Shown here piece by piece: positions 1-64,000 of a stretch of DNA of 64,000 nucleotides. Source of the DNA: Mermis nigrescens (Eukaryota; Nematoda; Enoplea; Mermithida; Mermithidae); contig JAVLUZ010000169.1 of NCBI GenBank assembly GCA_036768485.1, forward strand, positions 1,353,314 to 1,417,313. The letters run 5' to 3'. Position 1 is the first letter of the stretch. Each line of letters starts with the position of its first letter. Made by a program: the position numbers and the translations under genes. The notes beneath the pieces are model-generated. The model did not search any database. It saw only the letters and a list, made by a program, of their open reading frames with translations, and was not told the origin of the DNA.

Positions 1-88
1 ACTCAACGACCTATTCGTTTGTTCCGAACTTCGTTCAGGATTTTCTAGCATCGCTTTCCTATGTAGGTGCAAACGATTTTTTTTCGCA

Positions 89-1430
89 TTATACTCTACG
101 TAAAGAGGCTTCACTTTCAGCAAAATTCATTGCCTCATTTAATGTATGCAGATGTCGACGCTCAACTTTCAAACGAATTTCATCATTAATTAACAAGTCA
201 ATGCAGATTTCGACCAAAACTTTTTCATTTAAACCCGCCGGCTCAGATGCATAGGCTTTTCTAACGCGCTCGCGAAAAGACATGTTAAAATCTCTGACTG
301 ATTCGTTATACTTTTGATTAAGCCGTTTTAGATCAGTTTGCAATCTTTCGAAATGCTGCTTAGGAATAAGATGACTAACAAGAGTCTGCTTTACTTTGTT
401 CCACGAAAAACGTTTACGTTAGGTATCTTATCGTTAGCTGAAGCGGCACGCTTTTCAACGAGATTTGCGATAATAAAACATTTATACCTATCTGTCCACC
501 GGGAAATTTCACCGTCGAGAAAAATTTCTTCATTATTCCCGTCACAAAGACTAAAATGTCGAGGAACTTTAAACGAATTCACTTCGTCCAAACCTCATTT
601 TCCGACGCAGATGTTTCACTAAATTTGCGAACAGAACATTTCCTTCCCTTCCTTTTTTGAAGTCTGAGAACCATTATCAGATTTTCCGATTTTTGGCTCA
701 AATCCCTTCGTTTCTCGGATAGATTCACAGTTAGCTGCATTATCATGGGCTCCATCCATAAACATTTCTCGTGACGTACCTCACGCATCAACTTTAGCTC
801 TAACTTTATGTACCTCATTTATGATTTCTTTTATCATTTCCTTATTATAGTCAGAATTTTTTGCAACGCTATTTTCCGTAATGTTCGCAAAATTTCTTGA
901 AATTGTGCCTCAAATCTGCTACCTGTGATTCACTGTGCCTTATTTCTTGTTCTAAGCGTAAAACTTCCATATGCGTTTTGACTTCGGGTGTAACTACAGA
1001 AGCTCATCAGCAATTTTTTTTTAAAATTCGATTCGAGATTAACAATGCTAGAAGTTAAAACATCGAATTTAGGATCAACTTTATCATCTAATTTTTCGAA
1101 TTTATCACCAAAATTTCCGAAATTATCACTTATTAAGTTTCTTAAGTCAGCAAAACCATCAAACTCGTTTTTACGATTTTCATCCTCACCCAAGTTTTTA
1201 TCATTTTGCGATAACTCAAGTACGTTATTTAAGGCTAGGTCACTAGATTCACTATCTGATCTATTATCCTTATGCCTAGAAACTAATTCTTCGGGCAATT
1301 CAATCCCATATTTGTTCACACTACTAGAATTAATCGTTTTTACGCCTGCTGTCTTCAGTTCGCCCTTAACATAATCTTTTAAACCAGTTTCCAGCTCATT
1401 CCTTTTACAGTACATGAACCTAAATGTCAT
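89..1430 (-). pseudogene. Decayed Ty3/Gypsy-type Gag remnant
   Basis: Several short minus-strand frames line up in order with the Gag of the intact retrotransposon at 54.7 kb. An N-terminal charged, coiled-coil-like part lies at 930-1430. A capsid-like stretch at 391-591 contains KVPRHFSLCDG and YKCFIIANLVE, matching KVPPQFKSCDG and YKCWLIANLVE there. A distal stretch at 89-343 contains FRERVRKAYASE, matching FRDKARRAYANE. Frameshifts and stops separate the blocks, and no zinc knuckle or pol follows inside the window. This is a decayed copy of a related but not identical Gypsy family. The element continues past base 1. Confidence 0.7.
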
Positions 1431-1782
1431 AGAATGGCTCTAAGATTATCTATGGGGTATAAACGACTGCAGCATAATTGATTAACGCTGACCAACACCA
1501 TTTTTTATGTAGCGCCGCCGTTTTGACGCCAGCAACTTATAAATTATCATAATTCAATCAATTTTGAAGCAATTTAAAATAATTTATATATTCAAAAAGC
1601 AGGTTCTACAAGCTACAAATTAGAATATTGTTCTTTTCGATTCGATGAGTATTCAATAGTGTACGACTGAAAAACTATAGAAAATCCAGTGGATTTTTTT
1701 ATGCATTTAATTATCTCACTAAATTCAAAGATATTCTAAAAGTAATTTATACCATCACGTAGAGAATTAAATGGGCTTCCAG
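1431..1782. other. AT-rich spacer
   Basis: Nothing recognisable between the Gag remnant and the Harbinger element. The last three bases, CAG at 1780-1782, are the left target duplication of that element. Confidence 0.5.
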
Positions 1783-2146
1783 GGGCCAGTTGCACCAAGG
1801 ACTTCTGAACCTTTCTATTGGTTCAGAAGTTCAGAAGTCGAAAAATTGCGTTGCACCAACGCGTACACTTCTGAACCTTTCTATGAGTTCAGAAGTTCAG
1901 AAGTCTAAAATAATTGCGTTGCACCAAAACGCACACTTCTGAACCCATAGAGAAGTCCACGGACTTCTAGAGAAGTCTTTTTTCGACTTATAGAAAAATT
2001 CCGGTTGCACCAAAAATCTAGAAGTTCAGTAGTTCAGAAGTTCTAAAGTCTTTAGTGTGCAATTTTCTATGGGTCGACAGCGACTCATAGACAGCACTTA
2101 GCTCATACATCATTCAGCGATTTCAGTAATTTGTTGTGAATTAGCT

Positions 2147-2302
2147 ATGATTACTAGCAGCTGTGATGAGGAAGATAATAATTTTGAGCCTGCGCCTAAA
2201 AAACGCCTTGTTCGACCTCGTATTAATTTCGACTTAAATGATTTTACTGACAGATTTAGATTAAGTCGTGAAACGATGGAAAACATATTGAATACAATAT
2301 AA
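2147..2302 (+). pseudogene. HARBI1-like transposase, N-terminal fragment
   Basis: A 51-codon frame starts at an ATG and ends in TAA. After an acidic, basic-patched lead (SSCDEEDNNFEPAPKKR) it contains FTDRFRLSRETMENILNTI, the conserved F..RFR(L/M)SRE block at the start of HARBI1/PIF transposases. The DDE catalytic domain is missing, so it cannot be active. The same 156-bp frame is present at 38808-38963 with few changes. The stop may be where the internal deletion joins. Confidence 0.65.
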
Positions 2303-2317
2303 GGATGAATGTCCATC

Positions 2318-2517
2318 TATTTGAAAAGAAAAACCTCAATTTCCATGCGCTTTTTTTCATTCGCTAGTTTTGTAGTCTCATCCATAAAGTCGATTTCCTT
2401 TTTAAATTTTTCATTCGTAAGTCGAATCATTTCCAACCGTAAGGCGTTTTTTCTTCTTGAAATGCTTTTATTGAGTTGTCCAACTTTTCATCTATGAAAT
2501 AGGCATGTAGCTGGCCT
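2318..2517 (-). pseudogene. Harbinger Myb/SANT-like partner protein, C-terminal tail
   Basis: A Lys/Glu-rich coiled-coil tail, opposite in strand to the transposase fragment, as in two-gene Harbinger elements. It corresponds to the open 68-codon frame at 38978-39184, but here one base is missing in the T-run near 2450, breaking the frame. The DNA-binding domain is absent. Assignment rests on position, orientation and composition. Confidence 0.45.
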
Positions 2518-3615
2518 TTCAAATTCGGGGAGGAAATACTTAAAGTCAGGTATCAAAGCAAATACGTGTAGATAGACAAAAATAATGACATTTTTACGCA
2601 TTTCTCAGCGGTAGGTACATATTGGAGGGAAAAATTTCAAAAACTGAAAAATTTATCCTGAATTCATTTGTCTTCAGGAATTTTGATATATTGGCCACAC
2701 AAACGATTCCACAAGATTATATAACCATGGCCACGCTAAAATGTTCTAGTGGTTTAATATCCAATGGTTATTTGCGAAAAAATTAATGTCAGGAAATTCT
2801 ATTGGCAGCATCAGAAAATTTTGCAATATTTACTATGATCACACAAACTACGGGCTGTTTGGAAGACTAAGAGTTATATAAAAACGAAAAATTGAGCTCG
2901 AAGCGGTCGAAAATGTGGAGCTCATTAGCTCGGTAGTACTTAAAATTCATTTTGGCTATCTATAAAATACACTTCAAGAATTTCCAATCTTTTCTTTTAA
3001 AGGACCCTGGGTTAGAACCACATGTGTTCTTGGGGGTTGACCCTCCGCAAAATGGCCGCTGACCCCCAGAATTGTCGATTTTCAAAAAAATTATATACTA
3101 CGTGCTATTTTAAGCGTTTCTAGCTCATTTTTTGCTCAAAAGTCTAGCGCCAAATATGTACATATGACTGTTAATTTGTTTAATTTTCTCGATTCTTTCA
3201 AATTTTCTTATGTTTTTTTGTTCTAGAAAGGAAGAGCACTGCTCAAAACGTCTACGCATATGAACATTTGGACTTCTGAACTTCTGAACTACTAGAAACG
3301 ACTTCTGAAACACTAGAAAGGACTTCTGAACCGACCTCTCTAGAAGTCTTTGGTGCAACCGGACACTTCTGAACTTCTGAACAGACTTCTGAACTTCTGA
3401 ACTTCTGAACCTCTGAACTTCTATATTTGGTGCAACCGAATAATTGTAGACTTCTGAAGCGACTTCTGAACTTCTGAACTTCTGAACTACTGAACTTCTA
3501 GATTTGGTGCAACTGGCCCCAGAATCTGTTATACTCCAATAATAAGTGAAATGTAAATAATTAATAATATTACAAAGAGTGTGGCGCCAAAATGACGGCG
3601 CCAAAACGTCCCATT

Positions 3616-3875
3616 CACACTTGGGCGTGGGGGTAGGTTTGGGGGTATGCACCCCCAGAAACCAAAATACCCCCCCCAGAAATCAAAATACCCCCCAATA
3701 TTCAATTTTTTTAAAATTTTTTCTCGTTTTTCCGCAATTTTTTGATGCCAATGGATAGTGCTTGATGAGAAACATCGAAAAATGGTGTTTTTATCGCTAT
3801 ACCACTATTTTTAAGATCATTTTTGGACCTTCAAAAAATCTTGCAACCCCTGAATTTTCTTGCTGCCCACGTATG
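3616..3875. mobile_element. hAT-type MITE, family M1, copy 1
   Basis: A 260-bp element begins CACACTTGGGCG and ends CCCACGTATG. The tips are short inverted repeats (CACACNTGGGC / CATACGTGGGC). It is flanked by a perfect 8-bp duplication GTCCCATT (3608-3615 and 3876-3883). The interior is mostly G/C homopolymer tracts plus an AT-rich centre shared with the other M1 copies. An 8-bp duplication with CA...TG ends is typical of hAT elements. Confidence 0.85.
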
Positions 3876-3994
3876 GTCCCATTCCGATAAGTAATTGGTG
3901 TGCGTATATTGTCAGTGCTGGGAAACAGGCATATAATAAATACGTAGACGTGTTACAGCTGCGAACGAGTCGGACGAAATCTGCCGTCCTCTAA

Positions 3995-4888
3995 GGCCCG
4001 AATGACAGAACGTGGGTTAGTTTAACCTAAGGTTAACGGGAATTCTCATGTTAGCTAACCCACGGTTAAATTTAACCTTAAGTTAAATTTAACCCGTATG
4101 ACAGAAGGTGGGTTAAATTCGGGTAAGCTAACCCAGGGTATAAGCAAGGTAACCCGACTTTTTATTAGTTAAATATGAGATTGACGCGTATTTTGCAATG
4201 CCGAACAGTATCAAAGGCAGTAAATGTTCATCTGAACTGTTGAAATGATACAGGTACTTCTGAGCGAACTGTTCAATGGCCATGTTATGTAATAAGCAGT
4301 AATGCTGTAACTGATTCGTCAACCATTGTGTATGCGATGAAAATAAGAAAAGAAAAATCGGTCAAAGTAATAAATATAATTAGTAAAGACGTAAAATGAA
4401 GAAAATAATTAAAAATAAAATAAGAAGTCCCTCAATCTGAATCAGCATCTAATCGATGTGACCGCCTTTTGTATAATAGTGACATATGTCTGAAACAATT
4501 CGAGCTTCTTAAAATTGTTTTAACCAATAGCGTAGGCACTGGTTTTTCTATTTGCTCTAAGTTCGAAACAGCACGGATTAATTTTTGAGCTCAGCAGAAT
4601 CAAAACATGTATGGCCAGTAATGCAATAAGATAGACAACCCGAGATTTACTCCTGCTAGGAGCTGGGTTAAAAATCTCGGGTTAAATCGACTCATTTTTA
4701 ACCCACCGTTGGTTTAACCCGCCTTCTGTCATACCGACATTTGACCCGAGATGTTATCCGACTTTAACCTTGGGTTAAAGTCAACTCGCTTTCTGTCATA
4801 CCAAAAAGGAGTTTAACCCGAGATTTTTGCTGGGTTTACTCGACTTCAACCTAAGTTTACGTTCAATCCACGTTCTGTCATTCGGGCC
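3995..4888. mobile_element. Harbinger-type MITE with TAA duplication
   Basis: An 894-bp element with inverted ends GGCCCGAATGACAGAACGTG and its near complement at 4869-4888, flanked by TAA (3992-3994 and 4889-4891). Both flanks are filled with degenerate repeats of GTTAAA/TTAACCC and CTGTCAT, forming nested palindromes. No convincing coding sequence. TAA/TTA duplications are usual for PIF/Harbinger. Confidence 0.75.
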
Positions 4889-4891
4889 TAA

Positions 4892-5380
4892 GACGTACGT
4901 GTACATACTCTAATATTGTTATACATACGAATAAAGAATCATCTATTCACAGAAACAAGGCGGTTCCTTTGCCTATGCTGCTAATGTCCCAAGTGAGACG
5001 AAACGTTTGTGACGACGGTCGACATCCATTAATATAAGCTATATGCGCAAAATGTTTTTTCGAAGTAACTCTATAAATTCTTATTATTTTTCAATGATTT
5101 TTTGGATATAGCTTGAAGGTCCAAAGGAAAACAAACTGATAAGGTTTGATAAATTTTGCTTGCGCATAGTGTAAACTGCATAAGTCAGTGCAAACCTTAG
5201 ATTTTTGATAGTTTTTCTTTTAAAACTTATCCATTTTGTGACAAATGCATGGCCCACGATTCGTGCCACTCAAGCAATAAATGATTATAAATTCTCAATA
5301 TCTGAATGGTTGTGCATCAGTAAAAAGACCGTCTGATAGGTTTACGCAAGCTCATGAGAAATATCTGCCATAAGTTATTG
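4892..5380. other. Unrecognised AT-rich sequence
   Basis: No gene, repeat or structured element that I can support. Confidence 0.4.
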
Positions 5381-5631
5381 TCTGTTCCATTCCAAACGGC
5401 CCATTTTCGATGAAAGTCTCATCAGTGTATCAGGTTTTCACTGCACAAATGACCTTTACAATTATGCTTTCTTAATGACTGGTTGCTTTAAACTCTTCTT
5501 AAATTGATGTTTAATGTGCTTTGCTTAACATGTGGCGCGTCTAACAAACTGGGGCAACAACCTTAATCGTAAAATATTCGGCTACACTAAGAAGCCGTAA
5601 AGTGAAAATGGGCCGTTTGGAATGGAATAGA
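5381..5631. mobile_element. MITE with 28-bp terminal inverted repeats
   Basis: The left end TCTGTTCCATTCCAAACGGC and the complement of the right end TCTATTCCATTCCAAACGGC match over 28 bp with one difference. About 251 bp in total, no open frame. I see no clear target duplication, so the superfamily is open. Confidence 0.65.
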
Positions 5632-5764
5632 TTTTGAACAGTAGGTATCTAACCAAATCAAGCCCAAGTGTTTCAGTCGATGGCCTATTAGACATTCTAT
5701 ATTTGCTCGAAGAACTTTCTAAGAATATTATGAATTGATTGATTTAATACGAGATGGATACCTA

Positions 5765-5929
5765 TAGTCTGTTTCACATAACTTCGTGCATAATATCTAA
5801 GAATTTCTAACGACAGTAAGCCGAGGGTTACGATAATTATATATCAGATCAATGCTATAATCGCAATCTGTCAGCTTATTGTCGGAGATAGTTTTAAAAT
5901 TTATGACCGAATTTGTGTGAAACAGACTA
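5765..5929. mobile_element. Mariner-type MITE, family M2, copy 1
   Basis: A 165-bp element with perfect ends TAGTCTGTTTCAC / GTGAAACAGACTA, flanked by TA. Further copies are at 10281-10449, 10880-11043 (inverted, decayed) and 9207-10000 (split). A TA duplication suggests a Tc1/mariner-type origin. Confidence 0.75.
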
Positions 5930-6133
5930 TAGGTGGGACAGCCTGCAAAATATAAAGTTTATACAAAGTTCTGTAGCTTACACCACGAAGAAGCAAAAGC
6001 AATCAAATCACGTCATCCACTTTCCTATTGAACCTTCCAGTCATGTTTAAAAAATCATCAAAAACTATTAAGGATTCGGACTTATTATGGAAAAACAGTT
6101 GGGACAGTCAGGTGGGACGCCCTGTATCATAAG

Positions 6134-8389
6134 TAGCGCGTTAGCGCGTACCTATAATATACTTGGGTACCTCTAACACCTGTGCACCCCCTACAGCTAT
6201 AACGGAACACTTCTGGAAGGTGCGGTTTTTTTTAAAAGAAAGATAATAAAAAATTTGCTGCATATGTTTTTTTGTTTTTCTTGAAACCCAAAACTGATTG
6301 TGTAAAGAAGGTGTAAAGTTTTTGTGTAACGTTATAACATGGGACAAATTTTGAGACATTTATAATGCGGCATGTGGACAACTGAGTATTGATGACTCGA
6401 AGAAATGAACAGCATAGGATAATAGAGGGATGAATTCTACAGATGGTACTTTTTTGTTTTTTGAAATTCGCATTAGTTATCGAATGGCAGTGTAAAGAGT
6501 GCGAAAATCAGGGGTGAAAAAGCACTTTTTTGGTCGAGTTTTCAACCTGCTTATGTCTGATACTAACTCCGGTTATGAGTTTTTTGAAATGTTTTCTGAC
6601 AGAAATGTAGAGCGGATCAAGGGCTAGATTCTGCATATAAGCAAAGTCTTCTACGCTCTATGGTGAGTTAGATCCTGGGGATTAAAGTTTACACTCTAGT
6701 GGATGGTGTAAAAAACTGATTTTAAGTAAGAGTTCTCTGCCAAATTTTTTTCGCTTATGAGTCAAACTGCATTTAAAAAACGCAATATTGAGTTATTCAT
6801 GGGGGTGTAAAGTTCGAAATCAGAGGTAAAAAATGGGCGAAAAAACACGTTTTTTCCGAATTTTGATTAATAAATCATACCAAATAATTTTTGCAAGAGA
6901 ATTTTGGCACACAGGAAAGTACTGCGATTTAAAAGCTACAAATTGTACCAAACCGAATTTCTTTAAACTCAATGGGGAGTTCGGTACGGAATTTTAAAGT
7001 TTACAGTGTTCTAAATGATGGAAAATACGTTTTTGTTGCGTTTTTTTTGTTCGCCACTTTCTCCGTCCAGAAGTCGGGATAAGTCCAATAGAATAAAAAT
7101 AAAGTGCTTTATATCGGGTGCATGTCAAAGCAAATTGTCGATACATTAATATTTAGCGGAGTGTAAAGTCAAAAATTTGGTGTTTAAAATGCGTTTCTGT
7201 CTTGTTTTTTCTGCCTGCTTCTCCGGTTATGAGTCAGGGACACGATTATCAAGTCTAGAAATGGATCAGGAACCAAATTTGATATGCCAGTCTGGCGCAT
7301 ATGTTTACACTCTACAGTGTTGTTAAGTGGTTTACACCTATTGTTAGTTTACCCATAAAACATTATGGGGACTTAATTTTCTACATAAATATTGATCGTA
7401 ATATCGGAACAATATCAAAATTACGAATCTGACCAAAATCTTCTTTACACTAGGTGTTTACATGAAGTTTACACTACATATGTATTTATCTTCGTTTTTG
7501 AGCATTCCAGAAACCTAATTTTTTTCATGGAGTCTAGAAATTTCCAAAGAATCAAATGTGAGACGTCACGTAGGCGCGTTTGTTTACATCTAACAGTGAT
7601 GTAAAGTAATAAAATCCCTCTTTACACTAGGCGGTTGTGTAAAGTTTACACTGCTAATTAATCTTCATTCTAGAGCTTTGCGAAAACCTAAATTTTTTAC
7701 CGAAATCTGAAAATTTACATGGAATCAAATAAGGGACGTCAGCTGGGCGCGTTTGTTTACACTCAACAGTTGTGTAAAGTGGTTTGCAAATGTGTCTATT
7801 TGTCATTAAAACCGTTATGGAGACATAATTTTTTCATGAATGTTGATCGTAATATCCGAGTAATATCGAATTGACAAATCCGACTAAAATCTTCTTTACA
7901 CTCGTTGCTAGTGTAAAGTTTACACTATATAATAAGCTTCATTCTAGAGCCTCACGGTAACTTATTCTTTCTCTAAAGTCGTAAAATATATATGGAAACA
8001 GATGTGATACGTCTGCTAGGGGCGCATGAAGAGTAGTGTAAAGTGATTAACAACTTATGTTAATTTGTTCTTAGAACATTATAGAGGTTTAATTTCTTAA
8101 TAAATGCTGATCGTTATATCAGAGCAATATCGAAATTATTAATCCCACTGAAATTCTTTACACTCTTGTGTAAAGTTTAAAATGTAAATTTAGTTGAGCT
8201 CTAGGTAGTTTTGGAAGCATATTTCTTTACAGGATGTTCTACGTAACATAAGAATTACTAATCAGAATGTTTGTTTCTTCTACAACTAATAGCTTTGTAA
8301 AGTTTAAACCATTCAATTATTAGAAGAACCGCATAGTAAATGAAATCTAGTATTGTATTTCCAAATCTTGCTAATTAAAAGTGGGGTAC
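6134..8389. repeat. Long repeat L, copy 1, rich in TTTACAC palindromes
   Basis: A 2.26-kb segment repeated in inverted orientation at 30271-32674. It begins TAGCGCGTTAGCGCG. Along its length GTGTAAA and TTTACAC recur dozens of times, often as near-palindromes such as GTGTAAAGTTTACAC. No transposase or other convincing protein. It directly abuts repeat R in both places, so L+R is probably a single mobile or duplicated unit of about 3.07 kb. Confidence 0.7.
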
Positions 8390-9206
8390 TAGCAAAGAAA
8401 AAATGCTCCGATGGAACAAAAAAGGGGAATATACTTGAGATTGTGAATTATCGAGGATGTAAAAGGAGGGGACTAGGAAAAAACTCCCTATGTTATATGC
8501 CAAGAATCGCAAAATATGTAAAAAATCAGACTTTCTCTAAACAATGCAAAAAATTGAAGTATATTCTGCGGCCTTTGAAAAATGTAAAACTTTAGTAAAC
8601 AATTGCTGTAGACATGTGTAAAAGAGTATCTACATAAGGTCTGTTGCACGCCAGCTTCCGTGTTTCCTACTGCTTTGAACCAACAATATCATCGATTGTC
8701 TTGAATGCATCGATATGTACTATTTCATTCAATTCGCTTAGCTACTGCATTGCTAATTCGCTGCTTTTTTCAATCAATTCTTTGGGAATTTGAATATTGC
8801 TTGCACTTTGACACTTAAAATGGCTGTATCTGCTAAGTGACATGCTTAGTAATAATGAAATACGAACAACTTAATTATGATTTGTTAACAGCATTTCACT
8901 TTCAGTCACGTTATTAAGCAACTCAAAGTTGAATGAAGTCTGCAAAAAGTTGCATTACGTAATAAGCTTTTAAGATATTATGTCAATCAGAAAAAATTAT
9001 TTTAAAATAATACGTTTTTTCAGAGACCGCAGAATATGCTTCGATTTTTTGCATTGTTTAGAGGAAGTCTGATTTTTTACATATTTTGCGATTCTTGGCA
9101 TATAACATAAAGAGATTTTTCCTAGTCCCCTCCTTTTACATCCTCGATAATTCACAATCCCAAGCATATTCCCTTTTTTGTTCCATCGGAGCATTTTTCT
9201 TTGCTA
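8390..9206. repeat. Repeat R, copy 1 (intact empty site)
   Basis: An 817-bp unit whose first and last ~200 bp are inverted repeats of each other (TAGCAAAG...CTTTGCTA ends). This copy is uninterrupted. The copy at 11045-30270 contains the same sequence split by Polinton 1 and by the Helitron array, so this copy gives the pre-insertion sequence for both. The small open frames in its arms (8353-8595, 8997-9194) are the same inverted-repeat sequence read twice and are not called as genes. Confidence 0.8.
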
Positions 9207-10000
9207 TATCAAATAAATGCTATAATCGCAATCTGCCGGCTTATCGTGTGAACTACGAGGGGCGTTAAGTAAGTTCGCGCTAGCTCTGCAACAACTTTTT
9301 TTCTGCCTGTGCTATCATCACATCGGTTTGTTGCCCTCATACGTGCTGTACGTGCTTGCACTCACCATTTCTTTCTTCATAAGTTTTCAAGTGTCCTCTA
9401 GAAAATTTTTTAAACTGACGCCATATTTTTAAAATTTGAAGAAATATTTGCCTACTCATACCTCAGGCACTGATTGACGTTTGGCTCTGAAATTTTGGTA
9501 GAGGAAAGGAACTTTAATTGATGTTGATAATGCAATGTCAAAAACCTCACCTCAATCCCTTTTTATTTTTCCAGCGTCAAGCACTGTTTCTTCGAAGAGA
9601 GGTTATTTTACAAATTTTACCCAAAAATACAAAGAAATTAATTCAGCCAAAATATATAAATCAGAAGGCGAAAAGTCATCCCCAAAAACTCCTATGGCGT
9701 TGGATGAAAATATATGAATTACTGACTTCATTCATTGAAAATCAAAAATATAACTAATTGTTTTTGTGGTTTTTGGATTACTTTTAATGTTGGGTAAAGT
9801 TAAAAACAATTTTTAGAAGAGGAAAATTTGCATAGAAAGAAATGGTGAGTGCAAGAACATACAACACATGCAGGGGAATGCTATGCAACAAACCGTATGA
9901 TGATGCAGGAAAAAAATTTATTGCAAAACTAGCACGAACTTATTGAACGCCCCTTGTAGTTTTTAAATTTATGTTAAAAGTTGTGTGAAACAGACTACAA
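9207..10000. mobile_element. M2 MITE copy split by a mariner-like element
   Basis: Bases 9207-9255 match the middle of the M2 MITE (AATGCTATAATCGCAATCTG) and 9957-10000 match its right end (GTGTGAAACAGACTA). The two halves flank the element at 9256-9956. The left end of this M2 copy is missing at the junction with repeat R. Confidence 0.65.
9256..9956. mobile_element. Mariner-like non-autonomous element
   Basis: 701 bp with 28-bp imperfect inverted ends: CGAGGGGCGTTAAGTAAGTT at the left and, complemented, CAAGGGGCGTTCAATAAGTT at the right. TA flanks both sides (9254-9255, 9957-9958). Such GGGGCGTTCAATAAGTTCG ends occur in mariner families. The short frames at 9518-9757 show no DDE transposase motifs. 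Confidence 0.75.
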
Positions 10001-10280
10001 GTGATAAAACTTTCATGGAAAACGTGAGTTATTACAAACATTTGGAATCAGTCAATATTACCAAAAGTTCAAAACCCGATGCTTGCTATAAAAGTCCTGA
10101 TCATTTTTGTGAAGTTTTATCTTACAGTCTCGCGCTTAAAAAATTAAGAAATCTCTTTTAGGCGCTGAAACGAGTTTTAAGCTTATTTTCGAGCCAACAG
10201 CTGTTTGTTTTATAGTCCATTTCATTTGACTTTTAGGTTCTTGAAAAATTTTAAAACGCCTACAAAAGTGGTTTAAACTA
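10001..10280. other. Unrecognised spacer
   Basis: AT-rich; nothing supported. Confidence 0.4.
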
Positions 10281-10449
10281 TAGTCTGTTTCACTTAACTT
10301 CGTGCATAAATTCTAAGAATTTTTGTCGACAGTAGGCCGAGGGTTACCATATTTATGTATATATCAGATCAATGCTGTATTCGCAATCTGTCAGCTTATT
10401 GCCTCAGACAGTTTTAAAATTTATGACCAAAGTTATGTGAAACAGACTA
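10281..10449. mobile_element. Mariner-type MITE, family M2, copy 2
   Basis: 169 bp with ends TAGTCTGTTTCAC / GTGAAACAGACTA and TA flanks (10279-10280, 10450-10451). Confidence 0.75.
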
Positions 10450-10467
10450 TAAGAGTATAGTTGTGAC

Positions 10468-10726
10468 CACACCTGGGCGGGAGGTTTGGGGTATGGACCC
10501 CCCAGAAACCAAAATATCCCCCCTAGAAATCAAAATACACCCCAGAATTCAATTTTTGAAAATTTTTTTCGTTTTTTCCGCAATTTTTTGATGCCAATGG
10601 ATAGTGCTTGATGAGAAACGTCGAAAAATGGTGTTTTTATCGCCATACCACAAATTTTAAGGCCATTTTTCGACCTTCAAAAATCTCGCACCCCCCCCCC
10701 CAGAATTTTCTTGCTGCCCACGTATG
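10468..10726. mobile_element. hAT-type MITE, family M1, copy 2
   Basis: 259 bp, ends CACACCTGGGCG / CCCACGTATG, flanked by a perfect 8-bp duplication GTTGTGAC (10460-10467, 10727-10734). Confidence 0.85.
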
Positions 10727-10879
10727 GTTGTGACATTCTGCAGTATATCGGGCTACATATGATGAGACGCTTGCTGTTGCCTAACCGCATCACTGCATCG
10801 AAAGTTTTGACCACTCTTGTAGCTTGATTCACGCGGATAAAATTCAAGAGAAAGCCGCAAAGTTAAATGAAACAGACTA

Positions 10880-11043
10880 TTACTTCGTGGTTTTCGACAA
10901 AATTGACAACAAAAGTGCTTCTCCGACAATAAGATGACAGATTGCGATTTTAGCATTGATCTGATATATAATTATCGTACCCTCGGCTTACTGTCGATAA
11001 AAAATTTAAAGTTTTTGCACGAAGGTATGTGAAGCAGACTATA
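10880..11043. mobile_element. M2 MITE, inverted and decayed copy
   Basis: The right part (10928-11043) is the reverse complement of the M2 consensus, ending in GTGAAGCAGACTATA. The left part has been replaced by unrelated sequence. Confidence 0.5.
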
Positions 11044-11098
11044 ACTAGCAAAGAAATGCTCCGATGGAACAAAAAAGGGGAATATACTTGGGATTGTG

Positions 11099-11505
11099 AG
11101 AAAATTACACTAACCAGCTCTACAATGGTTATGTTATTAGCAGCCGTGCTTAAGTATACATAGCATATGCTTACACAGAGGCTCGAAAGTATAGCGAGAA
11201 GTTCGCAAAAGTGCCTCAGTAATGGGGCCGTACTACACAATAAAGCACGAAAGCATAGCGTGAACCGCCGAATTTCGGACGTTCTATTTTAAGCATAGCG
11301 TGAACCGCCGAACTCGGGCGTTCTATTTTAAGCTTGCACGAAGCGCCGAATTTCGGGCCATACTACTTTACTTTAAAGCATGAAAGTATAGGCCCGAATT
11401 GCCGAACTCGGTCGTTCTATTTTAAGCTTGGCACAAAGCGCCGAATTTCGGGCCATACTACTTCACTTTAAAGCACGAAAGTGTAGGCCCGAATTGCCGA
11501 ACTTA
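11099..11505. repeat. Polinton 1 left terminal inverted repeat
   Basis: Complementary to the right end: AACCAGCTCTACAATGG, then AGCCGTGCTTAAG, GAGGCTCG, AGAAGTTCGCAAAAGTGCCT and GGGGCCGTACTACA occur in the same order in the reverse complement of 25080-25210. The inner part consists of degenerate CCGAA-TTCGG palindromes separated by GTTCTATTTTAAGC. The outermost ~15 bp differ from the right tip. Confidence 0.8.
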
Positions 11506-12016
11506 CTTCTTACCCTCCAGCGATGCCTAAGGCGTCTGCGTCCTGCCAATAACAGTTTCAATTTGTAGCGAAAAAATAAGGTGTGCACTGTCATTTCATA
11601 CTCTGTGTACAATTTAGTGTGTACGTCAGGTTATTTTGATTGCATCAGTCCTTACGCGTTTTTGAGATCGTTTCAGTTGCGCATCACTTCTGGCGCTTGT
11701 TATAACAATTGGGGATGTCCTGTGCTTTTCCTTTTTAAGCTAAATTAGGGTCCATTGTTGTAACGGACCTTACAAAAATTGACTTAAAATCCAAAATCAG
11801 GGTAGTACTAAGACATTTATTATAGTCCTATTATCTGTCCCCTACAACATAATTCTTATGGGTTAAAATGCGCTTGACCCGCCATCTTTTCGGTTGACCA
11901 CTGTCCACCTTTCTCTCTTGAAAAACATATCCATGCATCACATAGAGTGTTCTTAACGTTTAGCGTATAGTACGTTTGTTTGGAGGTCATATCTTGAATA
12001 AACATTAACCTCGTGC
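11506..12016. other. Sub-terminal region downstream of the TBP gene
   Basis: Non-coding apart from the TBP 3' fragment annotated at 11634-11715. No further gene, hairpin or ribozyme recognised. Confidence 0.4.
11634..11715 (-). pseudogene. Duplicated 3' fragment of the TBP gene
   Basis: The stretch containing TTTTGATTGCATCAGTC, CCTTACGCGTTTTTGAGATC and GCGCTTGTTATAACAATT closely parallels 12022-12105 inside the 3' end of the adjacent TBP gene (TTTTGAATGCATCAGTC, GTTACGCGTTTTTGAAATC, GCGCCTGTTATTACAATT). It corresponds to the C-terminal ~28 codons. It is a partial, decayed duplicate next to the intact gene. Confidence 0.65.
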
Positions 12017-12553
12017 TCAAAATATTTTGAATGCATCAGTCAAACACGTTACGCGTTTTTGAAATCGTTCCAGTTGGGCTTCATTTCTTGCGCCTGTTAT
12101 TACAATTTTTCCCGTCGTAAAAATAAGGGCAGAGGGTGGGCCATCCGGAAATCGTATTTTCAAACCGGGGAATAATTCTTGTTCGTATTCAACAAATTTT
12201 TTGTGCGCTTGAGCAAGAGCGCGTAAATTTATATTTGCGCCTAAATTTCCCGAACCCACAATATTGCGAATTTTGTGTTCAGTTAGTTTTAGCTCGTATC
12301 CACTTTTCTCCAACATTTCGCAAATTTTTATGTTCGCAATTTTATTTTGTTCAACGCTTTTAGCACCAATGCATACCAATTTTCCCGAACTGAACAATAG
12401 GCCCGTTGCTTTTGGTTCGCTTATTCGAATTATTGCCGCATTGAATCTTTTGTGGTCAAATTCCACTCCATCACAATTTCTCTTAATTTTATACAAATTT
12501 AAAAGCTTAGAAGAGACTCGAGCTGTAGAAACAACATTTCGAATCGTAACCAT
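12017..12553 (-). CDS. TATA-binding protein (TBP) core homologue encoded by the Polinton
   Basis: The 178-residue product is almost exactly the length of the TBP saddle core and shows both halves of its internal repeat. Half 1 contains IRNVVSTARV (4-13), RFNAAIIRISEPKATGLLF (36-54) and SSGKLVCIGAKS (55-66). Half 2 contains HKIRNIVGSGNLG (93-105), ELFPGLKIRF (126-135) and ALIFTTGKIVITGAR (142-156). The four phenylalanines that kink DNA in TBP are all present at F37, F54, F128 and F145. I chose the ATG at 12553, since upstream codons need a non-ATG start. A TATAAATA box lies 34-41 bp upstream, directly after the minor capsid stop. It is the last gene before the left terminus. Expected role: recognise TATA promoters, perhaps those of the element itself. 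A homologue sits at the same place in Polinton 2, so this is an element gene and not a chance host insertion. Confidence 0.9.
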   Translation of the reverse strand: MVTIRNVVSTARVSSKLLNLYKIKRNCDGVEFDHKRFNAAIIRISEPKATGLLFSSGKLVCIGAKSVEQNKIANIKICEMLEKSGYELKLTEHKIRNIVGSGNLGANINLRALAQAHKKFVEYEQELFPGLKIRFPDGPPSALIFTTGKIVITGARNEAQLERFQKRVTCLTDAFKIF

Positions 12554-12586
12554 GATTGAGAATGATAAATTTTTAATAGACACGGC

Positions 12587-12594
12587 TATTTATA
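12587..12594 (-). promoter_or_regulatory. TATA box of the TBP gene (TATAAATA)
   Basis: Located just 3' of the minor capsid stop codon and 34-41 bp before the TBP ATG, implying a 5' leader of only a few bases. Polinton 2 has TATAAATG at the matching place (46754-46761). Confidence 0.7.
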
Positions 12595-12595
12595 T

Positions 12596-13333
12596 CTAAA
12601 AATATGAAGGTTTAATTTTTCTAAAATGTAGCTTGACAATAACTTTTCCAGAAATAAACGGTATTAATAGATCCAAATCGTCTTTTATGTTTATTTCTAT
12701 GCTAGAAATATCTTTTACGAGGACGGGTATGTAGTGAGGAAAATCATAGATTCTGTCAATGATGTTAGGGTATGTTCCTTCCACGTTTATGATGCGCAAA
12801 AGAGGGGCTGAAACGTCTCCTACGATCTGGGGTTCTAAAATATTTGCATAGACGTACAAGGTTTCAAGACCACCCCCCACCAAGTCCGGCTCCTTATCCG
12901 ACCATCCTGTATCGTTTAGTAGTGTTTCTTTAAATCCTAAAATATGTGCTATTCTTTCGGACAGTTTCACTGATTTCACAAAGCGTTCGAGTATCATTAC
13001 AGAAACCCGTTTTATTGAAGTGTAATAATTGAATTCTACTCCTTCTACTTTTTCTATACAAAATTTCATAGCCTCTATAAATTCCTGGATGGAGTCGTAG
13101 CATCCTTCCTGCATTTGAAGTTTATATTCAATACCATCTGCATCTATAACTTTAATTTCCGTTTCGTGTTTTCTTATTGTTTGCCAATTATGGGGGTAAA
13201 TAAATTCCGAGAGACCACACTCCCAATCACCGATTAATTTTAATTTTTGCGGTAAATGTACAATAAACTTTGAAGGCGTATTTTGTCTATCGCTTATCGT
13301 GTTGCTAGGCAAAGTTATGTAAAATTGATCCAT
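12596..13333 (-). CDS. Minor capsid (penton-type, single jelly-roll) protein
   Basis: An intact frame of about 245 residues starts at the ATG at 13333 (MDQFYITLPSN). The opening FYITLPSN...NTPSKFIVHLP...GDWECGLSEFIYP is characteristic of the conserved Polinton/adintovirus minor capsid family, which forms the vertex capsomers. Expected to act in virion assembly with the major capsid protein. The start overlaps the end of the protease reading frame, as expected in a compact late cluster. The TBP TATA box begins immediately after its stop. A decayed homologue is at 46018-46752. Identification is by overall family resemblance and gene order, not a structural model. Confidence 0.75.
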   Translation of the reverse strand: MDQFYITLPSNTISDRQNTPSKFIVHLPQKLKLIGDWECGLSEFIYPHNWQTIRKHETEIKVIDADGIEYKLQMQEGCYDSIQEFIEAMKFCIEKVEGVEFNYYTSIKRVSVMILERFVKSVKLSERIAHILGFKETLLNDTGWSDKEPDLVGGGLETLYVYANILEPQIVGDVSAPLLRIINVEGTYPNIIDRIYDFPHYIPVLVKDISSIEINIKDDLDLLIPFISGKVIVKLHFRKIKPSYF

Positions 13334-13823
13334 TTTTGACAAATTTGGTTTATGATAAAATCTTCATCTATGACTGAGGTGTTTATCTTAAATAGACTAT
13401 TTACAAAACCCGTTACAAATTCATCAGCATAACTTTTTTCTAAACTTTTTAAAATTAGTTTCATGGGCACCCCCTGTACCTCCAAATTAAAAAATAAACA
13501 CACATTTGGCCGCACGTAGACGTTAGTGGCTGCTGCACGCATTTTTTATTATGCTTAATTTTTGTAGCATACTGTAGAATATAATTTTGTGTATGATTAT
13601 CAGGCGCTAAGCCGTAGCTGTCGAAATAGTCGCACGAGTCATGCACGTCAAAATACATGCACGTCCAATGCGAACCAGGTTGGGTACTAGGGTCCATATT
13701 CATTACCAATGCAGCAGGTTTGCTAAAAATGGGTGGTAATTTATCGCTTGGGAAAACACCAAGAAAATTTTGACCGACCGCTTGGTCGCCTTTTAATACA
13801 CTATTTAGTTGAAAGGTATTCAT
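13315..13823 (-). pseudogene. Adenain-like cysteine protease, one frame break
   Basis: Maturation protease of the C5/Ulp1-like fold that trims capsid precursors in Polintons and adenoviruses. The N-terminal frame (13461-13823) carries the catalytic elements in the usual order: His in GSHW, an acidic residue in YFDSYG, and the nucleophile in STCGQMC. The C-terminal third continues in another frame (13315-13542, GVPMKLILKSLEKSYADEF). The shift lies at the five-C run 13470-13474. It sits between the capsid genes. If the run length is a sequencing error the gene is intact, otherwise it is truncated after the active-site Cys. Length and context fit the family. Confidence 0.8.
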
Positions 13824-13825
13824 TT

Positions 13826-15126
13826 TTAAGCGTTATAATCATACATAACATTCCGGTTCTTATCTAGCATTACTAAATTATCAAACTCGGCATAAACAAT
13901 CACTTCAAGGCCCGTATCGGGAATTTTTTCGGCAAATGATATTTCAATGCTAGTTGTACCTTCCCTAATTAAATCCCAATGTCCGCCGTCATCTTCGTCT
14001 GGAGTCAAATCAAATGCAAACAGACACTGACCATTTTTGAACCCTTCTCTTGTCACACCGTTCCCTTTATTGTCCCGACTAATATCAAGTGTTTCGAATA
14101 ATTGATCAAAAGCTCTAAGGTACTTGTTATTTTTAAAGTCTAGCCTGAATGGGTGGGAGGGAAAGGTAACGCCCCCACAAATTACTTTTGCATCGTTTAT
14201 ACTGTATGATTTAAAATTGAAAGGAGATTTTTTTATATTTCCCCTATACGCATCTGCATCCACACATCCAAAAATAATGCGTCTAGGAAGCTGCCCTGAG
14301 AATAATGTGTTAAGGGGAGTAGATTGACAAGTGCTAGGTATATGTATATTCATCATTGTAACTCTGCGCACGGGGTATTTAATAGTGTTTGATGCAAGTA
14401 CTCTTTCGATAGCTAGTCCAGTGCTTTCTAAAATTTCTGCCTTTCGTACGCAAAACTTCATTTGTTGAATACTTAAATGCGCATTTTCGGCACCCTTAAA
14501 ACTTTGCAAAACAAACGCGTCAGGATTTCTGTTTAATTCAAGCCTGACGTCAGTATAATTTAGTAAAAACCTGTCTTGTAAAAATAAATCAATGTGTAGT
14601 GGCGCGCTTAATTCAACTATAGTCTTATCTGCAAAAAATGCTATGCGTTTTCTCAATCCATAATTGTCTTCTGTGTCGTTATAACCCGGACTATCTACGA
14701 TGTACAAAGCAGATTGCAAGTGCGAATTTTTAGCATCCCACCCATAATTCAGTTCAGTCTCTAAAAATGCTCTGTATGCATATTTATCTCCGCTGTCATG
14801 TACGAGCTTATTATTTAAAAAAGTTTCACTTGACGAAATAGAGTTTTGGCGATCAGATTTATAGGGCCTACATCAGGCGCTGTGCCATCAGCCTGAGGCG
14901 TTCCTTTAGATATAGAAATTTGCATGTAAATATAATTTTTGTTTAGCTGTAAGAAATGAGGATCTGGAGGAATATGAAATTCGTATGGGCCCTCATCAGT
15001 AACAGGGTTGGTCAGATTTATCTCATCCCAATACCCTCGTTTTATGGCTACCTGGGTAGGCGGTACAGTGAAAAAATCAAGTTCGCTTTTTGTACTAGCG
15101 ACTGAGAATGAATCGATTAAAGACAT
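13826..15126 (-). pseudogene. Major capsid protein (F54H12.2-type), one frame break
   Basis: An N-terminal block (14815-15126, starting MSLIDSFSVASTKSELDFF) and a large C-terminal block (13826-14719, starting QSALYIVDSPGYND) resemble the widespread family annotated in animal genomes as F54H12.2-like, assigned as the hexon-type double jelly-roll capsid protein of Polintons and adintoviruses. Motifs such as LFSGQLPRRIIFGCVDADA and FDLTPDEDDGGHWDL are in the distal block. The upstream frame runs into TAA right after a T6 run (plus strand A6, 14817-14822), and homology continues in the -1 frame. Polinton 2 has the identical T6 and stop. This may be an inherited mutation, a systematic homopolymer error or programmed slippage. 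Confidence 0.78.
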
Positions 15127-15548
15127 TATTTCTTTTTACTTCGTTTTTGAGTTGAAAATACGTCAACACGAAGTTCTTTTATAGGCTTGGGTCGGGTGCC
15201 CAAACCTCGCCCCGTTTGCCGTTGTAATTTGTCACTAGCTTGTTTTAGCAAATTAGCTGCGCCTTCTTTTCCGTGTGCTTGCATTGATTGAACAATATTA
15301 CGGCCGTCGAGTACATCTGCGGCAATATGTGCACCCGTAGACAGAGCTTGTTTTCCCACACTAGATGCTGCTGATTTAAAAATAGGTATAGCCATCCGAA
15401 AAAGTGAACGGAAAAAGCTACCAAGTCCAGCCCCTCTTTGGTACGGCATTCCCTTGAACCCTACCATACCGTATCCGACCTGGGAAGCCTGGTCGGTATA
15501 GTAGTCTAACCAAGCGTTAAAATTATCTGGATTGAATTGTTGTCTCAT
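15126..15548 (-). CDS. Small basic virion protein with Gly-rich membrane-active-like segment
   Basis: 140 residues from the ATG at 15548. It contains YGMVGFKGMPYQRGAGLGSF followed by an amphipathic FFRSLFRMAIPIFKSA stretch (about 47-62) and a Lys/Arg-rich tail ending KRSKKK. Similar short proteins lie next to the major capsid gene in other Polintons and resemble adenovirus pVI/core proteins in size and composition, so a role in virion core or membrane disruption is inferred, not shown. Its stop overlaps the major capsid start. Decayed homologue at 43807-44218. Confidence 0.65.
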   Translation of the reverse strand: MRQQFNPDNFNAWLDYYTDQASQVGYGMVGFKGMPYQRGAGLGSFFRSLFRMAIPIFKSAASSVGKQALSTGAHIAADVLDGRNIVQSMQAHGKEGAANLLKQASDKLQRQTGRGLGTRPKPIKELRVDVFSTQKRSKKK

Positions 15549-15594
15549 TTTTTGTAAAATTCTTTTTAGTGTTTAATTATGCTTTAAATTTCTT

Positions 15595-16278
15595 TTATAG
15601 ATTTATCCAGTATTTCAGTGGCTTTTTCTCTTCTGACGCTGGCGTAGAAAATGACTGAGATGGCGATGCATAAACTTGGTTTTGCAATAAATTCAATCGA
15701 GTTTTATTTACAATAGATTCTTTTGGAATATTTTCATCGATTAATTTTTGGAGAAAAATTTCAGCACCGATAGGTGGTTCAGATTTTCGAATACGTGAAA
15801 AATCGGAAACTAAATCAACAATGTTCGATCCCGCAATTTTATTACCATCAATAATCATTTCTCCTTTGTCTGCCCATTTTATGTGTGGGCTTTTCCGAGC
15901 ATATTTAAGTAATAGTGAAGCTTGTTTCTGCCATTTTCGGGGTACTGTGCTAAATACTGCTTCTTCTACAACATCTGTCTTTATAGGTTCCATAGGTTCT
16001 TTCATTTCTTGCTTGGCTGTATGCAAAAATTTAGCGTCTGCTGCTCTCTCTTCCTTAATTTCGAGCTGTAACGGTTTTTCAAGATCCTGCTTAGCTGTTT
16101 GATACCTACGCAAAATTTGATTATATTGTAAAATTTTAGCGTCCATAGGTAACGAATTATCGTTTAAAATATTCATCATTTCACGATCTAGATTTGACAC
16201 GTACCTAGAAGTGCTTTCATTTTCTCCCCGAGCAAGCTCGTGGGGGACTAGAATCATTTTGTTTGTATGAATCATCAT
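15595..16278 (-). CDS. Conserved Polinton protein of unknown function (227 aa)
   Basis: Intact frame starting MMIHTNKMILVPHELAR. The N-terminal part (LDREMMNILNDNSLPMDAKI, then QYNQILRRYQ) is the recognisable conserved block of a protein found in the late cluster of many Polintons. The middle is charged and helical. A second block, FSTVPRKWQKQASLLLKY followed by IDGNKIAGSNIVDLVSDFS, lies near 110-160. No enzyme motif or TM segment. The start overlaps the stop of the preceding small gene (ATGATGA), suggesting coupled translation. Probably virion-associated from context only. Homologue at 43079-43759. Confidence 0.7.
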   Translation of the reverse strand: MMIHTNKMILVPHELARGENESTSRYVSNLDREMMNILNDNSLPMDAKILQYNQILRRYQTAKQDLEKPLQLEIKEERAADAKFLHTAKQEMKEPMEPIKTDVVEEAVFSTVPRKWQKQASLLLKYARKSPHIKWADKGEMIIDGNKIAGSNIVDLVSDFSRIRKSEPPIGAEIFLQKLIDENIPKESIVNKTRLNLLQNQVYASPSQSFSTPASEEKKPLKYWINL

Positions 16279-16616
16279 TTAATAATTGCATCTGCTAAAA
16301 GCTGCCCTGCTATTCCTAATATAGGCGCAAGTAAGGCAGGAAGGAAACCACCCTTTTGTACCAATATGTCCTTTTTCTTTTTTATTGATATATTTGAAGC
16401 AGATAGGTTGCGCAGCTGTGTCTTAAATTTACTCAATTTTTCGAACTCGATCGGTTTTAAAGGGACATTACCATTTAGTACGTTGAGTATGCATTCGCAT
16501 AAGCATAAAATTAGGTCATTTTCTGCATTTTCTAATATTGCCTTACGTTGTTTAGGTTTTGCCTTAGACAACACGTCGATGTAGCTAATGTGTTTCTGTA
16601 AACGTTTTGGAGCCAT
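16275..16616 (-). CDS. Small Lys-rich protein with hydrophobic C-terminus, late cluster
   Basis: 113 residues. A basic N-terminal half (PKRLQKHI, KAKPKQRKAILENAENDLILC) is followed by a Lys stretch SIKKKKDILVQKGG and a hydrophobic tail FLPALLAPILGIAGQLLADA (about 90-110). The KKKxxLxQ-GGFLPALLAPIL signature recurs in Polinton/adintovirus small virion proteins, often compared with adenovirus pX. DNA condensation or membrane interaction is plausible but inferred. A TATAAAAG box lies 32-39 bp before the ATG. Homologue at 42724-43082. Confidence 0.68.
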   Translation of the reverse strand: MAPKRLQKHISYIDVLSKAKPKQRKAILENAENDLILCLCECILNVLNGNVPLKPIEFEKLSKFKTQLRNLSASNISIKKKKDILVQKGGFLPALLAPILGIAGQLLADAIIK

Positions 16617-16647
16617 TTTTTATTTTGACCTAAAATATGTTTAGGTT

Positions 16648-16655
16648 CTTTTATA
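16648..16655 (-). promoter_or_regulatory. TATA box (TATAAAAG) of the small virion gene
   Basis: 32-39 bp upstream of the ATG at 16616, nearly the same spacing as at the TBP gene. It overlaps the 3' end of the ATPase gene. Confidence 0.6.
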
Positions 16656-17268
16656 CCTTTTCGGTGTAAACAACTGGGTTTTTTGAGAAAATTTTAGCGC
16701 GGAGACGTAAATTTTCAGGTGTAGATTGTGTCAAGTCGACCAAAAGGAAAGAAAACGCTTCTTTTGTAGCATCATTAAAGGCTTCCAGAAAAAACTTAGG
16801 ATTATGAGGGTAAAGCTGACGGGCTAGTGTTTGTACCTGGAGCCGATCAGACGGATTCTTCATTAAAACTAAATATTCAGTGTTTATGCGACATGTTCTT
16901 AAACCTTTAAAAAATATGTTTTGAACGATATTTATTACAGAAATATCCCAATGATGACAACCGCGTGTAAATAATAAATCATTTTTTGCTTCTTGCATAA
17001 GATCATCTATTATAATTAATTGTGGTTCACTGCTATGTTGCCTAACTAGACTTAAATCAGGGGGACCTTTCATGAAAATTACGCTAGTTTCCATCTCTTT
17101 ATGTAAACTTTGATCTTCTGCGAAAAACCACCATATAAATTTCGGAGGTGGATGAATAAAATTATTTGCATTTTTTACAAGCTGTTTTACAAAAGTTGAT
17201 TTTCCAGCCTTTGTGGGGCCGGCTACAATACAAGTAAAGGGGTGTTTAAATCGGAGATCCATTTTCAT
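16651..17268 (-). CDS. FtsK/HerA-type genome-packaging ATPase
   Basis: Intact 205-residue frame. Walker A is GPTKAGKST (17-25) after the strand FTCIVA. Walker B is LIIIDD (84-89). Downstream VINIVQNIFFKG and INTEYLVLMKNP match the sensor region of the A32-like packaging ATPases of Polintons, adintoviruses and virophages. Size is normal for this group. It would pump element DNA into capsids. Two ATGs, 17268 and 17262, are possible. A TATATTAG box lies just upstream, itself abutting ribozyme B. The copy in Polinton 2 has lost both Walker A glycines. Confidence 0.88.
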   Translation of the reverse strand: MKMDLRFKHPFTCIVAGPTKAGKSTFVKQLVKNANNFIHPPPKFIWWFFAEDQSLHKEMETSVIFMKGPPDLSLVRQHSSEPQLIIIDDLMQEAKNDLLFTRGCHHWDISVINIVQNIFFKGLRTCRINTEYLVLMKNPSDRLQVQTLARQLYPHNPKFFLEAFNDATKEAFSFLLVDLTQSTPENLRLRAKIFSKNPVVYTEKV

Positions 17269-17291
17269 TACGTGTATGAATTGTGCTTTTT

Positions 17292-17299
17292 CTAATATA
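17292..17299 (-). promoter_or_regulatory. TATA-like box (TATATTAG) of the ATPase gene
   Basis: 24-31 bp before the ATPase ATG and 3 bp from the 3' end of the HDV-like ribozyme. The same ribozyme-to-box spacing occurs in Polinton 2 (42037-42044). Confidence 0.5.
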
Positions 17300-17302
17300 G
17301 AT

Positions 17303-17374
17303 GAAGCTCTCTCTGCCAGCTGCTTATGCAGCTGCCCAGCCTGCGGGACGAGGACCCGGAGCTTCAGCGCAGGC
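17303..17374 (-). ncRNA. HDV-like self-cleaving ribozyme B
   Basis: Read 5' to 3' on the minus strand, the segments fit the nested double-pseudoknot order of HDV ribozymes: P1 GCCUGC, P2 GAAGCU, P3 GGG, L3 UCCUCGU, P3' CCC, P1' GCAGGC, junction UGGG, P4 CAGCUGC-AUAA-GCAGCUG, J4/2 GCAGAGAG, P2' AGCUUC. All stems are perfect. L3 and the junction match HDV, and J4/2 has the C-N-R-A pattern with the expected catalytic C. Predicted cleavage is just 5' of P1, near 17374-17375. It lies in the gap between the unknown gene (stop at 17435) and the ATPase, preceded by an A-rich tract and followed at once by the ATPase TATA box. Fold inferred by hand, activity not shown. Confidence 0.87.
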
Positions 17375-17425
17375 CGAAAAATTTTTTTTTGTTCTTTTTT
17401 GTTTTATTATTTTTTTCAGGCGAAC
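17375..17425 (-). other. A-rich tract upstream of ribozyme B
   Basis: On the coding strand this 3'-UTR stretch is almost only A with A7, A6 and A9 runs and a few T/C/G, including an AATAAA. It ends ~8 nt before the predicted ribozyme cleavage point, so cleavage would leave an mRNA with a template-encoded A-rich end. The hexamer also allows ordinary polyadenylation. Confidence 0.6.
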
Positions 17426-17434
17426 GTACATTTT

Positions 17435-17820
17435 TCACAAATTTAGGTTTTCTATATTGCTCATGATACGCTCAATTTGCGTATCAACAGTATTTTCAGT
17501 TGACAGTGTCCAAACAACGCGACGTTCTGGCCGAATATGTTGCCACATTTCGACAAAGAAAGATGTTTCGAAACGGGCCATTTGCCGCTCTAAGGCAATA
17601 GCAAAATGCCAGAAGCCGCGCCGTTTGTTTTTTCCTGTCAACTCACGCTGCGTGTTGTATTGCGCAGCAGCCGCTTTCCACTGATCCTTGTAGGCATCAG
17701 AGAAGCGGTTCCAAAAATACGTAGCGACCCGAGCAAGTTGGTAATCATTGTATGGAAATTGAGAAAAATCCGAGCCAGCTCGGAACGAAAGGTAACAAAG
17801 ATTTGCTGACCAGAAGACAT
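17435..17820 (-). pseudogene. Conserved Polinton protein of unknown function, one frame break
   Basis: Begins MSSGQQIFVTFRSELARIF at the ATG 17820 and ends ...RIMSNIENLNL at 17435. About 128 residues if the frame is followed, with aromatic and Arg-rich segments (GFWHFAIALERQMARFETS; VEMWQHIRPERRVVW) and no motif known to me. The frame breaks at the A5 run 17764-17768, where the Polinton 2 copy has one more base and reads on. A divergent homologue is present in both arms of element 3 (48839-49164, 51995-52358), so the gene is widely kept. It has its own TATA box and conserved leader. Confidence 0.65.
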
Positions 17821-17879
17821 TTTCGACCGCACAGTAAGTGAAAATTTTTAAGAATGATGCTTTTTTAAATTTTCAATCC

Positions 17880-17887
17880 CTTATATA
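17880..17887 (-). promoter_or_regulatory. TATA box (TATATAAG) with conserved leader
   Basis: 60-67 bp before the ATG at 17820. Box and leader (GGGATTGAAAATTT, then CATCATT, then TGTGCGGTCGAAA right before ATG) are nearly duplicated in front of the next gene upstream, 18215-18283. Confidence 0.7.
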
Positions 17888-17897
17888 GACTCCAGCT

Positions 17898-18215
17898 CTA
17901 TTCCGATGCTATTTTTAGCAAGCTTTCTTCCCGTCGTGAAGCCATATTTTTTCTTTCTTCCAAGTGTCTCTCAAGAACTGCGATCCCAGCCTCTTGTCTC
18001 GCCTTATTGTATTCCAAACATTTTGGACACATTGGTATCGAAAAAAATAAGTTACCCGAATCTGTTCTAAAACAGTCTCGTTCTTCGCAAATTTTTTGGC
18101 AAAAATAACAAAGTTCGATCGTTAGCGCATACATTGGCCGAGGCAAGTTGCGGGAGCACAACTGAATTGGAGCTTTAATCTTCTTTGAACGTAATTCAGG
18201 AGCAGAAGAGTCCAT
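17898..18215 (-). CDS. Small Cys-finger protein, unknown function
   Basis: 105 residues, intact. A basic N-terminus is followed by CYFCQKICEERDCF and, about 20 residues on, MCPKCLEYNKARQ: two CxxC pairs that could bind one zinc ion. The C-terminus is a charged helix. Homologues: decayed copy in Polinton 2 (41116-41434) and a divergent one in element 3 (49812-50021: CYFCQ...CPKCCDFNRAMQEAG), where spacing and the two CxxC pairs are kept. It could be a regulatory or nucleic-acid-binding protein; no closer assignment is possible. Confidence 0.72.
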   Translation of the reverse strand: MDSSAPELRSKKIKAPIQLCSRNLPRPMYALTIELCYFCQKICEERDCFRTDSGNLFFSIPMCPKCLEYNKARQEAGIAVLERHLEERKNMASRREESLLKIASE

Positions 18216-18275
18216 TTTTCGACCGCACAGTTATAGCAATAATTTTAAAAATGATGATTTTTAAATTTTCAATCC

Positions 18276-18283
18276 CTTTTATA
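18276..18283 (-). promoter_or_regulatory. TATA box (TATAAAAG) with conserved leader
   Basis: 61-68 bp before the ATG at 18215. Followed by GGGATTGAAAATTT...ATCATC...TGTGCGGTCGAAAA-ATG, a near copy of the leader at 17820-17887. Confidence 0.7.
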
Positions 18284-18296
18284 CTTTCTGAGCTGA

Positions 18297-18409
18297 GTAC
18301 TATTTTTAGCACCGGAAAAACTGGATTTATCCGAATCTGTTTTAAAGCAGTATCTCTCTCTGAACAAATTTTTAACTATGCATGCTTTTTATTAGAAGTT
18401 TCTTATATA
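18297..18409 (-). pseudogene. Decayed duplicate of the Cys-finger gene with its TATA box
   Basis: A TATATAAG box (18402-18409) directly follows the integrase end. Downstream, TTTAAAACAGATTCGGATAAATCC echoes the TTTTAGAACAGATTCGGGTAAC segment of the neighbouring Cys-finger gene (around 18050-18075). The same remnant stands in Polinton 2 at about 40930-41040, so the duplication predates both. Confidence 0.5.
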
Positions 18410-18412
18410 GAT

Positions 18413-19437
18413 TCATAATTTGATTAGTTGACTAACCCAACTATTAAATTTTTCAGGAAAACCGCGCCATTTAACTAAATATTCCGTTTTTCTTCCTTTT
18501 TTGCGAGTGTTTAAAACTTTTTCTACTACGTAAACTTCATCGATAATGTTAACTTTTTGTAGTTCTGGCTCATAGAATACGCCTTCTAATTTCTCACCCA
18601 TCTGATCCTTTAGTGTGTAAACGGGGGATTGCGTTTAAGTTTTTTATCTATTACGAACGTTTCTTCACTCCAGTTAGGCTCGTAACCCTTTTCAAAAGTT
18701 CTCTTAACCTTACTTATGCGAACTTTATCTCCTACATTAAATTTAAAAATTACGTTTTTATTGTCAATTTTGAATACTTTTCGTAAAATTTGAGACTCGT
18801 TGTTAATATTAACGTTGGCCGGTTCGATGCCTATTGTACGATGTTTTGTATTATTGTAACCTTCAATCAGATCATCCAAAATATTAATGTACCTATATGT
18901 GTTATGTTTCGTAAAATAGCGCCACATGCGTTCTTTCAAAGTGCGGTTAAAACGCTCGACTACGCATGCCTTGAGCTCACTGTTTGTTGTGAAGAAATCA
19001 ATATCATTTTCTTTCAAAAAGGCTTGAAATTGTTTATTTAAAAATTCTGTGCCTGCGTCACTCTGCACCTTTTCTGGTTTTCGACCTTTATCCAAAATGA
19101 GTTTGAAAGCATTGAGAATCGATGCCGCGCTCTTATTTTTTACGGGTATACTCCATGCATACTTGCTAAACACGTCTATACAGTTTAAGAGAAAAACATA
19201 ACCGTCATTATGCTTTCTCAGTGATTGCAAGTCTACTAAATCTATAGCCCATTGCTCATCTATCCTGGAAACTATAACTTTATTGCGCACATATTTTCTT
19301 CTCGCCGGTTTATGTAAAGTGTAGGTTGGTTGGGTTTCAAGCCAATTTATCACCTCCTTTTTAGGTAGTTTTGTATGTGTTTTCAGAGGCTCGACCCCCG
19401 TATACCCTGTTTGAGGATCGTAATAATTTTTTTCCAT
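18413..19437 (-). pseudogene. Retroviral-type integrase with C-terminal chromodomain, one frame break
   Basis: Inserts the element, generating the 6-bp duplications. The catalytic core (18610-19437) shows D66 in EQWAIDLVD, D127 in VQSDAGTEF and E161 in VVERFNRTLKERM, the DDE triad of Polinton integrases (YFDV..S-type core LLNCIDVFSKYAWS at 83-96). A C-terminal SH3-like part (FNVGDKVRISKV) follows. A chromodomain with EVYVVEKVLNTR and YLVKWRGFPEKFNSW lies in another frame at 18413-18601. The shift is at the five-G (C on the coding strand) run 18623-18627. The chromodomain probably guides target choice through histone marks. The decayed Polinton 2 keeps only the chromodomain. Confidence 0.88.
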
Positions 19438-19440
19438 ACT

Positions 19441-19860
19441 TCAATAAAAATATAATGCATTTTTGCCTTTTGCTACCGTGCAGAAAATATTAGTACACTT
19501 TTTGTAAAATTTGACTACAATTTTTAATTTTTTGTTTCTAGAAATTTTTAAAATACAATCATCACATTTAACAGCAAAGCTTATATCGTCACGTTTTGGC
19601 TGAGGTCCTTCCGAATAATAGTACAACATGTACTTATCTTTCTTGATAACGTTAATTTCACTTGAGCATTTCTCACAGAGTAAAAATGAAAAACTTGGAG
19701 ACTTTTTACCTATCTTTAAAACGCACTGTTTACAACCAGGTTCGAAAAATCTACACCATCTCCGTTGAAAACATGGTTTCTTATGCAGAAAATTACAAAT
19801 CTCGTAGTGGTATTTCGATTTGGGCTTCATCGAACACTGCAGACAATCGCCGAGATCCAT
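19441..19860 (-). CDS. Cys-rich protein, unknown function
   Basis: 139 residues, intact, starting MDLGDCLQC. Contains many Cys in CxxC-like pairs (CLQC; CKQC; CEKC; CDDC) between basic stretches, suggesting two or more zinc sites. No family recognised. It overlaps the 3' end of the TM gene by ~68 bp and ends 3 bp before the integrase ATG, so all three may share one transcript. Absent from the truncated Polinton 2. Confidence 0.6.
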   Translation of the reverse strand: MDLGDCLQCSMKPKSKYHYEICNFLHKKPCFQRRWCRFFEPGCKQCVLKIGKKSPSFSFLLCEKCSSEINVIKKDKYMLYYYSEGPQPKRDDISFAVKCDDCILKISRNKKLKIVVKFYKKCTNIFCTVAKGKNALYFY

Positions 19861-20029
19861 TTCTACTAGAGCTCAAGCTACGTAAACCACTATAAAATTT
19901 TTTAATTTGTTTCTTCAAAAGCTTGCACAAAACTAAAATTGATAGAACAATTATGAGAACAATACAACCCAAAATTTCGTTATAAATAGGTTGTAAGTGA
20001 TTTCTATTTATGCAGGTACCATTTAACAT
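19793..20029 (-). CDS. Small single-pass membrane protein
   Basis: 78 residues: a short polar N-terminus with two Cys, one TM helix ILGCIVLIIVLSILVLC (about 19-35), then a Lys-rich, Ser/Arg-rich tail (LLKKQIKKFYSG; SLSSSRNGSRR). Positive charges after the helix suggest N-out/C-in. Function unknown; small envelope-like or pore-like proteins occur in virus-like elements but nothing supports that specifically. A TATATAAG box lies 30-37 bp upstream. Confidence 0.6.
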   Translation of the reverse strand: MLNGTCINRNHLQPIYNEILGCIVLIIVLSILVLCKLLKKQIKKFYSGLRSLSSSRNGSRRLSAVFDEAQIEIPLRDL

Positions 20030-20058
20030 TTTTGATAGCTAATGAATGTTTTAACTAG

Positions 20059-20066
20059 CTTATATA
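20059..20066 (-). promoter_or_regulatory. TATA box (TATATAAG) of the TM gene
   Basis: 30-37 bp before the ATG at 20029 and 9 bp from the 3' end of HDV-like ribozyme A. Confidence 0.68.
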
Positions 20067-20075
20067 AATGTTGTA

Positions 20076-20144
20076 ACATGCCTCTCCGCCACTGCAAATG
20101 CAGTGCCCGGTGCCAGGACGGGGACCTGAGCATGTATCGGCACC
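20076..20144 (-). ncRNA. HDV-like self-cleaving ribozyme A
   Basis: Minus strand, 5' to 3': P1 GGUGCC, J1/2 GAU, P2 ACAUGC, J2/3 UC, P3 AGG, L3 UCCCCGU, P3' CCU, P1' GGCACC, junction GGG, P4 CACUGCA-UU-UGCAGUG, J4/2 GCGGAGAG, P2' GCAUGU. All 69 nt fall into the HDV order with every helix perfect. Compared with ribozyme B, P1, P2, P3 and P4 all differ in sequence yet stay paired, which is compensatory change. J4/2 again is GC-N-GAGAG. It lies downstream of polB, after an A8 tract, and ends 9 bp before the TM gene's TATA box. Predicted cleavage is near 20144-20145. Confidence 0.87.
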
Positions 20145-20274
20145 ATATTTTTTTTAATCAAAATTAGACCACCCGTGTTTCGACTACCCACCGGCACTTG
20201 CTCTTTTCAGGGAGATCCGGCAGGCAGGCGAGAACAAAACAAAATAGTAACCATGACCGCCATATGAACAAAAC
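20145..20274 (-). other. polB 3' region with A8 tract before ribozyme A
   Basis: No coding potential. On the coding strand GATTAAAAAAAATAT leads straight into P1 of ribozyme A; ATTAAA is a variant poly(A) signal. The rest is GC-richer than its surroundings. Confidence 0.5.
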
Positions 20275-20440
20275 AAAATGACGTCTTGTCCAGTCACGCT
20301 GTTTTTCAAGACAGGTACTGGCCAGAGGAACGAAATAAACAAAAAGATTAACTAAGCAAAATGACGTCTTGTCCGGTCACACCGTTTTTCGGACGGGCAC
20401 CGGCCAGAGGAACGAAATAAACAAAAAATGACGGTCAGAG
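20275..20440 (-). repeat. Two tandem 83-bp stem-loop units in the polB 3' region
   Basis: Units at 20275-20357 and 20358-20440 share AAAATGACGTCTTGTCC and CCAGAGGAACGAAATAAAC. Each folds (minus strand) into an outer stem, CCAGU/ACUGG in unit 1 and CCGGU/ACCGG in unit 2, and an inner stem, CUGU/ACAG and CCGU/ACGG. Both differences are compensated on the other side of the stem, so an RNA structure is being kept. No known ribozyme class fits. Confidence 0.65.
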
Positions 20441-20493
20441 GGTTGAATAATAAAATAAGGCACGGGGATAAGCAAAATGCAAGCAGAAAAGGA

Positions 20494-23400
20494 CTAATAG
20501 CCATAGGGCACGGTAGAATAATCAGGCTGTACAATACGCTTATTATATACAATTTTGTACTTTTTAGACGCATTTCCGGTCACTATCGTATGATCAGGCA
20601 GACGGCGAATCTGAGGAAAATATACAGTTTTTTCTACGATATTATTTTGCTGTACAAACATTTTGACCATTTTTAATAACGAGTGGAAATTAATTTTTGT
20701 GGCAGTCACTGACGATAATGTGAACCCGCGCACTTTTATATGGTAATAATATTTATTGTCTTTTGCTGAACGTACTTTATATGCATAATTTTTTGGGCCG
20801 CCACTTACGAATTCTTCAATGTAGCTGCCTTCGCCATATTCTTTTAATTCGTTAGTCATATTTCCTAAATATGACCCTATAGGCACCTGATACTCGCATT
20901 TCCCCAATGTGCTTTTAAAAATAACACTGTCTGTGTCAAAATATAATACACGTTCGCCTAGCTTTTCCAAATGCTCATACAATCTGAGTCGCGCTTGTGA
21001 TGTTGTATAAGCCGCGAGCACGGGATTTGTATTCCCCATCACCTCTGCAAATTCGTCCTCCTTTGCATGCGTGACGGCCATTAAATTTTCGTTAATTGCG
21101 TTAATTGAGTATATTACATTTGAAGCGTCAAAAATTAAATCAAAATATGGGGCTGGATCGGTGAAAAAGGACACTTTTGACATGTTATTCCGCTGCCCAA
21201 ACTTTCCCCAGAACGAATTTAACATTAACTTTGCGAGAGCGCGCATACCGCCGTTTTTCGTAATTTTTGTTGCGTCAAGCTCGATTCCTTCGTTGTCTTT
21301 GTACTCTTGAACGTATCTTTCCTTATCTTCATCGGATTTTACCCATGTAGGCCATCCGTCCGATTCCTGTTTTAATTTCATAAATTTATTTATGTACGAC
21401 GTAAAAAGGCCACCATTTGGGTTGTTTATTTTATCATATTGCTCTGTTTTTTCGTAGTGCCAAATTTCAAATATTTCCATTATTTTGTACCCCAGTTCTA
21501 GCGCTTTGTACACTTCGAGCGTCACCCATGCACCCACTATTGCACGTTCTTCATCACTGTGTTCGCATTTTGTTGTTTGATGCGTTTCAGTGCACATTCT
21601 GCACAACGGAAAATATAATTTTTCGCCAAATCTATAGGGCAGTAGTGGGTGGTACAAATTCCTGGGTGGGAGAATTTTCGCTTTAATTAAGCCTTGATAT
21701 GGCCTACTGTTCACTGTCATTTCCGAAAAATTTTCCGTAAAAATTTGCGGGTGGCCGATAGGGTACAAGCCGTATTTATTTACGGTCGGGTATAGGCTGC
21801 ATATATCCGTGTACCTTATGTGCTCTAACGGTTCGCCATTTTCATTGCGTTTTATTTTTTCATACAGCTTTATTGCATTCGTCCGTCCCCCATAAAACGC
21901 TTCTCTGGGGTCAAGTGGGTCAACAATCTTTATCGAATCAAAAAATTGTTTCATGTCTTTATTTGCTTTTAATTGCTGACGCAATTCACACTCCCAGAGT
22001 TCTATTACAGCGTAACCCATTGTTTCAATTGCTTTACGCCGTCTTACAGTATTTTGAAACGCTTCTTCCGCCGATGTTATTTGATCTGCCGTCATTTGCG
22101 TTCTTTTTTCATGCATTTCGGGCACCCGTGCCAAAAGCATCCATTGAACTCATATACTGTATTACCTTAGATTCCGTCCACGCGATAATTGCCCACTTTT
22201 TGTTCACCCATATTGCGTGCATGCCTGATGTTGATTTTATAAGTTTCGCTCAACCATTTAAGCCATTTTATCGCTGTTATCGAATGCTTTTCCATTCGCC
22301 TATACCCTCCGTGCGGTACTATGCCTATTGTTTTTGGTTTTAGATAAGTTGACCGAAAAACTTTATTGCACGCGCTCGCTATGGTTAACGAGCACTCAAA
22401 CGGATCCATTCCGGTTTCCGCTAAAAATAGATTGCGAAATTTTATACAGCATCGCCTCAAAATGTCAACGTCAGACTCGCAGTAAGCAAAAAGTTCCGAC
22501 TTGAAATTAAAAATTTTGCCCTTTTGTTCAGCGTACCATTTTTGAAATATTTCTTTGTTTTTCTGACTCATTGTAGCCGGAGAATAGTACCAAGCATCCG
22601 GCCATTCACCCACATAATTTTCGTTAGCCTTTGTATTGAATAGATGTGGGAAAAAACCCTTTCTCAATTCGGGTTCGTCGAATGTTTTAGGTAGAGCAGC
22701 TAGGGCCATGGGCAGAAAATTGAATGAATCGATTAATTTTACTGACCCAGCACTCAGGCTCATGATTTCCAAGCCTTTAGTGATAATGGTGGGCGCAACG
22801 GCTTGCTTGAAAAGATATTTCAAAATAAAATGTTCGTCGAAACCTTTAGCGTTATGGGCGATTGCTATAGTATTTTCAAGACCAAAAAGGAAATCGCAAA
22901 ATGCATCTGTACAATTTTCGCCATAAAATATGCGCCGATTCTCACCGCATTTATCGCATTGTCCTAGCGGTTTTGCCATGCAATCTGTACAAACAATATG
23001 CGCTATACACAAATTGGGTTCATGCTCCAGCCTTGAATTTCCGCAGGTCTTTTTCTTGTCTCGTTTCAAAGTCAAAAAACACGTATTTAGTCTTTTTCTT
23101 TTTCATCTTTTCCTTCGGAAACGACTTGCATATAACATTTATGATCAACCGTAGGCGCATCAGATTTACACGTTTTACAATAAAAATGACCACATTTATG
23201 TTTCCGTATTTTATCTATTCTATTTACATGCCGACCGCAATTTTTACAGAGCATCTTTTGGCTTACAAATTGACTGCTGGTTTTTTCCGACTTTTTTTAT
23301 GATTTTCAAAGCACCTTTGTCCTCTAAATAGGCGATTACAATCACTACATTCAGTGAGAACCACGTTTGGGCATACAGGACCGTAACAACACGGACACAC

Positions 23401-24404
23401 TTTAGAACAACGGTGTTCATCCTTGTTATTGTATCCTTTGTTACATGCTTCACAAAAATAGCTGCGATTCATGAAACTGGCCATACTTCCAATAACGTCA
23501 AAATGATTATTGTTATGATACAAATTTACAACTTTCTCTGCGGGCGGCCCCTCAAAAACTATGGCGTTACAAAAATCGGCACTAAATACTTTAGTTTGAA
23601 AATGTGGCATTGCAGCCTGCAATGCCTGCAGCTCCGGTATACCGCAAGGGCCTATATGATCTTGAAGTCCTGCGAGATTCATCAACTCCTTTGCACTATT
23701 TCGCTGCATCGTGTACCGATATGCGTCACCCATGCACATATGTTTATATTTAGATTTAAGAGTTTTATCATTAGGGTTTTCCATGTGCAAGGCTCGTGCT
23801 TTTGCTACTACTATTGCTCTTGGCAAACATAAATTATCATTGTTCTTAATTTTTACAAAGCATTGTTTTGCCTTCATTTCTTTCTCTAAATTAATAAATC
23901 TTCGTTTATGATAGCCAGAACCAGTAGGGGGATTGACTTGTACTATTTTTATTCGCGTTTCCTGTTGTTCAAGTTGCACTTCCTCATTTGACTGCAAAAT
24001 GCGCTCGATTGTATGTAAAATTTGCTCGCCATTTATTTGCTCGCCTTTTCGGAAAGGCACGATCGCTGGCTTTTTTAGTGTTGGATGTGTAATTTGTAGG
24101 CCCACCATGTCATTCGTGCTCGTCCTATCCAAAATCTGTGTGATTGCGCTGTCAAAAATTTCGGCCAAATTTTTTCTAAGTCGAGGCGATCCAAGTTCTT
24201 GAAGTTCAGCGTGTATGCGCGTCCTTCGGTGTTGAACCGTTTTATTTTCTGCGTTTCTGGCTCGCTCAGCTCATAAAATTCCTCTGGCGGGTACCACTCG
24301 TCCACAACTTCCAAACTGTCCTCCCACTCCTCCCGCATTTCTTCGTCCGTTTCGTACCAAACGTCTTGTGTTGAAAGTTCTTCCATTTCGATGTCAGAAT
24401 CCAT
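20494..24404 (-). pseudogene. Protein-primed type DNA polymerase B, several frame breaks
   Basis: Replicates the element. Reading from the ATG at 24404: an acidic N-terminus; a domain at 23263-24168 with NDNLCLPRAIVVA and a distal NHFDVI, which resembles the Cys and His motifs of OTU-type proteases; Cys/His clusters; the 3'-5' exonuclease (HNAKGFDEHFIL and YCESDVDIL on 22167-23075; the first exo motif lies in another frame around 23070-23090); and the polymerase (20494-22140) with motif A YTDICSLYPTV, motif B KLMLNSFWGKFG and motif C YFDTDSVIF. Frame shifts fall in runs at 24170-24175, 23281-23286, 23050-23054 and 22104-22109, plus one in-frame TAA at 22167-22169. The polymerase core itself is uninterrupted. 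A TATAAAAG box lies upstream and the 3' region has structured RNA. Confidence 0.92.
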
Positions 24405-24494
24405 TTTCAATCAGAAAACAATTTCAGAGCAGAACTTCAGAAGTTGAAAAGAATTGAAGATTTTAGAGAATGATTTTTTCTTGCCCGTTTCCTC

Positions 24495-24502
24495 CTTTTA
24501 TA
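24495..24502 (-). promoter_or_regulatory. TATA box (TATAAAAG) of polB
   Basis: About 91-98 bp before the ATG at 24404, the only clear box between the right terminal repeat and polB. Confidence 0.62.
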
Positions 24503-24599
24503 GTTTCGAGATAGCAGTAGTGATAACTGGTAAAAACCGGAAATTCTTGGACTTTGGACTTTGTCACGTGCTTTTATGAGTCATCATCTGCGCTAGAGT

Positions 24600-25219
24600 C
24601 CGACGCTTAAAATAGAACACTCGAGTTCGGATGGCCCGAAATTCGGCGCTTCGTGCCAAGCTTAAAATAGAACAATCGAGTTCAGATGGCCCGAAATTCG
24701 GCGCTTCGTGCCATGTTTTAAATAGAACGCTCGAGTTCGGCGGTTCACGCTATGCTTAAAATAGAACGTCCGAAATTCGGCGGCTCACGCCTATACTTTC
24801 GTGCTTTATTGTGTAGTAGTATGGTCCGAAATTCGGCGCTTCGTGCCATGTTTTAAATAGAACGCTCGAGTTCGGCGGTTCACGCTATGCTTAAAATAGA
24901 ACGTCCGAAATTCGGCGGTTTACGCCTATACTTTCGTGCTTTATTGTGTAGTAGTATGGTCCGAAATTCGGCGCTTCGTGCCATGTTTTAAATAGAACGC
25001 TCGAGTTCGGCGGTTCCGCTATGCTTAAAATAGAACGTCCGAAATTCGGCGCTCCACGCCTATACTTTCGTGCTTTATTGTGTAGTACGGCCCCATTGTA
25101 GGCACTTTTGCGAACTTCTCGCCTATACTTTCCGAGCCTCTATGCTTAAGCATATGCTATATGCTTAAGCACGGCTGTATCTTAACCATTGTAGAGCTGG
25201 TTGGGCCGGGAGTACTACT
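24600..25219. repeat. Polinton 1 right terminal inverted repeat with 135-bp tandem units
   Basis: The outer ~140 bp are complementary to the left terminus. The inner part contains near-identical units starting GGTCCGAAATTCGGCGCTTC at 24823 and 24958 (period 135 bp) with a third, less complete one before them. Each has several CCGAAATTCGGCG palindromes and AAATAGAACG spacers. The left terminus has fewer such units. These may bind a terminal protein, integrase or other element factor. Confidence 0.75.
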
Positions 25220-25396
25220 ATTGTGAATTATCGAGGATGTAAAACGAGGGGACTAGGAAAAATCTCCCTATGTTATATGCCAAGCATCGCAAAATATGTA
25301 AAAAAATCAGACTCTCTCTAAACAATGCAAAAAATCTAAGTATATTCTGCGGTCTGAAAAAACGTTTTATTTTAAAATGATTTTTTCTGATTGACA

Positions 25397-26548
25397 TCTA
25401 TAATATTAATTTCGAGTTGTGTGTGTGTGTGTGTCTGTGAGGCAAAAAAGTTTTTACTGGATAATTTTGTGATACTTATTTTTTCACTCAATGGGTATTC
25501 TCGGGCGCTAATTACGATTTTTTGATTAAAATGGCTCGATCGGACTCCTGAAACCCGGAAACTACGGATTTATGTAAAAGGTTTTGGTACCTCTAGCCGC
25601 TTATGCAATTGCCGCAGGGTAAAATTTTAAAGCCACCCTAGATGAACTTTTTATGCGCTATCGACTGGTGTAAACCACTTTACACTACAGTGTAAACTGA
25701 AGTGATGCCATAAGAAAAACGTGATTTACAAGTGTATTTTATCAAATAACTCAAATCGCAGCGGATAAATTTTTTTGAAGTTTTCACCAATTATTGGATA
25801 TCTTATGACTGACATTACTGTAGAATTTGAAGAAAATTCACGGATTGGTTTCTGAGATACGGGAGCCCAAAGGTACCCTTTGCATAGCGTAAAATTTAGG
25901 TTTTTGTCTTTTTGCAGAAGCACAGATTGACTGTTGCTTCCAAAATTTGGCCCCTGGGGTTTCGGGGACCGCTGATTCCATATTCGCTACTTTAAATATA
26001 TGATCTGGCATTATAAAACATGTATGAGACGGGCTGAAAGGAAATCACGTACGGGTACTTATAAACATGATTAATCACTGAAAAAGAGCTTGCACTAAGT
26101 CAAAATTTTTGACCTTGTAAACCAGCGCGCGTGAAATTTAATGCGAAGCAATCGAAAGCAGCAAACATGCGGCTTTCGAAAATAAAAATCCAAATGTTTT
26201 TGCTTCTAGCGGCTAATTTAATATGCAACTTTTTGCATTTGTTTACAATGAGGGCAAAGTTGAACATTGTACGCAGTTTTGCCGTTGAGTTGCCTCATAA
26301 ACGGAAGAACGAGGCAAAAGAAGACAGAGCAAAATGGAATGAGTCGTTGCTTAATGGAAAGCACTCACAAAATGCACATAAAATAATAATTGAATTAGGT
26401 ACCACTATAAATCTTGATCCTTCTATGAACAATTCGCAAATGACCATAAACAATATGTACTGTAATTTTTATTCAATCGAGCAATAAATGTGAATTTAGC
26501 CATCTAAATACCTAGATGCAATGATGACAGCTGTTCAAGAATAATACA
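25397..26548 (+). mobile_element. Helitron-like copy H1
   Basis: Starts TCTATAATATTAATTTCGAG directly after an A (25396), at the A/T insertion site shown by the empty repeat R copy. A GT microsatellite follows. No 3' hairpin is seen before the next copy starts, so its end is lost or displaced. No Rep/helicase coding, so non-autonomous. Confidence 0.75.
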
Positions 26549-27849
26549 TCTATAATATTAATTTCGAGTTGTCTGTCCGTGTGTGTGTGTGTGTGTGTGT
26601 CCGAGAAAAAAGTTTTTACTGTATAATCGAGTGATCCTCATATTTTGACTCGCCCCTGATTAAGAATTTTTGATCAAAATGGCTCCATCTGGCTCCTGAA
26701 GCCCCAGGAAACGACGGATTACAATAAAAAGTTTTGGCGGCTCTTGCGGCTTAGGAAATTGCTATGGGGCAAATTTGTTATGCAACTCTAGAACTTTTAA
26801 TGCGCTATAGACTGGTGTAAACTACTTTACACTGCAGTGTAAGCTGACGAAAAACCGTAAGAAAAACTTAACTACATTTTTCCAAATATTTCGAATCGCA
26901 GCGGATAAATTATATTTACATTTAGACTGTTTGTTTATAATGTTATGGCTGACCTTTACTGTAGAATTTGAAGAAAATTCACGGATTGGTTTTTGAGAAA
27001 CAGTAGCCCAAACAATTTAGGCTTTTTGCAAAGCACACCTTGGATGTCACTTTCAAAATTTGGCCCCAGAGCTTTCTTGGACCTCTGATTCCGAATTTAC
27101 TACTCAAAATGCGCGATCTGGCGCCATAAAGCACATAGGGGACGGGTTAACAGGAAATTACGAAGGGTTCTAACAAAGATGATTAATCATTGAGATCGAG
27201 CTCGAAGCAAGCCAAAATATCAAATTATGAATACTATTCTTGATGGTGCAAACTAGCATGCGTGCAATTTGATGCAAACCAACCGAAAGAAGCAAACGCG
27301 CGGCTTTAAAAGATGCTAATGCAAATTCGAATATTTCTGTATCTAGCGGCTTATTTTGCATTTTTGCATTTGTTTACAATGAGGACAAATTTTTATGCGC
27401 AGGTTACAAAATGCTCTCTAATTGTCGTGCGGGCAGAAAAAAGCAGCAAGAAACATTAATAAGTAAGCAAGGTAAAATCAGTCGTTCTTAAGTGATCAAA
27501 GAAATCTGCTTAGCTGAAATGTAGCATTTTGGTAAACATGGTGATTTACAATAATTTAATTTGTTGAGCGGAAGGCAACCATAGCTTCTTAATGATATTT
27601 TGACATATTGTTAGACTGAGACGTGCCAAACAATGTAGGTATATTAGAAACTGGGTAAAGAGAAGACAGTAAAATTTAAAAGAAATAAATAAGAACAATA
27701 TGATAACATTATAAGACAAAGACAAATAAGACCTTTCTGCATATTGGTCATCGATTATATCGATCTTTTTTGCAAATAGGGAGCGCAGCGACCCATTTGC
27801 AAAAAAGATTGCTCTAGCAAATGGGGCAGCGAAGCGCCCCATTTGCTAG
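26549..27849 (+). mobile_element. Helitron-like copy H2
   Basis: Same 20-bp 5' start, then a diverged body and a strong 3' terminal hairpin at 27814-27849 (CTAGCAAATGGGGC ... GCCCCATTTGCTAG) ending in CTAG. A second hairpin precedes it (27762-27812; CTTTTTTGCAAAT...ATTTGCAAAAAAG). Confidence 0.78.
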
Positions 27850-28769
27850 TCTATAATATTAATTTCGAGTTGTGGTGTGTGTGTGTGTGTCTGTGAGGCA
27901 AAAAAGTTTTTACTGGATAATTTTGTGATACTTATATTTTCACTCAATGGGTATTCTCGGGCGCTAATTACAATTTTTTGATCAAAATGGCTCGATCGGA
28001 CTCCTGAAACCCGGAAAGTACGGATTTATGTAAAAGGTTTTGGTAGCTCTAGCCGCTTATGCAATTGCCGCAGGGTAAAATTTTAAAGCCACCCTAGATC
28101 AACTTTTTATGCGCTATTGACTGGTGTAAACCACTTTACACTACAGTGTAAACTGATGTGAGGTCGTAAGAAAACGTGATTTACAAGTGTATTTTATCAA
28201 ATATCTCAAATCGCAGCGAAAAATTTTTTTAAAGTTTTCACCAATTCTTGTATATCTTATGACTGACCTTACTGTAGAATTTGAAGAAAATTCACGGATT
28301 GGTTTGTGAGATACGGGAGCCCAAAGGTACCCTATGCATAGCGTAAAATTTAGGTTTTTGTCTTTTTGCAGAAGCAGAGATTGACTGTTGCTTCCAAAAT
28401 TTGGCCCCTGGGGTTTCTGAGACCGCTGATTCCATATTCGCTACTTTAAATATACGATCTGGCATCATAAAACATGTATGAGACGGGCTGAAAGGAAATC
28501 ACGTACGGGTACTTATAAACATGATTAATCACTGAAAAAGAGCTTGCACCAAGTCAAAATTTTTGACCTTGTAAACCAGCGCGCGTGAAATTTAATGCGA
28601 AGCAATCGGAAGCAGCAAACATGCAGCTTTCGAAAGAAAGCAGCAAACATACGGCTTTCGAAAATACAAATCCAAATATTTTTGCTTCTAGCATCTAATT
28701 TAATATGCAACTTTTTGCATTTGTTTACAATGAGGGCAAAGTTGAACATTGTACAAAGTTGAACCCGAC

Positions 28770-28980
28770 GCTATAAGATAGGACGTGATACAACATACTC
28801 AATGCTATACAATAGGACGTAATGTAACATACCCCATGCTATACAAGAGGACGTGATATAACATACCCCATGCTATAAGATAGGACGTGATATAACATAC
28901 CCAGTGTTACAGGATAGGACGTGATATAACATACCCCATGCTACAAGATAGGACGTGATAAAGCATACCCAGTGCTATAA
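28770..28980. repeat. 34-bp minisatellite in H3
   Basis: About six imperfect units of GATAGGACGTGATATAACAT-type sequence. Absent from H1 and H2. Confidence 0.75.
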
Positions 28981-29010
28981 CACATCCTGTGCTGTAAGAT
29001 TGGTGTCCCA

Positions 29011-29370
29011 AGACATCAAAAATATGGTTTGCACCAAAAAAATCTTTAAACATCCCAAAAACATCAAAAAAATGGTTTTGACCAAAAAATATTTTAAACA
29101 CCCCAAAACATATAAAATATGGTTTTGACCAAAAAAATTTTTAAACCTCCAAAAACATCAAAAGTATGGTTTTGGACCAAAAAAAGTTTTATTAATATTC
29201 CAAAACGTTAAAAATATGGTTATGATCAAACAAAATTTCTTAACATCCCAAACCATCTAATGGTATAATTTCCAGAACATCCCAGAACATCAAAAATATG
29301 ATTTAGGATAAAGAATTCTCAGAACCTTTCTATAACGTCAGAAATATGGATTTAATCAAAGAAATGGTTG
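29011..29370. repeat. 47-48-bp minisatellite in H3
   Basis: About seven degenerate units built around ACATCAAAAATATGGTTTTG and ACCAAAAAAATTTTTAAAC. Confidence 0.7.
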
Positions 29371-30270
29371 ACAAAAGACAGTTTTAAAAATTTTAAAAAT
29401 ACAACATGTTTTTACCAACAATTTTTTAGAAATATCGCAAAAACAATACAAGTCCCGAAAAATAATAAAAAATACAAGAGACATCTTAATCTCATACAGC
29501 TATCAGGCCTAAAATCAGCCAGGGCAACGCCGGGCAGCTCAGCTAGATATAAAAAATATAAAAACCGCTGGCCGATCCATTGCAGAGTCATTCAATTTTT
29601 TATACTAATTACTGGTTAAGATATTATTTGTTCATTAAACACTCTAGCAGATGGGGCAGCGAAGCGCCCCATTTGCTAGTAATTATCTTTAAAGCATATT
29701 ACGTAATGCAACTTTTTGCAGACTTCATTCAACTTTGAGTTGCTTAATAATGTGACTGAAAGTGAAATGCTGTTAACAAATCATAATTAAGTTGTTCGTA
29801 TTTCATTATTACTAAGCATGTCACTTAGCAGATACAGCCACTTTAAGTGTCAAAGTGCAAGCAATATTCAAATTCCCAAAAAAATTGATTGAAAAAAGCA
29901 GCGAATTAGCAATGCAGTAGCTAAGCGAATTGAATGAAATAGTACATATCGATGCATTCAAGACAATCGATGATATTGTTGGTTCAAAGCAGTAGGAAAC
30001 ATGGAAGCTGACGTGCGAACAGACCTTATGTAGATACTCTTTTACACATGTCTACAGCAATTGTTTACTAAACTTTTACATTTTTCAAAGGCCGCAGAAT
30101 ATACTTCAATTTTTTGCATTGTTTAGAGAAAGTCTGATTTTTTACATATTTTGCGATTCTTGGCATATAACATAGGGAGTTTTTTCCTAGTCCCCTCCTT
30201 TTACATCCTCGATAATTCACAATCCTAAGTATATTCCCTTTTTGTTCCATCGGAGCATTTTTCTTTGCTA

Positions 30271-32674
30271 GTACCCCACTTCTAATTAGCAAGATTTGGA
30301 AATACAATACTAGATTTCATTTACTGTGCGGTTCTTCTAATAATCGAATGGTTTAAAATTTACAAAGCTACTAGTTGTAGAAGAAACAAACATTCTGATT
30401 AGTAATTCTTATGTTACGTAGAACATCCTGTAAAGAAATATGCTTCCAAGACTTTCTAGAGCTCAACTTAATTTACATTTTAAACTTTACACAAGAGTGT
30501 AAAGAATTTTAGTGGGATTAATAATTTCGATATTGCTCTGATATAACGATCAGCATTTATTAAGAAATGAAACCTCTATAATGTTCGAAGAACAAATTAA
30601 CATTAGGTGTTAATCACTTTACACTACTCTTCATGCGCCCCTAGCAGACGTATCACATCTGTTTCCATATATATTTTACGACTTTAGAGAAAAAATAAGT
30701 TACCGTGAGGCTCTAGAATGAAGCTTATTATATAGTGTAAGCTTTACACTAGCAACGAGTGTAAAGAAGATTTTAGTCGGATTTGTAAATTCGTTATTAC
30801 TCGGATATTACGATCAACATTCATGAAAAAATTACGTCTCCATAACGGTTTAATGACAAATAGACACAGATGTAAACCACTTTACATCAATGTTGAGTGT
30901 AAACAAACGCGCCCAGCTGACGTCCCTTATTTGATTCCAGGTAAATTTTCAGATATCAGCAAAAATTCAGGTTTTCGCAAAGCTCTAGAACGAAGATTAA
31001 TTAGCAGTGTAAACTTTACACAACCGCCTAGTGTAAAGAGGATTTTATTCCGATTTGTAAATCTGATATTACTCGGATATTATTATCAACATTTATGAAA
31101 AAAATTGCATGTCTACAATGGTCTGAGGACAACTAAACAATGAGTGTTAACTACTTTACATCACTGTTGGATGTAAACACACGCGCCTACGTGACGTTTC
31201 ACATTTGATTCTTTGAAAATTTCTAGACTCCAGGAAAAAATTAGGTTTCTGGCTTGCTCAAAAACGAAGATAAATACATATGTAGTGTAAACTTCATGAA
31301 AACACCCAGTGTAAAGAAGATTTTGGTCAGATTCGTAATTTTGATATTGTTCCGATATTACGATTAATATTTATGAAAAAAATTAAGTCTCCATAATGTT
31401 CTATGGGCAAACTAACAATAGGTGTAAACCACTTTACAACACTGTAGAGTGTAAACATATGCGCCAGACTGGCATATCAAATTTGGTTCCTGGTCCATTT
31501 CTAGACTTGATAATCGTGTCCCTGACTCATTACCGGAGAAGCAGAAAAAAAACAAGACAGAAACGCATTTTAAACACCAAATTTTTGACTTTACACTCGC
31601 TAAATATTAATGTATAGACAATTTGCTTTGACATGCACCCGATATAAAGCACTTTATTTTTATTCTATTGGACTTATCCCGACTTCTGGACGGAGACAGT
31701 GGCGAACAAAAAACGCAACAAAAACGTATTTTCCATCATTTAGAACACTGTAAACTTTAAAATTCCGTACCGAACTCCCCATTTGGTTTAAAGAAATTCG
31801 GTTTGGTACAATTTGTAGATTTTAAATCGTAGTACATTCCTGTGTGCCAAAATTCTCTTGCAAAAATTATTTGGTATGATTTATTAATCAAAATTCGGAA
31901 AAAACGTGTTTTTTCGCCTATTTTTTACCTCTGATTTCGAACTTTACACCCCATAAATAACTCAATATTGCGTTTTTTAAATGCACTTTGCTGCGATGTG
32001 TAGCCCATGAGAGGCACTTTATTAATGTTGTCTTCAATTTACACTGACTCATAAGCGGAAAAATTTGGCAGAGAAATCTTACTTAAAATCCGTTTTTTAC
32101 ACCATCCACCAGAGTGTAAACTTTAAACCCCAGGATCTAACTTACCATAGAGCGTAGAAGACTTTGCTTATATGCAGAATGTAGCCCTTGATCCGCTCTA
32201 CATTTCTGTCAAAAAACATTTTAAAAAACTCATAACCGGAGTTAGTATCAGACATAAGCAGGTTGAAAACTCGACCAAAAAGTGCTTTTTCACTCCCAGA
32301 TTTTCGTACTCTTTACACTGCCATTCGAGAACTAATGCAAGTTTCAAAAAACAAAAAAAGTACCATCTGTAAAATTCATCCCTCTATTATCCTATGTGTT
32401 CAATTCTTCGAATCATCAATACTCAGTTGTCCACATGCCGCATTATAAATGTCTCAAAATTTGTCCTATGTTATAACGTTACACAAAAACTTTACACCTT
32501 CTTTACACAGTCAGTTTTGAGTGTCAAGAAAAACAAAACACACGGGCAGCGAATTTTTTTATTATCTTTCTTTTAAAAAAATCGCACCTTCTAGAAGTGT
32601 CCCGTTATAGCTGTAGGGGGGTGCACAGGTGTTAGGGGTACCCAATTATATCATAGGTACGCGCTAACGCGCTA
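30271..32674. repeat. Long repeat L, copy 2 (inverted)
   Basis: Reverse complement of 6134-8389, ending in GGTACGCGCTAACGCGCTA. Small indels separate the copies. TTTACAC/GTGTAAA motifs are again dense. No coding sequence supported. Confidence 0.72.
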
Positions 32675-33658
32675 CCTATGATATGGTAAAAGTGATATCC
32701 TACCCAGGTATGAGTAATCAACTTATAGGGAGAAGTATGCCATAACCTATATGTAGCCGCGCTACTGCACCGAAATTTCAAAACACTTTGTTAGCCCGAT
32801 TCTGGCGGATAAATTCAAATGAAAATCGTAAAGTTAAAATGAGGCAGCTACATATATCGTTTCCGAATTTGACCATATGTTTCCGTTTTACTCGTCGTTT
32901 TCGTGTCCGGATTTTACTTTCCACAGAATACACAAGAGCAAGATTTAAACTGACTGCAATCACATTTTCTAATCAGCTGAAGTTTTATCTCGATCAGTCT
33001 TTGGAAGCTCGTTGTTGTTCCTATATATTCCAGGGAAACTTGTCGCATATTGTTTAAGAAGAATGGTATGTAGATATTGTCATTCTTCGAACTTGCTTTG
33101 GTAATTGCATCTGAATTGTGTATGGTTCTGCTCTACAGCTTTGCAAAACAAGATAAAACCTGCAATTCCGTAAAATGGTGAAATTTTTTAGAATTGTAAT
33201 AGAAACCTAGAGAACAAATGTAAAAGGAACTGAATTTTATGAAATTTGTTCCATATGCTCGTAAGCGAGAGGTGTTTTTCAATCTTTCTCAGTACTTATC
33301 TACGTACCTGCAATCTTTTAAAAATTTCTACGGAAACTTCTGATCATGGAACTCTGAAAGGCTTAAAAAATTATGTAAGTGTGTGATAAAAATGTCAACG
33401 TTAAAAGTTTTCACTAATTGTTGAATATTACCTGCACCCAGAGTTGTTTGTTAGACATAAAGCAAAGCAAAGTGTTCGACTCTCAGGGAGCCTTCCTCTC
33501 CATACAAGTATGTACAGCTTTCTTTTTATCGGCCCGAGTAATATAGAGATATGATCGGCTATGATCCAAAAAAGTTCGAAGGAGTTTAAATAAGTTTTCA
33601 ATGTCTTCGACTAGAGATGGAGTCAAACCCAGACATGCAGGTTGAAGGGGGTTGGGGG
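32675..33658. other. Unrecognised spacer
   Basis: Mostly featureless. Bases ~32750-32850 are weakly similar to 10760-10865 (CCGCnnnACTGCA, CGGATAAA.TTCAA, AAAGTTAAA), perhaps an old duplication flanking the L/R repeats. The last 8 bases are the M1 duplication GTTGGGGG. Confidence 0.4.
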
Positions 33659-34154
33659 CATATGTGGGCAGCAAGAAAATTCTGGGGAGAGGGTGTGTGC
33701 AAGATTTTTCAAAGGTCAAAAAATAGTCTTAAAAATTGTTATATGGCGAAAAAACACCATTTTTCAACGCTTCTCATCGAGCACTATCCATTGGCATCAA
33801 AAATTCCCAAAAATTGAATTCTGGGGTATTTTGGTTTCTAGGGGGGTATTCGGCCTTCTGAGGGGTGCATATCACACCTGAGCGTGGGGAGGGAAGGGTT
33901 TGGGGGGTATGCGACCCCCTTGAGAAACCAAAATACCAGAAACCAAAATACCCACAGAATTCAATTTTTGAAATTTTTAGTTTTTTTTGCAATTTTTTGA
34001 TGCCAGTGGATAATGCTCGATGAGAAACGTCAAAAAATGGTGTTTTTCGCCATACCACCATTTTTAGGGCTATTTTTTTATCTTTGAAAAATATTGCACC
34101 CCTACCATTTCGGTGCCGACCACCTATGGTGCATACCCCTCACGCCCACGTGTG
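33659..34154. mobile_element. hAT-type MITE M1, copy 3, interrupted by copy 4
   Basis: Ends CATATGTGGGC / GCCCACGTGTG with duplications GTTGGGGG (33651-33658) and TTTGGGGG (34155-34162; one difference). It contains a second, inverted M1 copy at 33873-34128. Confidence 0.8.
33873..34128. mobile_element. hAT-type MITE M1, copy 4, nested in copy 3
   Basis: 256 bp, ends CACACCTGAGCG / ACCACCTATG, flanked by GTGCATAT (33865-33872) and GTGCATAC (34129-34136). Confidence 0.8.
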
Positions 34155-34162
34155 TTTGGGGG

Positions 34163-34977
34163 TCTAGTTCCCCAGAATGAAAAAATGGGAAATTTTCAGG
34201 GGAAAATGAAACAAGATGAAAGCCAAAAATGGATGAAAAGTGAAAATTTTCATTAAGATGCTCTATGTTAATTGACCAGAAACTGGGTACTTACTTGTAA
34301 TGGTACTTGAGCGCTAATACCAGTTGTCCAAATCATTTTGAACCAAAAAGCTTAAATTTTGACACCCCCCAGACTGGCTTACCCCTCAGATCAGCCATAC
34401 TGCGCATGTGGTCCAGCCCGGACTGGAGATTCTAAGGCAGAGAAATTTGAACTGAGTTCATTGTGTAAATACGTGTGACAAATAAATTCGATTAAATTAA
34501 ATTAAACAGTTTTAAGTATGTAATCATCTGTTGCAAAGTTATCTTAAGAATGTTCCGGTTTTACGGTTATATGGAAAAAGTAAAATCCAAAAACTGAAAC
34601 AGAAATGATGTGTAAAATCAGGAATGGAGACGACGAGTAAAATCTGGGAACGAAAAGGTAAATAATTGTACACCCCGTAAGGTTATCCACCCTGTCAGGC
34701 ACGCAGCTCTGGGGGAATGAGGGGTCCGGCAGGACCCCCCCAATTCAGAAAAATCGGAAAAACAAGACTTTTTAAACGTTATTTTGTGCTATTTTTGGCC
34801 TTTTTGGGCTTATTCCCCCCTTAATTGGTGTTGGTCTCCCCAAAATAGGACGGCCAGCTATGTGCCTGCTGAAGGTGGTTTAAAGCGCCGGAACTGGGGT
34901 CTAGGGCTCATCTGAGTGAACAGAACACCCCAATCCCGTTTCCGACAAAATTTCTCTTTACCCCCGACTGAAATGGG
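34163..34977. other. Unrecognised spacer
   Basis: AT-rich to moderately GC-rich; nothing recognised apart from short G/C runs near 34710-34745. Confidence 0.4.
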
Positions 34978-34985
34978 GTCACAGT

Positions 34986-35259
34986 CATAGGTGGGCAGCA
35001 CCAAAATTCTGGGGGGGAGGGGTGAAAAATTTTCTGAGGAGAAAAGTGAAAAAATTTTTAAAGATCAAAAAATGGTCTTAAAATTGGTCGTATGGCAAAA
35101 AACACCATTTTTCCGACGTTTCTCATCGAGCACTATCCAATGGCATCAAAAAATTGCTAAAAAAGCAAAAAAAATTTTTCTGGGGGGTATTTTGATTTCT
35201 GGGGGGGTATTTCAACTTCTGGGGGTGCATACCCCCCAAACCCCCCACGCCCATGTGTG
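34986..35259. mobile_element. hAT-type MITE M1, copy 5
   Basis: 274 bp, ends CATAGGTGGGC / GCCCATGTGTG, flanked by GTCACAGT (34978-34985) and GTCACAAT (35260-35267). Confidence 0.82.
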
Positions 35260-35267
35260 GTCACAAT

Positions 35268-36314
35268 CATATACGTTTCCGTTTCCGAATTTCACACATC
35301 GTTTCCGTTTCCGGATTTTACCATCTTACAGTATATTTGAAAATTTTCATATTTCCTTTCCCTATTGTCTCTTTGAAGTTATGTACCGAATCTGCGATTG
35401 ATGATCCTGCCAGCTGTGATATCTCATCTTCCAAATAGCAATAGATTAAGGTGATTGGATTGGAATCGCAATGTATTCATAGAAACAAAATTATTAAGGA
35501 ATATGCAGGTATCCATAAATTTTAATGATCATATAAAAGTTAGAAAATTCACCGACAAGGCAAAGGCACGATTTCGAATTCTTCTAAGAATTTCAATCTT
35601 GGCATCAGAAAATTGCCGAAAAACAAAAAAATTTAGAAACAGAATTCTGTGGAGTCTGCGAGGGTCGGTTTCTGATATAGCTTGAACTGATGCCCAAAGG
35701 TGTGCAAAATTGTTCTCCATATCTCATGGTTCAGTTTGCATAAAATTAATTTTTCCACGCCCCGTTTTGCAGCTTCTGCAGAGAATACTATGTACATATT
35801 TGTAAACATCAAAGAAGGTCAAAAAAGCTAAAAGACCAATCCTTCTTGTGTGCCTCGAAAACTCCAAAAGGAACCACATTTAAAAATCGAAAAGAAAATG
35901 GGTGAAGTTTGTCTTAAGGAGATAGTTCGAAAAAACTTAAAGCCATAATGGAACAGCTATTTCTGCATGAGAAATGTAAGTGTGACAACTTGACCAAATT
36001 AAATAAGCTTTTTGCGCGTTTAAATAAATTGGAGAGTGGGATTAATTTGCAGCTAATCAGCTTGCCTACCTAATTTAGCGTTAAGAGTGTAGATTTTTCT
36101 GCCACAGAAGATTGTGATAAACCTTAGTCATGTTTACAACTTACCTATGCTGCACCTACTTGCTTTAAAATGCTTCTACTCGAACTACGATGATTTAGCC
36201 TTGGCCTAAGCCTATTGACGATCATCAGCGCAGTATTCATAGCTTAAATTGCCCTCTTTCACCTATAATTAATGTTGATATCGATGATACTAAATATTCA
36301 TATTCTAAATCACA
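35268..36314. other. Unrecognised spacer
   Basis: No gene or repeat supported in about 1 kb. Confidence 0.4.
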
Positions 36315-36322
36315 GTGTAAAC

Positions 36323-36689
36323 CATGCATGCACAGCATGGGAATTCTAAAGAGGAGAGGGGTTGAATTCCTAATGAGCCTTTTTTGGGCCCAAAAATCCC
36401 AGGTTTGCGTCAAAAACACCGTTTTTTGACGTTTATGACGATGGCCTATCTTTTGTAGAGCATAAAAACATGAAAAAATCTCAAAAAAAATATTTAAAAA
36501 GTCGAATAAATTTAACAAAATATAGTAAAAACATAAGTTTATGGCGTTAAACACTTAAAAAGCACCTTTCTTATGAATTTTTAGGACATTTTTCGAAAGT
36601 TATGAAAAATTGCGAATTCCGGGGTGGGGTGAAAAAATTTCTGCGGGGGGGGGGGGGTTGAAAACGCCCAACCCCCCAGATCATGTATG
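36323..36689. mobile_element. hAT-type MITE, second family (M3)
   Basis: 367 bp with ends CATGCATGCAC / GATCATGTATG (short imperfect inverted repeat), flanked by a perfect 8-bp duplication GTGTAAAC (36315-36322, 36690-36697). Like M1 it has a G-run near one end and a GTTTTTTGACGTTTATGACG stretch recalling M1's centre, so the families may be related. Confidence 0.75.
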
Positions 36690-36697
36690 GTGTAAAC

Positions 36698-37590
36698 CCT
36701 TAATAACCAAGTCAAACGGCATTCCTTCCCGGAGCACACTAGATTCGAGGTGTAGTGAGTCCCAAAATCACAACGATTCATCATTCTCTTAAAGTGAAAA
36801 CCATTAATGTCCGTCCTATCAGAGCAGGCGAAAACTGCTAATATCCCACACAGTGCAGGTAAAAACCGCCAAAAAAAGCCAATGTCATCGCCAAAAAAAG
36901 CGTGAAGATTTAATGTTTTGCCGAAATTTGTCCAGAATTTGAAGCACATTATCGAAACCAGGAAAATTTTCAAGGGAGAAGTTATGAAAATTTGTGACTT
37001 GTTCGAAGAATTCGAATGCATGGTTGGAATTGACGACAAAAAGCACAAAACTGATTTCCTGAATTTTTGATACATGTGCCATGAGACTCCATTGCTCTTT
37101 ACCCCTGACGTACTTTCATCATCTCTAACTACTGAGATCATATGATTAAGCTTTAATATTCCATTAGATTTTGATGTCTTGTTTGGTAAATTTTTATCTC
37201 AATGCCAATTACCTAACGAGTCTCTTACCTCATTTTACCTATGTATCTTTGTGCAAAGATTTAATTATATCTAACCTTGAAATGATACCTAGACTGTAAT
37301 TGACTGTTAACCCTAGCACTACTATCCGGCAATATAGGAAAATGGAAAATGTATGTTTTAAAGAAATCAAGATATTTTCCTTCCTATTGATTAGAAATTA
37401 ATGGAATAATATCTTGTTAGATGCGCAAGTTAATACTGGTGCAACTATAAGCATTTCAAGCATACACAGTCTACTGTAGCAGGTGAAAAACCACTTTGAA
37501 GTCCGATGCCGAATTTTCACAATTTTTTGGCATTCGTGTAGCTGGTTCACATATGTATTAACATAGTCATATTGTAAGGGCGTATGTGTG
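36698..37590. other. Unrecognised spacer
   Basis: No gene or repeat supported in about 0.9 kb. Confidence 0.4.
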
Positions 37591-37670
37591 AGTAGTACAG
37601 CATGCCCTTCTGGAGTCTCCATGCTGAAGCATACTACATGTTGAAGCATAGGCGCAAAGCGCCGAGCTCA
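37591..37670. repeat. Solo Polinton terminal-repeat fragment
   Basis: AGTAGTACAGCATGCCCTTC, then TGGAGTCTCCATGCTGAAGCAT, complements the right tip of Polinton 2 (48160-48212). The 6 bp beside it (TGTGTG) do not match those beside the right tip (ACCGCG), so it need not be the other end of the same insertion. Confidence 0.6.
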
Positions 37671-37680
37671 GTACACTTGT

Positions 37681-37835
37681 ACTTGAAGGCACAAGTGCAC
37701 TGTACCCCTTAAAGTACCAGGGCAAGCTGGGGCGAGCTAGCCCTGGGGGAGGGGGTCGGGCCATACCCCTTGAAGTCCCAGAGCTAGCTGGGGCGAGCTA
37801 GCTCGGGGCCCAGGCTGTTCAGCCTGGGCATTTTC
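37681..37835. repeat. GC-rich palindromic patch
   Basis: Two tandem ~66-bp units (TACCCCTT(A/G)AAGT...GCTGGGGCGAGCTAG) followed by a perfect 10-bp hairpin GCCCAGGCTG-TT-CAGCCTGGGC (37808-37829). Strikingly GC-rich for this window. Function unknown. Confidence 0.55.
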
Positions 37836-38082
37836 TCTGCAATTCGGTCGAATGTAAAGGAGACTTGAAACATCATTTTCACGGGTTTAACCAGGAAGTA
37901 TGATTCATCATAAGTACACTCGTACTGAACTATGCAACTTCACAACCTCTTCAGAATGAACCATTCACTGATAAAGGGAATAATAAAAGAATAACTGATA
38001 AAGGGAATAATTTTAATAAACCATTCACTGATAAAGGGAACAATTTTAATCATAGTAAGAACATTTTCTTTTTTGATAAAAT
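37836..38082. repeat. Short tandem repeat region
   Basis: CCATTCACTGATAAAGGGAA recurs at 37963 and 38023, with further ACTGATAAAGGGAATAA copies between. Otherwise unremarkable. Confidence 0.45.
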
Positions 38083-38156
38083 TTGATGCCTTCAAGATTC
38101 GAACCTTAGGTTTTAAATTCGTAAGTTCCACGTTCTACCACTAGACTAGACAAAGT
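38083..38156 (-). other. Decayed tRNA-like sequence
   Basis: On the minus strand TAGTCTAGTGG matches the pol III A box and GGTTCGAATCT, 38 bp on, matches the B box. The acceptor stem does not pair, and the anticodon, D and T stems carry mismatches. Probably a tRNA pseudogene or SINE head, not a working tRNA. Confidence 0.4.
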
Positions 38157-38807
38157 ATCACGAGAAAATTTTATTCTCTATACATTCCAAGGGCGTTTAC
38201 ACTGAATAGACATTTCTTTTATAGACTACATACCTACTTTTTATCCATTAATTTAAAAATGCTGTGATCAGGTCACAACAAGTGCTGTATAGGTAGTATA
38301 ATTAATCACATATTGCTCAGATACATATAACCTATATGTACACATAACCTCATATGTGGAAAGGGCTTATGAGAAAAATAACGTTTTTATAAAATCGGTG
38401 TACTTGCGACTCAGTTTTTAGACCTGTGATTACGATCTTGCAGGGGCCAGTTGCACCAAGGACTTCTGAACCTTTCTATTGGTTCAGAAGTTCAGAAGTC
38501 GAAAAATTGCGTTGCACCAACGCGTACACTTCTGAACCTTTCTATGAGTTCAGAAGTTCAGAAGTCTAAAATAATTGCGTTGCACCAAAACGCACACTTC
38601 TGAACCCATAGAGAAGTCCACGGACTTCTAGAGAAGTCTTTTTTCGACTTATAGAAAAATTCCGGTTGCACCAAAAATCTAGAAGTTCAGTAGTTCAGAA
38701 GTTCTAAAGTCTTTAGTGTGCAATTTTCTATGGGTCGACAGCGACTCATAGACAGCACTTAGCTCATACATCATTCAGCGATTTCAGTAATTTGTTGTGA
38801 ATTAGCT

Positions 38808-38963
38808 ATGATTACTAGCAGCTGTGATGAGGAAGATAATAATTTTGAGCCTGCGCCTAAAAAACGCCTTGTTCGACCTCGTATTAATTTCGACTTAGAT
38901 GATTTTACTGACAGATTTAGATTAAGTCGTGAAACGATGGAAAACATATTGAATACAATATAA
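38808..38963 (+). pseudogene. HARBI1-like transposase N-terminal fragment, copy 2
   Basis: 51-codon frame as in copy 1 with one visible codon change (DLND to DLDD). No catalytic domain. Confidence 0.62.
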
Positions 38964-38977
38964 GGATGAATGTCCAT

Positions 38978-39184
38978 CTATTTAAAAAGAAAAACCTCAA
39001 TTTCCATGCGCTTTTTTTCATTCGCTAGTTTTGTAGTCTCATCCATAAAGTCGATTTCCTTTTTCAATTTTTCATTCGTAAGTCGAATCATTTCCAACTG
39101 TAAGGCGTTTTTTTCTTCTTGAAATGCTTTTATTGAGTTGTCCAACTTTTCATCTATGAAATAGGCATGTAGCTGGCCTTTCAA
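38978..39184 (-). pseudogene. Harbinger Myb/SANT-like partner, C-terminal tail, copy 2
   Basis: An uninterrupted 68-codon frame with IKAFQEEKNALQLEMIRL and KLKKEIDFMDETTKLANEKK, a coiled-coil typical of the C-terminus of the Harbinger DNA-binding partner. The DNA-binding domain is missing. Confidence 0.5.
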
Positions 39185-40183
39185 ATTCGGGGAGGAAATA
39201 CTTAAAGTCAGGTATCAAAGCAAATACGTGTAGATAGACAAAAATAATGACATTTTTACGCATTTCTCAGCGGTAGGTACATATTGGAGGGAAAAATTTC
39301 AAAAACTGAAAAATTTATCCTGAATTCATTTGTCTTCAGGAATTTTGATATATTGGCCACACAAACGATTCCACAAGATTATATAACCATGGCCACGCTA
39401 AAATGTTCTAGTGGTTTAATATCCAATGGTTATTTGCGAAAAAAATTAATGTCAGAAAATTCTATTGGCAGCATCAGAAAATTTTGCAATATTTACTATG
39501 ATCACACAAACTCGGGCTGTTTGGAAGACTGAGAGTTATATAAAAACGAAAAATTGAGCTCGAAGCGGTCGAAAATGTGGAGCTCATTAGCTCGGTAGTA
39601 CTTAAAATTCATTTTGGCGATCTATAAAATACACTTCAAGAATTTCCAATCTTTTCTTTTAAAGGACCCTGGGTTAGAACCACATGTGTTCTTGGGGGTT
39701 GACCCTCCGCAAAATGGCCGCTGACCCCCAGAATTGTCGATTTTCAAAAAAATTATAAACTGCGTGCTATTTTAAGCGTTTCTAGCTCATTTTTTGCTCA
39801 AAAGTCTAGCGCCAAATATGTACATATGACTGTTAATTTGTTTAATTTTCTCGATTCTTTCAAATTTTCTTATGTTTTTTGTTCTAGAAAGGAAGAGCAC
39901 TGCTCAAAACGTCTACGCATATGAACATTTGGACTTCTGAACTTCTGAACTACTAGAAACGACTTCTGAACCACTAGAAAGGACTTCTGAACCGACCTCT
40001 CTAGAAGTCTTTGGTGCAACCGGACACTTCTGAACTTCTGAACAGACTTCTGAACTTCTGAACTTCTGAACCTCTGAACTTCTATATTTGGTGCAACCGA
40101 AAAATTGTAGACTTCTGAACCGACTTCTGAACTTCTGAACTTCTGAACTACTGAACTTCTAGATTTGGTGCAACTGGCCCCAG

Positions 40184-40732
40184 TTTTTCTTTTAAATAGA
40201 TGGACATTCATCCTTATATTGTATTCAATATGTTTTCCATCGTTTCACGACTTAATCTAAATCTGTCCAGTAAAATCATCTAAGTCGAAATTAATACAAG
40301 GTCGAACAAGGCGTTTTTTAGGCGCAGGCTCAAAATTATTATCTTCCTCATCACAGCTGCTAGTAATCATAGCTAATTCACAACAAATTACTGAAATCGC
40401 TGAATGATGTATGAACTAAGTGCTGTCTATGAGTCGCTGTCGACCCATAGAAAATTGCACACTAAAGACTTTAGAACTTCTGAACTACTGAACTTCTAGA
40501 TTTTTGGTGCAACCGGAATTTTTCTATAAGTCGAAAAAGACTTCTTTAAAGTCCGTGGACTTCTCTCTGGGTTCAGAAGTGTGCGTTTTGGTGCAACGCA
40601 ATTATTTTAGACTTCTGAACTTCTGAACTCATAGAAAGGTTCAGAAGTATACGCATTGGTGCAACGCAATTTTTCGACTTCTGAACTTCTGAACCAATAG
40701 AAAGGTTCAGAAGTCCTTGGTGCAACTGGCCC
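40184..40732. mobile_element. Truncated, inverted Harbinger copy abutting Polinton 2
   Basis: Reverse complement of the left ~545 bp of copy 2, starting internally just after that copy's CAG and ending in the terminal GGTGCAACTGGCCC. CAG (40733-40735) follows and is also the base context in the Polinton (TCAGATGGGTGAG in element 1), so a Harbinger inserted into Polinton 2 there. The Polinton's left part is gone, implying a rearrangement between Harbinger copies. Confidence 0.8.
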
Positions 40733-40735
40733 CAG

Positions 40736-40923
40736 ATGGATGAGAAATTAGAAGGCGTATTCTATGAGCCAGAACTACAAAAAGTAAACATTATCGATGA
40801 AGTTTACGTAGTAGAAAAAGTTTTAAACACTCGCAAAAAGGAAGAAAAACGGTATGTTTATTTGAATGGCGCGGTTTTCCTGAAAAATTTAATAGTTGGG
40901 TAAGTCAACTAATCAAATTATGA
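40736..40923 (+). pseudogene. Integrase chromodomain remnant (Polinton 2)
   Basis: Homologous to 18413-18601 (EKLEGVFYEPELQKVNIIDE is recognisable), with a shift around 40850. The catalytic core upstream has been replaced by the Harbinger fragment. Confidence 0.75.
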
Positions 40924-40926
40924 ATC

Positions 40927-41058
40927 TATATAAGAAACTTCAGATAAAAGTATGCATCGTTAAAAATTTGTTCAGAGAGAAATACTGCTTTAAAACAGAT
41001 TCGGGTAAATCCACTTTTCCTGGTGCCTAAAATAGACTTATCTCAGAAAGTATAAAGG
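40927..41058 (+). promoter_or_regulatory. Paired TATA boxes and decayed duplicate (Polinton 2)
   Basis: TATATAAG at 40927-40934, then the decayed Cys-finger duplicate, then TATAAAGG at 41051-41058 before the Cys-finger gene: the same order as 18276-18409 in Polinton 1. Confidence 0.55.
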
Positions 41059-41115
41059 ATTGAAAATTTAAAAATCATAATTTTTTAAATTTTTGCTCAA
41101 GTGTGTGGTCGAAAA

Positions 41116-41434
41116 ATGGACTCTTGTGCTCCTGAATTACGTTCAAAGAAGATTATAGCTCAAATTCACCTGTGCTTTCGCAAATTGCCTCGACCAAATG
41201 TATGCACTAACGATCGGACTTTGTTATTTTTGCCAAAAAATTTGCGAAGAACGAGATTGTTTTAGAACAGATTCGGGTAATTTATTCTTTTCTATATTAA
41301 TGTGCCCGAAATGTTTGGAATACAATAAGACGAGACAAGAGGTAGGGATTGCAGTTCTTGAAAGATACTTGGAAGTATGAAAAACTATGGCCTCACGACG
41401 GGAAGAAAGCTTGCTAAAAATAGCATCGGAATAG
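41116..41434 (+). pseudogene. Cys-finger protein (Polinton 2)
   Basis: Homologue of 17898-18215 with a shifted N-terminus and a premature stop near 41380. The two CxxC pairs (CYFCQKICEERDCF; MCPKCLEYNK) remain in frame (41198-41380). Confidence 0.75.
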
Positions 41435-41444
41435 AGCTGGAGTC

Positions 41445-41452
41445 TATATAAG
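41445..41452 (+). promoter_or_regulatory. TATA box (TATATAAG), Polinton 2
   Basis: Same box and leader (GGGATTGAAAAT...TGTGCGGTCGAAA-ATG) as 17820-17887 in Polinton 1. Confidence 0.65.
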
Positions 41453-41512
41453 GGATTGAAAATATAAAAAAGCATCATTCTTTAAAATTTTTCACTTACT
41501 GTGCGGTCGAAA

Positions 41513-41898
41513 ATGTCTTCTGGTCAGCAAATCTTTCTTACCTTTTGTTCCGAGCTGGCTTGGATTTTTTCTCAATTTCCATACAACGATTATCAACTTG
41601 CTCGAATCACTACGAATTTTTGGAACCGCTTCTCTCATGCTTACAAAGATCAGTGGAAAGCGACTGCTGCGCAATACAACACACAGCGTGAGTTGACAGG
41701 AAAAATAAACGGCGCGGTTTCAGGCATTTCGCTATTGCTTTAGAGCGGCAAATGGTTCGTTTCGATTCATCTTTCTTTGTCGAAATGTGGCAACATGTTC
41801 GGCCAGAACGTCGTGTTATTTGGACACTGTCAACCGAAAATACTGTTGATACGCCAATTGAGCGTATCATGAGCAATATAGAAAACCTCAATTTGTAA
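41513..41898 (+). pseudogene. Homologue of the 17435-17820 unknown protein (Polinton 2)
   Basis: The first ~75 codons are open (MSSGQQIFLTFCSELAWIFS...), including the place where the Polinton 1 copy shifts. It then shifts after ELTGKING near 41710 and homology continues in another frame to TAA at 41896. Confidence 0.72.
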
Positions 41899-41960
41899 AA
41901 AATTTACATTCGCCTGAAAAAAATACTCGAAAAAAAAATTTAAAAAAACCCAAAAACATG

Positions 41961-42033
41961 GCCTGCGCTGAAGCTCGGGTCCTCGCCTCGCAGGCTGGGC
42001 AGTTGCATGAGCAGCTGGCTGAGAGAGAGCTTC
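41961..42033 (+). ncRNA. HDV-like self-cleaving ribozyme C (Polinton 2)
   Basis: P1 GCCUGC, P2 GAAGCU, P3 GGG, L3 UCCUCGC, P3' CUC, P1' GCAGGC, junction UGGG, P4 CAGUUGC-AUGA-GCAGCUG, J4/2 GCUGAGAGAG, P2' AGCUUC. Versus ribozyme B the changes fall in loops, in the tolerated N of J4/2, or convert Watson-Crick pairs to G-U wobbles. So the fold survived in an element whose proteins are broken. Preceded by an A-rich tract with A9 and A7 runs (41921-41959) and followed 3 bp later by TATATTAG (42037-42044) of the ATPase gene. Confidence 0.85.
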
Positions 42034-42068
42034 ATCTATATTAGAAAAAAGCACAATTCATACACGTA

Positions 42069-42689
42069 ATGAAAATAATCTCCGATTTGAGCAACCCTTC
42101 ACTTGTATTGTAGCCGACCCCACAAAGGCTGAAAAATCAACTTTTGTAAAACAGCTTATAAAAAATGCAAATAATTTTATTCATCCACCTCCGAAATTTA
42201 TATAGTGATCTTTCGCAGAAAAATCAAAGTTTGCATGAAGAGATGGAAACTAGCGTAATTTTAATGATAGGACCCCTGATTTAAGTCTAGTTAGGCAGCA
42301 TAGCAGTGAACCACAATTAATTATAATAGACGATCCTATGCAAGAAGCAAAAAATGATATATTATTTACACGCTGTTGTCATCATTGGGATGTTTCTGTC
42401 GCAAATATCGTTCAAAACATATTTTTTAAAGGTTTAAGAACATGTCGCATAAACACGGAATATTTAGTTTCAATGAAGAATCCGTCCGATCGGCTTCAAT
42501 CGGCTTCAAACATTAGCCCATCAGCTCAACCCTCATAATCCTAAGTTTTTTTCTGGAAACCTTTAATGATGCTACAAAAGAAGCGTTTTCTTTCTTTTGG
42601 TCGACTTGACACAATCTACACCAGAAAATTTACATCTCCGCGCTAAAATTTTTTCAAAAAATCCTGTTGTTTACACCACAAAAGTATAG
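42069..42689 (+). pseudogene. Packaging ATPase (Polinton 2)
   Basis: Collinear with 16651-17268. Walker A reads DPTKAEKST, both conserved glycines changed. A stop and shifts occur near 42205 and later. The segment from Walker B to the sensor region (42338-42538) is still open. Confidence 0.8.
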
Positions 42690-42723
42690 AAGAACCTAAA
42701 TATATTTTAGGTTTAAGTTAAAA

Positions 42724-43082
42724 ATGGCTCCAGAACGTTTACAAAAACACATTAGTTAAATTTGTCTGAAGTTGTCTTAAAGTTGTCTGAGGCAAAACCT
42801 AAGCAACGTGAAGCAATATTAGAACATGCCGAAAATGACCTAATTTTATGCTTATGCGAATGCATACTCAACGTGTTTAGTGGTAATGTCCCTTTAAAAC
42901 CGCTTGAGTCCGAAAAATTGAGTAAATTCAAGACACAGCTGCGCAACCTATCTGCCTCAAATATATCAGTAAAGAAAAAGAAAAAGGACATATTGGTACA
43001 AAAGGGTTGTTTCCTTCCTACCTTACTCGCGCCTATATTAGGAATTGCAGGGCAGCTTTTAGCAGACGCAATTATTAAATGA
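42724..43082 (+). pseudogene. Small Lys-rich virion-type protein (Polinton 2)
   Basis: Homologue of 16275-16616 with a stop after the first ~13 codons. The rest is open and keeps VKKKKKDILVQKG and the hydrophobic tail. Confidence 0.72.
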
Positions 43083-43759
43083 TGATTCATACAAACAAAA
43101 TTATTCTTGTCCCCCACGAGCTTGCTCGGGGATAAAATAAAAGCACTACCAAGTACTTGTCAAATCTAGATCGTGAAATGATGAATATTTTAAGCGACAA
43201 TTCGTTACCTATGGACGCTACAATTTTACAATATAATCAAATTTTGCGAAGGTATCAAACAGCTAAGCAGAATCTTGAAAAACCGTTACAGCTCGAAATT
43301 AAGGAAGAGAGAGCAGCAGACGCTAAATTTTTGCATACAGCCAAGCAAGAAATGAAAGAACCTATGGTACCTATAAAGACAGATGTTTTAGAAGAAGCAG
43401 TTTTTAGCACAGTACCCCGGAAATGGCAGAAACAAGCCTCACTATTACATAAATATGCTCGGAAAAGCCAACACATTAAATGGGCAGACAGAGGAGAATT
43501 GATTATTGACGGTAATAAAATCGCAGGATCGGACATGTTGATTTAGTTTCCGATTTTTCACGTATTCAAAAATCTGAACCCCCATGGTGCTGAAATTTTT
43601 CTTCAAAAATCAATCGATGAAAATATTCCAAAAGAATCTATTGTAAATAAAAGTCGATTGAATTTATTGCAAAACCAAGTTTATACATCGCCATCTTAGT
43701 CGTTTTCTATGTCATCGTCAGAAGAGAAAAAGCCACTGAAATACTGGATAAGTCTATAA
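43079..43759 (+). pseudogene. Homologue of the 227-aa late-cluster protein (Polinton 2)
   Basis: Collinear with 15595-16278. A stop near 43132, a shift near 43540 and a stop near 43699 break it. The central 130 codons (43157-43546) are open. Confidence 0.75.
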
Positions 43760-43806
43760 AAGAAATTTAAAGCATAATTAAACACAAAAAAAGAATTTTA
43801 CAAAAA

Positions 43807-44218
43807 ATGAGACAACAGTTCAATCCAGATAATTTTAACGCTGGGTAAGACTACTATACCAACCAATCTTCCCAGGTCGGATATGTATGGTGGGGTTCAA
43901 GGGAATGCCGTTTCAAAGAGGGGCTGGATTTGGTAACTTTTTCCGTTCACTTTCCAGGCTGGCTATACCTATGTTTAAATCAGCAGCATCTAGTGTGGGA
44001 AAACAAGCTCTATCTACGGCTGCACATATTGCCACAGATGTACTCAACGGCCATAATATTGTTCAATCAAAAGAAGAAAAGAAAAGACGGCACAGCTAAT
44101 TTGCTAAGGCAAGCTAGTGACAAATTTCAATAGCTAACGGGGCGAGGTTTGGGCACCCGACCCAAGCCTATAAAAGAAGTTCGTATTGACGTATTTTTAA
44201 CTGAAAAACGAAGTAAAT
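43807..44218 (+). pseudogene. Small basic virion protein (Polinton 2)
   Basis: Collinear with 15126-15548. Shifts near 43845 and 44075. GFKGMPFQRGAGFGNFFRSL is recognisable in the open part 43887-44099. Confidence 0.7.
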
Positions 44219-44223
44219 AAATA

Positions 44224-45523
44224 ATGTCTCTAATCGATTCATTCTCAGTCGCTAGTACAAAAAGCGAACTTGATTATTTCACTGTACCGTCTACCCAGGT
44301 AGTCATAAAACGCGGGTATTGGAATGAGATTAACTTAACAAATCCTGTAACAGACGAGGGTCCGTACGAATTTCACATTCCTCCCGACCCTCATTTTTTG
44401 CAACTAAATAAAAATTACATTTACATGCAAATTTCTATATCTAAAGGAACGCCTCAGGCTGATGGCACTGCGCCTGATGTAGGCCCTATCGATCTGATCG
44501 CCAAAACTCTATACCGTCAAGTGAAACTTTTTTAAATAATAAGCTCGTACAGAACAGCGGAGATAAATATGCATACCGAGTATTTTTAGAGACTGAACTG
44601 AATTATGGGTGGGATGCTAAAAATTCGCACTTGCAATCTGCTTTGTACATTGTAGAGAGTCCGGATTATAATGACACAGAAGACAATTATGGATTGAGAA
44701 AACGCATTACATTTTTTGCAGATAAGCCTTTAGTTGAATTGAGTGCGCCACTACACATTGATTCATTTTTACAGGACAGGTTTTTACTAAGTTTTACTGA
44801 CGTCAGGCTTGAATTAAACAGAAATCCTGACGCGTTTGTTTTGCAAAGTTTTAAGGGTGCTGAAAATGCGCATTTAAGTATTCAACACATGAAGTTTTGC
44901 GTACGAAAGACAGAAATTTTAGAAAGCACCAGACTAGCTATTGAAAGAGTACTTGCATCAAATACTATTAAATAAATCGTGCAAGAGTTACGATGATGAA
45001 TATACATATACCTAGCACTTGTCAATCTACTCCCCTTAATACCTTATTTTCAGGGCAGCTTCCTAGACGCATTATTTTAGGATGTGTGGATGCAGATGCG
45101 CATAAAGGAAATATAAAAAAATCTCCTTTCAATTTGAAATCATACAGCATAAATGATGCAAAAGTAATTTGTGGGGGCTTTACCTTCCTCTCCCACCCAT
45201 TCAGGCTAGACTTTAAAAATAACAAGTACCTTAGAGCTTTTGATCAATTATTCGGAACACTTGATATTAGTTGGGACAATAAAGGGAACGGGGTGACAAG
45301 AGAAGGGTTCAAAAACGGTCAGTGTCTGTTTGCATTATATTTGACTCCAGTTGAAGATGATGGCGGACATTGGGATTTAATTAGGGAAGGTACAACTAGC
45401 ATTGAAATATCATTTGCCGAAAAAATTTCCGATACGGGTCTTGAAGTGTTTGTTTATGCCGAGTTTGATAATTCAGTAATGTTAGATAAGAACAGAAACG
45501 TAATGCATGATTATAATGCTTAA
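44224..45523 (+). pseudogene. Major capsid protein (Polinton 2)
   Basis: Three open blocks, 44224-44535, 44631-44975 and 44993-45523, match the Polinton 1 major capsid throughout. The first ends at the same T6-TAA (44527-44535) as in Polinton 1. A second break at 44973-44992 is private to this copy. Otherwise well conserved. Confidence 0.78.
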
Positions 45524-45525
45524 AC

Positions 45526-46036
45526 ATGAATACCTTCCAACTAAATAGTGTATTAAAAGGCGATCAAGTAGTCGGTCAAAATTTCCTTGGTGTTTTCCCG
45601 AGCGACAAATTACCTCCCATTTTTAGCAAGCCCTGCTGCATTGGTAATTAATATGGACCCTAGTACCCAACCTGGTTTGCATTGAAGGTGCATGTATTTT
45701 GACGCACATGACTCGTGCGACTATTTCAACAGCTACGGCTTAGCGTCTGTTAACCAGACACAAATAATTATTCTACAGTATGTTACAAAAACCAAGCATA
45801 ATAAAAAATGCGTGCAGGAGCCACTAACGTCTACGTGCGGCCAAATAACTGTTTATTTTTTAATTTGGAGGTACAGAAGGGTGCCTATGACACTAATTTT
45901 AAAAAGTTCAGAAAAAGTTATGCGGACGAATTTGTAATGGGTTTTGTAAATAGTCTATTTAAGATAAAAACACCTCATCATAGATGAAGATTTTATCATA
46001 AACCAAATTTGTCAAAAATGTATCAATTTTCCATAA
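45526..46036 (+). pseudogene. Adenain-like protease (Polinton 2)
   Basis: Collinear with 13315-13823. Catalytic His lost (the GSHW segment has decayed, with a nearby stop at ~45684). The Asp block YFNSYG and the Cys block STCGQ remain. Several shifts. Confidence 0.75.
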
Positions 46037-46752
46037 CTTTGCCTAGCAACACGATGAGCGATAGACAAAATACGCCTTCAAAGTTTATTGTACATTCGCT
46101 GCAAAAATTAAAATTAATCGGTGATTAGGAATGTGGACTCTCGGAATTTATTTACCTTCATAATTGGCAAACAATAAGAAAACACAAAACGGAAATATAA
46201 AATTATAGATGCAGATGGTATAGAATATAGACTTCAAATAAAGGAAGGATGCTACGACTCCATCCAGGAGTTTTTAGAGGCTATGAAATTTTATATAGAA
46301 AAAGTAGGAATAGAATTCAATTATTACACTTCAATAAAACGGGTTTCTGTAATGATACTTGAATGCTTTGTGAAATCAGTGAAATTGTCCGAAAGAATAG
46401 CACATATTTTAGGATTCAAAGAAACACTACTAAAAGATACAGGATGGTCTGATAAGGACCCGGACTTGGTGGAGATGGTCTTGAAACCTTGTACGTCTAT
46501 GCAAATATTTTAGAACCCCAGATTGTAGGAGATGTTTCAGCCCCTCTTTTGCGCATCATAAACGTAGAAGGAACATACCCTAACATCATTGACAGAATCT
46601 ATGATTTTCCTCACTACATGCCCGTCCTCGTAAAAGATATTTCTAGCATAGAAATAAACATAAAAGACGATTTGGATCTATTAATACCGTTTATTTCTGG
46701 AGAAGTGATTGTCAAGCTACATTTTAGAAAAATTAAACCTTCATATTTTTAG
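46018..46752 (+). pseudogene. Minor capsid protein (Polinton 2)
   Basis: Collinear with 12596-13333. Stops near 46126 and 46198 and a shift near 46480. The distal part, 46489-46752, is open and nearly identical in protein sequence to Polinton 1. Confidence 0.76.
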
Positions 46753-46753
46753 A

Positions 46754-46761
46754 TATAAATG
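46754..46761 (+). promoter_or_regulatory. TATA-like box (TATAAATG) of the TBP pseudogene
   Basis: Same position after the minor capsid stop as TATAAATA in Polinton 1, with one changed base. Confidence 0.55.
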
Positions 46762-46795
46762 GTCGTGTCTATTAAAGATTCACTAATTCTCAGCC

Positions 46796-47332
46796 ATGGT
46801 GACAATTCGAAATGTTGTTTCTACAGCTCGAGTCTCTTCAAAGCTTTTAAATTTGTATAAAATTAAGAGAACTTGTGATGGTGTGGAATTTGATCATAAG
46901 AAGTTAAACGCTGCGGTAATTCGAATAACAGAGCCAAAATGTACAGGCCTGTTGTTTAGTAGCGGCAAACTAGTTTGAATCGGTGCTAAAGGCATTGAAC
47001 AAAACTAAATTGCGAACAAAGAAATTTGTGAAATGTCAAAGCAAAGCGGATATGATCTAAAACTGACTGAACATAAAATTTACAATATAGTTGAATCAGA
47101 AAATTTAGGTTCGATGATTAATTTACGGAATTTAGCTCAAAATTACAAAAGATTTTTTGAATACGGACAAAAATTATTTCCTGCTTTAAAACTATACTTC
47201 CCTTATTGTCAGCCCTCAGCCCTTATTTTCACAACAGGCAAAATTGTTATTACGGGAGCTAGGAGTGAGGCGCAAATTAAACGATTTGAGGAACACATAG
47301 TGTGTTTTATTGATGCGTTCAAAATAAAATGA
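46796..47332 (+). pseudogene. TBP core homologue (Polinton 2)
   Basis: Matches the Polinton 1 TBP over its full length: VTIRNVVSTARVSSKLLNLY, then TGLLFSSGKLV, LFPALKLYF and ALIFTTGKIVITGARSE. Two in-frame stops (near 46976 and 47007) separate two long open parts. Three of the four DNA-kinking Phe are kept; the first is Leu (HKKLNAA). Retention in the same terminal position shows TBP belongs to this Polinton lineage. Confidence 0.87.
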
Positions 47333-47452
47333 TTGCACACATAGGATAAAATGGATAACATAAGTTATGTCTGATAAGCTGTAGAACCTACATAAATGTA
47401 CAAGAAATAAAATGATTGCACATATAGGATAAAACGGCTAAGCACCCATGAC

Positions 47453-47724
47453 CATACGTGGGCAGCAAGAAAATTCTGGGGAGGGGGTGCAAGATTTTTT
47501 GAAGGTCGAAAAATGGCCTTAAAAATGGTGATATGGCGATAAAAACACCATTTTTCGACGTTTCTCATCAAGCACTATCCATTGGCATCAAAAAATTGCG
47601 AAAAAAAACGAAAAAAATTTCAAAAATTGAATTCTGGGGGGGTATTTTGATTTCTGGTGGGGGGGGGTATTTTGGTTTCTGGGGGGTGCATACCCCCCAA
47701 ACCCCGCCCCCACGCCCAGGTGTG
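47453..47724. mobile_element. hAT-type MITE M1, copy 6
   Basis: 272 bp, ends CATACGTGGGC / GCCCAGGTGTG, flanked by a perfect CCCATGAC (47445-47452, 47725-47732). Inserted between the TBP pseudogene and the terminal repeat. Confidence 0.87.
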
Positions 47725-47964
47725 CCCATGACCAATAAATAAGATGAGAATGAATAACATATAAACTGATTATTATCCACACACTTACATGTCTCGAAGT
47801 TCGAAAAACATGCAAAAATAGATCAACGTGGCAATGCTTCAACGTGCAGTGTGTTGATGATCTGAACTAAAATTAGAATAGTAGCATGGGGGACGTCTGC
47901 TAGTTAATTATGCAAATTAAAATTAATTGGCTCCGCCTGTCCTAGATAACCGACTGTGCATTAA

Positions 47965-48212
47965 GAACTTCGGCGCTTCGCACCTATGTGTAGTAGTATG
48001 CCCCAATTGTAGACGCTTTGCGCCTAAAAGGTGAGAGTCTATGCTTAAAATAGAACGCTAAAGTTCGATGCTTCTCGCCTATACTTTTGGAGTCTATATG
48101 CTTATGCGTGTGCTATATGCTTAAGCACGGTTATATGCTTAAGCGCGGCTATATGCTTAAGCACGGCTACATGCTTCAGCACAGAGACTCCAGAAGGGCC
48201 AGCTGTACTACT
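47965..48212. repeat. Polinton 2 right terminal repeat
   Basis: AACTTCGGCGCTTCGCACCTAT, GTAGTAGTATG, AAAATAGAACGC and repeated ATGCTTAAGCACGGCTA follow the order and vocabulary of the Polinton 1 right terminus. It ends GGGCCAGCTGTACTACT, where Polinton 1 ends GGGCCGGGAGTACTACT. Confidence 0.75.
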
Positions 48213-48838
48213 ACCGCGGGTCCCAGGATCTCTATCTTATAGCATTGTAAGCGTTATAAGATGGGCGATGACGTCATAATCTGCTCCCTGAGAAAAAAGC
48301 CAGGGAGCAAAGGGCAAGACATGCCGCAGCACGCCCAAGTACCCATTTGGGGTCAGCCGGGAGAGTCAGGGGGCGCCGATTATTGGGAGGGGAGGAATCT
48401 CCCTCGGGAGAATTTTTCCGTGGAGAAAAATCTGGAGGTGGTTCACCTCGAGATCTACTGGTCGGACTGGGCTCAAATTTTCAGGGTAGGAGGTGAGACA
48501 TGTCCGGACATGCCAGGGCCTGTCTGGACTCGCCTGTGACACGGGATGGGCAAATAAATTCTTGAAGCTACAGTAAACGATGTTCCAAAACCAGTTGTAC
48601 CGAATCACATATTTACATGTTTACACAAAGCATTGATAATAAGGTTAGGGTCTCACCTAACCATTCAGCGTAAAGTATTGATTCACTATTTTAAATTTTT
48701 AATCGTTTTCTTCTATTTTTTAGGTATGACTCGCTGCATGTCAGGAGCCGTGTAGTGGCCAGCAGGCTTAAGCCACTTGATGGCGAACTAATGCCTGACG
48801 TTTTCTATTTATTATTTACTTCAATTTTTTCTTTATTA

Positions 48839-49164
48839 TTACAATGACAAATTTTCGGTACAATTTATGATGCGATCTATTTCATCATCAACAATCTGCC
48901 CATGGCTGCCTGTTTATTTTCCGAGCAGTCTGCATAATTCGTCCAGGCGCGTCCTAGTGAGATTGCGAAGAACCCAAATCCGCGAATTTTTCTTTTTCCA
49001 GTCAAGTTTCTGGCCTGACTGTAAGCCTGCGCGGCCATTTTCCATTAGCCCTTGTGATGATCCGTAAATCGGTTCCAAAGATAAATTGCAAATCGAGCCA
49101 AGTCATTGTATTTGTATGTATGAATCGATCCGAGTTGAGTACAGAAGCAGACAAAAGCCTCCAT
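48839..49164 (-). pseudogene. Element 3 left arm: homologue of the 17435-17820 protein
   Basis: ATG at 49164, TAA at 48839. Shares the pattern FxxELxxI..YPYNDLARxAxYxWNRF...LTGKRKxRGFGxFA with Polinton 1 and ends in a similar INCTENLSL. Frameshifts break it. The TATAAATA box at 49221-49228 and an upstream GCGGTCGG just before ATG parallel the Polinton 1 leader. Confidence 0.6.
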
Positions 49165-49242
49165 CCGACCGCTTGGTGTAAAAAAAGAATTAAGAATGAA
49201 CTTCAGTCCGATTGTCCCTCTATTTATAGTTTTTTTCACCCT

Positions 49243-49530
49243 AGCAGTATCTAATAAATTATTTGATCGTCAATGCATTTTTTGAAAAACTCTTCGTAAA
49301 ACTCTTTCGTTTCACCGCTGAACTCAGTCCATAGTTTAAACAACGACTCTAAATCTTCAACTTCTATGCTTTTTTTCAGTGCATCAATGAATTTCTCTTT
49401 TATGCTTTTTGTTTATACTCTTGTTCCATTTTGACCAAAAGTACTTTCCTAGTTTTTCTTTGTCTTTTCTACCGTACTTAACAAAATGTAAAGAAATGTG
49501 TTTGTAAATGCTTCCTCCTTCCGATACCAT
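49243..49530 (-). pseudogene. Element 3 left arm: unknown protein B
   Basis: ATG at 49530 (MVSEGGSIYKHISLHFVKYG). A frameshift follows after ~35 codons. The same gene in the right arm (51630-51925) is more complete distally. No function recognised. TATAAATA at 49568-49575. Confidence 0.5.
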
Positions 49531-49567
49531 TTTCTAATTTTTGGTTTTTAAATACAATACTCACTGA

Positions 49568-49592
49568 TATTTATAAACAAAGTCTATAAATA
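49568..49592. promoter_or_regulatory. Divergent TATAAATA pair, element 3 left arm
   Basis: TATAAATA on the minus strand at 49568-49575 serves protein B, and on the plus strand at 49585-49592 serves the Cys-finger gene. Mirrored in the right arm around 51570-51592. Confidence 0.6.
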
Positions 49593-49668
49593 CTAGTAAT
49601 CTTGATTTGATTAAACTTATGATTTTCTTAAATTAAAAAAAATGTAGGAATTTTAAGTACAGCCAGAC

Positions 49669-50021
49669 ATGAAAATTAATGAACAGCCAAAACGTCCTAT
49701 TATGGACGTTAAGGAGCAGTTAAAATGTCCTTTTACTGAAACGGAAAAAAGCCGTATGGGAGGTCTATCAGACCCCCAATTGAGCTTTTTGGTAGAAATT
49801 TAGAGCGGGCCATGTACCCTCTTATGATTCATTTATGTTACTTTTGTCAGGAAAACTCTTCAGAGCGAAAATTTTTCGAAACTAATGGAGGCCGTTGGTA
49901 CGCTAACATTCAGTTATGCCCCAAATGTTGCGATTTCAACAGGGCAATGCAAGAAGCGGGACAGAGAGAATTAAAGCGCTACTCTGAGCAGCTGATCGAG
50001 GAAGACAAGACCAAGAACTAA
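49669..50021 (+). pseudogene. Element 3 left arm: Cys-finger protein
   Basis: ATG at 49669 (MKINEQPKRPIMDVKEQL) runs to TAG at 49801, and the conserved part continues in another frame from 49812 (CYFCQENSSERKFF ... LCPKCCDFNRAMQEAG). Divergent homologue of the Polinton 1 protein at 17898-18215. Inverted copy at 51150-51494. Confidence 0.6.
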
Positions 50022-50126
50022 AAGCCTATAAATATCACTTCGTTTTACTTTTAGCCATTGGTATATTTAACGAAGGCATCTCCAGGCGAATTATCGTGTC
50101 ATCACTTTGTTCTAAAACTAGTCAAA

Positions 50127-50441
50127 ATGGCCAATGCGAGATTTATTCACGTTAGGGATACCCAAAAAATAGACGCATTCTTTTGATCGCTAATGAGTCC
50201 TGAGTTTAGGGCAGAACGAAAGGAGGACGAGAGAAAGGACGCCTTTTGGAATTTCGCTCAGGATTTAAAACGTTGCATCCTACAAAAAGATATTGAAGAA
50301 ATGTATAGTGTCTGGCAAGGATTCGATGCTAATGGGAAGAATATGTCCGAACATTTTTATGATAATTCTATTTTACAGTACGTTTGCCATTGTTTAGTAT
50401 CCTATACTTTACACAAACCCGCCCTTAAGCGTTATTCATGA
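50127..50441 (+). pseudogene. Element 3 left arm: unknown protein D running into integrase-like sequence
   Basis: ATG at 50127 (MANARFIHVRDTQKIDAFF) with a TGA after 19 codons that is TGG in the right arm. The 50193-50441 frame FWNFAQDLKRCILQKDIEEMYSVW resembles protein B (FIDALKKCIEVEDLESLFKLW), so D and B may be paralogues. The last ~15 codons (SYTLHKPALKRYS) match the integrase N-terminal linker instead. TATAAATA at 50027-50034. Confidence 0.5.
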
Positions 50442-50600
50442 AATTAAGTATTAGTAAGCAGTATTGGTGAGCAATGGCAGTGTGATATTGAAGATCTTCA
50501 GTCATTAAGCGGGTTTAATGACAATTTTGAGTATCTACTAAATTGCATAGATATCTTTTCAAAGGACGGCGTAGATGAACAAAACATGAAAAACACAACT
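50399..50600 (+). pseudogene. Element 3 centre: Polinton integrase fragment
   Basis: SYTLHKPALKRYS, then stops, then IGEQWQCDIEDLQSLSGFND and LLNCIDIFSK align with Polinton 1 integrase TYTLHKPARRKYV, IDEQWAIDLVDLQSLRKHND and LLNCIDVFSK, including the first catalytic Asp. The rest of the core is deleted. This identifies element 3 as Polinton-derived. Confidence 0.75.
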
Positions 50601-50892
50601 GAGCGTGGGGAATATCATTGCACTAGTTGTACCGAAACAATGGTTGTACCGAAATAAGCATACCTTCAGTGCTGACGCCGTTAGCCTCGGCGGTGTGTTT
50701 CGACTGCCAGCTGGAATCAGTACGGGTGGAGAACTATTGACAGTTGTACTTTTAGGTGGAGTTCTTACTGGCTGCGGCGCCTGAGCAAAAAATATACATT
50801 TTTCAAAAATTATATTTTTTGGCTTTTATTTTTAATTTTTATCTTTTTTATGATCGTTATCTCATCAAAAAGGGGCGAGTCAGAGTCACTTT
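50601..50892. other. Unrecognised centre of element 3
   Basis: Contains small inverted motifs (GCCGTTAGCCTCGGCGG; TTGTACCGAAA twice), no open frame of interest and no HDV-type fold that I can build. Confidence 0.4.
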
Positions 50893-50899
50893 TTTAAAT

Positions 50900-51110
50900 C
50901 CTGAGCAAAATTTCAAAAGGCGTCCTTTTTCTCGGCCTCCTTTCGTTCTGCCTTAGGCTCAAAACTCATTAGCGACCAAAAGAATGCGTCTATTTTTTGG
51001 GTATCCCTAATGTGAATAAATCTCGCATTGACCATTTCGACTAGCTTTAGAACGGAGTGATGATACGATAGTTCGCCTGGAGACGCCATTGTTAAATATA
51101 CAAATGACTA
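50900..51110 (-). pseudogene. Element 3 right arm: unknown protein D
   Basis: Inverted copy of 50127-50270. ATG near 51041, TGG where the left arm has TGA, then running out at the inner end of the arm. Confidence 0.5.
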
Positions 51111-51149
51111 AAAATAAAACGAAGTCATATTCATAGGCTTTTAGGTCTT

Positions 51150-51494
51150 GGTCTTGTCATACTCAATCAGCTGCTCAGAGTAGCGCTTTAATACTCTCGG
51201 CCCCACTTCTTGCATTGCCCTGTTGAAATCGCTAAAATCTGGGGCATAACTGAATGTTAGCTTATCAACGGCCGCCATTTGTTTTGGAGAATTTGAGCTC
51301 TGAAGAGCTTTTCTCACAAAAATAATATAATCGAATCATAAGAGGGTACATGGCCCGCTCTAAATTTCTACCAAAAAGCTCAATTGGGGGTCTGATAGAC
51401 CTACCATACGGTTTTTTTCCGTTTCAGTAGAAGGACGTTTTAAGTGCTCCTTAACGTCCATAATAGGACGTTTTGGCTGTTCCTTGATTACCAT
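51150..51494 (-). pseudogene. Element 3 right arm: Cys-finger protein
   Basis: Inverted copy of 49669-50021, more damaged: the first CxxC region has lost its frame near 51300. Confidence 0.5.
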
Positions 51495-51629
51495 GTCTGG
51501 CTAAACTTTAATTTCTTCCATTTTTTGATTTAAGAAAAATTTATGTTTAATCAACCAGAGATTACTAGTATTTATAGACTTTTTTATAAATATCAGTGAG
51601 TATTGTATTTAAAAACCAAAAATTAGAAA

Positions 51630-51925
51630 ATGGCATCAGAAGGAGAAAGCATTTACAAACACATTTCTTTACACCTTGTTAAGTATGGTAGAATAGGCAA
51701 AGAAAAACTAGGAAAGTACTTTTAGAAAAAATGAAACAAGAATATAAACAAAAACGCTTAGAAGGGATATTCATTGATGCACTGAAAAAATGCATAGAGG
51801 TCGAAGATTTAGAGTCGTTGTTTAAACTATGGACTGAGTTTAGCGATGAAACGAAAGAGTTTTACGAACAGTTTTCCGTAAAATGCATTGACGATCATAT
51901 AATTTACCAGATACTGCTGGGGTGA
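51630..51925 (+). pseudogene. Element 3 right arm: unknown protein B
   Basis: ATG at 51630, stop after ~31 codons, then an open 64 codons with FIDALKKCIEVEDLESLFKLW and FYEQFSVKCIDDHIIYQIL. Acidic/helical, no known motif. TATAAATA at 51585-51592. Confidence 0.5.
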
Positions 51926-51994
51926 AAAAAATATAAATATAGAGACAAGCGGACTGAAGTTCATTCTTAATTCGTTTTTTACAGCGAGCAGTCG

Positions 51995-52358
51995 ATGGAG
52001 GCTTTGTCTGCTTCTGTACTCAACTCGAATCGATTCATATATACAAATACAATGCCTTGGCTAGCTTTGCAATTTATTTTTGGAACCGATTTACGGATCA
52101 TCACAAGCGCCAATGGAAAATGGCCGAGGAGCTACAGTCAGAGTCAGAAACTTGACTGGAAAAAGAAAAATTCGCGGATTTTAGTTCTTCGCACTCTCAC
52201 TAGAACTCGCCTGGACGAATTATGAATGAGGACTTTCCTACTACATATGGGACGGCTTACATGAACTCTTATCGGAAAAATGGACAGGTAGCCATGCACA
52301 GATTGTTGATGATGAAATAGATCGCATCATAAATTGTACCGAAAGTTTGCCATTGTAA
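51995..52358 (+). pseudogene. Element 3 right arm: homologue of the 17435-17820 protein
   Basis: Inverted copy of 48839-49164. ATG 51995, TAA 52356. Shifts after ~15 and ~77 codons. TATAAATA at 51932-51939, followed by a leader ending GCAGTCG-ATG. Confidence 0.55.
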
Positions 52359-52966
52359 TAAAAAAATGAAAGTGAATAATAAATTGAAAAAGTCAGGCAT
52401 TTGTTTGCCATCAAGTAGCTTAAGCCCGCTAGCCACTACACGGCTCTTCACATGCAGCGAGTCCTACTTTTCGTCTATCCGGCCTAAAAAATAGAAAGAA
52501 AAACGATTAAATATTCAAAAAGTGAATACATACTTTACACTGAATGGTTGGGAACCCTACCCTTATTCTCATTGATTTCTTTAAACATGTAAGTATGTGA
52601 TTCGGTACAATTGGTTTTGGAACATCGTTTACTGTAGCTTCGAAACTTTATTCGCTCACCCTGTCACAGGCGGGTCCAGACAGTCCCTGGCATGTCCGGA
52701 CATGTCTCACCTCCTACCCTGAAAATTTGAGCCCGGTCCGACCACTAGATCTCGAGGTAAGCCCTCTTCAGATTTTTCCCCATAAGAAAATTCTCCAAGG
52801 GAGATTTCCTCCCCCTCCCAATAATTGGCGCCCTCTGACCCTCCCGACTGACCCCGGATGGCTCCTTGGGCGTGCTCAGGCATGTCCATTGTCCAGCCCT
52901 TTGCTCCTGAATATTTTCTCTGGAAGCAGATTAAGATGTCATCGCCAATCTTATAACACTACAACG

Positions 52967-53911
52967 TGTTGTGTACATGTTTTTGCACACTTCTGCAAAC
53001 TTGATATACAATATATCACTTGCAGAAAGTTTGAGTTTATTCGCATAAGTACTTAATCTGCAATTGCTGAATTTATATCACAAAGCAGAGAAGTTTCATT
53101 GTGTACTTAATGCTATAACGCTAGAACAATTGCTTAACTGTGTAACCATGCTCGCTTTAACATGTGAAGATGGACTATAACATTGTGGGCGTGATTATTA
53201 CGATTGCTCGTTTATTGACGCGTTTTTCTATTGGCCGACTAAAAAATTTGAATACTACATCTTACCATTTTTTGCTATCACCCAGCGATTTTTCGTTTCT
53301 ATCAGTCTAGTTGCTCGCTTACGCTATTATTGGATTTCGCATCGCCGTCGTTTCTCGTATCGCTGCCATTACCACGCTATCGATACCGCGATCAAGGTCC
53401 AATTGTCTTATTGTATATATTACGCTAGACTATAATAGTCGCCATATTAGTTGGTAGCCATTCTACGACGTGGTGCCACTGTTTAGCCCAACGTATTGTT
53501 TGGTGCATATGTTACTTATGACTGTCCTTATTAAGAAGACTTCTTAATTAAAGTTAAATTGCTATTGTTGTCTCATTTTCTTAGCCTGTAAAATACACAT
53601 TGGGAGCGAAGTGCTGCCCAATTTTTCCTAGGATCTAAGACATATAATTCAGCCCCAAATTGCTACCTAAATTGCTGCCCAAATTCCAATAGCCTTTAGG
53701 TACATAGTTGTCGGTGGACAACTCCCCAAGGCTAATCTATATCTCTGATCCCAATAGCCTTTAGGTACATAATTGCTAGGTATATCTCACAACTCCTCAA
53801 GGCTTATTAATTCCTGATTGCCATGGAACTCGAAGCTATTCAGCCTAACCTGCAGGCAATTTATCACACAACGTGTTGGTCCTCAAGTTAACCCAAAAAG
53901 TTAACGTTACA
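52967..53911 (+). repeat. 5' LTR
   Basis: Starts TGTTGTGTACATGTTTTTGC as does the 3' LTR at 63879. The end is set at ...GTTACA before ACG-TGGTGCTGCCACC, which could be the tRNA primer-binding site, since TGG pairs with a tRNA CCA end. Left boundary firm, right boundary and primer inferred. Confidence 0.75.
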
Positions 53912-54689
53912 ACGTGGTGCTGCCACCAGGAGTACTGAGTAAAATTTAAATTTCTTTCTCTTCCTCTTCATAAATAAATTAAATGATTAATTTGAGTATT
54001 ATCATGTGTTGTTCTTTGGCTGTGCTTATAGCTTGTCTTTGGCCGGGTTGGTCCAAAATTATTTGTTGGGTTGGCTGGTCAGTGGACTAGTGCTATAGTG
54101 GCCAAGTCACAAGTCTATTTTGCTGTACCTGGTTGGTCGGCTAGGGCTTTTGGCTGGTGGGGGTTGGTTTTCTATTTAAATTGGGGTTGGTTTGGAATCA
54201 AGACAGGCATTGGGCAATGTTATAGAATTATGGAAATGCAGTGCATGCTATTTGCATAGATGTGTGTTATTTAAATTTCTAGGGGATAGGTCGGGTATAT
54301 TATATAATAGTATAGTATTGTCATTTTGTTGTATTGTATTATTATTATTGCGTCGTGTCATATAACAGTACAGGGTTGTATGCTAGTGTTTAGATACACC
54401 TTTGTTCTGTCCTTTTTGTGTAGCAGTGCTGAGCCGTATGCTAGAATTTGCATAGATACGATTCAGTTCTGTTTTCTATTTTGTTTGTGTGCATAAATTT
54501 GCATGGCATTGGTCCGTTCCTGGTCTATCCCAGACTTGTATTATTTAGTAGTAATTGGTGGGCCCGGGCAAGAATTTGTGTTAAATTTGCATAGCATTTG
54601 TGTTAGTGGGTAATAGCCCAGGTTAATACAAAGTGTTTAATTGTTTGCGGTCCATTATATTGACACCTATAAAGAGACATAGGTTGAAG
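53912..54689 (+). other. Leader between 5' LTR and gag
   Basis: Untranslated leader of ~780 bp with several short upstream ATGs; contains the possible primer-binding site at its start. Confidence 0.55.
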
Positions 54690-57059
54690 ATGTCCACAGA
54701 TAGTGAAATTATAGAGTTACGTAAGCAGATGCAAGAAATGACTGATGTACTACAGGTGGTTCGGAGAGAATGTACACAGCTAAAGAGACAGAATGAGGAG
54801 CTCCAAGCCAAGCTAGCTGGTGAGGGAGATGTCCATCATTCATGTGAGACTCGGTTTCAGGTCATTGAGTCTGTGATGCAGCGGTTGGCTGATGAATATA
54901 GGGAAGTAGTCGATGAAAATAAGGAGTTGCGGTCTATGCTGCAGGAGCAAGCTAATGGTTGCATTGCTCAGCAGGACATTGATGATAATTTGGCACTCCA
55001 GGAACGTATGGTTCAGTTGGAGAGGAATAGTAAATTAGCCGAGGGGGCTACAGATGGACTTAGTAAGAAGTTGGCTAGACTCAGTGGTGCACATGATCAG
55101 TTGAGTCATAGAGTTGAGAAGTTTGGTGAAGACTTAATTGAAGTTGATCGGCAGCTACGAGTTGGCATAAATGATCTTGGAGCTATTGTAGCAGAGGATG
55201 CCCAACAGATGGAGCAATCAAGTGGGCAGTGTCAAAAGAATAGGGAGATGGTGGCAGTTGATAAGGATGATGACAATGGTGTCCATAGACCGAAGATTGT
55301 CAACAAGGAGCTTAAAAGCAAAGCTCACTCTCCAAAGTTGAAACGTGAAGCTTGTGAGTTGGCTCATGGAGGTTCAGTGTATGAAGAAGTGGACAGAGGT
55401 CGATCTAAGACTCATAGGTCTTCTTGGACCAAGTCCAGAAGTGTTGATAGTCGATCTTCAAGTCGATCAGTGAGTAGCCGTGCTAGAAGGCACCATAATC
55501 ATGATCATGAGGAGGAGCGACAAAAGTGGAAATTCAAGGTGCCTCCACAGTTTAAGAGCTGTGATGGGTCCAACCCAAGTGAGTTTCTTGATTGGTTGGC
55601 CAAGATTGAGCGGTCAGCGGAAGCTTCAGAATGGAGCAATGATTATAAATGCTGGCTGATAGCTAACTTAGTTGAGGGTCGAGCGGCTCAAGTGTTAGAC
55701 TCATGTAGTGCATCTACAAAGAAGGATTGGAAGAGGCTTCGGTGGAAGCTAGTTGAGAAGTTGGTGTCCTCTCAACATTTTGAGCAAATGAGGAATGAGC
55801 TCAGAAGAATGCAACAAAGGACAAATGAGGATGTGGCAAATTATATCACAGAATTTAGAGACAAGGCTCGCCGAGCATATGCAAATGAATGGCATAGTCA
55901 CTATGACAGTGAAGTCACTCGATTGTTTATTGCCAGCCTTCATAGTGAGACAACAAGGTTGAAGACATTGGAGCAACATTGTCAGAGTTTGGATGAAGCC
56001 ATGGACTATGTCTTAAACCTTGTGACTCTTCAGGACTTGGCTAAGCAGAAACCTTCAAAGAATTTTTCCGCTGCAGGATTTCAGGCAACCCCTGTACAGG
56101 CATCCATGAAGCCTAATCCGCCAGGGGCGCAGCATCAAGTAAGGGCTATGCCTCAACCTAGGGCAACTATGCCACGGAGTCAGCAAAGTCAAGCTAAACA
56201 GAACCCCTTGACATGCTACAATTGTGGACAAGTGGGGCATGTAAAGTCATTCTGTCCAGGGCTACAGAAGAGGCAGTACCCCCAGATGGATTATAATGGC
56301 CCACAGCCAGGGTTCATACCTCAGAATCAGCCATATTCAATGTGGAGACCATCTAAGCCAAACGTTAGGTCATTTCAAAGACCCTTTATGGCACCTATGG
56401 CTACATTGAATCGTAGTGCAGACCCACAAAATTGTTTTGCATGTGGATCTCCAGGACACTTCCAGAATCAGTGTCCACATAGAATTAATATAGGCCCAGG
56501 AAGTTATGGTGGTCCAGATCAGGAGCCACAAAGGGGTCAGATAATTGAACCTAGAATAGAGGTGCCAAGCTATGTACCAATAAACCCAAGTGGTCAAGCT
56601 ACAGTTAGTAATGGTTGTGTTATAACATGCGGTGCTACTGTTACTCGCAAAGTCCGCACCGACTTACATGCAGTTGTCATAGTTGAGGTTGGTCCTCACA
56701 AACTACCTGTTGTTGCTTTGGTTGATACTGGTAGTATCTGCAACATCATTTGTCGAAGCTTGTCTGAACAACTAAAGCCAGTCATGGGTCTGCAACAATT
56801 ACAGCCATCACCCATCAAGCATATTAGCAGCATGTCTAGTGATGAAATCAAAGTCAATGGCGAATTGAAATTGGAGGTGGGTCTTGGTATGTCATCAGTC
56901 GGACAGTTCAAATCAATTTTTGCCGTAGTAGACACCCTCCCATTCAGTATGATCATTGGTGCTGAAGGCATGCTTGATGGTTCATTGCAAGTGGATGTAA
57001 AGTCCAAGTGTGTCTGTGCATACCTCCCAGACCAGACAGTTTATGCAAAATTTTTGTAG
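54690..57059 (+). CDS. Gag-protease polyprotein
   Basis: 789 codons from the ATG at 54690 (MSTDSEIIELRKQ); the upstream extension would need GTG. Order: long coiled coil with leucine/charged heptads (about 5-170), Ser/Arg-rich linker, capsid region (KVPPQFKSCDGSNPSEFLDW ... SLDEAMDYV), Gln/Pro-rich stretch, two CCHC knuckles (CYNCGQVGHVKSFC and CFACGSPGHFQNQC), then a retropepsin with ALVDTGS and, later, MIIGAEGML. It assembles the particle and processes the polyprotein. Ends in TAG, after which the same frame stays open into the pol linker. Confidence 0.9.
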   Translation: MSTDSEIIELRKQMQEMTDVLQVVRRECTQLKRQNEELQAKLAGEGDVHHSCETRFQVIESVMQRLADEYREVVDENKELRSMLQEQANGCIAQQDIDDNLALQERMVQLERNSKLAEGATDGLSKKLARLSGAHDQLSHRVEKFGEDLIEVDRQLRVGINDLGAIVAEDAQQMEQSSGQCQKNREMVAVDKDDDNGVHRPKIVNKELKSKAHSPKLKREACELAHGGSVYEEVDRGRSKTHRSSWTKSRSVDSRSSSRSVSSRARRHHNHDHEEERQKWKFKVPPQFKSCDGSNPSEFLDWLAKIERSAEASEWSNDYKCWLIANLVEGRAAQVLDSCSASTKKDWKRLRWKLVEKLVSSQHFEQMRNELRRMQQRTNEDVANYITEFRDKARRAYANEWHSHYDSEVTRLFIASLHSETTRLKTLEQHCQSLDEAMDYVLNLVTLQDLAKQKPSKNFSAAGFQATPVQASMKPNPPGAQHQVRAMPQPRATMPRSQQSQAKQNPLTCYNCGQVGHVKSFCPGLQKRQYPQMDYNGPQPGFIPQNQPYSMWRPSKPNVRSFQRPFMAPMATLNRSADPQNCFACGSPGHFQNQCPHRINIGPGSYGGPDQEPQRGQIIEPRIEVPSYVPINPSGQATVSNGCVITCGATVTRKVRTDLHAVVIVEVGPHKLPVVALVDTGSICNIICRSLSEQLKPVMGLQQLQPSPIKHISSMSSDEIKVNGELKLEVGLGMSSVGQFKSIFAVVDTLPFSMIIGAEGMLDGSLQVDVKSKCVCAYLPDQTVYAKFL

Positions 57060-57422
57060 CCTATACAGGAAAATGATCCATTCTCATGTGCAGTTGTGGC
57101 TTTAAAGTCGGTGAAGCTGCCACCACACACAATGTGTTACGTGCCAGGTTTAGCGGCCGGAGTGATTGGATCAATAAGTGGTTATTATTCGGCAAGTCCC
57201 ACCCTTGATACAACAGGGCTTATGGGAATAGAAGCCCTAGTGACGTTACATAATGGGCTAGTACCAGTGGCATTGTTGAATACCACTGATAAGTATCAGA
57301 AAATTTCAAAGGATATGATTCTAGGGTCATTGAACCTACAGATTGACAAAGAGCCAGAACACATCAAGCTATGCTCTAGTCCTTCTAATGCTGCTCAGTT
57401 AAGTGTTAAGATTGACACCTGA
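57060..57422 (+). CDS. Protease-RT linker segment between two in-frame stops
   Basis: Same reading frame as gag and pol, bounded by TAG (57057-57059) and TGA (57420-57422). The product (ALKSVKLPPHTMCYVPGLAA ... GIEALVTLHNGLVPVALLNT) resembles the region between protease and RT in Gypsy polyproteins. No separate function expected. Would be made only by readthrough of the TAG, or by starting at an internal ATG. Confidence 0.65.
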   Translation, partial: PIQENDPFSCAVVALKSVKLPPHTMCYVPGLAAGVIGSISGYYSASPTLDTTGLMGIEALVTLHNGLVPVALLNTTDKYQKISKDMILGSLNLQIDKEPEHIKLCSSPSNAAQLSVKIDT

Positions 57423-57428
57423 CCCATT

Positions 57429-60400
57429 ATGGAAATCATTCAAGATATAATGGAACATGCTGCAGGGACACAATCAACACTAAGTGCTGACCAGAAAGTC
57501 AAACTTGCCAAGTTGTTGCAAGTCAATGACAATTTATTTGTGGAAATAAGTGGCAAGGTGGGTCGGACCAGTTTGATGAAGCATAGGATTGATACTGGTG
57601 ACACATTACCTATTATGCAAATGGCTCGCCGATTCCCTGAATCCCAGAAGCAGGTAATTGATCAGGAAGTAGGAAAGATGTTAGAAGCAGGGGTTATACA
57701 GAAGTCAAGCAGTCCATATAGGGCTAACTTTGTGTTAGTGCTGAAGAAAGATGGATCATGGAGACCTTGCATTGATTTTCGGTTACTTAATGGTGTGACC
57801 AAGAAAGATGTTTATCCCTTACCACGTATTGATGAAACATTGGATGCCTTAGGGACAGCAAAGTATTTTTCCACATTGGATTTGGCATCAGGTTATTGGC
57901 AGGTTGAGCTTGAGGAAGCCAGTAAAGAAAAGACTGCCTTCTTAAGTCGCAAGGGCTTATTTGAGTTTATGGTCATGCCCTTTGGTCTCTGCAATGCACC
58001 TGCAACATTTCAACGATTGATGGACCTGGTATTGGATGGATATCTATGGAATTTTTGCACAGTGTACTTGGATGATGTTATCATTTTCTCTTCATCCTTT
58101 GACGAGCACTTGCAACATTTGCAGTTGGTGTTTGATCGGTTACAGCAGGCTGGTCTTACATTAAAGGGAAAGAAGTGTTATTTTGGGAAACAAGAAGTCC
58201 CCTTCCTCGGTCATTTGATATCAACTGGAGGAATAAAACCAGATCCGAGCAAGATAGAGGCTATTAAAAGTTGGCCAGTGCCAAAAGACAAGAAGGAATT
58301 GTCTTCCTTCATTGGACTTATTCAATATTATAGACGATTCAGTCAGAATTTCTCGGCTAAGGCTGCAGTTCTTAATGGTTTGCGGAAGGCAAACAAGCCC
58401 TATGAATGGACCACAGAATGTCAAAAGACATTTGACCTACTCAAGGAAGAGGCTACAAGGTATCCCACATTGCGATATCCGGATTTTACTAAACAATTTG
58501 TTGTTTATACTGATGCTTGTGAATATGGCCTAGGTGCTGTCTTAGCACAATATGAAGATAAGACCGAGTGGGTGATATCATATGCCAGTCGGTCATTGTC
58601 CGATGCTGAAAAGAAGTATCATATCAACGAGAAAGAGATGCTGGCTATATTCTGGGCAGTCACTGGTCCATTCAGGCCTTATGTCTTTGGTCGTCAGTTT
58701 GATTTGGTAACTGATAGTTCTGCGGCTAGAGCGCTCAAGAGCTACACTGGAGATAATGGACGTATTTTAAGATGGCAACATGAGCTTACTGCATATACAT
58801 TTGAGATTTTCCATCGGAAAGGACTAGTGAACTCAAATGCTGATGGGCTATCTCAACGTCCTGCAAATTCAGAGGGACAGAAGCTCGAACAACAAGGAGG
58901 TAATGTTGCAAGTTTTATGTCCGATGTAAGTTATGTGAATGCCACTACAGCAGGTACAACAGGTAAGAAGGAGTTTTGTTGTGGGCTAAGTCCACCAATC
59001 TCCTTAAGTAAGGCTAATCCTTTGAATGTTGTTGCTACTTTTGCCGCTGAAGCTAAGGCTTTTGAAGAAGATGTGCCAAATGATTGGGTTCAAGCACAAT
59101 GGGAAGATGAGTTTTGTGGACTGGTATTGAACTATTTGGTCAATGGGCAGCTCCCAAATTCTACAGAAGAAGCCAATCGTATTATAAATCGGTCAAAGCT
59201 ATTTCTGTGTGCAGATGATAGGCAGTTGTACAGGTATGTCAGCTTCAATGGGACTGATCTCTATAGTCTACAATTGGTAGTTCCAAGGAAATGTCATGCC
59301 GAATTGTTGAGCTACTTCCACGATTCATTGTTTGGTGGTCATATGGGAATGATACGAACATTAAAGCGTCTTCAAGCTAAATATTGGTGGCCAGCTATGT
59401 GGGAAGATGTACAAGACTGGGTCAGGACTTGCAAGGTCTGTCAAGAAATGAAAGCAGGTCCAATGCCTCACAGTCCTCTACGTAGTATTCCGGTAGGTAA
59501 AATCTTTGATCGTATTGCCATGGACATCTTGGAATTGCCATTGACCGAGAATGGTAACAGGTACATTATTGTGTGTACTGAATATTTATCTAAATGGACA
59601 ATTACTGCTGCATTGTCCGACATTCGGGCAGAGACAGTAGCTAAGTTTTTGCTTCATAATGTTGTGTTACAGCATGGTACACCTAAAAGTTTGTTGACTG
59701 ATCAGGGTAAACAATTTACCGGTGAGGTTGTTTCGAATCTTTGTGGACTTTTGCAGATTAAAAAGCTGGTTACAGCTCCATACAGGCCTCAAACTGATGG
59801 TTTAGTAGAGCGTTTCAATCGTACATTGATTCAGATGTTGGCCACTGGTGTTCATGATCAACAGGTTGATTGGGACATCTTATTGCCCTACTTGACCTTT
59901 GCCTACAACACATCAGTTCAGGAGTCAACAGGTAAGACGCCATTTGAGTTGATTTATGGACGGTTGCCACATTATCCTATAGACATTGTGCTGCGATTGA
60001 CTGTGGATCCTTCTGTGAGTGGTCCATGTGATGTGGAATTAGTTCAGCAAAGGTTGACTCATGCTCGTCAGATAACCATGGAGACTATACAGGTAGCGCA
60101 GGCAAAAAGCAAGAAATACTATGATCGTAAAGCCTCAGATATTCAGTATGAAGTGGAACAGATGGTAATGTATTCAAATTTTAGGCGACACAAAGGAGTT
60201 AAAGGTAAGTTGGAGGGGAGGTGGATTGGTCCATTTGTTGTCATGCAACAGCTGTCAGCATCAATGTATATCATTGCTGCTAAGCATGTTCAAGCGCCCC
60301 AAAGGCAGGCACATGCAGATCAACTGAGGCCATATTACAACAGGTCTTTCACTGAAACTCCAACTCAGTCAACTATTGACCAGGCCAATGTTGCTGAGTC

Positions 60401-60515
60401 TGGTGTTAAGCAGGGTAAACACGTAAGTTTCCTGGCGTTGGGTCTTCCGGTGATGCGTGCCATGTCTCACACTGTGAAGCTGGGAGCTCAACCCATGGCC
60501 AAGACTCGAGGATAA
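57429..60515 (+). CDS. Pol: reverse transcriptase, RNase H, integrase
   Basis: 1,028 codons, same frame as gag. RT: RPCIDFRLLN, FSTLDLASGYWQV, FGLCNAPATFQR and the active site TVYLDDVIIFS (about 215-225). RNase H: VVYTDACEYGLGAVLAQ and INEKEMLAIFWA. Integrase: zinc-binding HDSLFGGHMG ... CKVCQEM, then catalytic AMDILELP, LLTDQGKQFTG and LVERFNRTL, with a GPFVV (GPY/F) module and no chromodomain. All motifs intact. Translation needs passage of the TGA 6 bp before its first ATG, or internal initiation. Confidence 0.93.
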   Translation: MEIIQDIMEHAAGTQSTLSADQKVKLAKLLQVNDNLFVEISGKVGRTSLMKHRIDTGDTLPIMQMARRFPESQKQVIDQEVGKMLEAGVIQKSSSPYRANFVLVLKKDGSWRPCIDFRLLNGVTKKDVYPLPRIDETLDALGTAKYFSTLDLASGYWQVELEEASKEKTAFLSRKGLFEFMVMPFGLCNAPATFQRLMDLVLDGYLWNFCTVYLDDVIIFSSSFDEHLQHLQLVFDRLQQAGLTLKGKKCYFGKQEVPFLGHLISTGGIKPDPSKIEAIKSWPVPKDKKELSSFIGLIQYYRRFSQNFSAKAAVLNGLRKANKPYEWTTECQKTFDLLKEEATRYPTLRYPDFTKQFVVYTDACEYGLGAVLAQYEDKTEWVISYASRSLSDAEKKYHINEKEMLAIFWAVTGPFRPYVFGRQFDLVTDSSAARALKSYTGDNGRILRWQHELTAYTFEIFHRKGLVNSNADGLSQRPANSEGQKLEQQGGNVASFMSDVSYVNATTAGTTGKKEFCCGLSPPISLSKANPLNVVATFAAEAKAFEEDVPNDWVQAQWEDEFCGLVLNYLVNGQLPNSTEEANRIINRSKLFLCADDRQLYRYVSFNGTDLYSLQLVVPRKCHAELLSYFHDSLFGGHMGMIRTLKRLQAKYWWPAMWEDVQDWVRTCKVCQEMKAGPMPHSPLRSIPVGKIFDRIAMDILELPLTENGNRYIIVCTEYLSKWTITAALSDIRAETVAKFLLHNVVLQHGTPKSLLTDQGKQFTGEVVSNLCGLLQIKKLVTAPYRPQTDGLVERFNRTLIQMLATGVHDQQVDWDILLPYLTFAYNTSVQESTGKTPFELIYGRLPHYPIDIVLRLTVDPSVSGPCDVELVQQRLTHARQITMETIQVAQAKSKKYYDRKASDIQYEVEQMVMYSNFRRHKGVKGKLEGRWIGPFVVMQQLSASMYIIAAKHVQAPQRQAHADQLRPYYNRSFTETPTQSTIDQANVAESGVKQGKHVSFLALGLPVMRAMSHTVKLGAQPMAKTRG

Positions 60516-60528
60516 ATAGTGTTGTTAC

Positions 60529-60820
60529 ACTTACAGATTCAGGTATTAGAGAAGGTGATATAGTTATAATACAATCACCTGGATATCCAGTGAAATGTGG
60601 ATATGTTATGGGCCCTGAGGCAAGAGTGGGTAAGAAATATTGCAAGGCTAATGATACATTGTTAATTGAACTATGTGGTACACATAATGCAATTGTTGTA
60701 AAGAAGGTTTATGTGTTCCCACTTGAAACACATAAACACTTGTTGCCTCAGAGGACTAGGCTAGATAAGCAGATTCATCAAGAGGTATCTGAGTATCTGA
60801 CTAGCCTAGCCAGTGGATGA
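60529..60820 (+). CDS. Small ORF after pol, unknown
   Basis: An open frame from just behind the pol stop (TLTDSGIREGDIVIIQSPGY ... NDTLLIELCGTHNAIVVKKV) to TGA at 60818. First ATG at 60608. The pattern of short beta strands is compatible with a small barrel but no family is recognised. GTAAGT at 60423 and an AG at ~60537 would allow splicing in this area. Confidence 0.4.
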
Positions 60821-61005
60821 AATGGTAAGACAAGGTATGGCAGTAGATGTACATTCATTAATTTGTATTCATTTATTTTATAACCTCATTTGCATAATTT
60901 ATTCTATATAATATGTTCTTTTGTATTCATTTTTAAAATGTGTGTGTATTTATCTTGTGTATATTAATGTTTATATGTGTATGATTGAAGTAAGCTAATT
61001 TGTAG
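60821..61005 (+). other. AT-rich spacer before the 3' ORFs
   Basis: Non-coding, T/A-rich with TGTGTATTTAT-type runs; could hold a branch/pyrimidine region for a subgenomic mRNA acceptor. Confidence 0.35.
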
Positions 61006-61455
61006 ATGGATACTGATAGTTTCCCAATTGCTGATTGGCTGAACTATGGATCGATGTGTCCGCTTTTGGATGTAGAGCCTGAATTGACAATCTTTGTCGA
61101 GGGACAGGCTACGGTGGACACTGCGTTGCTGCAGGATGTCATGCCCTTGGACATCATGAACAACTGGGGGCCCATCTGGTTCAAAAACCTAGAGCGCATA
61201 CCAGGAATAGGCAAGTCAGCCTTTCTGATCCGAACACACATCCAAGCCTGCAGCATCTTGCTGGATTTTGTTTGCTGGATACAGGTATCACCAGTACCTA
61301 TGGTAAGTATCATAATGATCGGAGACACTGCTAGTCCGACCAAGCCACATGGCTTAATTTTTGGTTCAAATTTGCTCAAGAGCACCCCCTTCTATTTTCC
61401 ATTCAAATTGTTCACCCCTCCATTGATCAAGACACGACTTTACGTTCACTGTTAG
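61006..61455 (+). CDS. 3' accessory ORF a, unknown
   Basis: ATG at 61006 (MDTDSFPIADWLNYGSMCPL). 149 codons, no recognised domain. An exact splice-donor consensus GGTAAGTAT at 61302-61310 splits off the first 99 codons in phase, after which coding quality falls. So the frame may end at a spliced junction. Confidence 0.45.
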   Translation: MDTDSFPIADWLNYGSMCPLLDVEPELTIFVEGQATVDTALLQDVMPLDIMNNWGPIWFKNLERIPGIGKSAFLIRTHIQACSILLDFVCWIQVSPVPMVSIIMIGDTASPTKPHGLIFGSNLLKSTPFYFPFKLFTPPLIKTRLYVHC

Positions 61456-61538
61456 GTCAATTACTGTCTAACAGCTCAGTTATAAAGGTCATATTAGCTG
61501 GAATGCCTTCATTGATATATTCAATTATTGGTTGGCAG

Positions 61539-61795
61539 CATATGTGGACAGCAAGAAAATTCTGGGGTCCAAGATTTTTGAAGGTTAAAAAAATGGCCCT
61601 AAAAATGGTGATATGGCGATAAAAACACCATTTTTCGACGTTTCTCATCAAGCACTATCCATTGGCATCAAAAAATTGCGAAAAAAACGAAAAAAATTTT
61701 CATAAATTGATTTCTGGGGGGGGGTCTTTTGATTTCTGGGGGGATCTTTTGGTTTCTGGGGGGTCCAGACCCCAGATCCCCCACGCCCATGTGTG
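61539..61795. mobile_element. hAT-type MITE M1, copy 7, inside the retrotransposon
   Basis: 257 bp, ends CATATGTGGAC / GCCCATGTGTG, flanked by a perfect GTTGGCAG (61531-61538, 61796-61803). As the host retrotransposon has almost identical LTRs, M1 moved recently. Confidence 0.88.
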
Positions 61796-61805
61796 GTTGG
61801 CAGCC

Positions 61806-62810
61806 ATGGATGTGGGCGTCATAGAGGTAAGGGCAATAATTGACGTAGATGCATTCTACAATGGTGGATATAAGAAGGTGACCACTGACTTTGACCAAAC
61901 CTTGTTGGAACCATGTTCTGCGGGTTTTTGCCAACGGTTAGGGCTCCCTATTTGTACCACTATTGCTAGAATCTTTATGTTATTATTTCGTCAGGCCAAT
62001 GTCATGAATATTCCGGCCTTCCATATAAAGAACTGGATCAATTGCAACCATGCGAGTAAGGTTTCAGATGAACAGCTGATGCTTATGGGCCATTTGGCCA
62101 CACAACAATTAGGCATAGCATTGGCTCTCATACTGTGCAGTCCGGTAAGTATGTGGCCCAGGGAACTGGAATATGCTATAATAGCATTTACTGAGAAACT
62201 TAGAGCTAACTGGCTCTTTACCAGTAATGTAATGCGTTCCAGTGTCTTCTTGAAGGCAGTAATCCAAGAGGAATCGGTAGCCAAGGTTCAAGAGTGCACA
62301 TATGCCATGGACACCTGTACGCTGGAAGAACTAGCAGTAGTAAGTAAGGTAAGTATGGTCTCTGAACCACAAAAAGAAGCAGAAGCTCTGGGGGACTTAG
62401 CCAAGCTATCGAACCAGATGTCTTTTGTGGATCCGCATGGTCAGGCATCATTTGAACAACCTTGGATTGGACTAGAGGTTAGGGTTGGTGAGGGTCTAGG
62501 AGGGAGGCCTATGGTTCCTAACCAGGTTCGAACCCTTAAGCCCAGGTCTGTTCCCAGGTCCATCCTCGAACTCGTTAAAATCTTTGTTGATGAAGTTGCT
62601 GCATATGCTCTAAATTTGCCATTCTGTTTATTTTTACGTTATAATTATATGTATGCAAAATACCGCTATGTTGCTGCTAAGGTTGCCTGTATTCTACAAC
62701 AGCAGGGCAAGCGTCATTTCCTGTGGTTTGTCCGCAGTCGGCTTTTCAAATTTTTGATGGGGAAAGTGTCAGGTTGGATTTGGACCCAGGTTTGGCATTT
62801 GGGCGTCTGA
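61806..62810 (+). CDS. 3' accessory ORF b, unknown
   Basis: Starts at ATG 61806 in good context (GCAGCCATGG) just after the MITE: MDVGVIEVRAIIDVDAFYNG. Ends TGA 62808-62810. Helical, Ala/Leu-rich, no convincing signal peptide, fusion peptide or glycosylation pattern of an envelope protein, and no capsid or enzyme motif. Contains two more GGTAAGTAT sites (62141-62149, 62349-62357). The frame stays open past the TGA into ORF c. Confidence 0.5.
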   Translation: MDVGVIEVRAIIDVDAFYNGGYKKVTTDFDQTLLEPCSAGFCQRLGLPICTTIARIFMLLFRQANVMNIPAFHIKNWINCNHASKVSDEQLMLMGHLATQQLGIALALILCSPVSMWPRELEYAIIAFTEKLRANWLFTSNVMRSSVFLKAVIQEESVAKVQECTYAMDTCTLEELAVVSKVSMVSEPQKEAEALGDLAKLSNQMSFVDPHGQASFEQPWIGLEVRVGEGLGGRPMVPNQVRTLKPRSVPRSILELVKIFVDEVAAYALNLPFCLFLRYNYMYAKYRYVAAKVACILQQQGKRHFLWFVRSRLFKFLMGKVSGWIWTQVWHLGV

Positions 62811-63662
62811 ACCAGGCAGGAACATTTTTTGCTCGAACAACACATGCCAGGAACTCTGCTACGTTGGGCCATGCACCAGCGGGTGTTTGGAAGACTGCGC
62901 TCGGATCGTGTCAAGAAAGGACATTCAGTTGCCCAGGTCCAGGCTCCATTGTTCTACGCACTAATTGGGCGAGTCCGGTTGCCACAACATTCATTCTGGT
63001 TGCGGCGCTTGAGAGCCCAGCGGGTGCGTTACATGCAGCAAAGCCGCCTTGCTCGTCGAGCAGACTATTTGAAGGGGCGTCTTCAGTGGTTGGCCAAGGC
63101 CAGGGAGCGTTGTTCCAAGAAGATGGACCCAGGATGTGCGCCTGTTGGACTTGCTAGTCCTCAGTTCGTACCTCCTCTGATAGCAGCCAGTATTGATGAA
63201 GTGGCCAAAAACCAGTCATCAGCTGTGATGGCTTGGTTGCAGACCATTAACAAACACTTTATAGGTGAACCAGGCTATGTCCAGTGGCGACAGCAGAATC
63301 CGCCAGTGATTCCAGCAGGAATTTTCGGCTGGGAGGAAAAGGCCCGACTTTGGATGGAAGCCGGCCAACAATATGATGACTGGCGTAGATGGACTGCTAC
63401 CCAGCAACCAGTGATTCCGCAGATTCCGACCATGCCGGATCGTACCGGGATATGGGTGCAACAGCACCAGGCCCATTCTACAACCCAAGAGAGCCGAATC
63501 GCTCACATTAAGGCTCTACTCTTGGAGCATCGACGTTACGGGCGAATGACTGCCGAAGCTGCCGCAACTGAATATGTTCGTTTTGGCCACAGTGGTCTCG
63601 ACGAATATATTGAACATTTGCTTGCCCAGGATCAACGTCACAGGCGACCAAGGCAGAAATAA
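62811..63662 (+). CDS. 3' accessory ORF c, in frame with ORF b
   Basis: Open from the codon after ORF b's TGA; first ATG at 62844 in-frame segment MPGTLLRWAMHQRVFGRL (an upstream CTG/TTG at ~62829). Arg- and Trp-rich: LRRLRAQRVRYMQQSRLARR, later AWLQTINKHFIGEPGYVQWR and DDWRRWTATQQPVIPQIP. The basic composition suggests nucleic-acid binding. No family recognised. Confidence 0.45.
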   Translation, partial: TRQEHFLLEQHMPGTLLRWAMHQRVFGRLRSDRVKKGHSVAQVQAPLFYALIGRVRLPQHSFWLRRLRAQRVRYMQQSRLARRADYLKGRLQWLAKARERCSKKMDPGCAPVGLASPQFVPPLIAASIDEVAKNQSSAVMAWLQTINKHFIGEPGYVQWRQQNPPVIPAGIFGWEEKARLWMEAGQQYDDWRRWTATQQPVIPQIPTMPDRTGIWVQQHQAHSTTQESRIAHIKALLLEHRRYGRMTAEAAATEYVRFGHSGLDEYIEHLLAQDQRHRRPRQK

Positions 63663-63878
63663 AGACATACATTGTACATTTGTATCATATTTCATCATTA
63701 ATTGAGTAACATTTTTGTTCATGCTTATTTGCGCATTTAATGTATTATTGCTGTAAATATTGCATGTTATTTTTGTGTTGCGCTATTTAGTAAAAATAAG
63801 TAGTGTTATCTATCAGCGAGTAGTTATAATGTTACCGCCACTGAGTGCTCACAGGAGCTCAAAGCTTGGGAGGAAATG
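63663..63878 (+). other. 3' untranslated region and purine tract
   Basis: AT-rich sequence ending in GCTTGGGAGGAAATG directly before the LTR; GGGAGGAAA is the likely polypurine tract for plus-strand priming. Confidence 0.65.
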
Positions 63879-64000
63879 TGTTGTGTACATGTTTTTGCAC
63901 ACTTCTGCAAACTTGATATACAATATATCACTTGTAGAAAGTTTGAGTTTATTCGCATAAGTACTTAATCTGCAATTGCTGAATTTATATCACAAAGCAG
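63879..64000 (+). repeat. 3' LTR (first 122 bp)
   Basis: Identical to 52967-53088 except C to T at 63936. Continues beyond the window. Confidence 0.9.

Follow-up and report, generated by a model that had tools for sequence, protein, structure and literature searches.

The TATA-binding protein (TBP) is a core, highly conserved factor for which animals carry few genes, and viral TBPs are already known. TBPs are encoded in 59% of mirusvirus genomes (PMC10132985; see also PMC12768974). In carrying a TBP gene, which is common among them, these eukaryotic dsDNA viruses resemble the Polintons of this study, although they are far larger and belong to another capsid lineage. TBP genes are also mentioned for Cymbomonas elements of putative mirusvirus origin (PMC10675990), a TBP is reported for the giant alga virus CpV-BQ1 (PMC12085832), and a protein of African swine fever virus is placed among the viral TBPs (PMC5825884). 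Like the Polinton protein, the TBPs of giant viruses and poxviruses have kept the DNA-kinking phenylalanines and lost the surface used by host regulators (PMC7221094, PMC12085832). Almost all TBP-bearing viruses, however, also encode a TFIIB-like gene, and the first TFIIB-contact glutamate (C.L3.2) is about 40% conserved (PMC7221094), whereas the Polintons show the opposite of giant viruses and poxviruses, with no TFIIB gene found and both glutamates kept. The nimavirus protein wsv303 (PMC10871703) is, as in the Polinton, a TBP in an integrating animal dsDNA virus, though from a large virus family. KSHV ORF24 (PMC13345323) has a TBP-like domain and resembles the role proposed below in steering host Pol II to promoters of the virus, where the TATA motif is altered to TATTWAA; it differs in being large, with several domains, in belonging to a set of six viral activators and in contacting Pol II itself, whereas the Polinton TBP is a bare core with the TFIIB-contact residues.

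A sequence-only reading of the window, the 64,000-nucleotide stretch of Mermis nigrescens DNA analysed here, knew of no earlier case of a Polinton-borne TBP, and none was found among the open-licence PMC matches listed (titles and starts of abstracts). We are likewise aware of no TBP-carrying Polinton in the literature, and to our knowledge little has been established about how Polintons are expressed.

The TBP gene lies in a 26-kb transposon, Polinton 1, delimited by inverted repeats of 91-96% identity (Table 1). The element shares with Polintons/Mavericks the genes for PolB, integrase, protease and capsid, an ATPase candidate with a weak match, and the terminal inverted repeats; by eye, no 6-bp target site duplication was seen at the outer ends of these repeats. 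Its genes run leftwards from 24404 to 12017 and TBP is the last of them, in agreement with the earlier description of a terminal Polinton gene. This copy is not intact, since PolB and the capsid gene are each split over frames. The capsid gene itself has no Pfam match; its 297-aa piece has 492 homologues at up to 79% identity, a few of the listed ones carrying a precomputed PF21738 assignment, and we take it to be a capsid gene from that family and from the make-up of the element. The top eukaryote-named match of the capsid query is from Romanomermis culicivorax, with 67% identity over 68% of the query. The 245-aa gene adjoining TBP is likewise without a Pfam match, and its homologues adjoin capsid genes at other loci.

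Table 1. Coordinates of Polinton 1 features, and of the Polinton 2 TBP gene, in the window.
Feature	Position	Strand	Remarks
Terminal inverted repeat, left, Polinton 1	6125..8977	+	pairs with 29684-32683
Relic of a second TBP 3' end	11632..11710	-	downstream of the intact TBP gene
TBP-core gene, Polinton 1	12017..12553	-	178 aa
TATAAATA box	12587..12594	-	41 nt before the TBP start codon; Polinton 2 counterpart TATAAATG at 46754
245-aa gene adjoining TBP	12596..13333	-	minor capsid/penton candidate, by position only
PRO, adenovirus-type maturation protease	13461..13823	-	Peptidase_C5 E=1.9e-6
Major capsid protein (MCP) gene	13826..15126	-	two frames: 13826-14719 and 14815-15126
TATAAAAG box before capsid gene	15176..15183	-	kept in Polinton 2 at 44169
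TATAAAAG box before 140-aa gene	15592..15599	-	kept in Polinton 2 at 43755
TATAAAAG box before 113-aa gene	16648..16655	-	
Packaging ATPase candidate	16651..17268	-	Adeno_IVa2 and Pox_A32, E 0.001-0.002, below cut-off
zf105, 105-aa Cys-rich gene	17898..18215	-	neighbour of TBP in other families
TATAAAAG box before zf105	18276..18283	-	
Integrase	18610..19437	-	rve E=4.9e-12
PolB	20494..23075	-	frames 20494-22140 and 22167-23075; DNA_pol_B_2 E=1.8e-21, 1.5e-21
TATAAAAG box before 24404 frame	24495..24502	-	just outside 12001-24500
Terminal inverted repeat, right, Polinton 1	29684..32683	-	pairs with 6125-8977
TBP gene, Polinton 2	46796..47332	+	length as in Polinton 1; two in-frame stops

Elsewhere in the window, an inverted repeat pair at 49637-51526 with short frames resembling, by eye, zf105 and the start of integrase looks like the remnants of a third Polinton. 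At 54627-60515 there is a Gypsy-like retrotransposon whose long frames encode gag (808 aa) and pol (1028 aa). Two copies of a 1.75-kb repeat, 99% identical to each other (1776-3522 and 38437-40183), with an inverted end copy at 40183-40733, perhaps represent a palindromic-ended mobile element.

That this last gene encodes a TBP core, as proposed from the letters, is borne out by profile, sequence and predicted fold: the protein matches PF00352 in two stretches with 144 bits (cut-off 22.9), its predicted structure has the saddle fold, and all four of the claimed DNA-kinking phenylalanines are in place (F37, F54, F128 and F145). Two PF00352 stretches were likewise obtained for 10 of 10 other Polinton TBPs scanned, and the protein is predicted to bind TATA DNA. 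Among viral collections, the window TBP gave no match in PHROGs and no pattern match in IMG/VR, where the window MCP had 81 pattern matches with no relative among them and the alignments of Polinton TBPs and MCP gave no confirmed match. Of seven IMG/VR loci retrieved with a cellular-TBP alignment, the two examined proved to be large viruses and not Polintons: both have a ribonucleotide reductase gene, accompanied in L003 by patatin and YqaJ and in L006 by topoisomerase II.

The gene is highly repeated in its own genome (524 Mb, 860 contigs, including the window). All of the best 150 of 2552 first-look PF00352 candidates scored above the cut-off, with matches counted per lobe, a single gene being able to count twice. 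With the Polinton 1 TBP as query, the best 150 of 1918 candidates ranged from 100% down to 46% identity, and 89 of these places were stop-free in the matched stretch while 61 had stops (hand count; some partial); with the L044 TBP as query, the best 150 of 2136 all had at least 72% identity and 139 were stop-free (hand count), and the two lists shared no place when compared by eye, contig by contig. These counts are lower bounds, since only the best 150 were scored per search. Some TBP frames, at L025 and in the L044-type search, are open over 235-297 aa and so exceed the core; N- or C-terminal extensions, or just open flanks, may account for this. The two best PF00352 matches, 2.7 kb apart on contig C73, evidently represent exons of the TBP gene of the host. 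Five Polinton 1 TBP copies, including that of the window, are 100% identical (C68, C77, C161, C194), each with a Polinton 2-type copy at a distance of 34.8 kb. The window locus as a whole therefore recurs on several contigs, either as haplotigs or through recent segmental duplication, and copy counts of the window family are inflated by this recurrence. The window itself sits at the extreme end of contig C77.

To characterise the surroundings of these genes, 20 TBP places were picked, non-randomly, across PF00352 score classes, and 10 kb around each was searched by tblastn with the Polinton 1 proteins. At least one of PolB, integrase, MCP, PRO and ATPase was detected at 16 of the 20 loci; L038 and L039 had zf105 only, plus part of the 245-aa gene in L039, and at L047 and L051 TBP alone was detected with these queries. 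We distinguish four types, named here. In the window-like type I (L042/L043) a terminal TBP adjoins the 245-aa gene; in type II (L044-46, L052-54, L056) TBP stands between integrase and ATPase on the opposite strand; and in types III and IV (L010-type and L026-type loci) it adjoins zf105. The position of TBP thus differs between Polinton families, which lay beyond the reach of the sequence-only reading.

Polinton 2 (40733-47326), a broken, partial and inverted copy of Polinton 1 at 90.6% identity, allowed the history of the gene to be followed within the window. The two TBP genes are both 537 bp long and differ by no indel, with 78% DNA identity against 94% for the adjacent gene. Codons 1-25 show little divergence (dS 0.18), whereas codons 31-179 have dS 1.28 and dN 0.185, with a dN/dS of 0.145 (bootstrap 0.069-0.265) despite the stops in Polinton 2. 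As dS is 0.10-0.46 in nine adjacent frames, most of the TBP gene was probably exchanged between Polinton lineages long separated under purifying selection. The downstream relic, which blastn aligns with TBP CDS positions 447-531 (81% over 85 columns, E=9.6e-20), is consistent with replacement of TBP at this end of Polinton 1 and is likely a trace of such an event. Ten further TBP pairs were tried. Five diverged pairs (dS 0.33-1.21) gave dN/dS values of 0.133, 0.145, 0.15, 0.185 and 0.252, with bootstrap intervals all below 0.5; four were saturated at synonymous sites; and the closest pair, L010/L029 (dS 0.06), gave 0.56 with an interval of 0.23-1.60 that includes 1. These ratios indicate that the diversified Polinton TBPs are kept by purifying selection.

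In a tree of 49 rows (IQ-TREE, C20), the 18 Polinton TBPs stand together on one side of a branch with support 86/92, a union of two clades that is uncertain in view of the long branches. Clade A comprises the window TBP, L042 and L058-60 (100/99) and clade B the remaining 13 rows (100/98); the window TBP is 30-37% identical to clade-B families. The closest companions of the host TBP in the tree are those of the nematode Aphelenchoides and the protist Anaeramoeba (97/87), and six IMG/VR viral TBPs, from large-virus contigs, form their own clade (100/100). Capture from the element's own host is not supported by the topology, in which Polinton TBPs are not nested with the host TBP, but the AU test does not reject a grouping of the host TBP with all Polinton TBPs (p=0.058) or with clade A (p=0.167); its grouping with clade B is rejected (p=0.002). 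The Polinton TBPs would thus be one or two old captures. In a metagenomic search (8000 candidates scored, 4488 matches, 120 listed), five proteins on contigs of 906-2138 bp (P0245, P0247, P0280, P0337 and P0352) had 47-61% identity to Polinton TBPs, against which they scored higher than against 58 cellular TBPs; the other 177 of 182 listed matches compared did not. Other hosts or samples therefore probably have the Polinton TBP lineage.

The surfaces of the protein were compared in an alignment of 38 distinct stop-free Polinton TBPs (the window's excluded), 120 cellular-type sequences and seven IMG/VR viral rows that include one identical pair. Close L010-type copies make up 14 of the 38, and residue counts over the 38 are therefore not independent. 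F37, F54 and F128 are invariant (38/38 each), and position 145 is Phe in 24 and Tyr in 14, the latter being the L010-type copies. Among the other DNA contacts, for which we assume the yeast numbering, T124-type residues are changed in 32/38 and N159-type residues in 14/38, with Leu or Met in place of this second-lobe Asn. The T124- and N159-type changes mean that the DNA preference could depart from the classic TATA box, and an altered preference is possible for the Tyr-145 and Asn-changed proteins, which were noted among L010-type and type II/IV TBPs.

The two glutamates named as TFIIB contacts in human TBP, E284 and E286 (PMC7221094), which we placed on the TBP alignment, correspond to E124 and E126 of the window TBP. 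They are kept in 36/38 and 37/38 of the other Polinton TBPs and in 120/120 of the cellular set, as against 3/7 and 1/7 of the viral rows (Asp in 5/7). The charged N-lobe surface that serves TFIIA, TAF1, Mot1, NC2 and Brf1 in a general-factor TBP is, by contrast, largely altered in the Polinton proteins; the TFIIA positions are presumed. R239h is Glu in 24, Asp in 3 and Arg in 1 of 38 (cellular: Arg 73 and Tyr 42 of 120), R205h is Arg in 0/38 with 8 gaps (cellular: Arg 104/120), and E191h is Lys in 28/38 and Glu in 2/38 (cellular: Glu 120/120), while at R235h a basic residue, Arg or Lys, persists in 22/38 (cellular: 117/120). At this surface the window TBP keeps E31 and has S45, I75 and E79. 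In human TBP, R235E and R239S abolish basal transcription (PMC7221094), so a TBP with Glu or Asp at R239h might depend on a different partner, or might not function in a standard PIC. TFIIB was absent among the 16 Polinton 1 frames scanned. Across the genome, scoring of all 10 PF00382 candidates left three matches, two of which read through stops; they fit exons of the host TFIIB, as expected; no TFIIB homologue associated with Polintons was found by this profile, which a highly divergent TFIIB could escape.

The claim that TATA boxes precede the element's genes holds for half of them: TATAWAW occurs within 120 nt upstream of 6/12 Polinton 1 genes, a result reached in 0 of 20000 circular shifts. 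The motif is missing within 160 nt upstream of PRO, g227, the 245-aa gene, integrase, ATPase and zf139 of Polinton 1, and within 120 nt upstream of TBP at all seven loci of types III and IV that were examined. In 12001-24500, the gene strand has five occurrences of TATAAAAG, of which that at 20740 falls within PolB, and the opposite strand has none, against a mean of 0.75 and a maximum of 4 in 300 dinucleotide shuffles. Exact boxes were counted 15-110 nt before ATG, with PolB frames excluded. TATAAAAG precedes 4/11 genes in Polinton 1 and 3/7 in L042, with TATAAATA at 1 and 0 genes, respectively; TATAAATA precedes 7/10 genes in each of L044 and L046, 6/10 in L052 and 5/9 in L056, all four with 0 for TATAAAAG. 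For each element's main variant, 0/2000 shifts reach the observed gene count. Because L044 closely matches L046, and L052 closely matches L056, the four type II elements amount to two subfamilies. The split between Polinton 1 plus L042 and L044 plus L052 (7:1 vs 0:13, Fisher p=6.9e-5) involves genes that are not independent within an element and represents a single contrast, clade A vs clade B. The homologous genes g113, g140, capsid and zf105 have TATAAAAG(A/G) in Polinton 1 and CTATAAATACT-like boxes in type II, and types III and IV have CTATAAATA before zf105. Exceptions are the integrase box of L040 (TATAAAAG) and the TBP boxes of Polinton 1 (TATAAATA) and L042 (TATATAAG); L041 and L057 carry both variants, with counts of 3 vs 5 and 3 vs 11 in 10 kb. 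A pairing of box variant with TBP clade is suggested by these data.

We consider it reasonably likely that the Polinton TBP is a working part of the element, predicted to bind TATA boxes, to recruit host TFIIB and Pol II and to escape from regulators. The core would bind and bend the TATA boxes that lie about 30-100 nt before many element genes, and the bound protein would then bring host TFIIB and RNA polymerase II; with the N-lobe surface for TFIIA, TAF1, Mot1/BTAF1, NC2 and Brf1 largely changed, element genes would start outside the control and eviction that act on host TBP. DNA binding, TFIIB recruitment, expression, regulator escape and a benefit to the Polinton are what we infer from the sequences, together with the selective recruitment of host polymerase to the element. 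The changed surface, needed for normal PIC control, would also suit a decoy or dominant-negative protein that occupies TATA boxes and silences host or competitor transcription, and families with different TBPs share one genome and could compete. Such a role is unlikely: a pure blocker has no need of TFIIB-contact glutamates kept in 36/38 and 37/38 proteins, the boxes precede the Polinton's own genes, and a host-harming gene is hard to square with many tolerated copies unless it is silent. TBP bends DNA, the N-lobe transcription-factor surface is changed, and the gene, as the last of Polinton 1, lies about 3 kb from an inverted repeat, all of which would suit an architectural, non-transcriptional factor in replication, integration or packaging. 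We hold this to be quite unlikely, given the retained TFIIB glutamates, the position of TBP next to integrase, ATPase or zf105 in types II, III and IV, and the boxes before genes, 5 vs 0 in favour of the gene strand in Polinton 1 (one of the 5 inside PolB). A functionless host cDNA that hitch-hikes with the Polinton would agree with an intronless gene and with many broken copies (61 of the best 150 Polinton 1-type places scored, and Polinton 2), yet it is largely refuted and very improbable. Six diverged pairs have dN/dS of 0.13-0.25, the genes of Polintons 1 and 2 differ by no indel at dS 1.28, the window TBP is 30-37% identical to clade-B families, the host TBP is distinct and groups with cellular TBPs of a nematode and Anaeramoeba, and closer relatives occur in five other sequence records. 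A one-off host cDNA, which the sequence-only reading had itself set as the case against its proposal, is contradicted by the many copies spread over several Polinton families, by the purifying selection seen when copies are compared and by the separate host TBP gene, and was rejected on copy number, families, dN/dS and tree position.

Beyond a working TBP, it is possible, though we would not call it probable, that each family has a private promoter system, in which its own TBP has co-diverged with its own box, host TFIIB and Pol II are shared and regulators are escaped; the association of TATAAAAG with clade A and of TATAAATA(C) with clade B is suggestive of such pairs. The boxes might instead be served by the host TBP, the split between TATAAAAG and TATAAATA being phylogenetic drift unrelated to TBP clade. 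This we find somewhat unlikely: the split is a single phylogenetic contrast, clade A vs clade B, and the L040 integrase and Polinton 1 TBP boxes are exceptions to it, but one variant recurs across the different genes of a family while the other stands at the homologous genes (7:1 vs 0:13).

If private TBP-box systems exist, parallel and partly orthogonal TBP-promoter pairs would have arisen inside mobile elements. More generally, even small virus-like elements that integrate can encode a start-site factor of their own, here diversified and in very many copies. These genes provide natural TBP/TATA sets of graded divergence under selection, with the TFIIB contact kept and the regulator contact changed, and they make the expression of Polintons testable.
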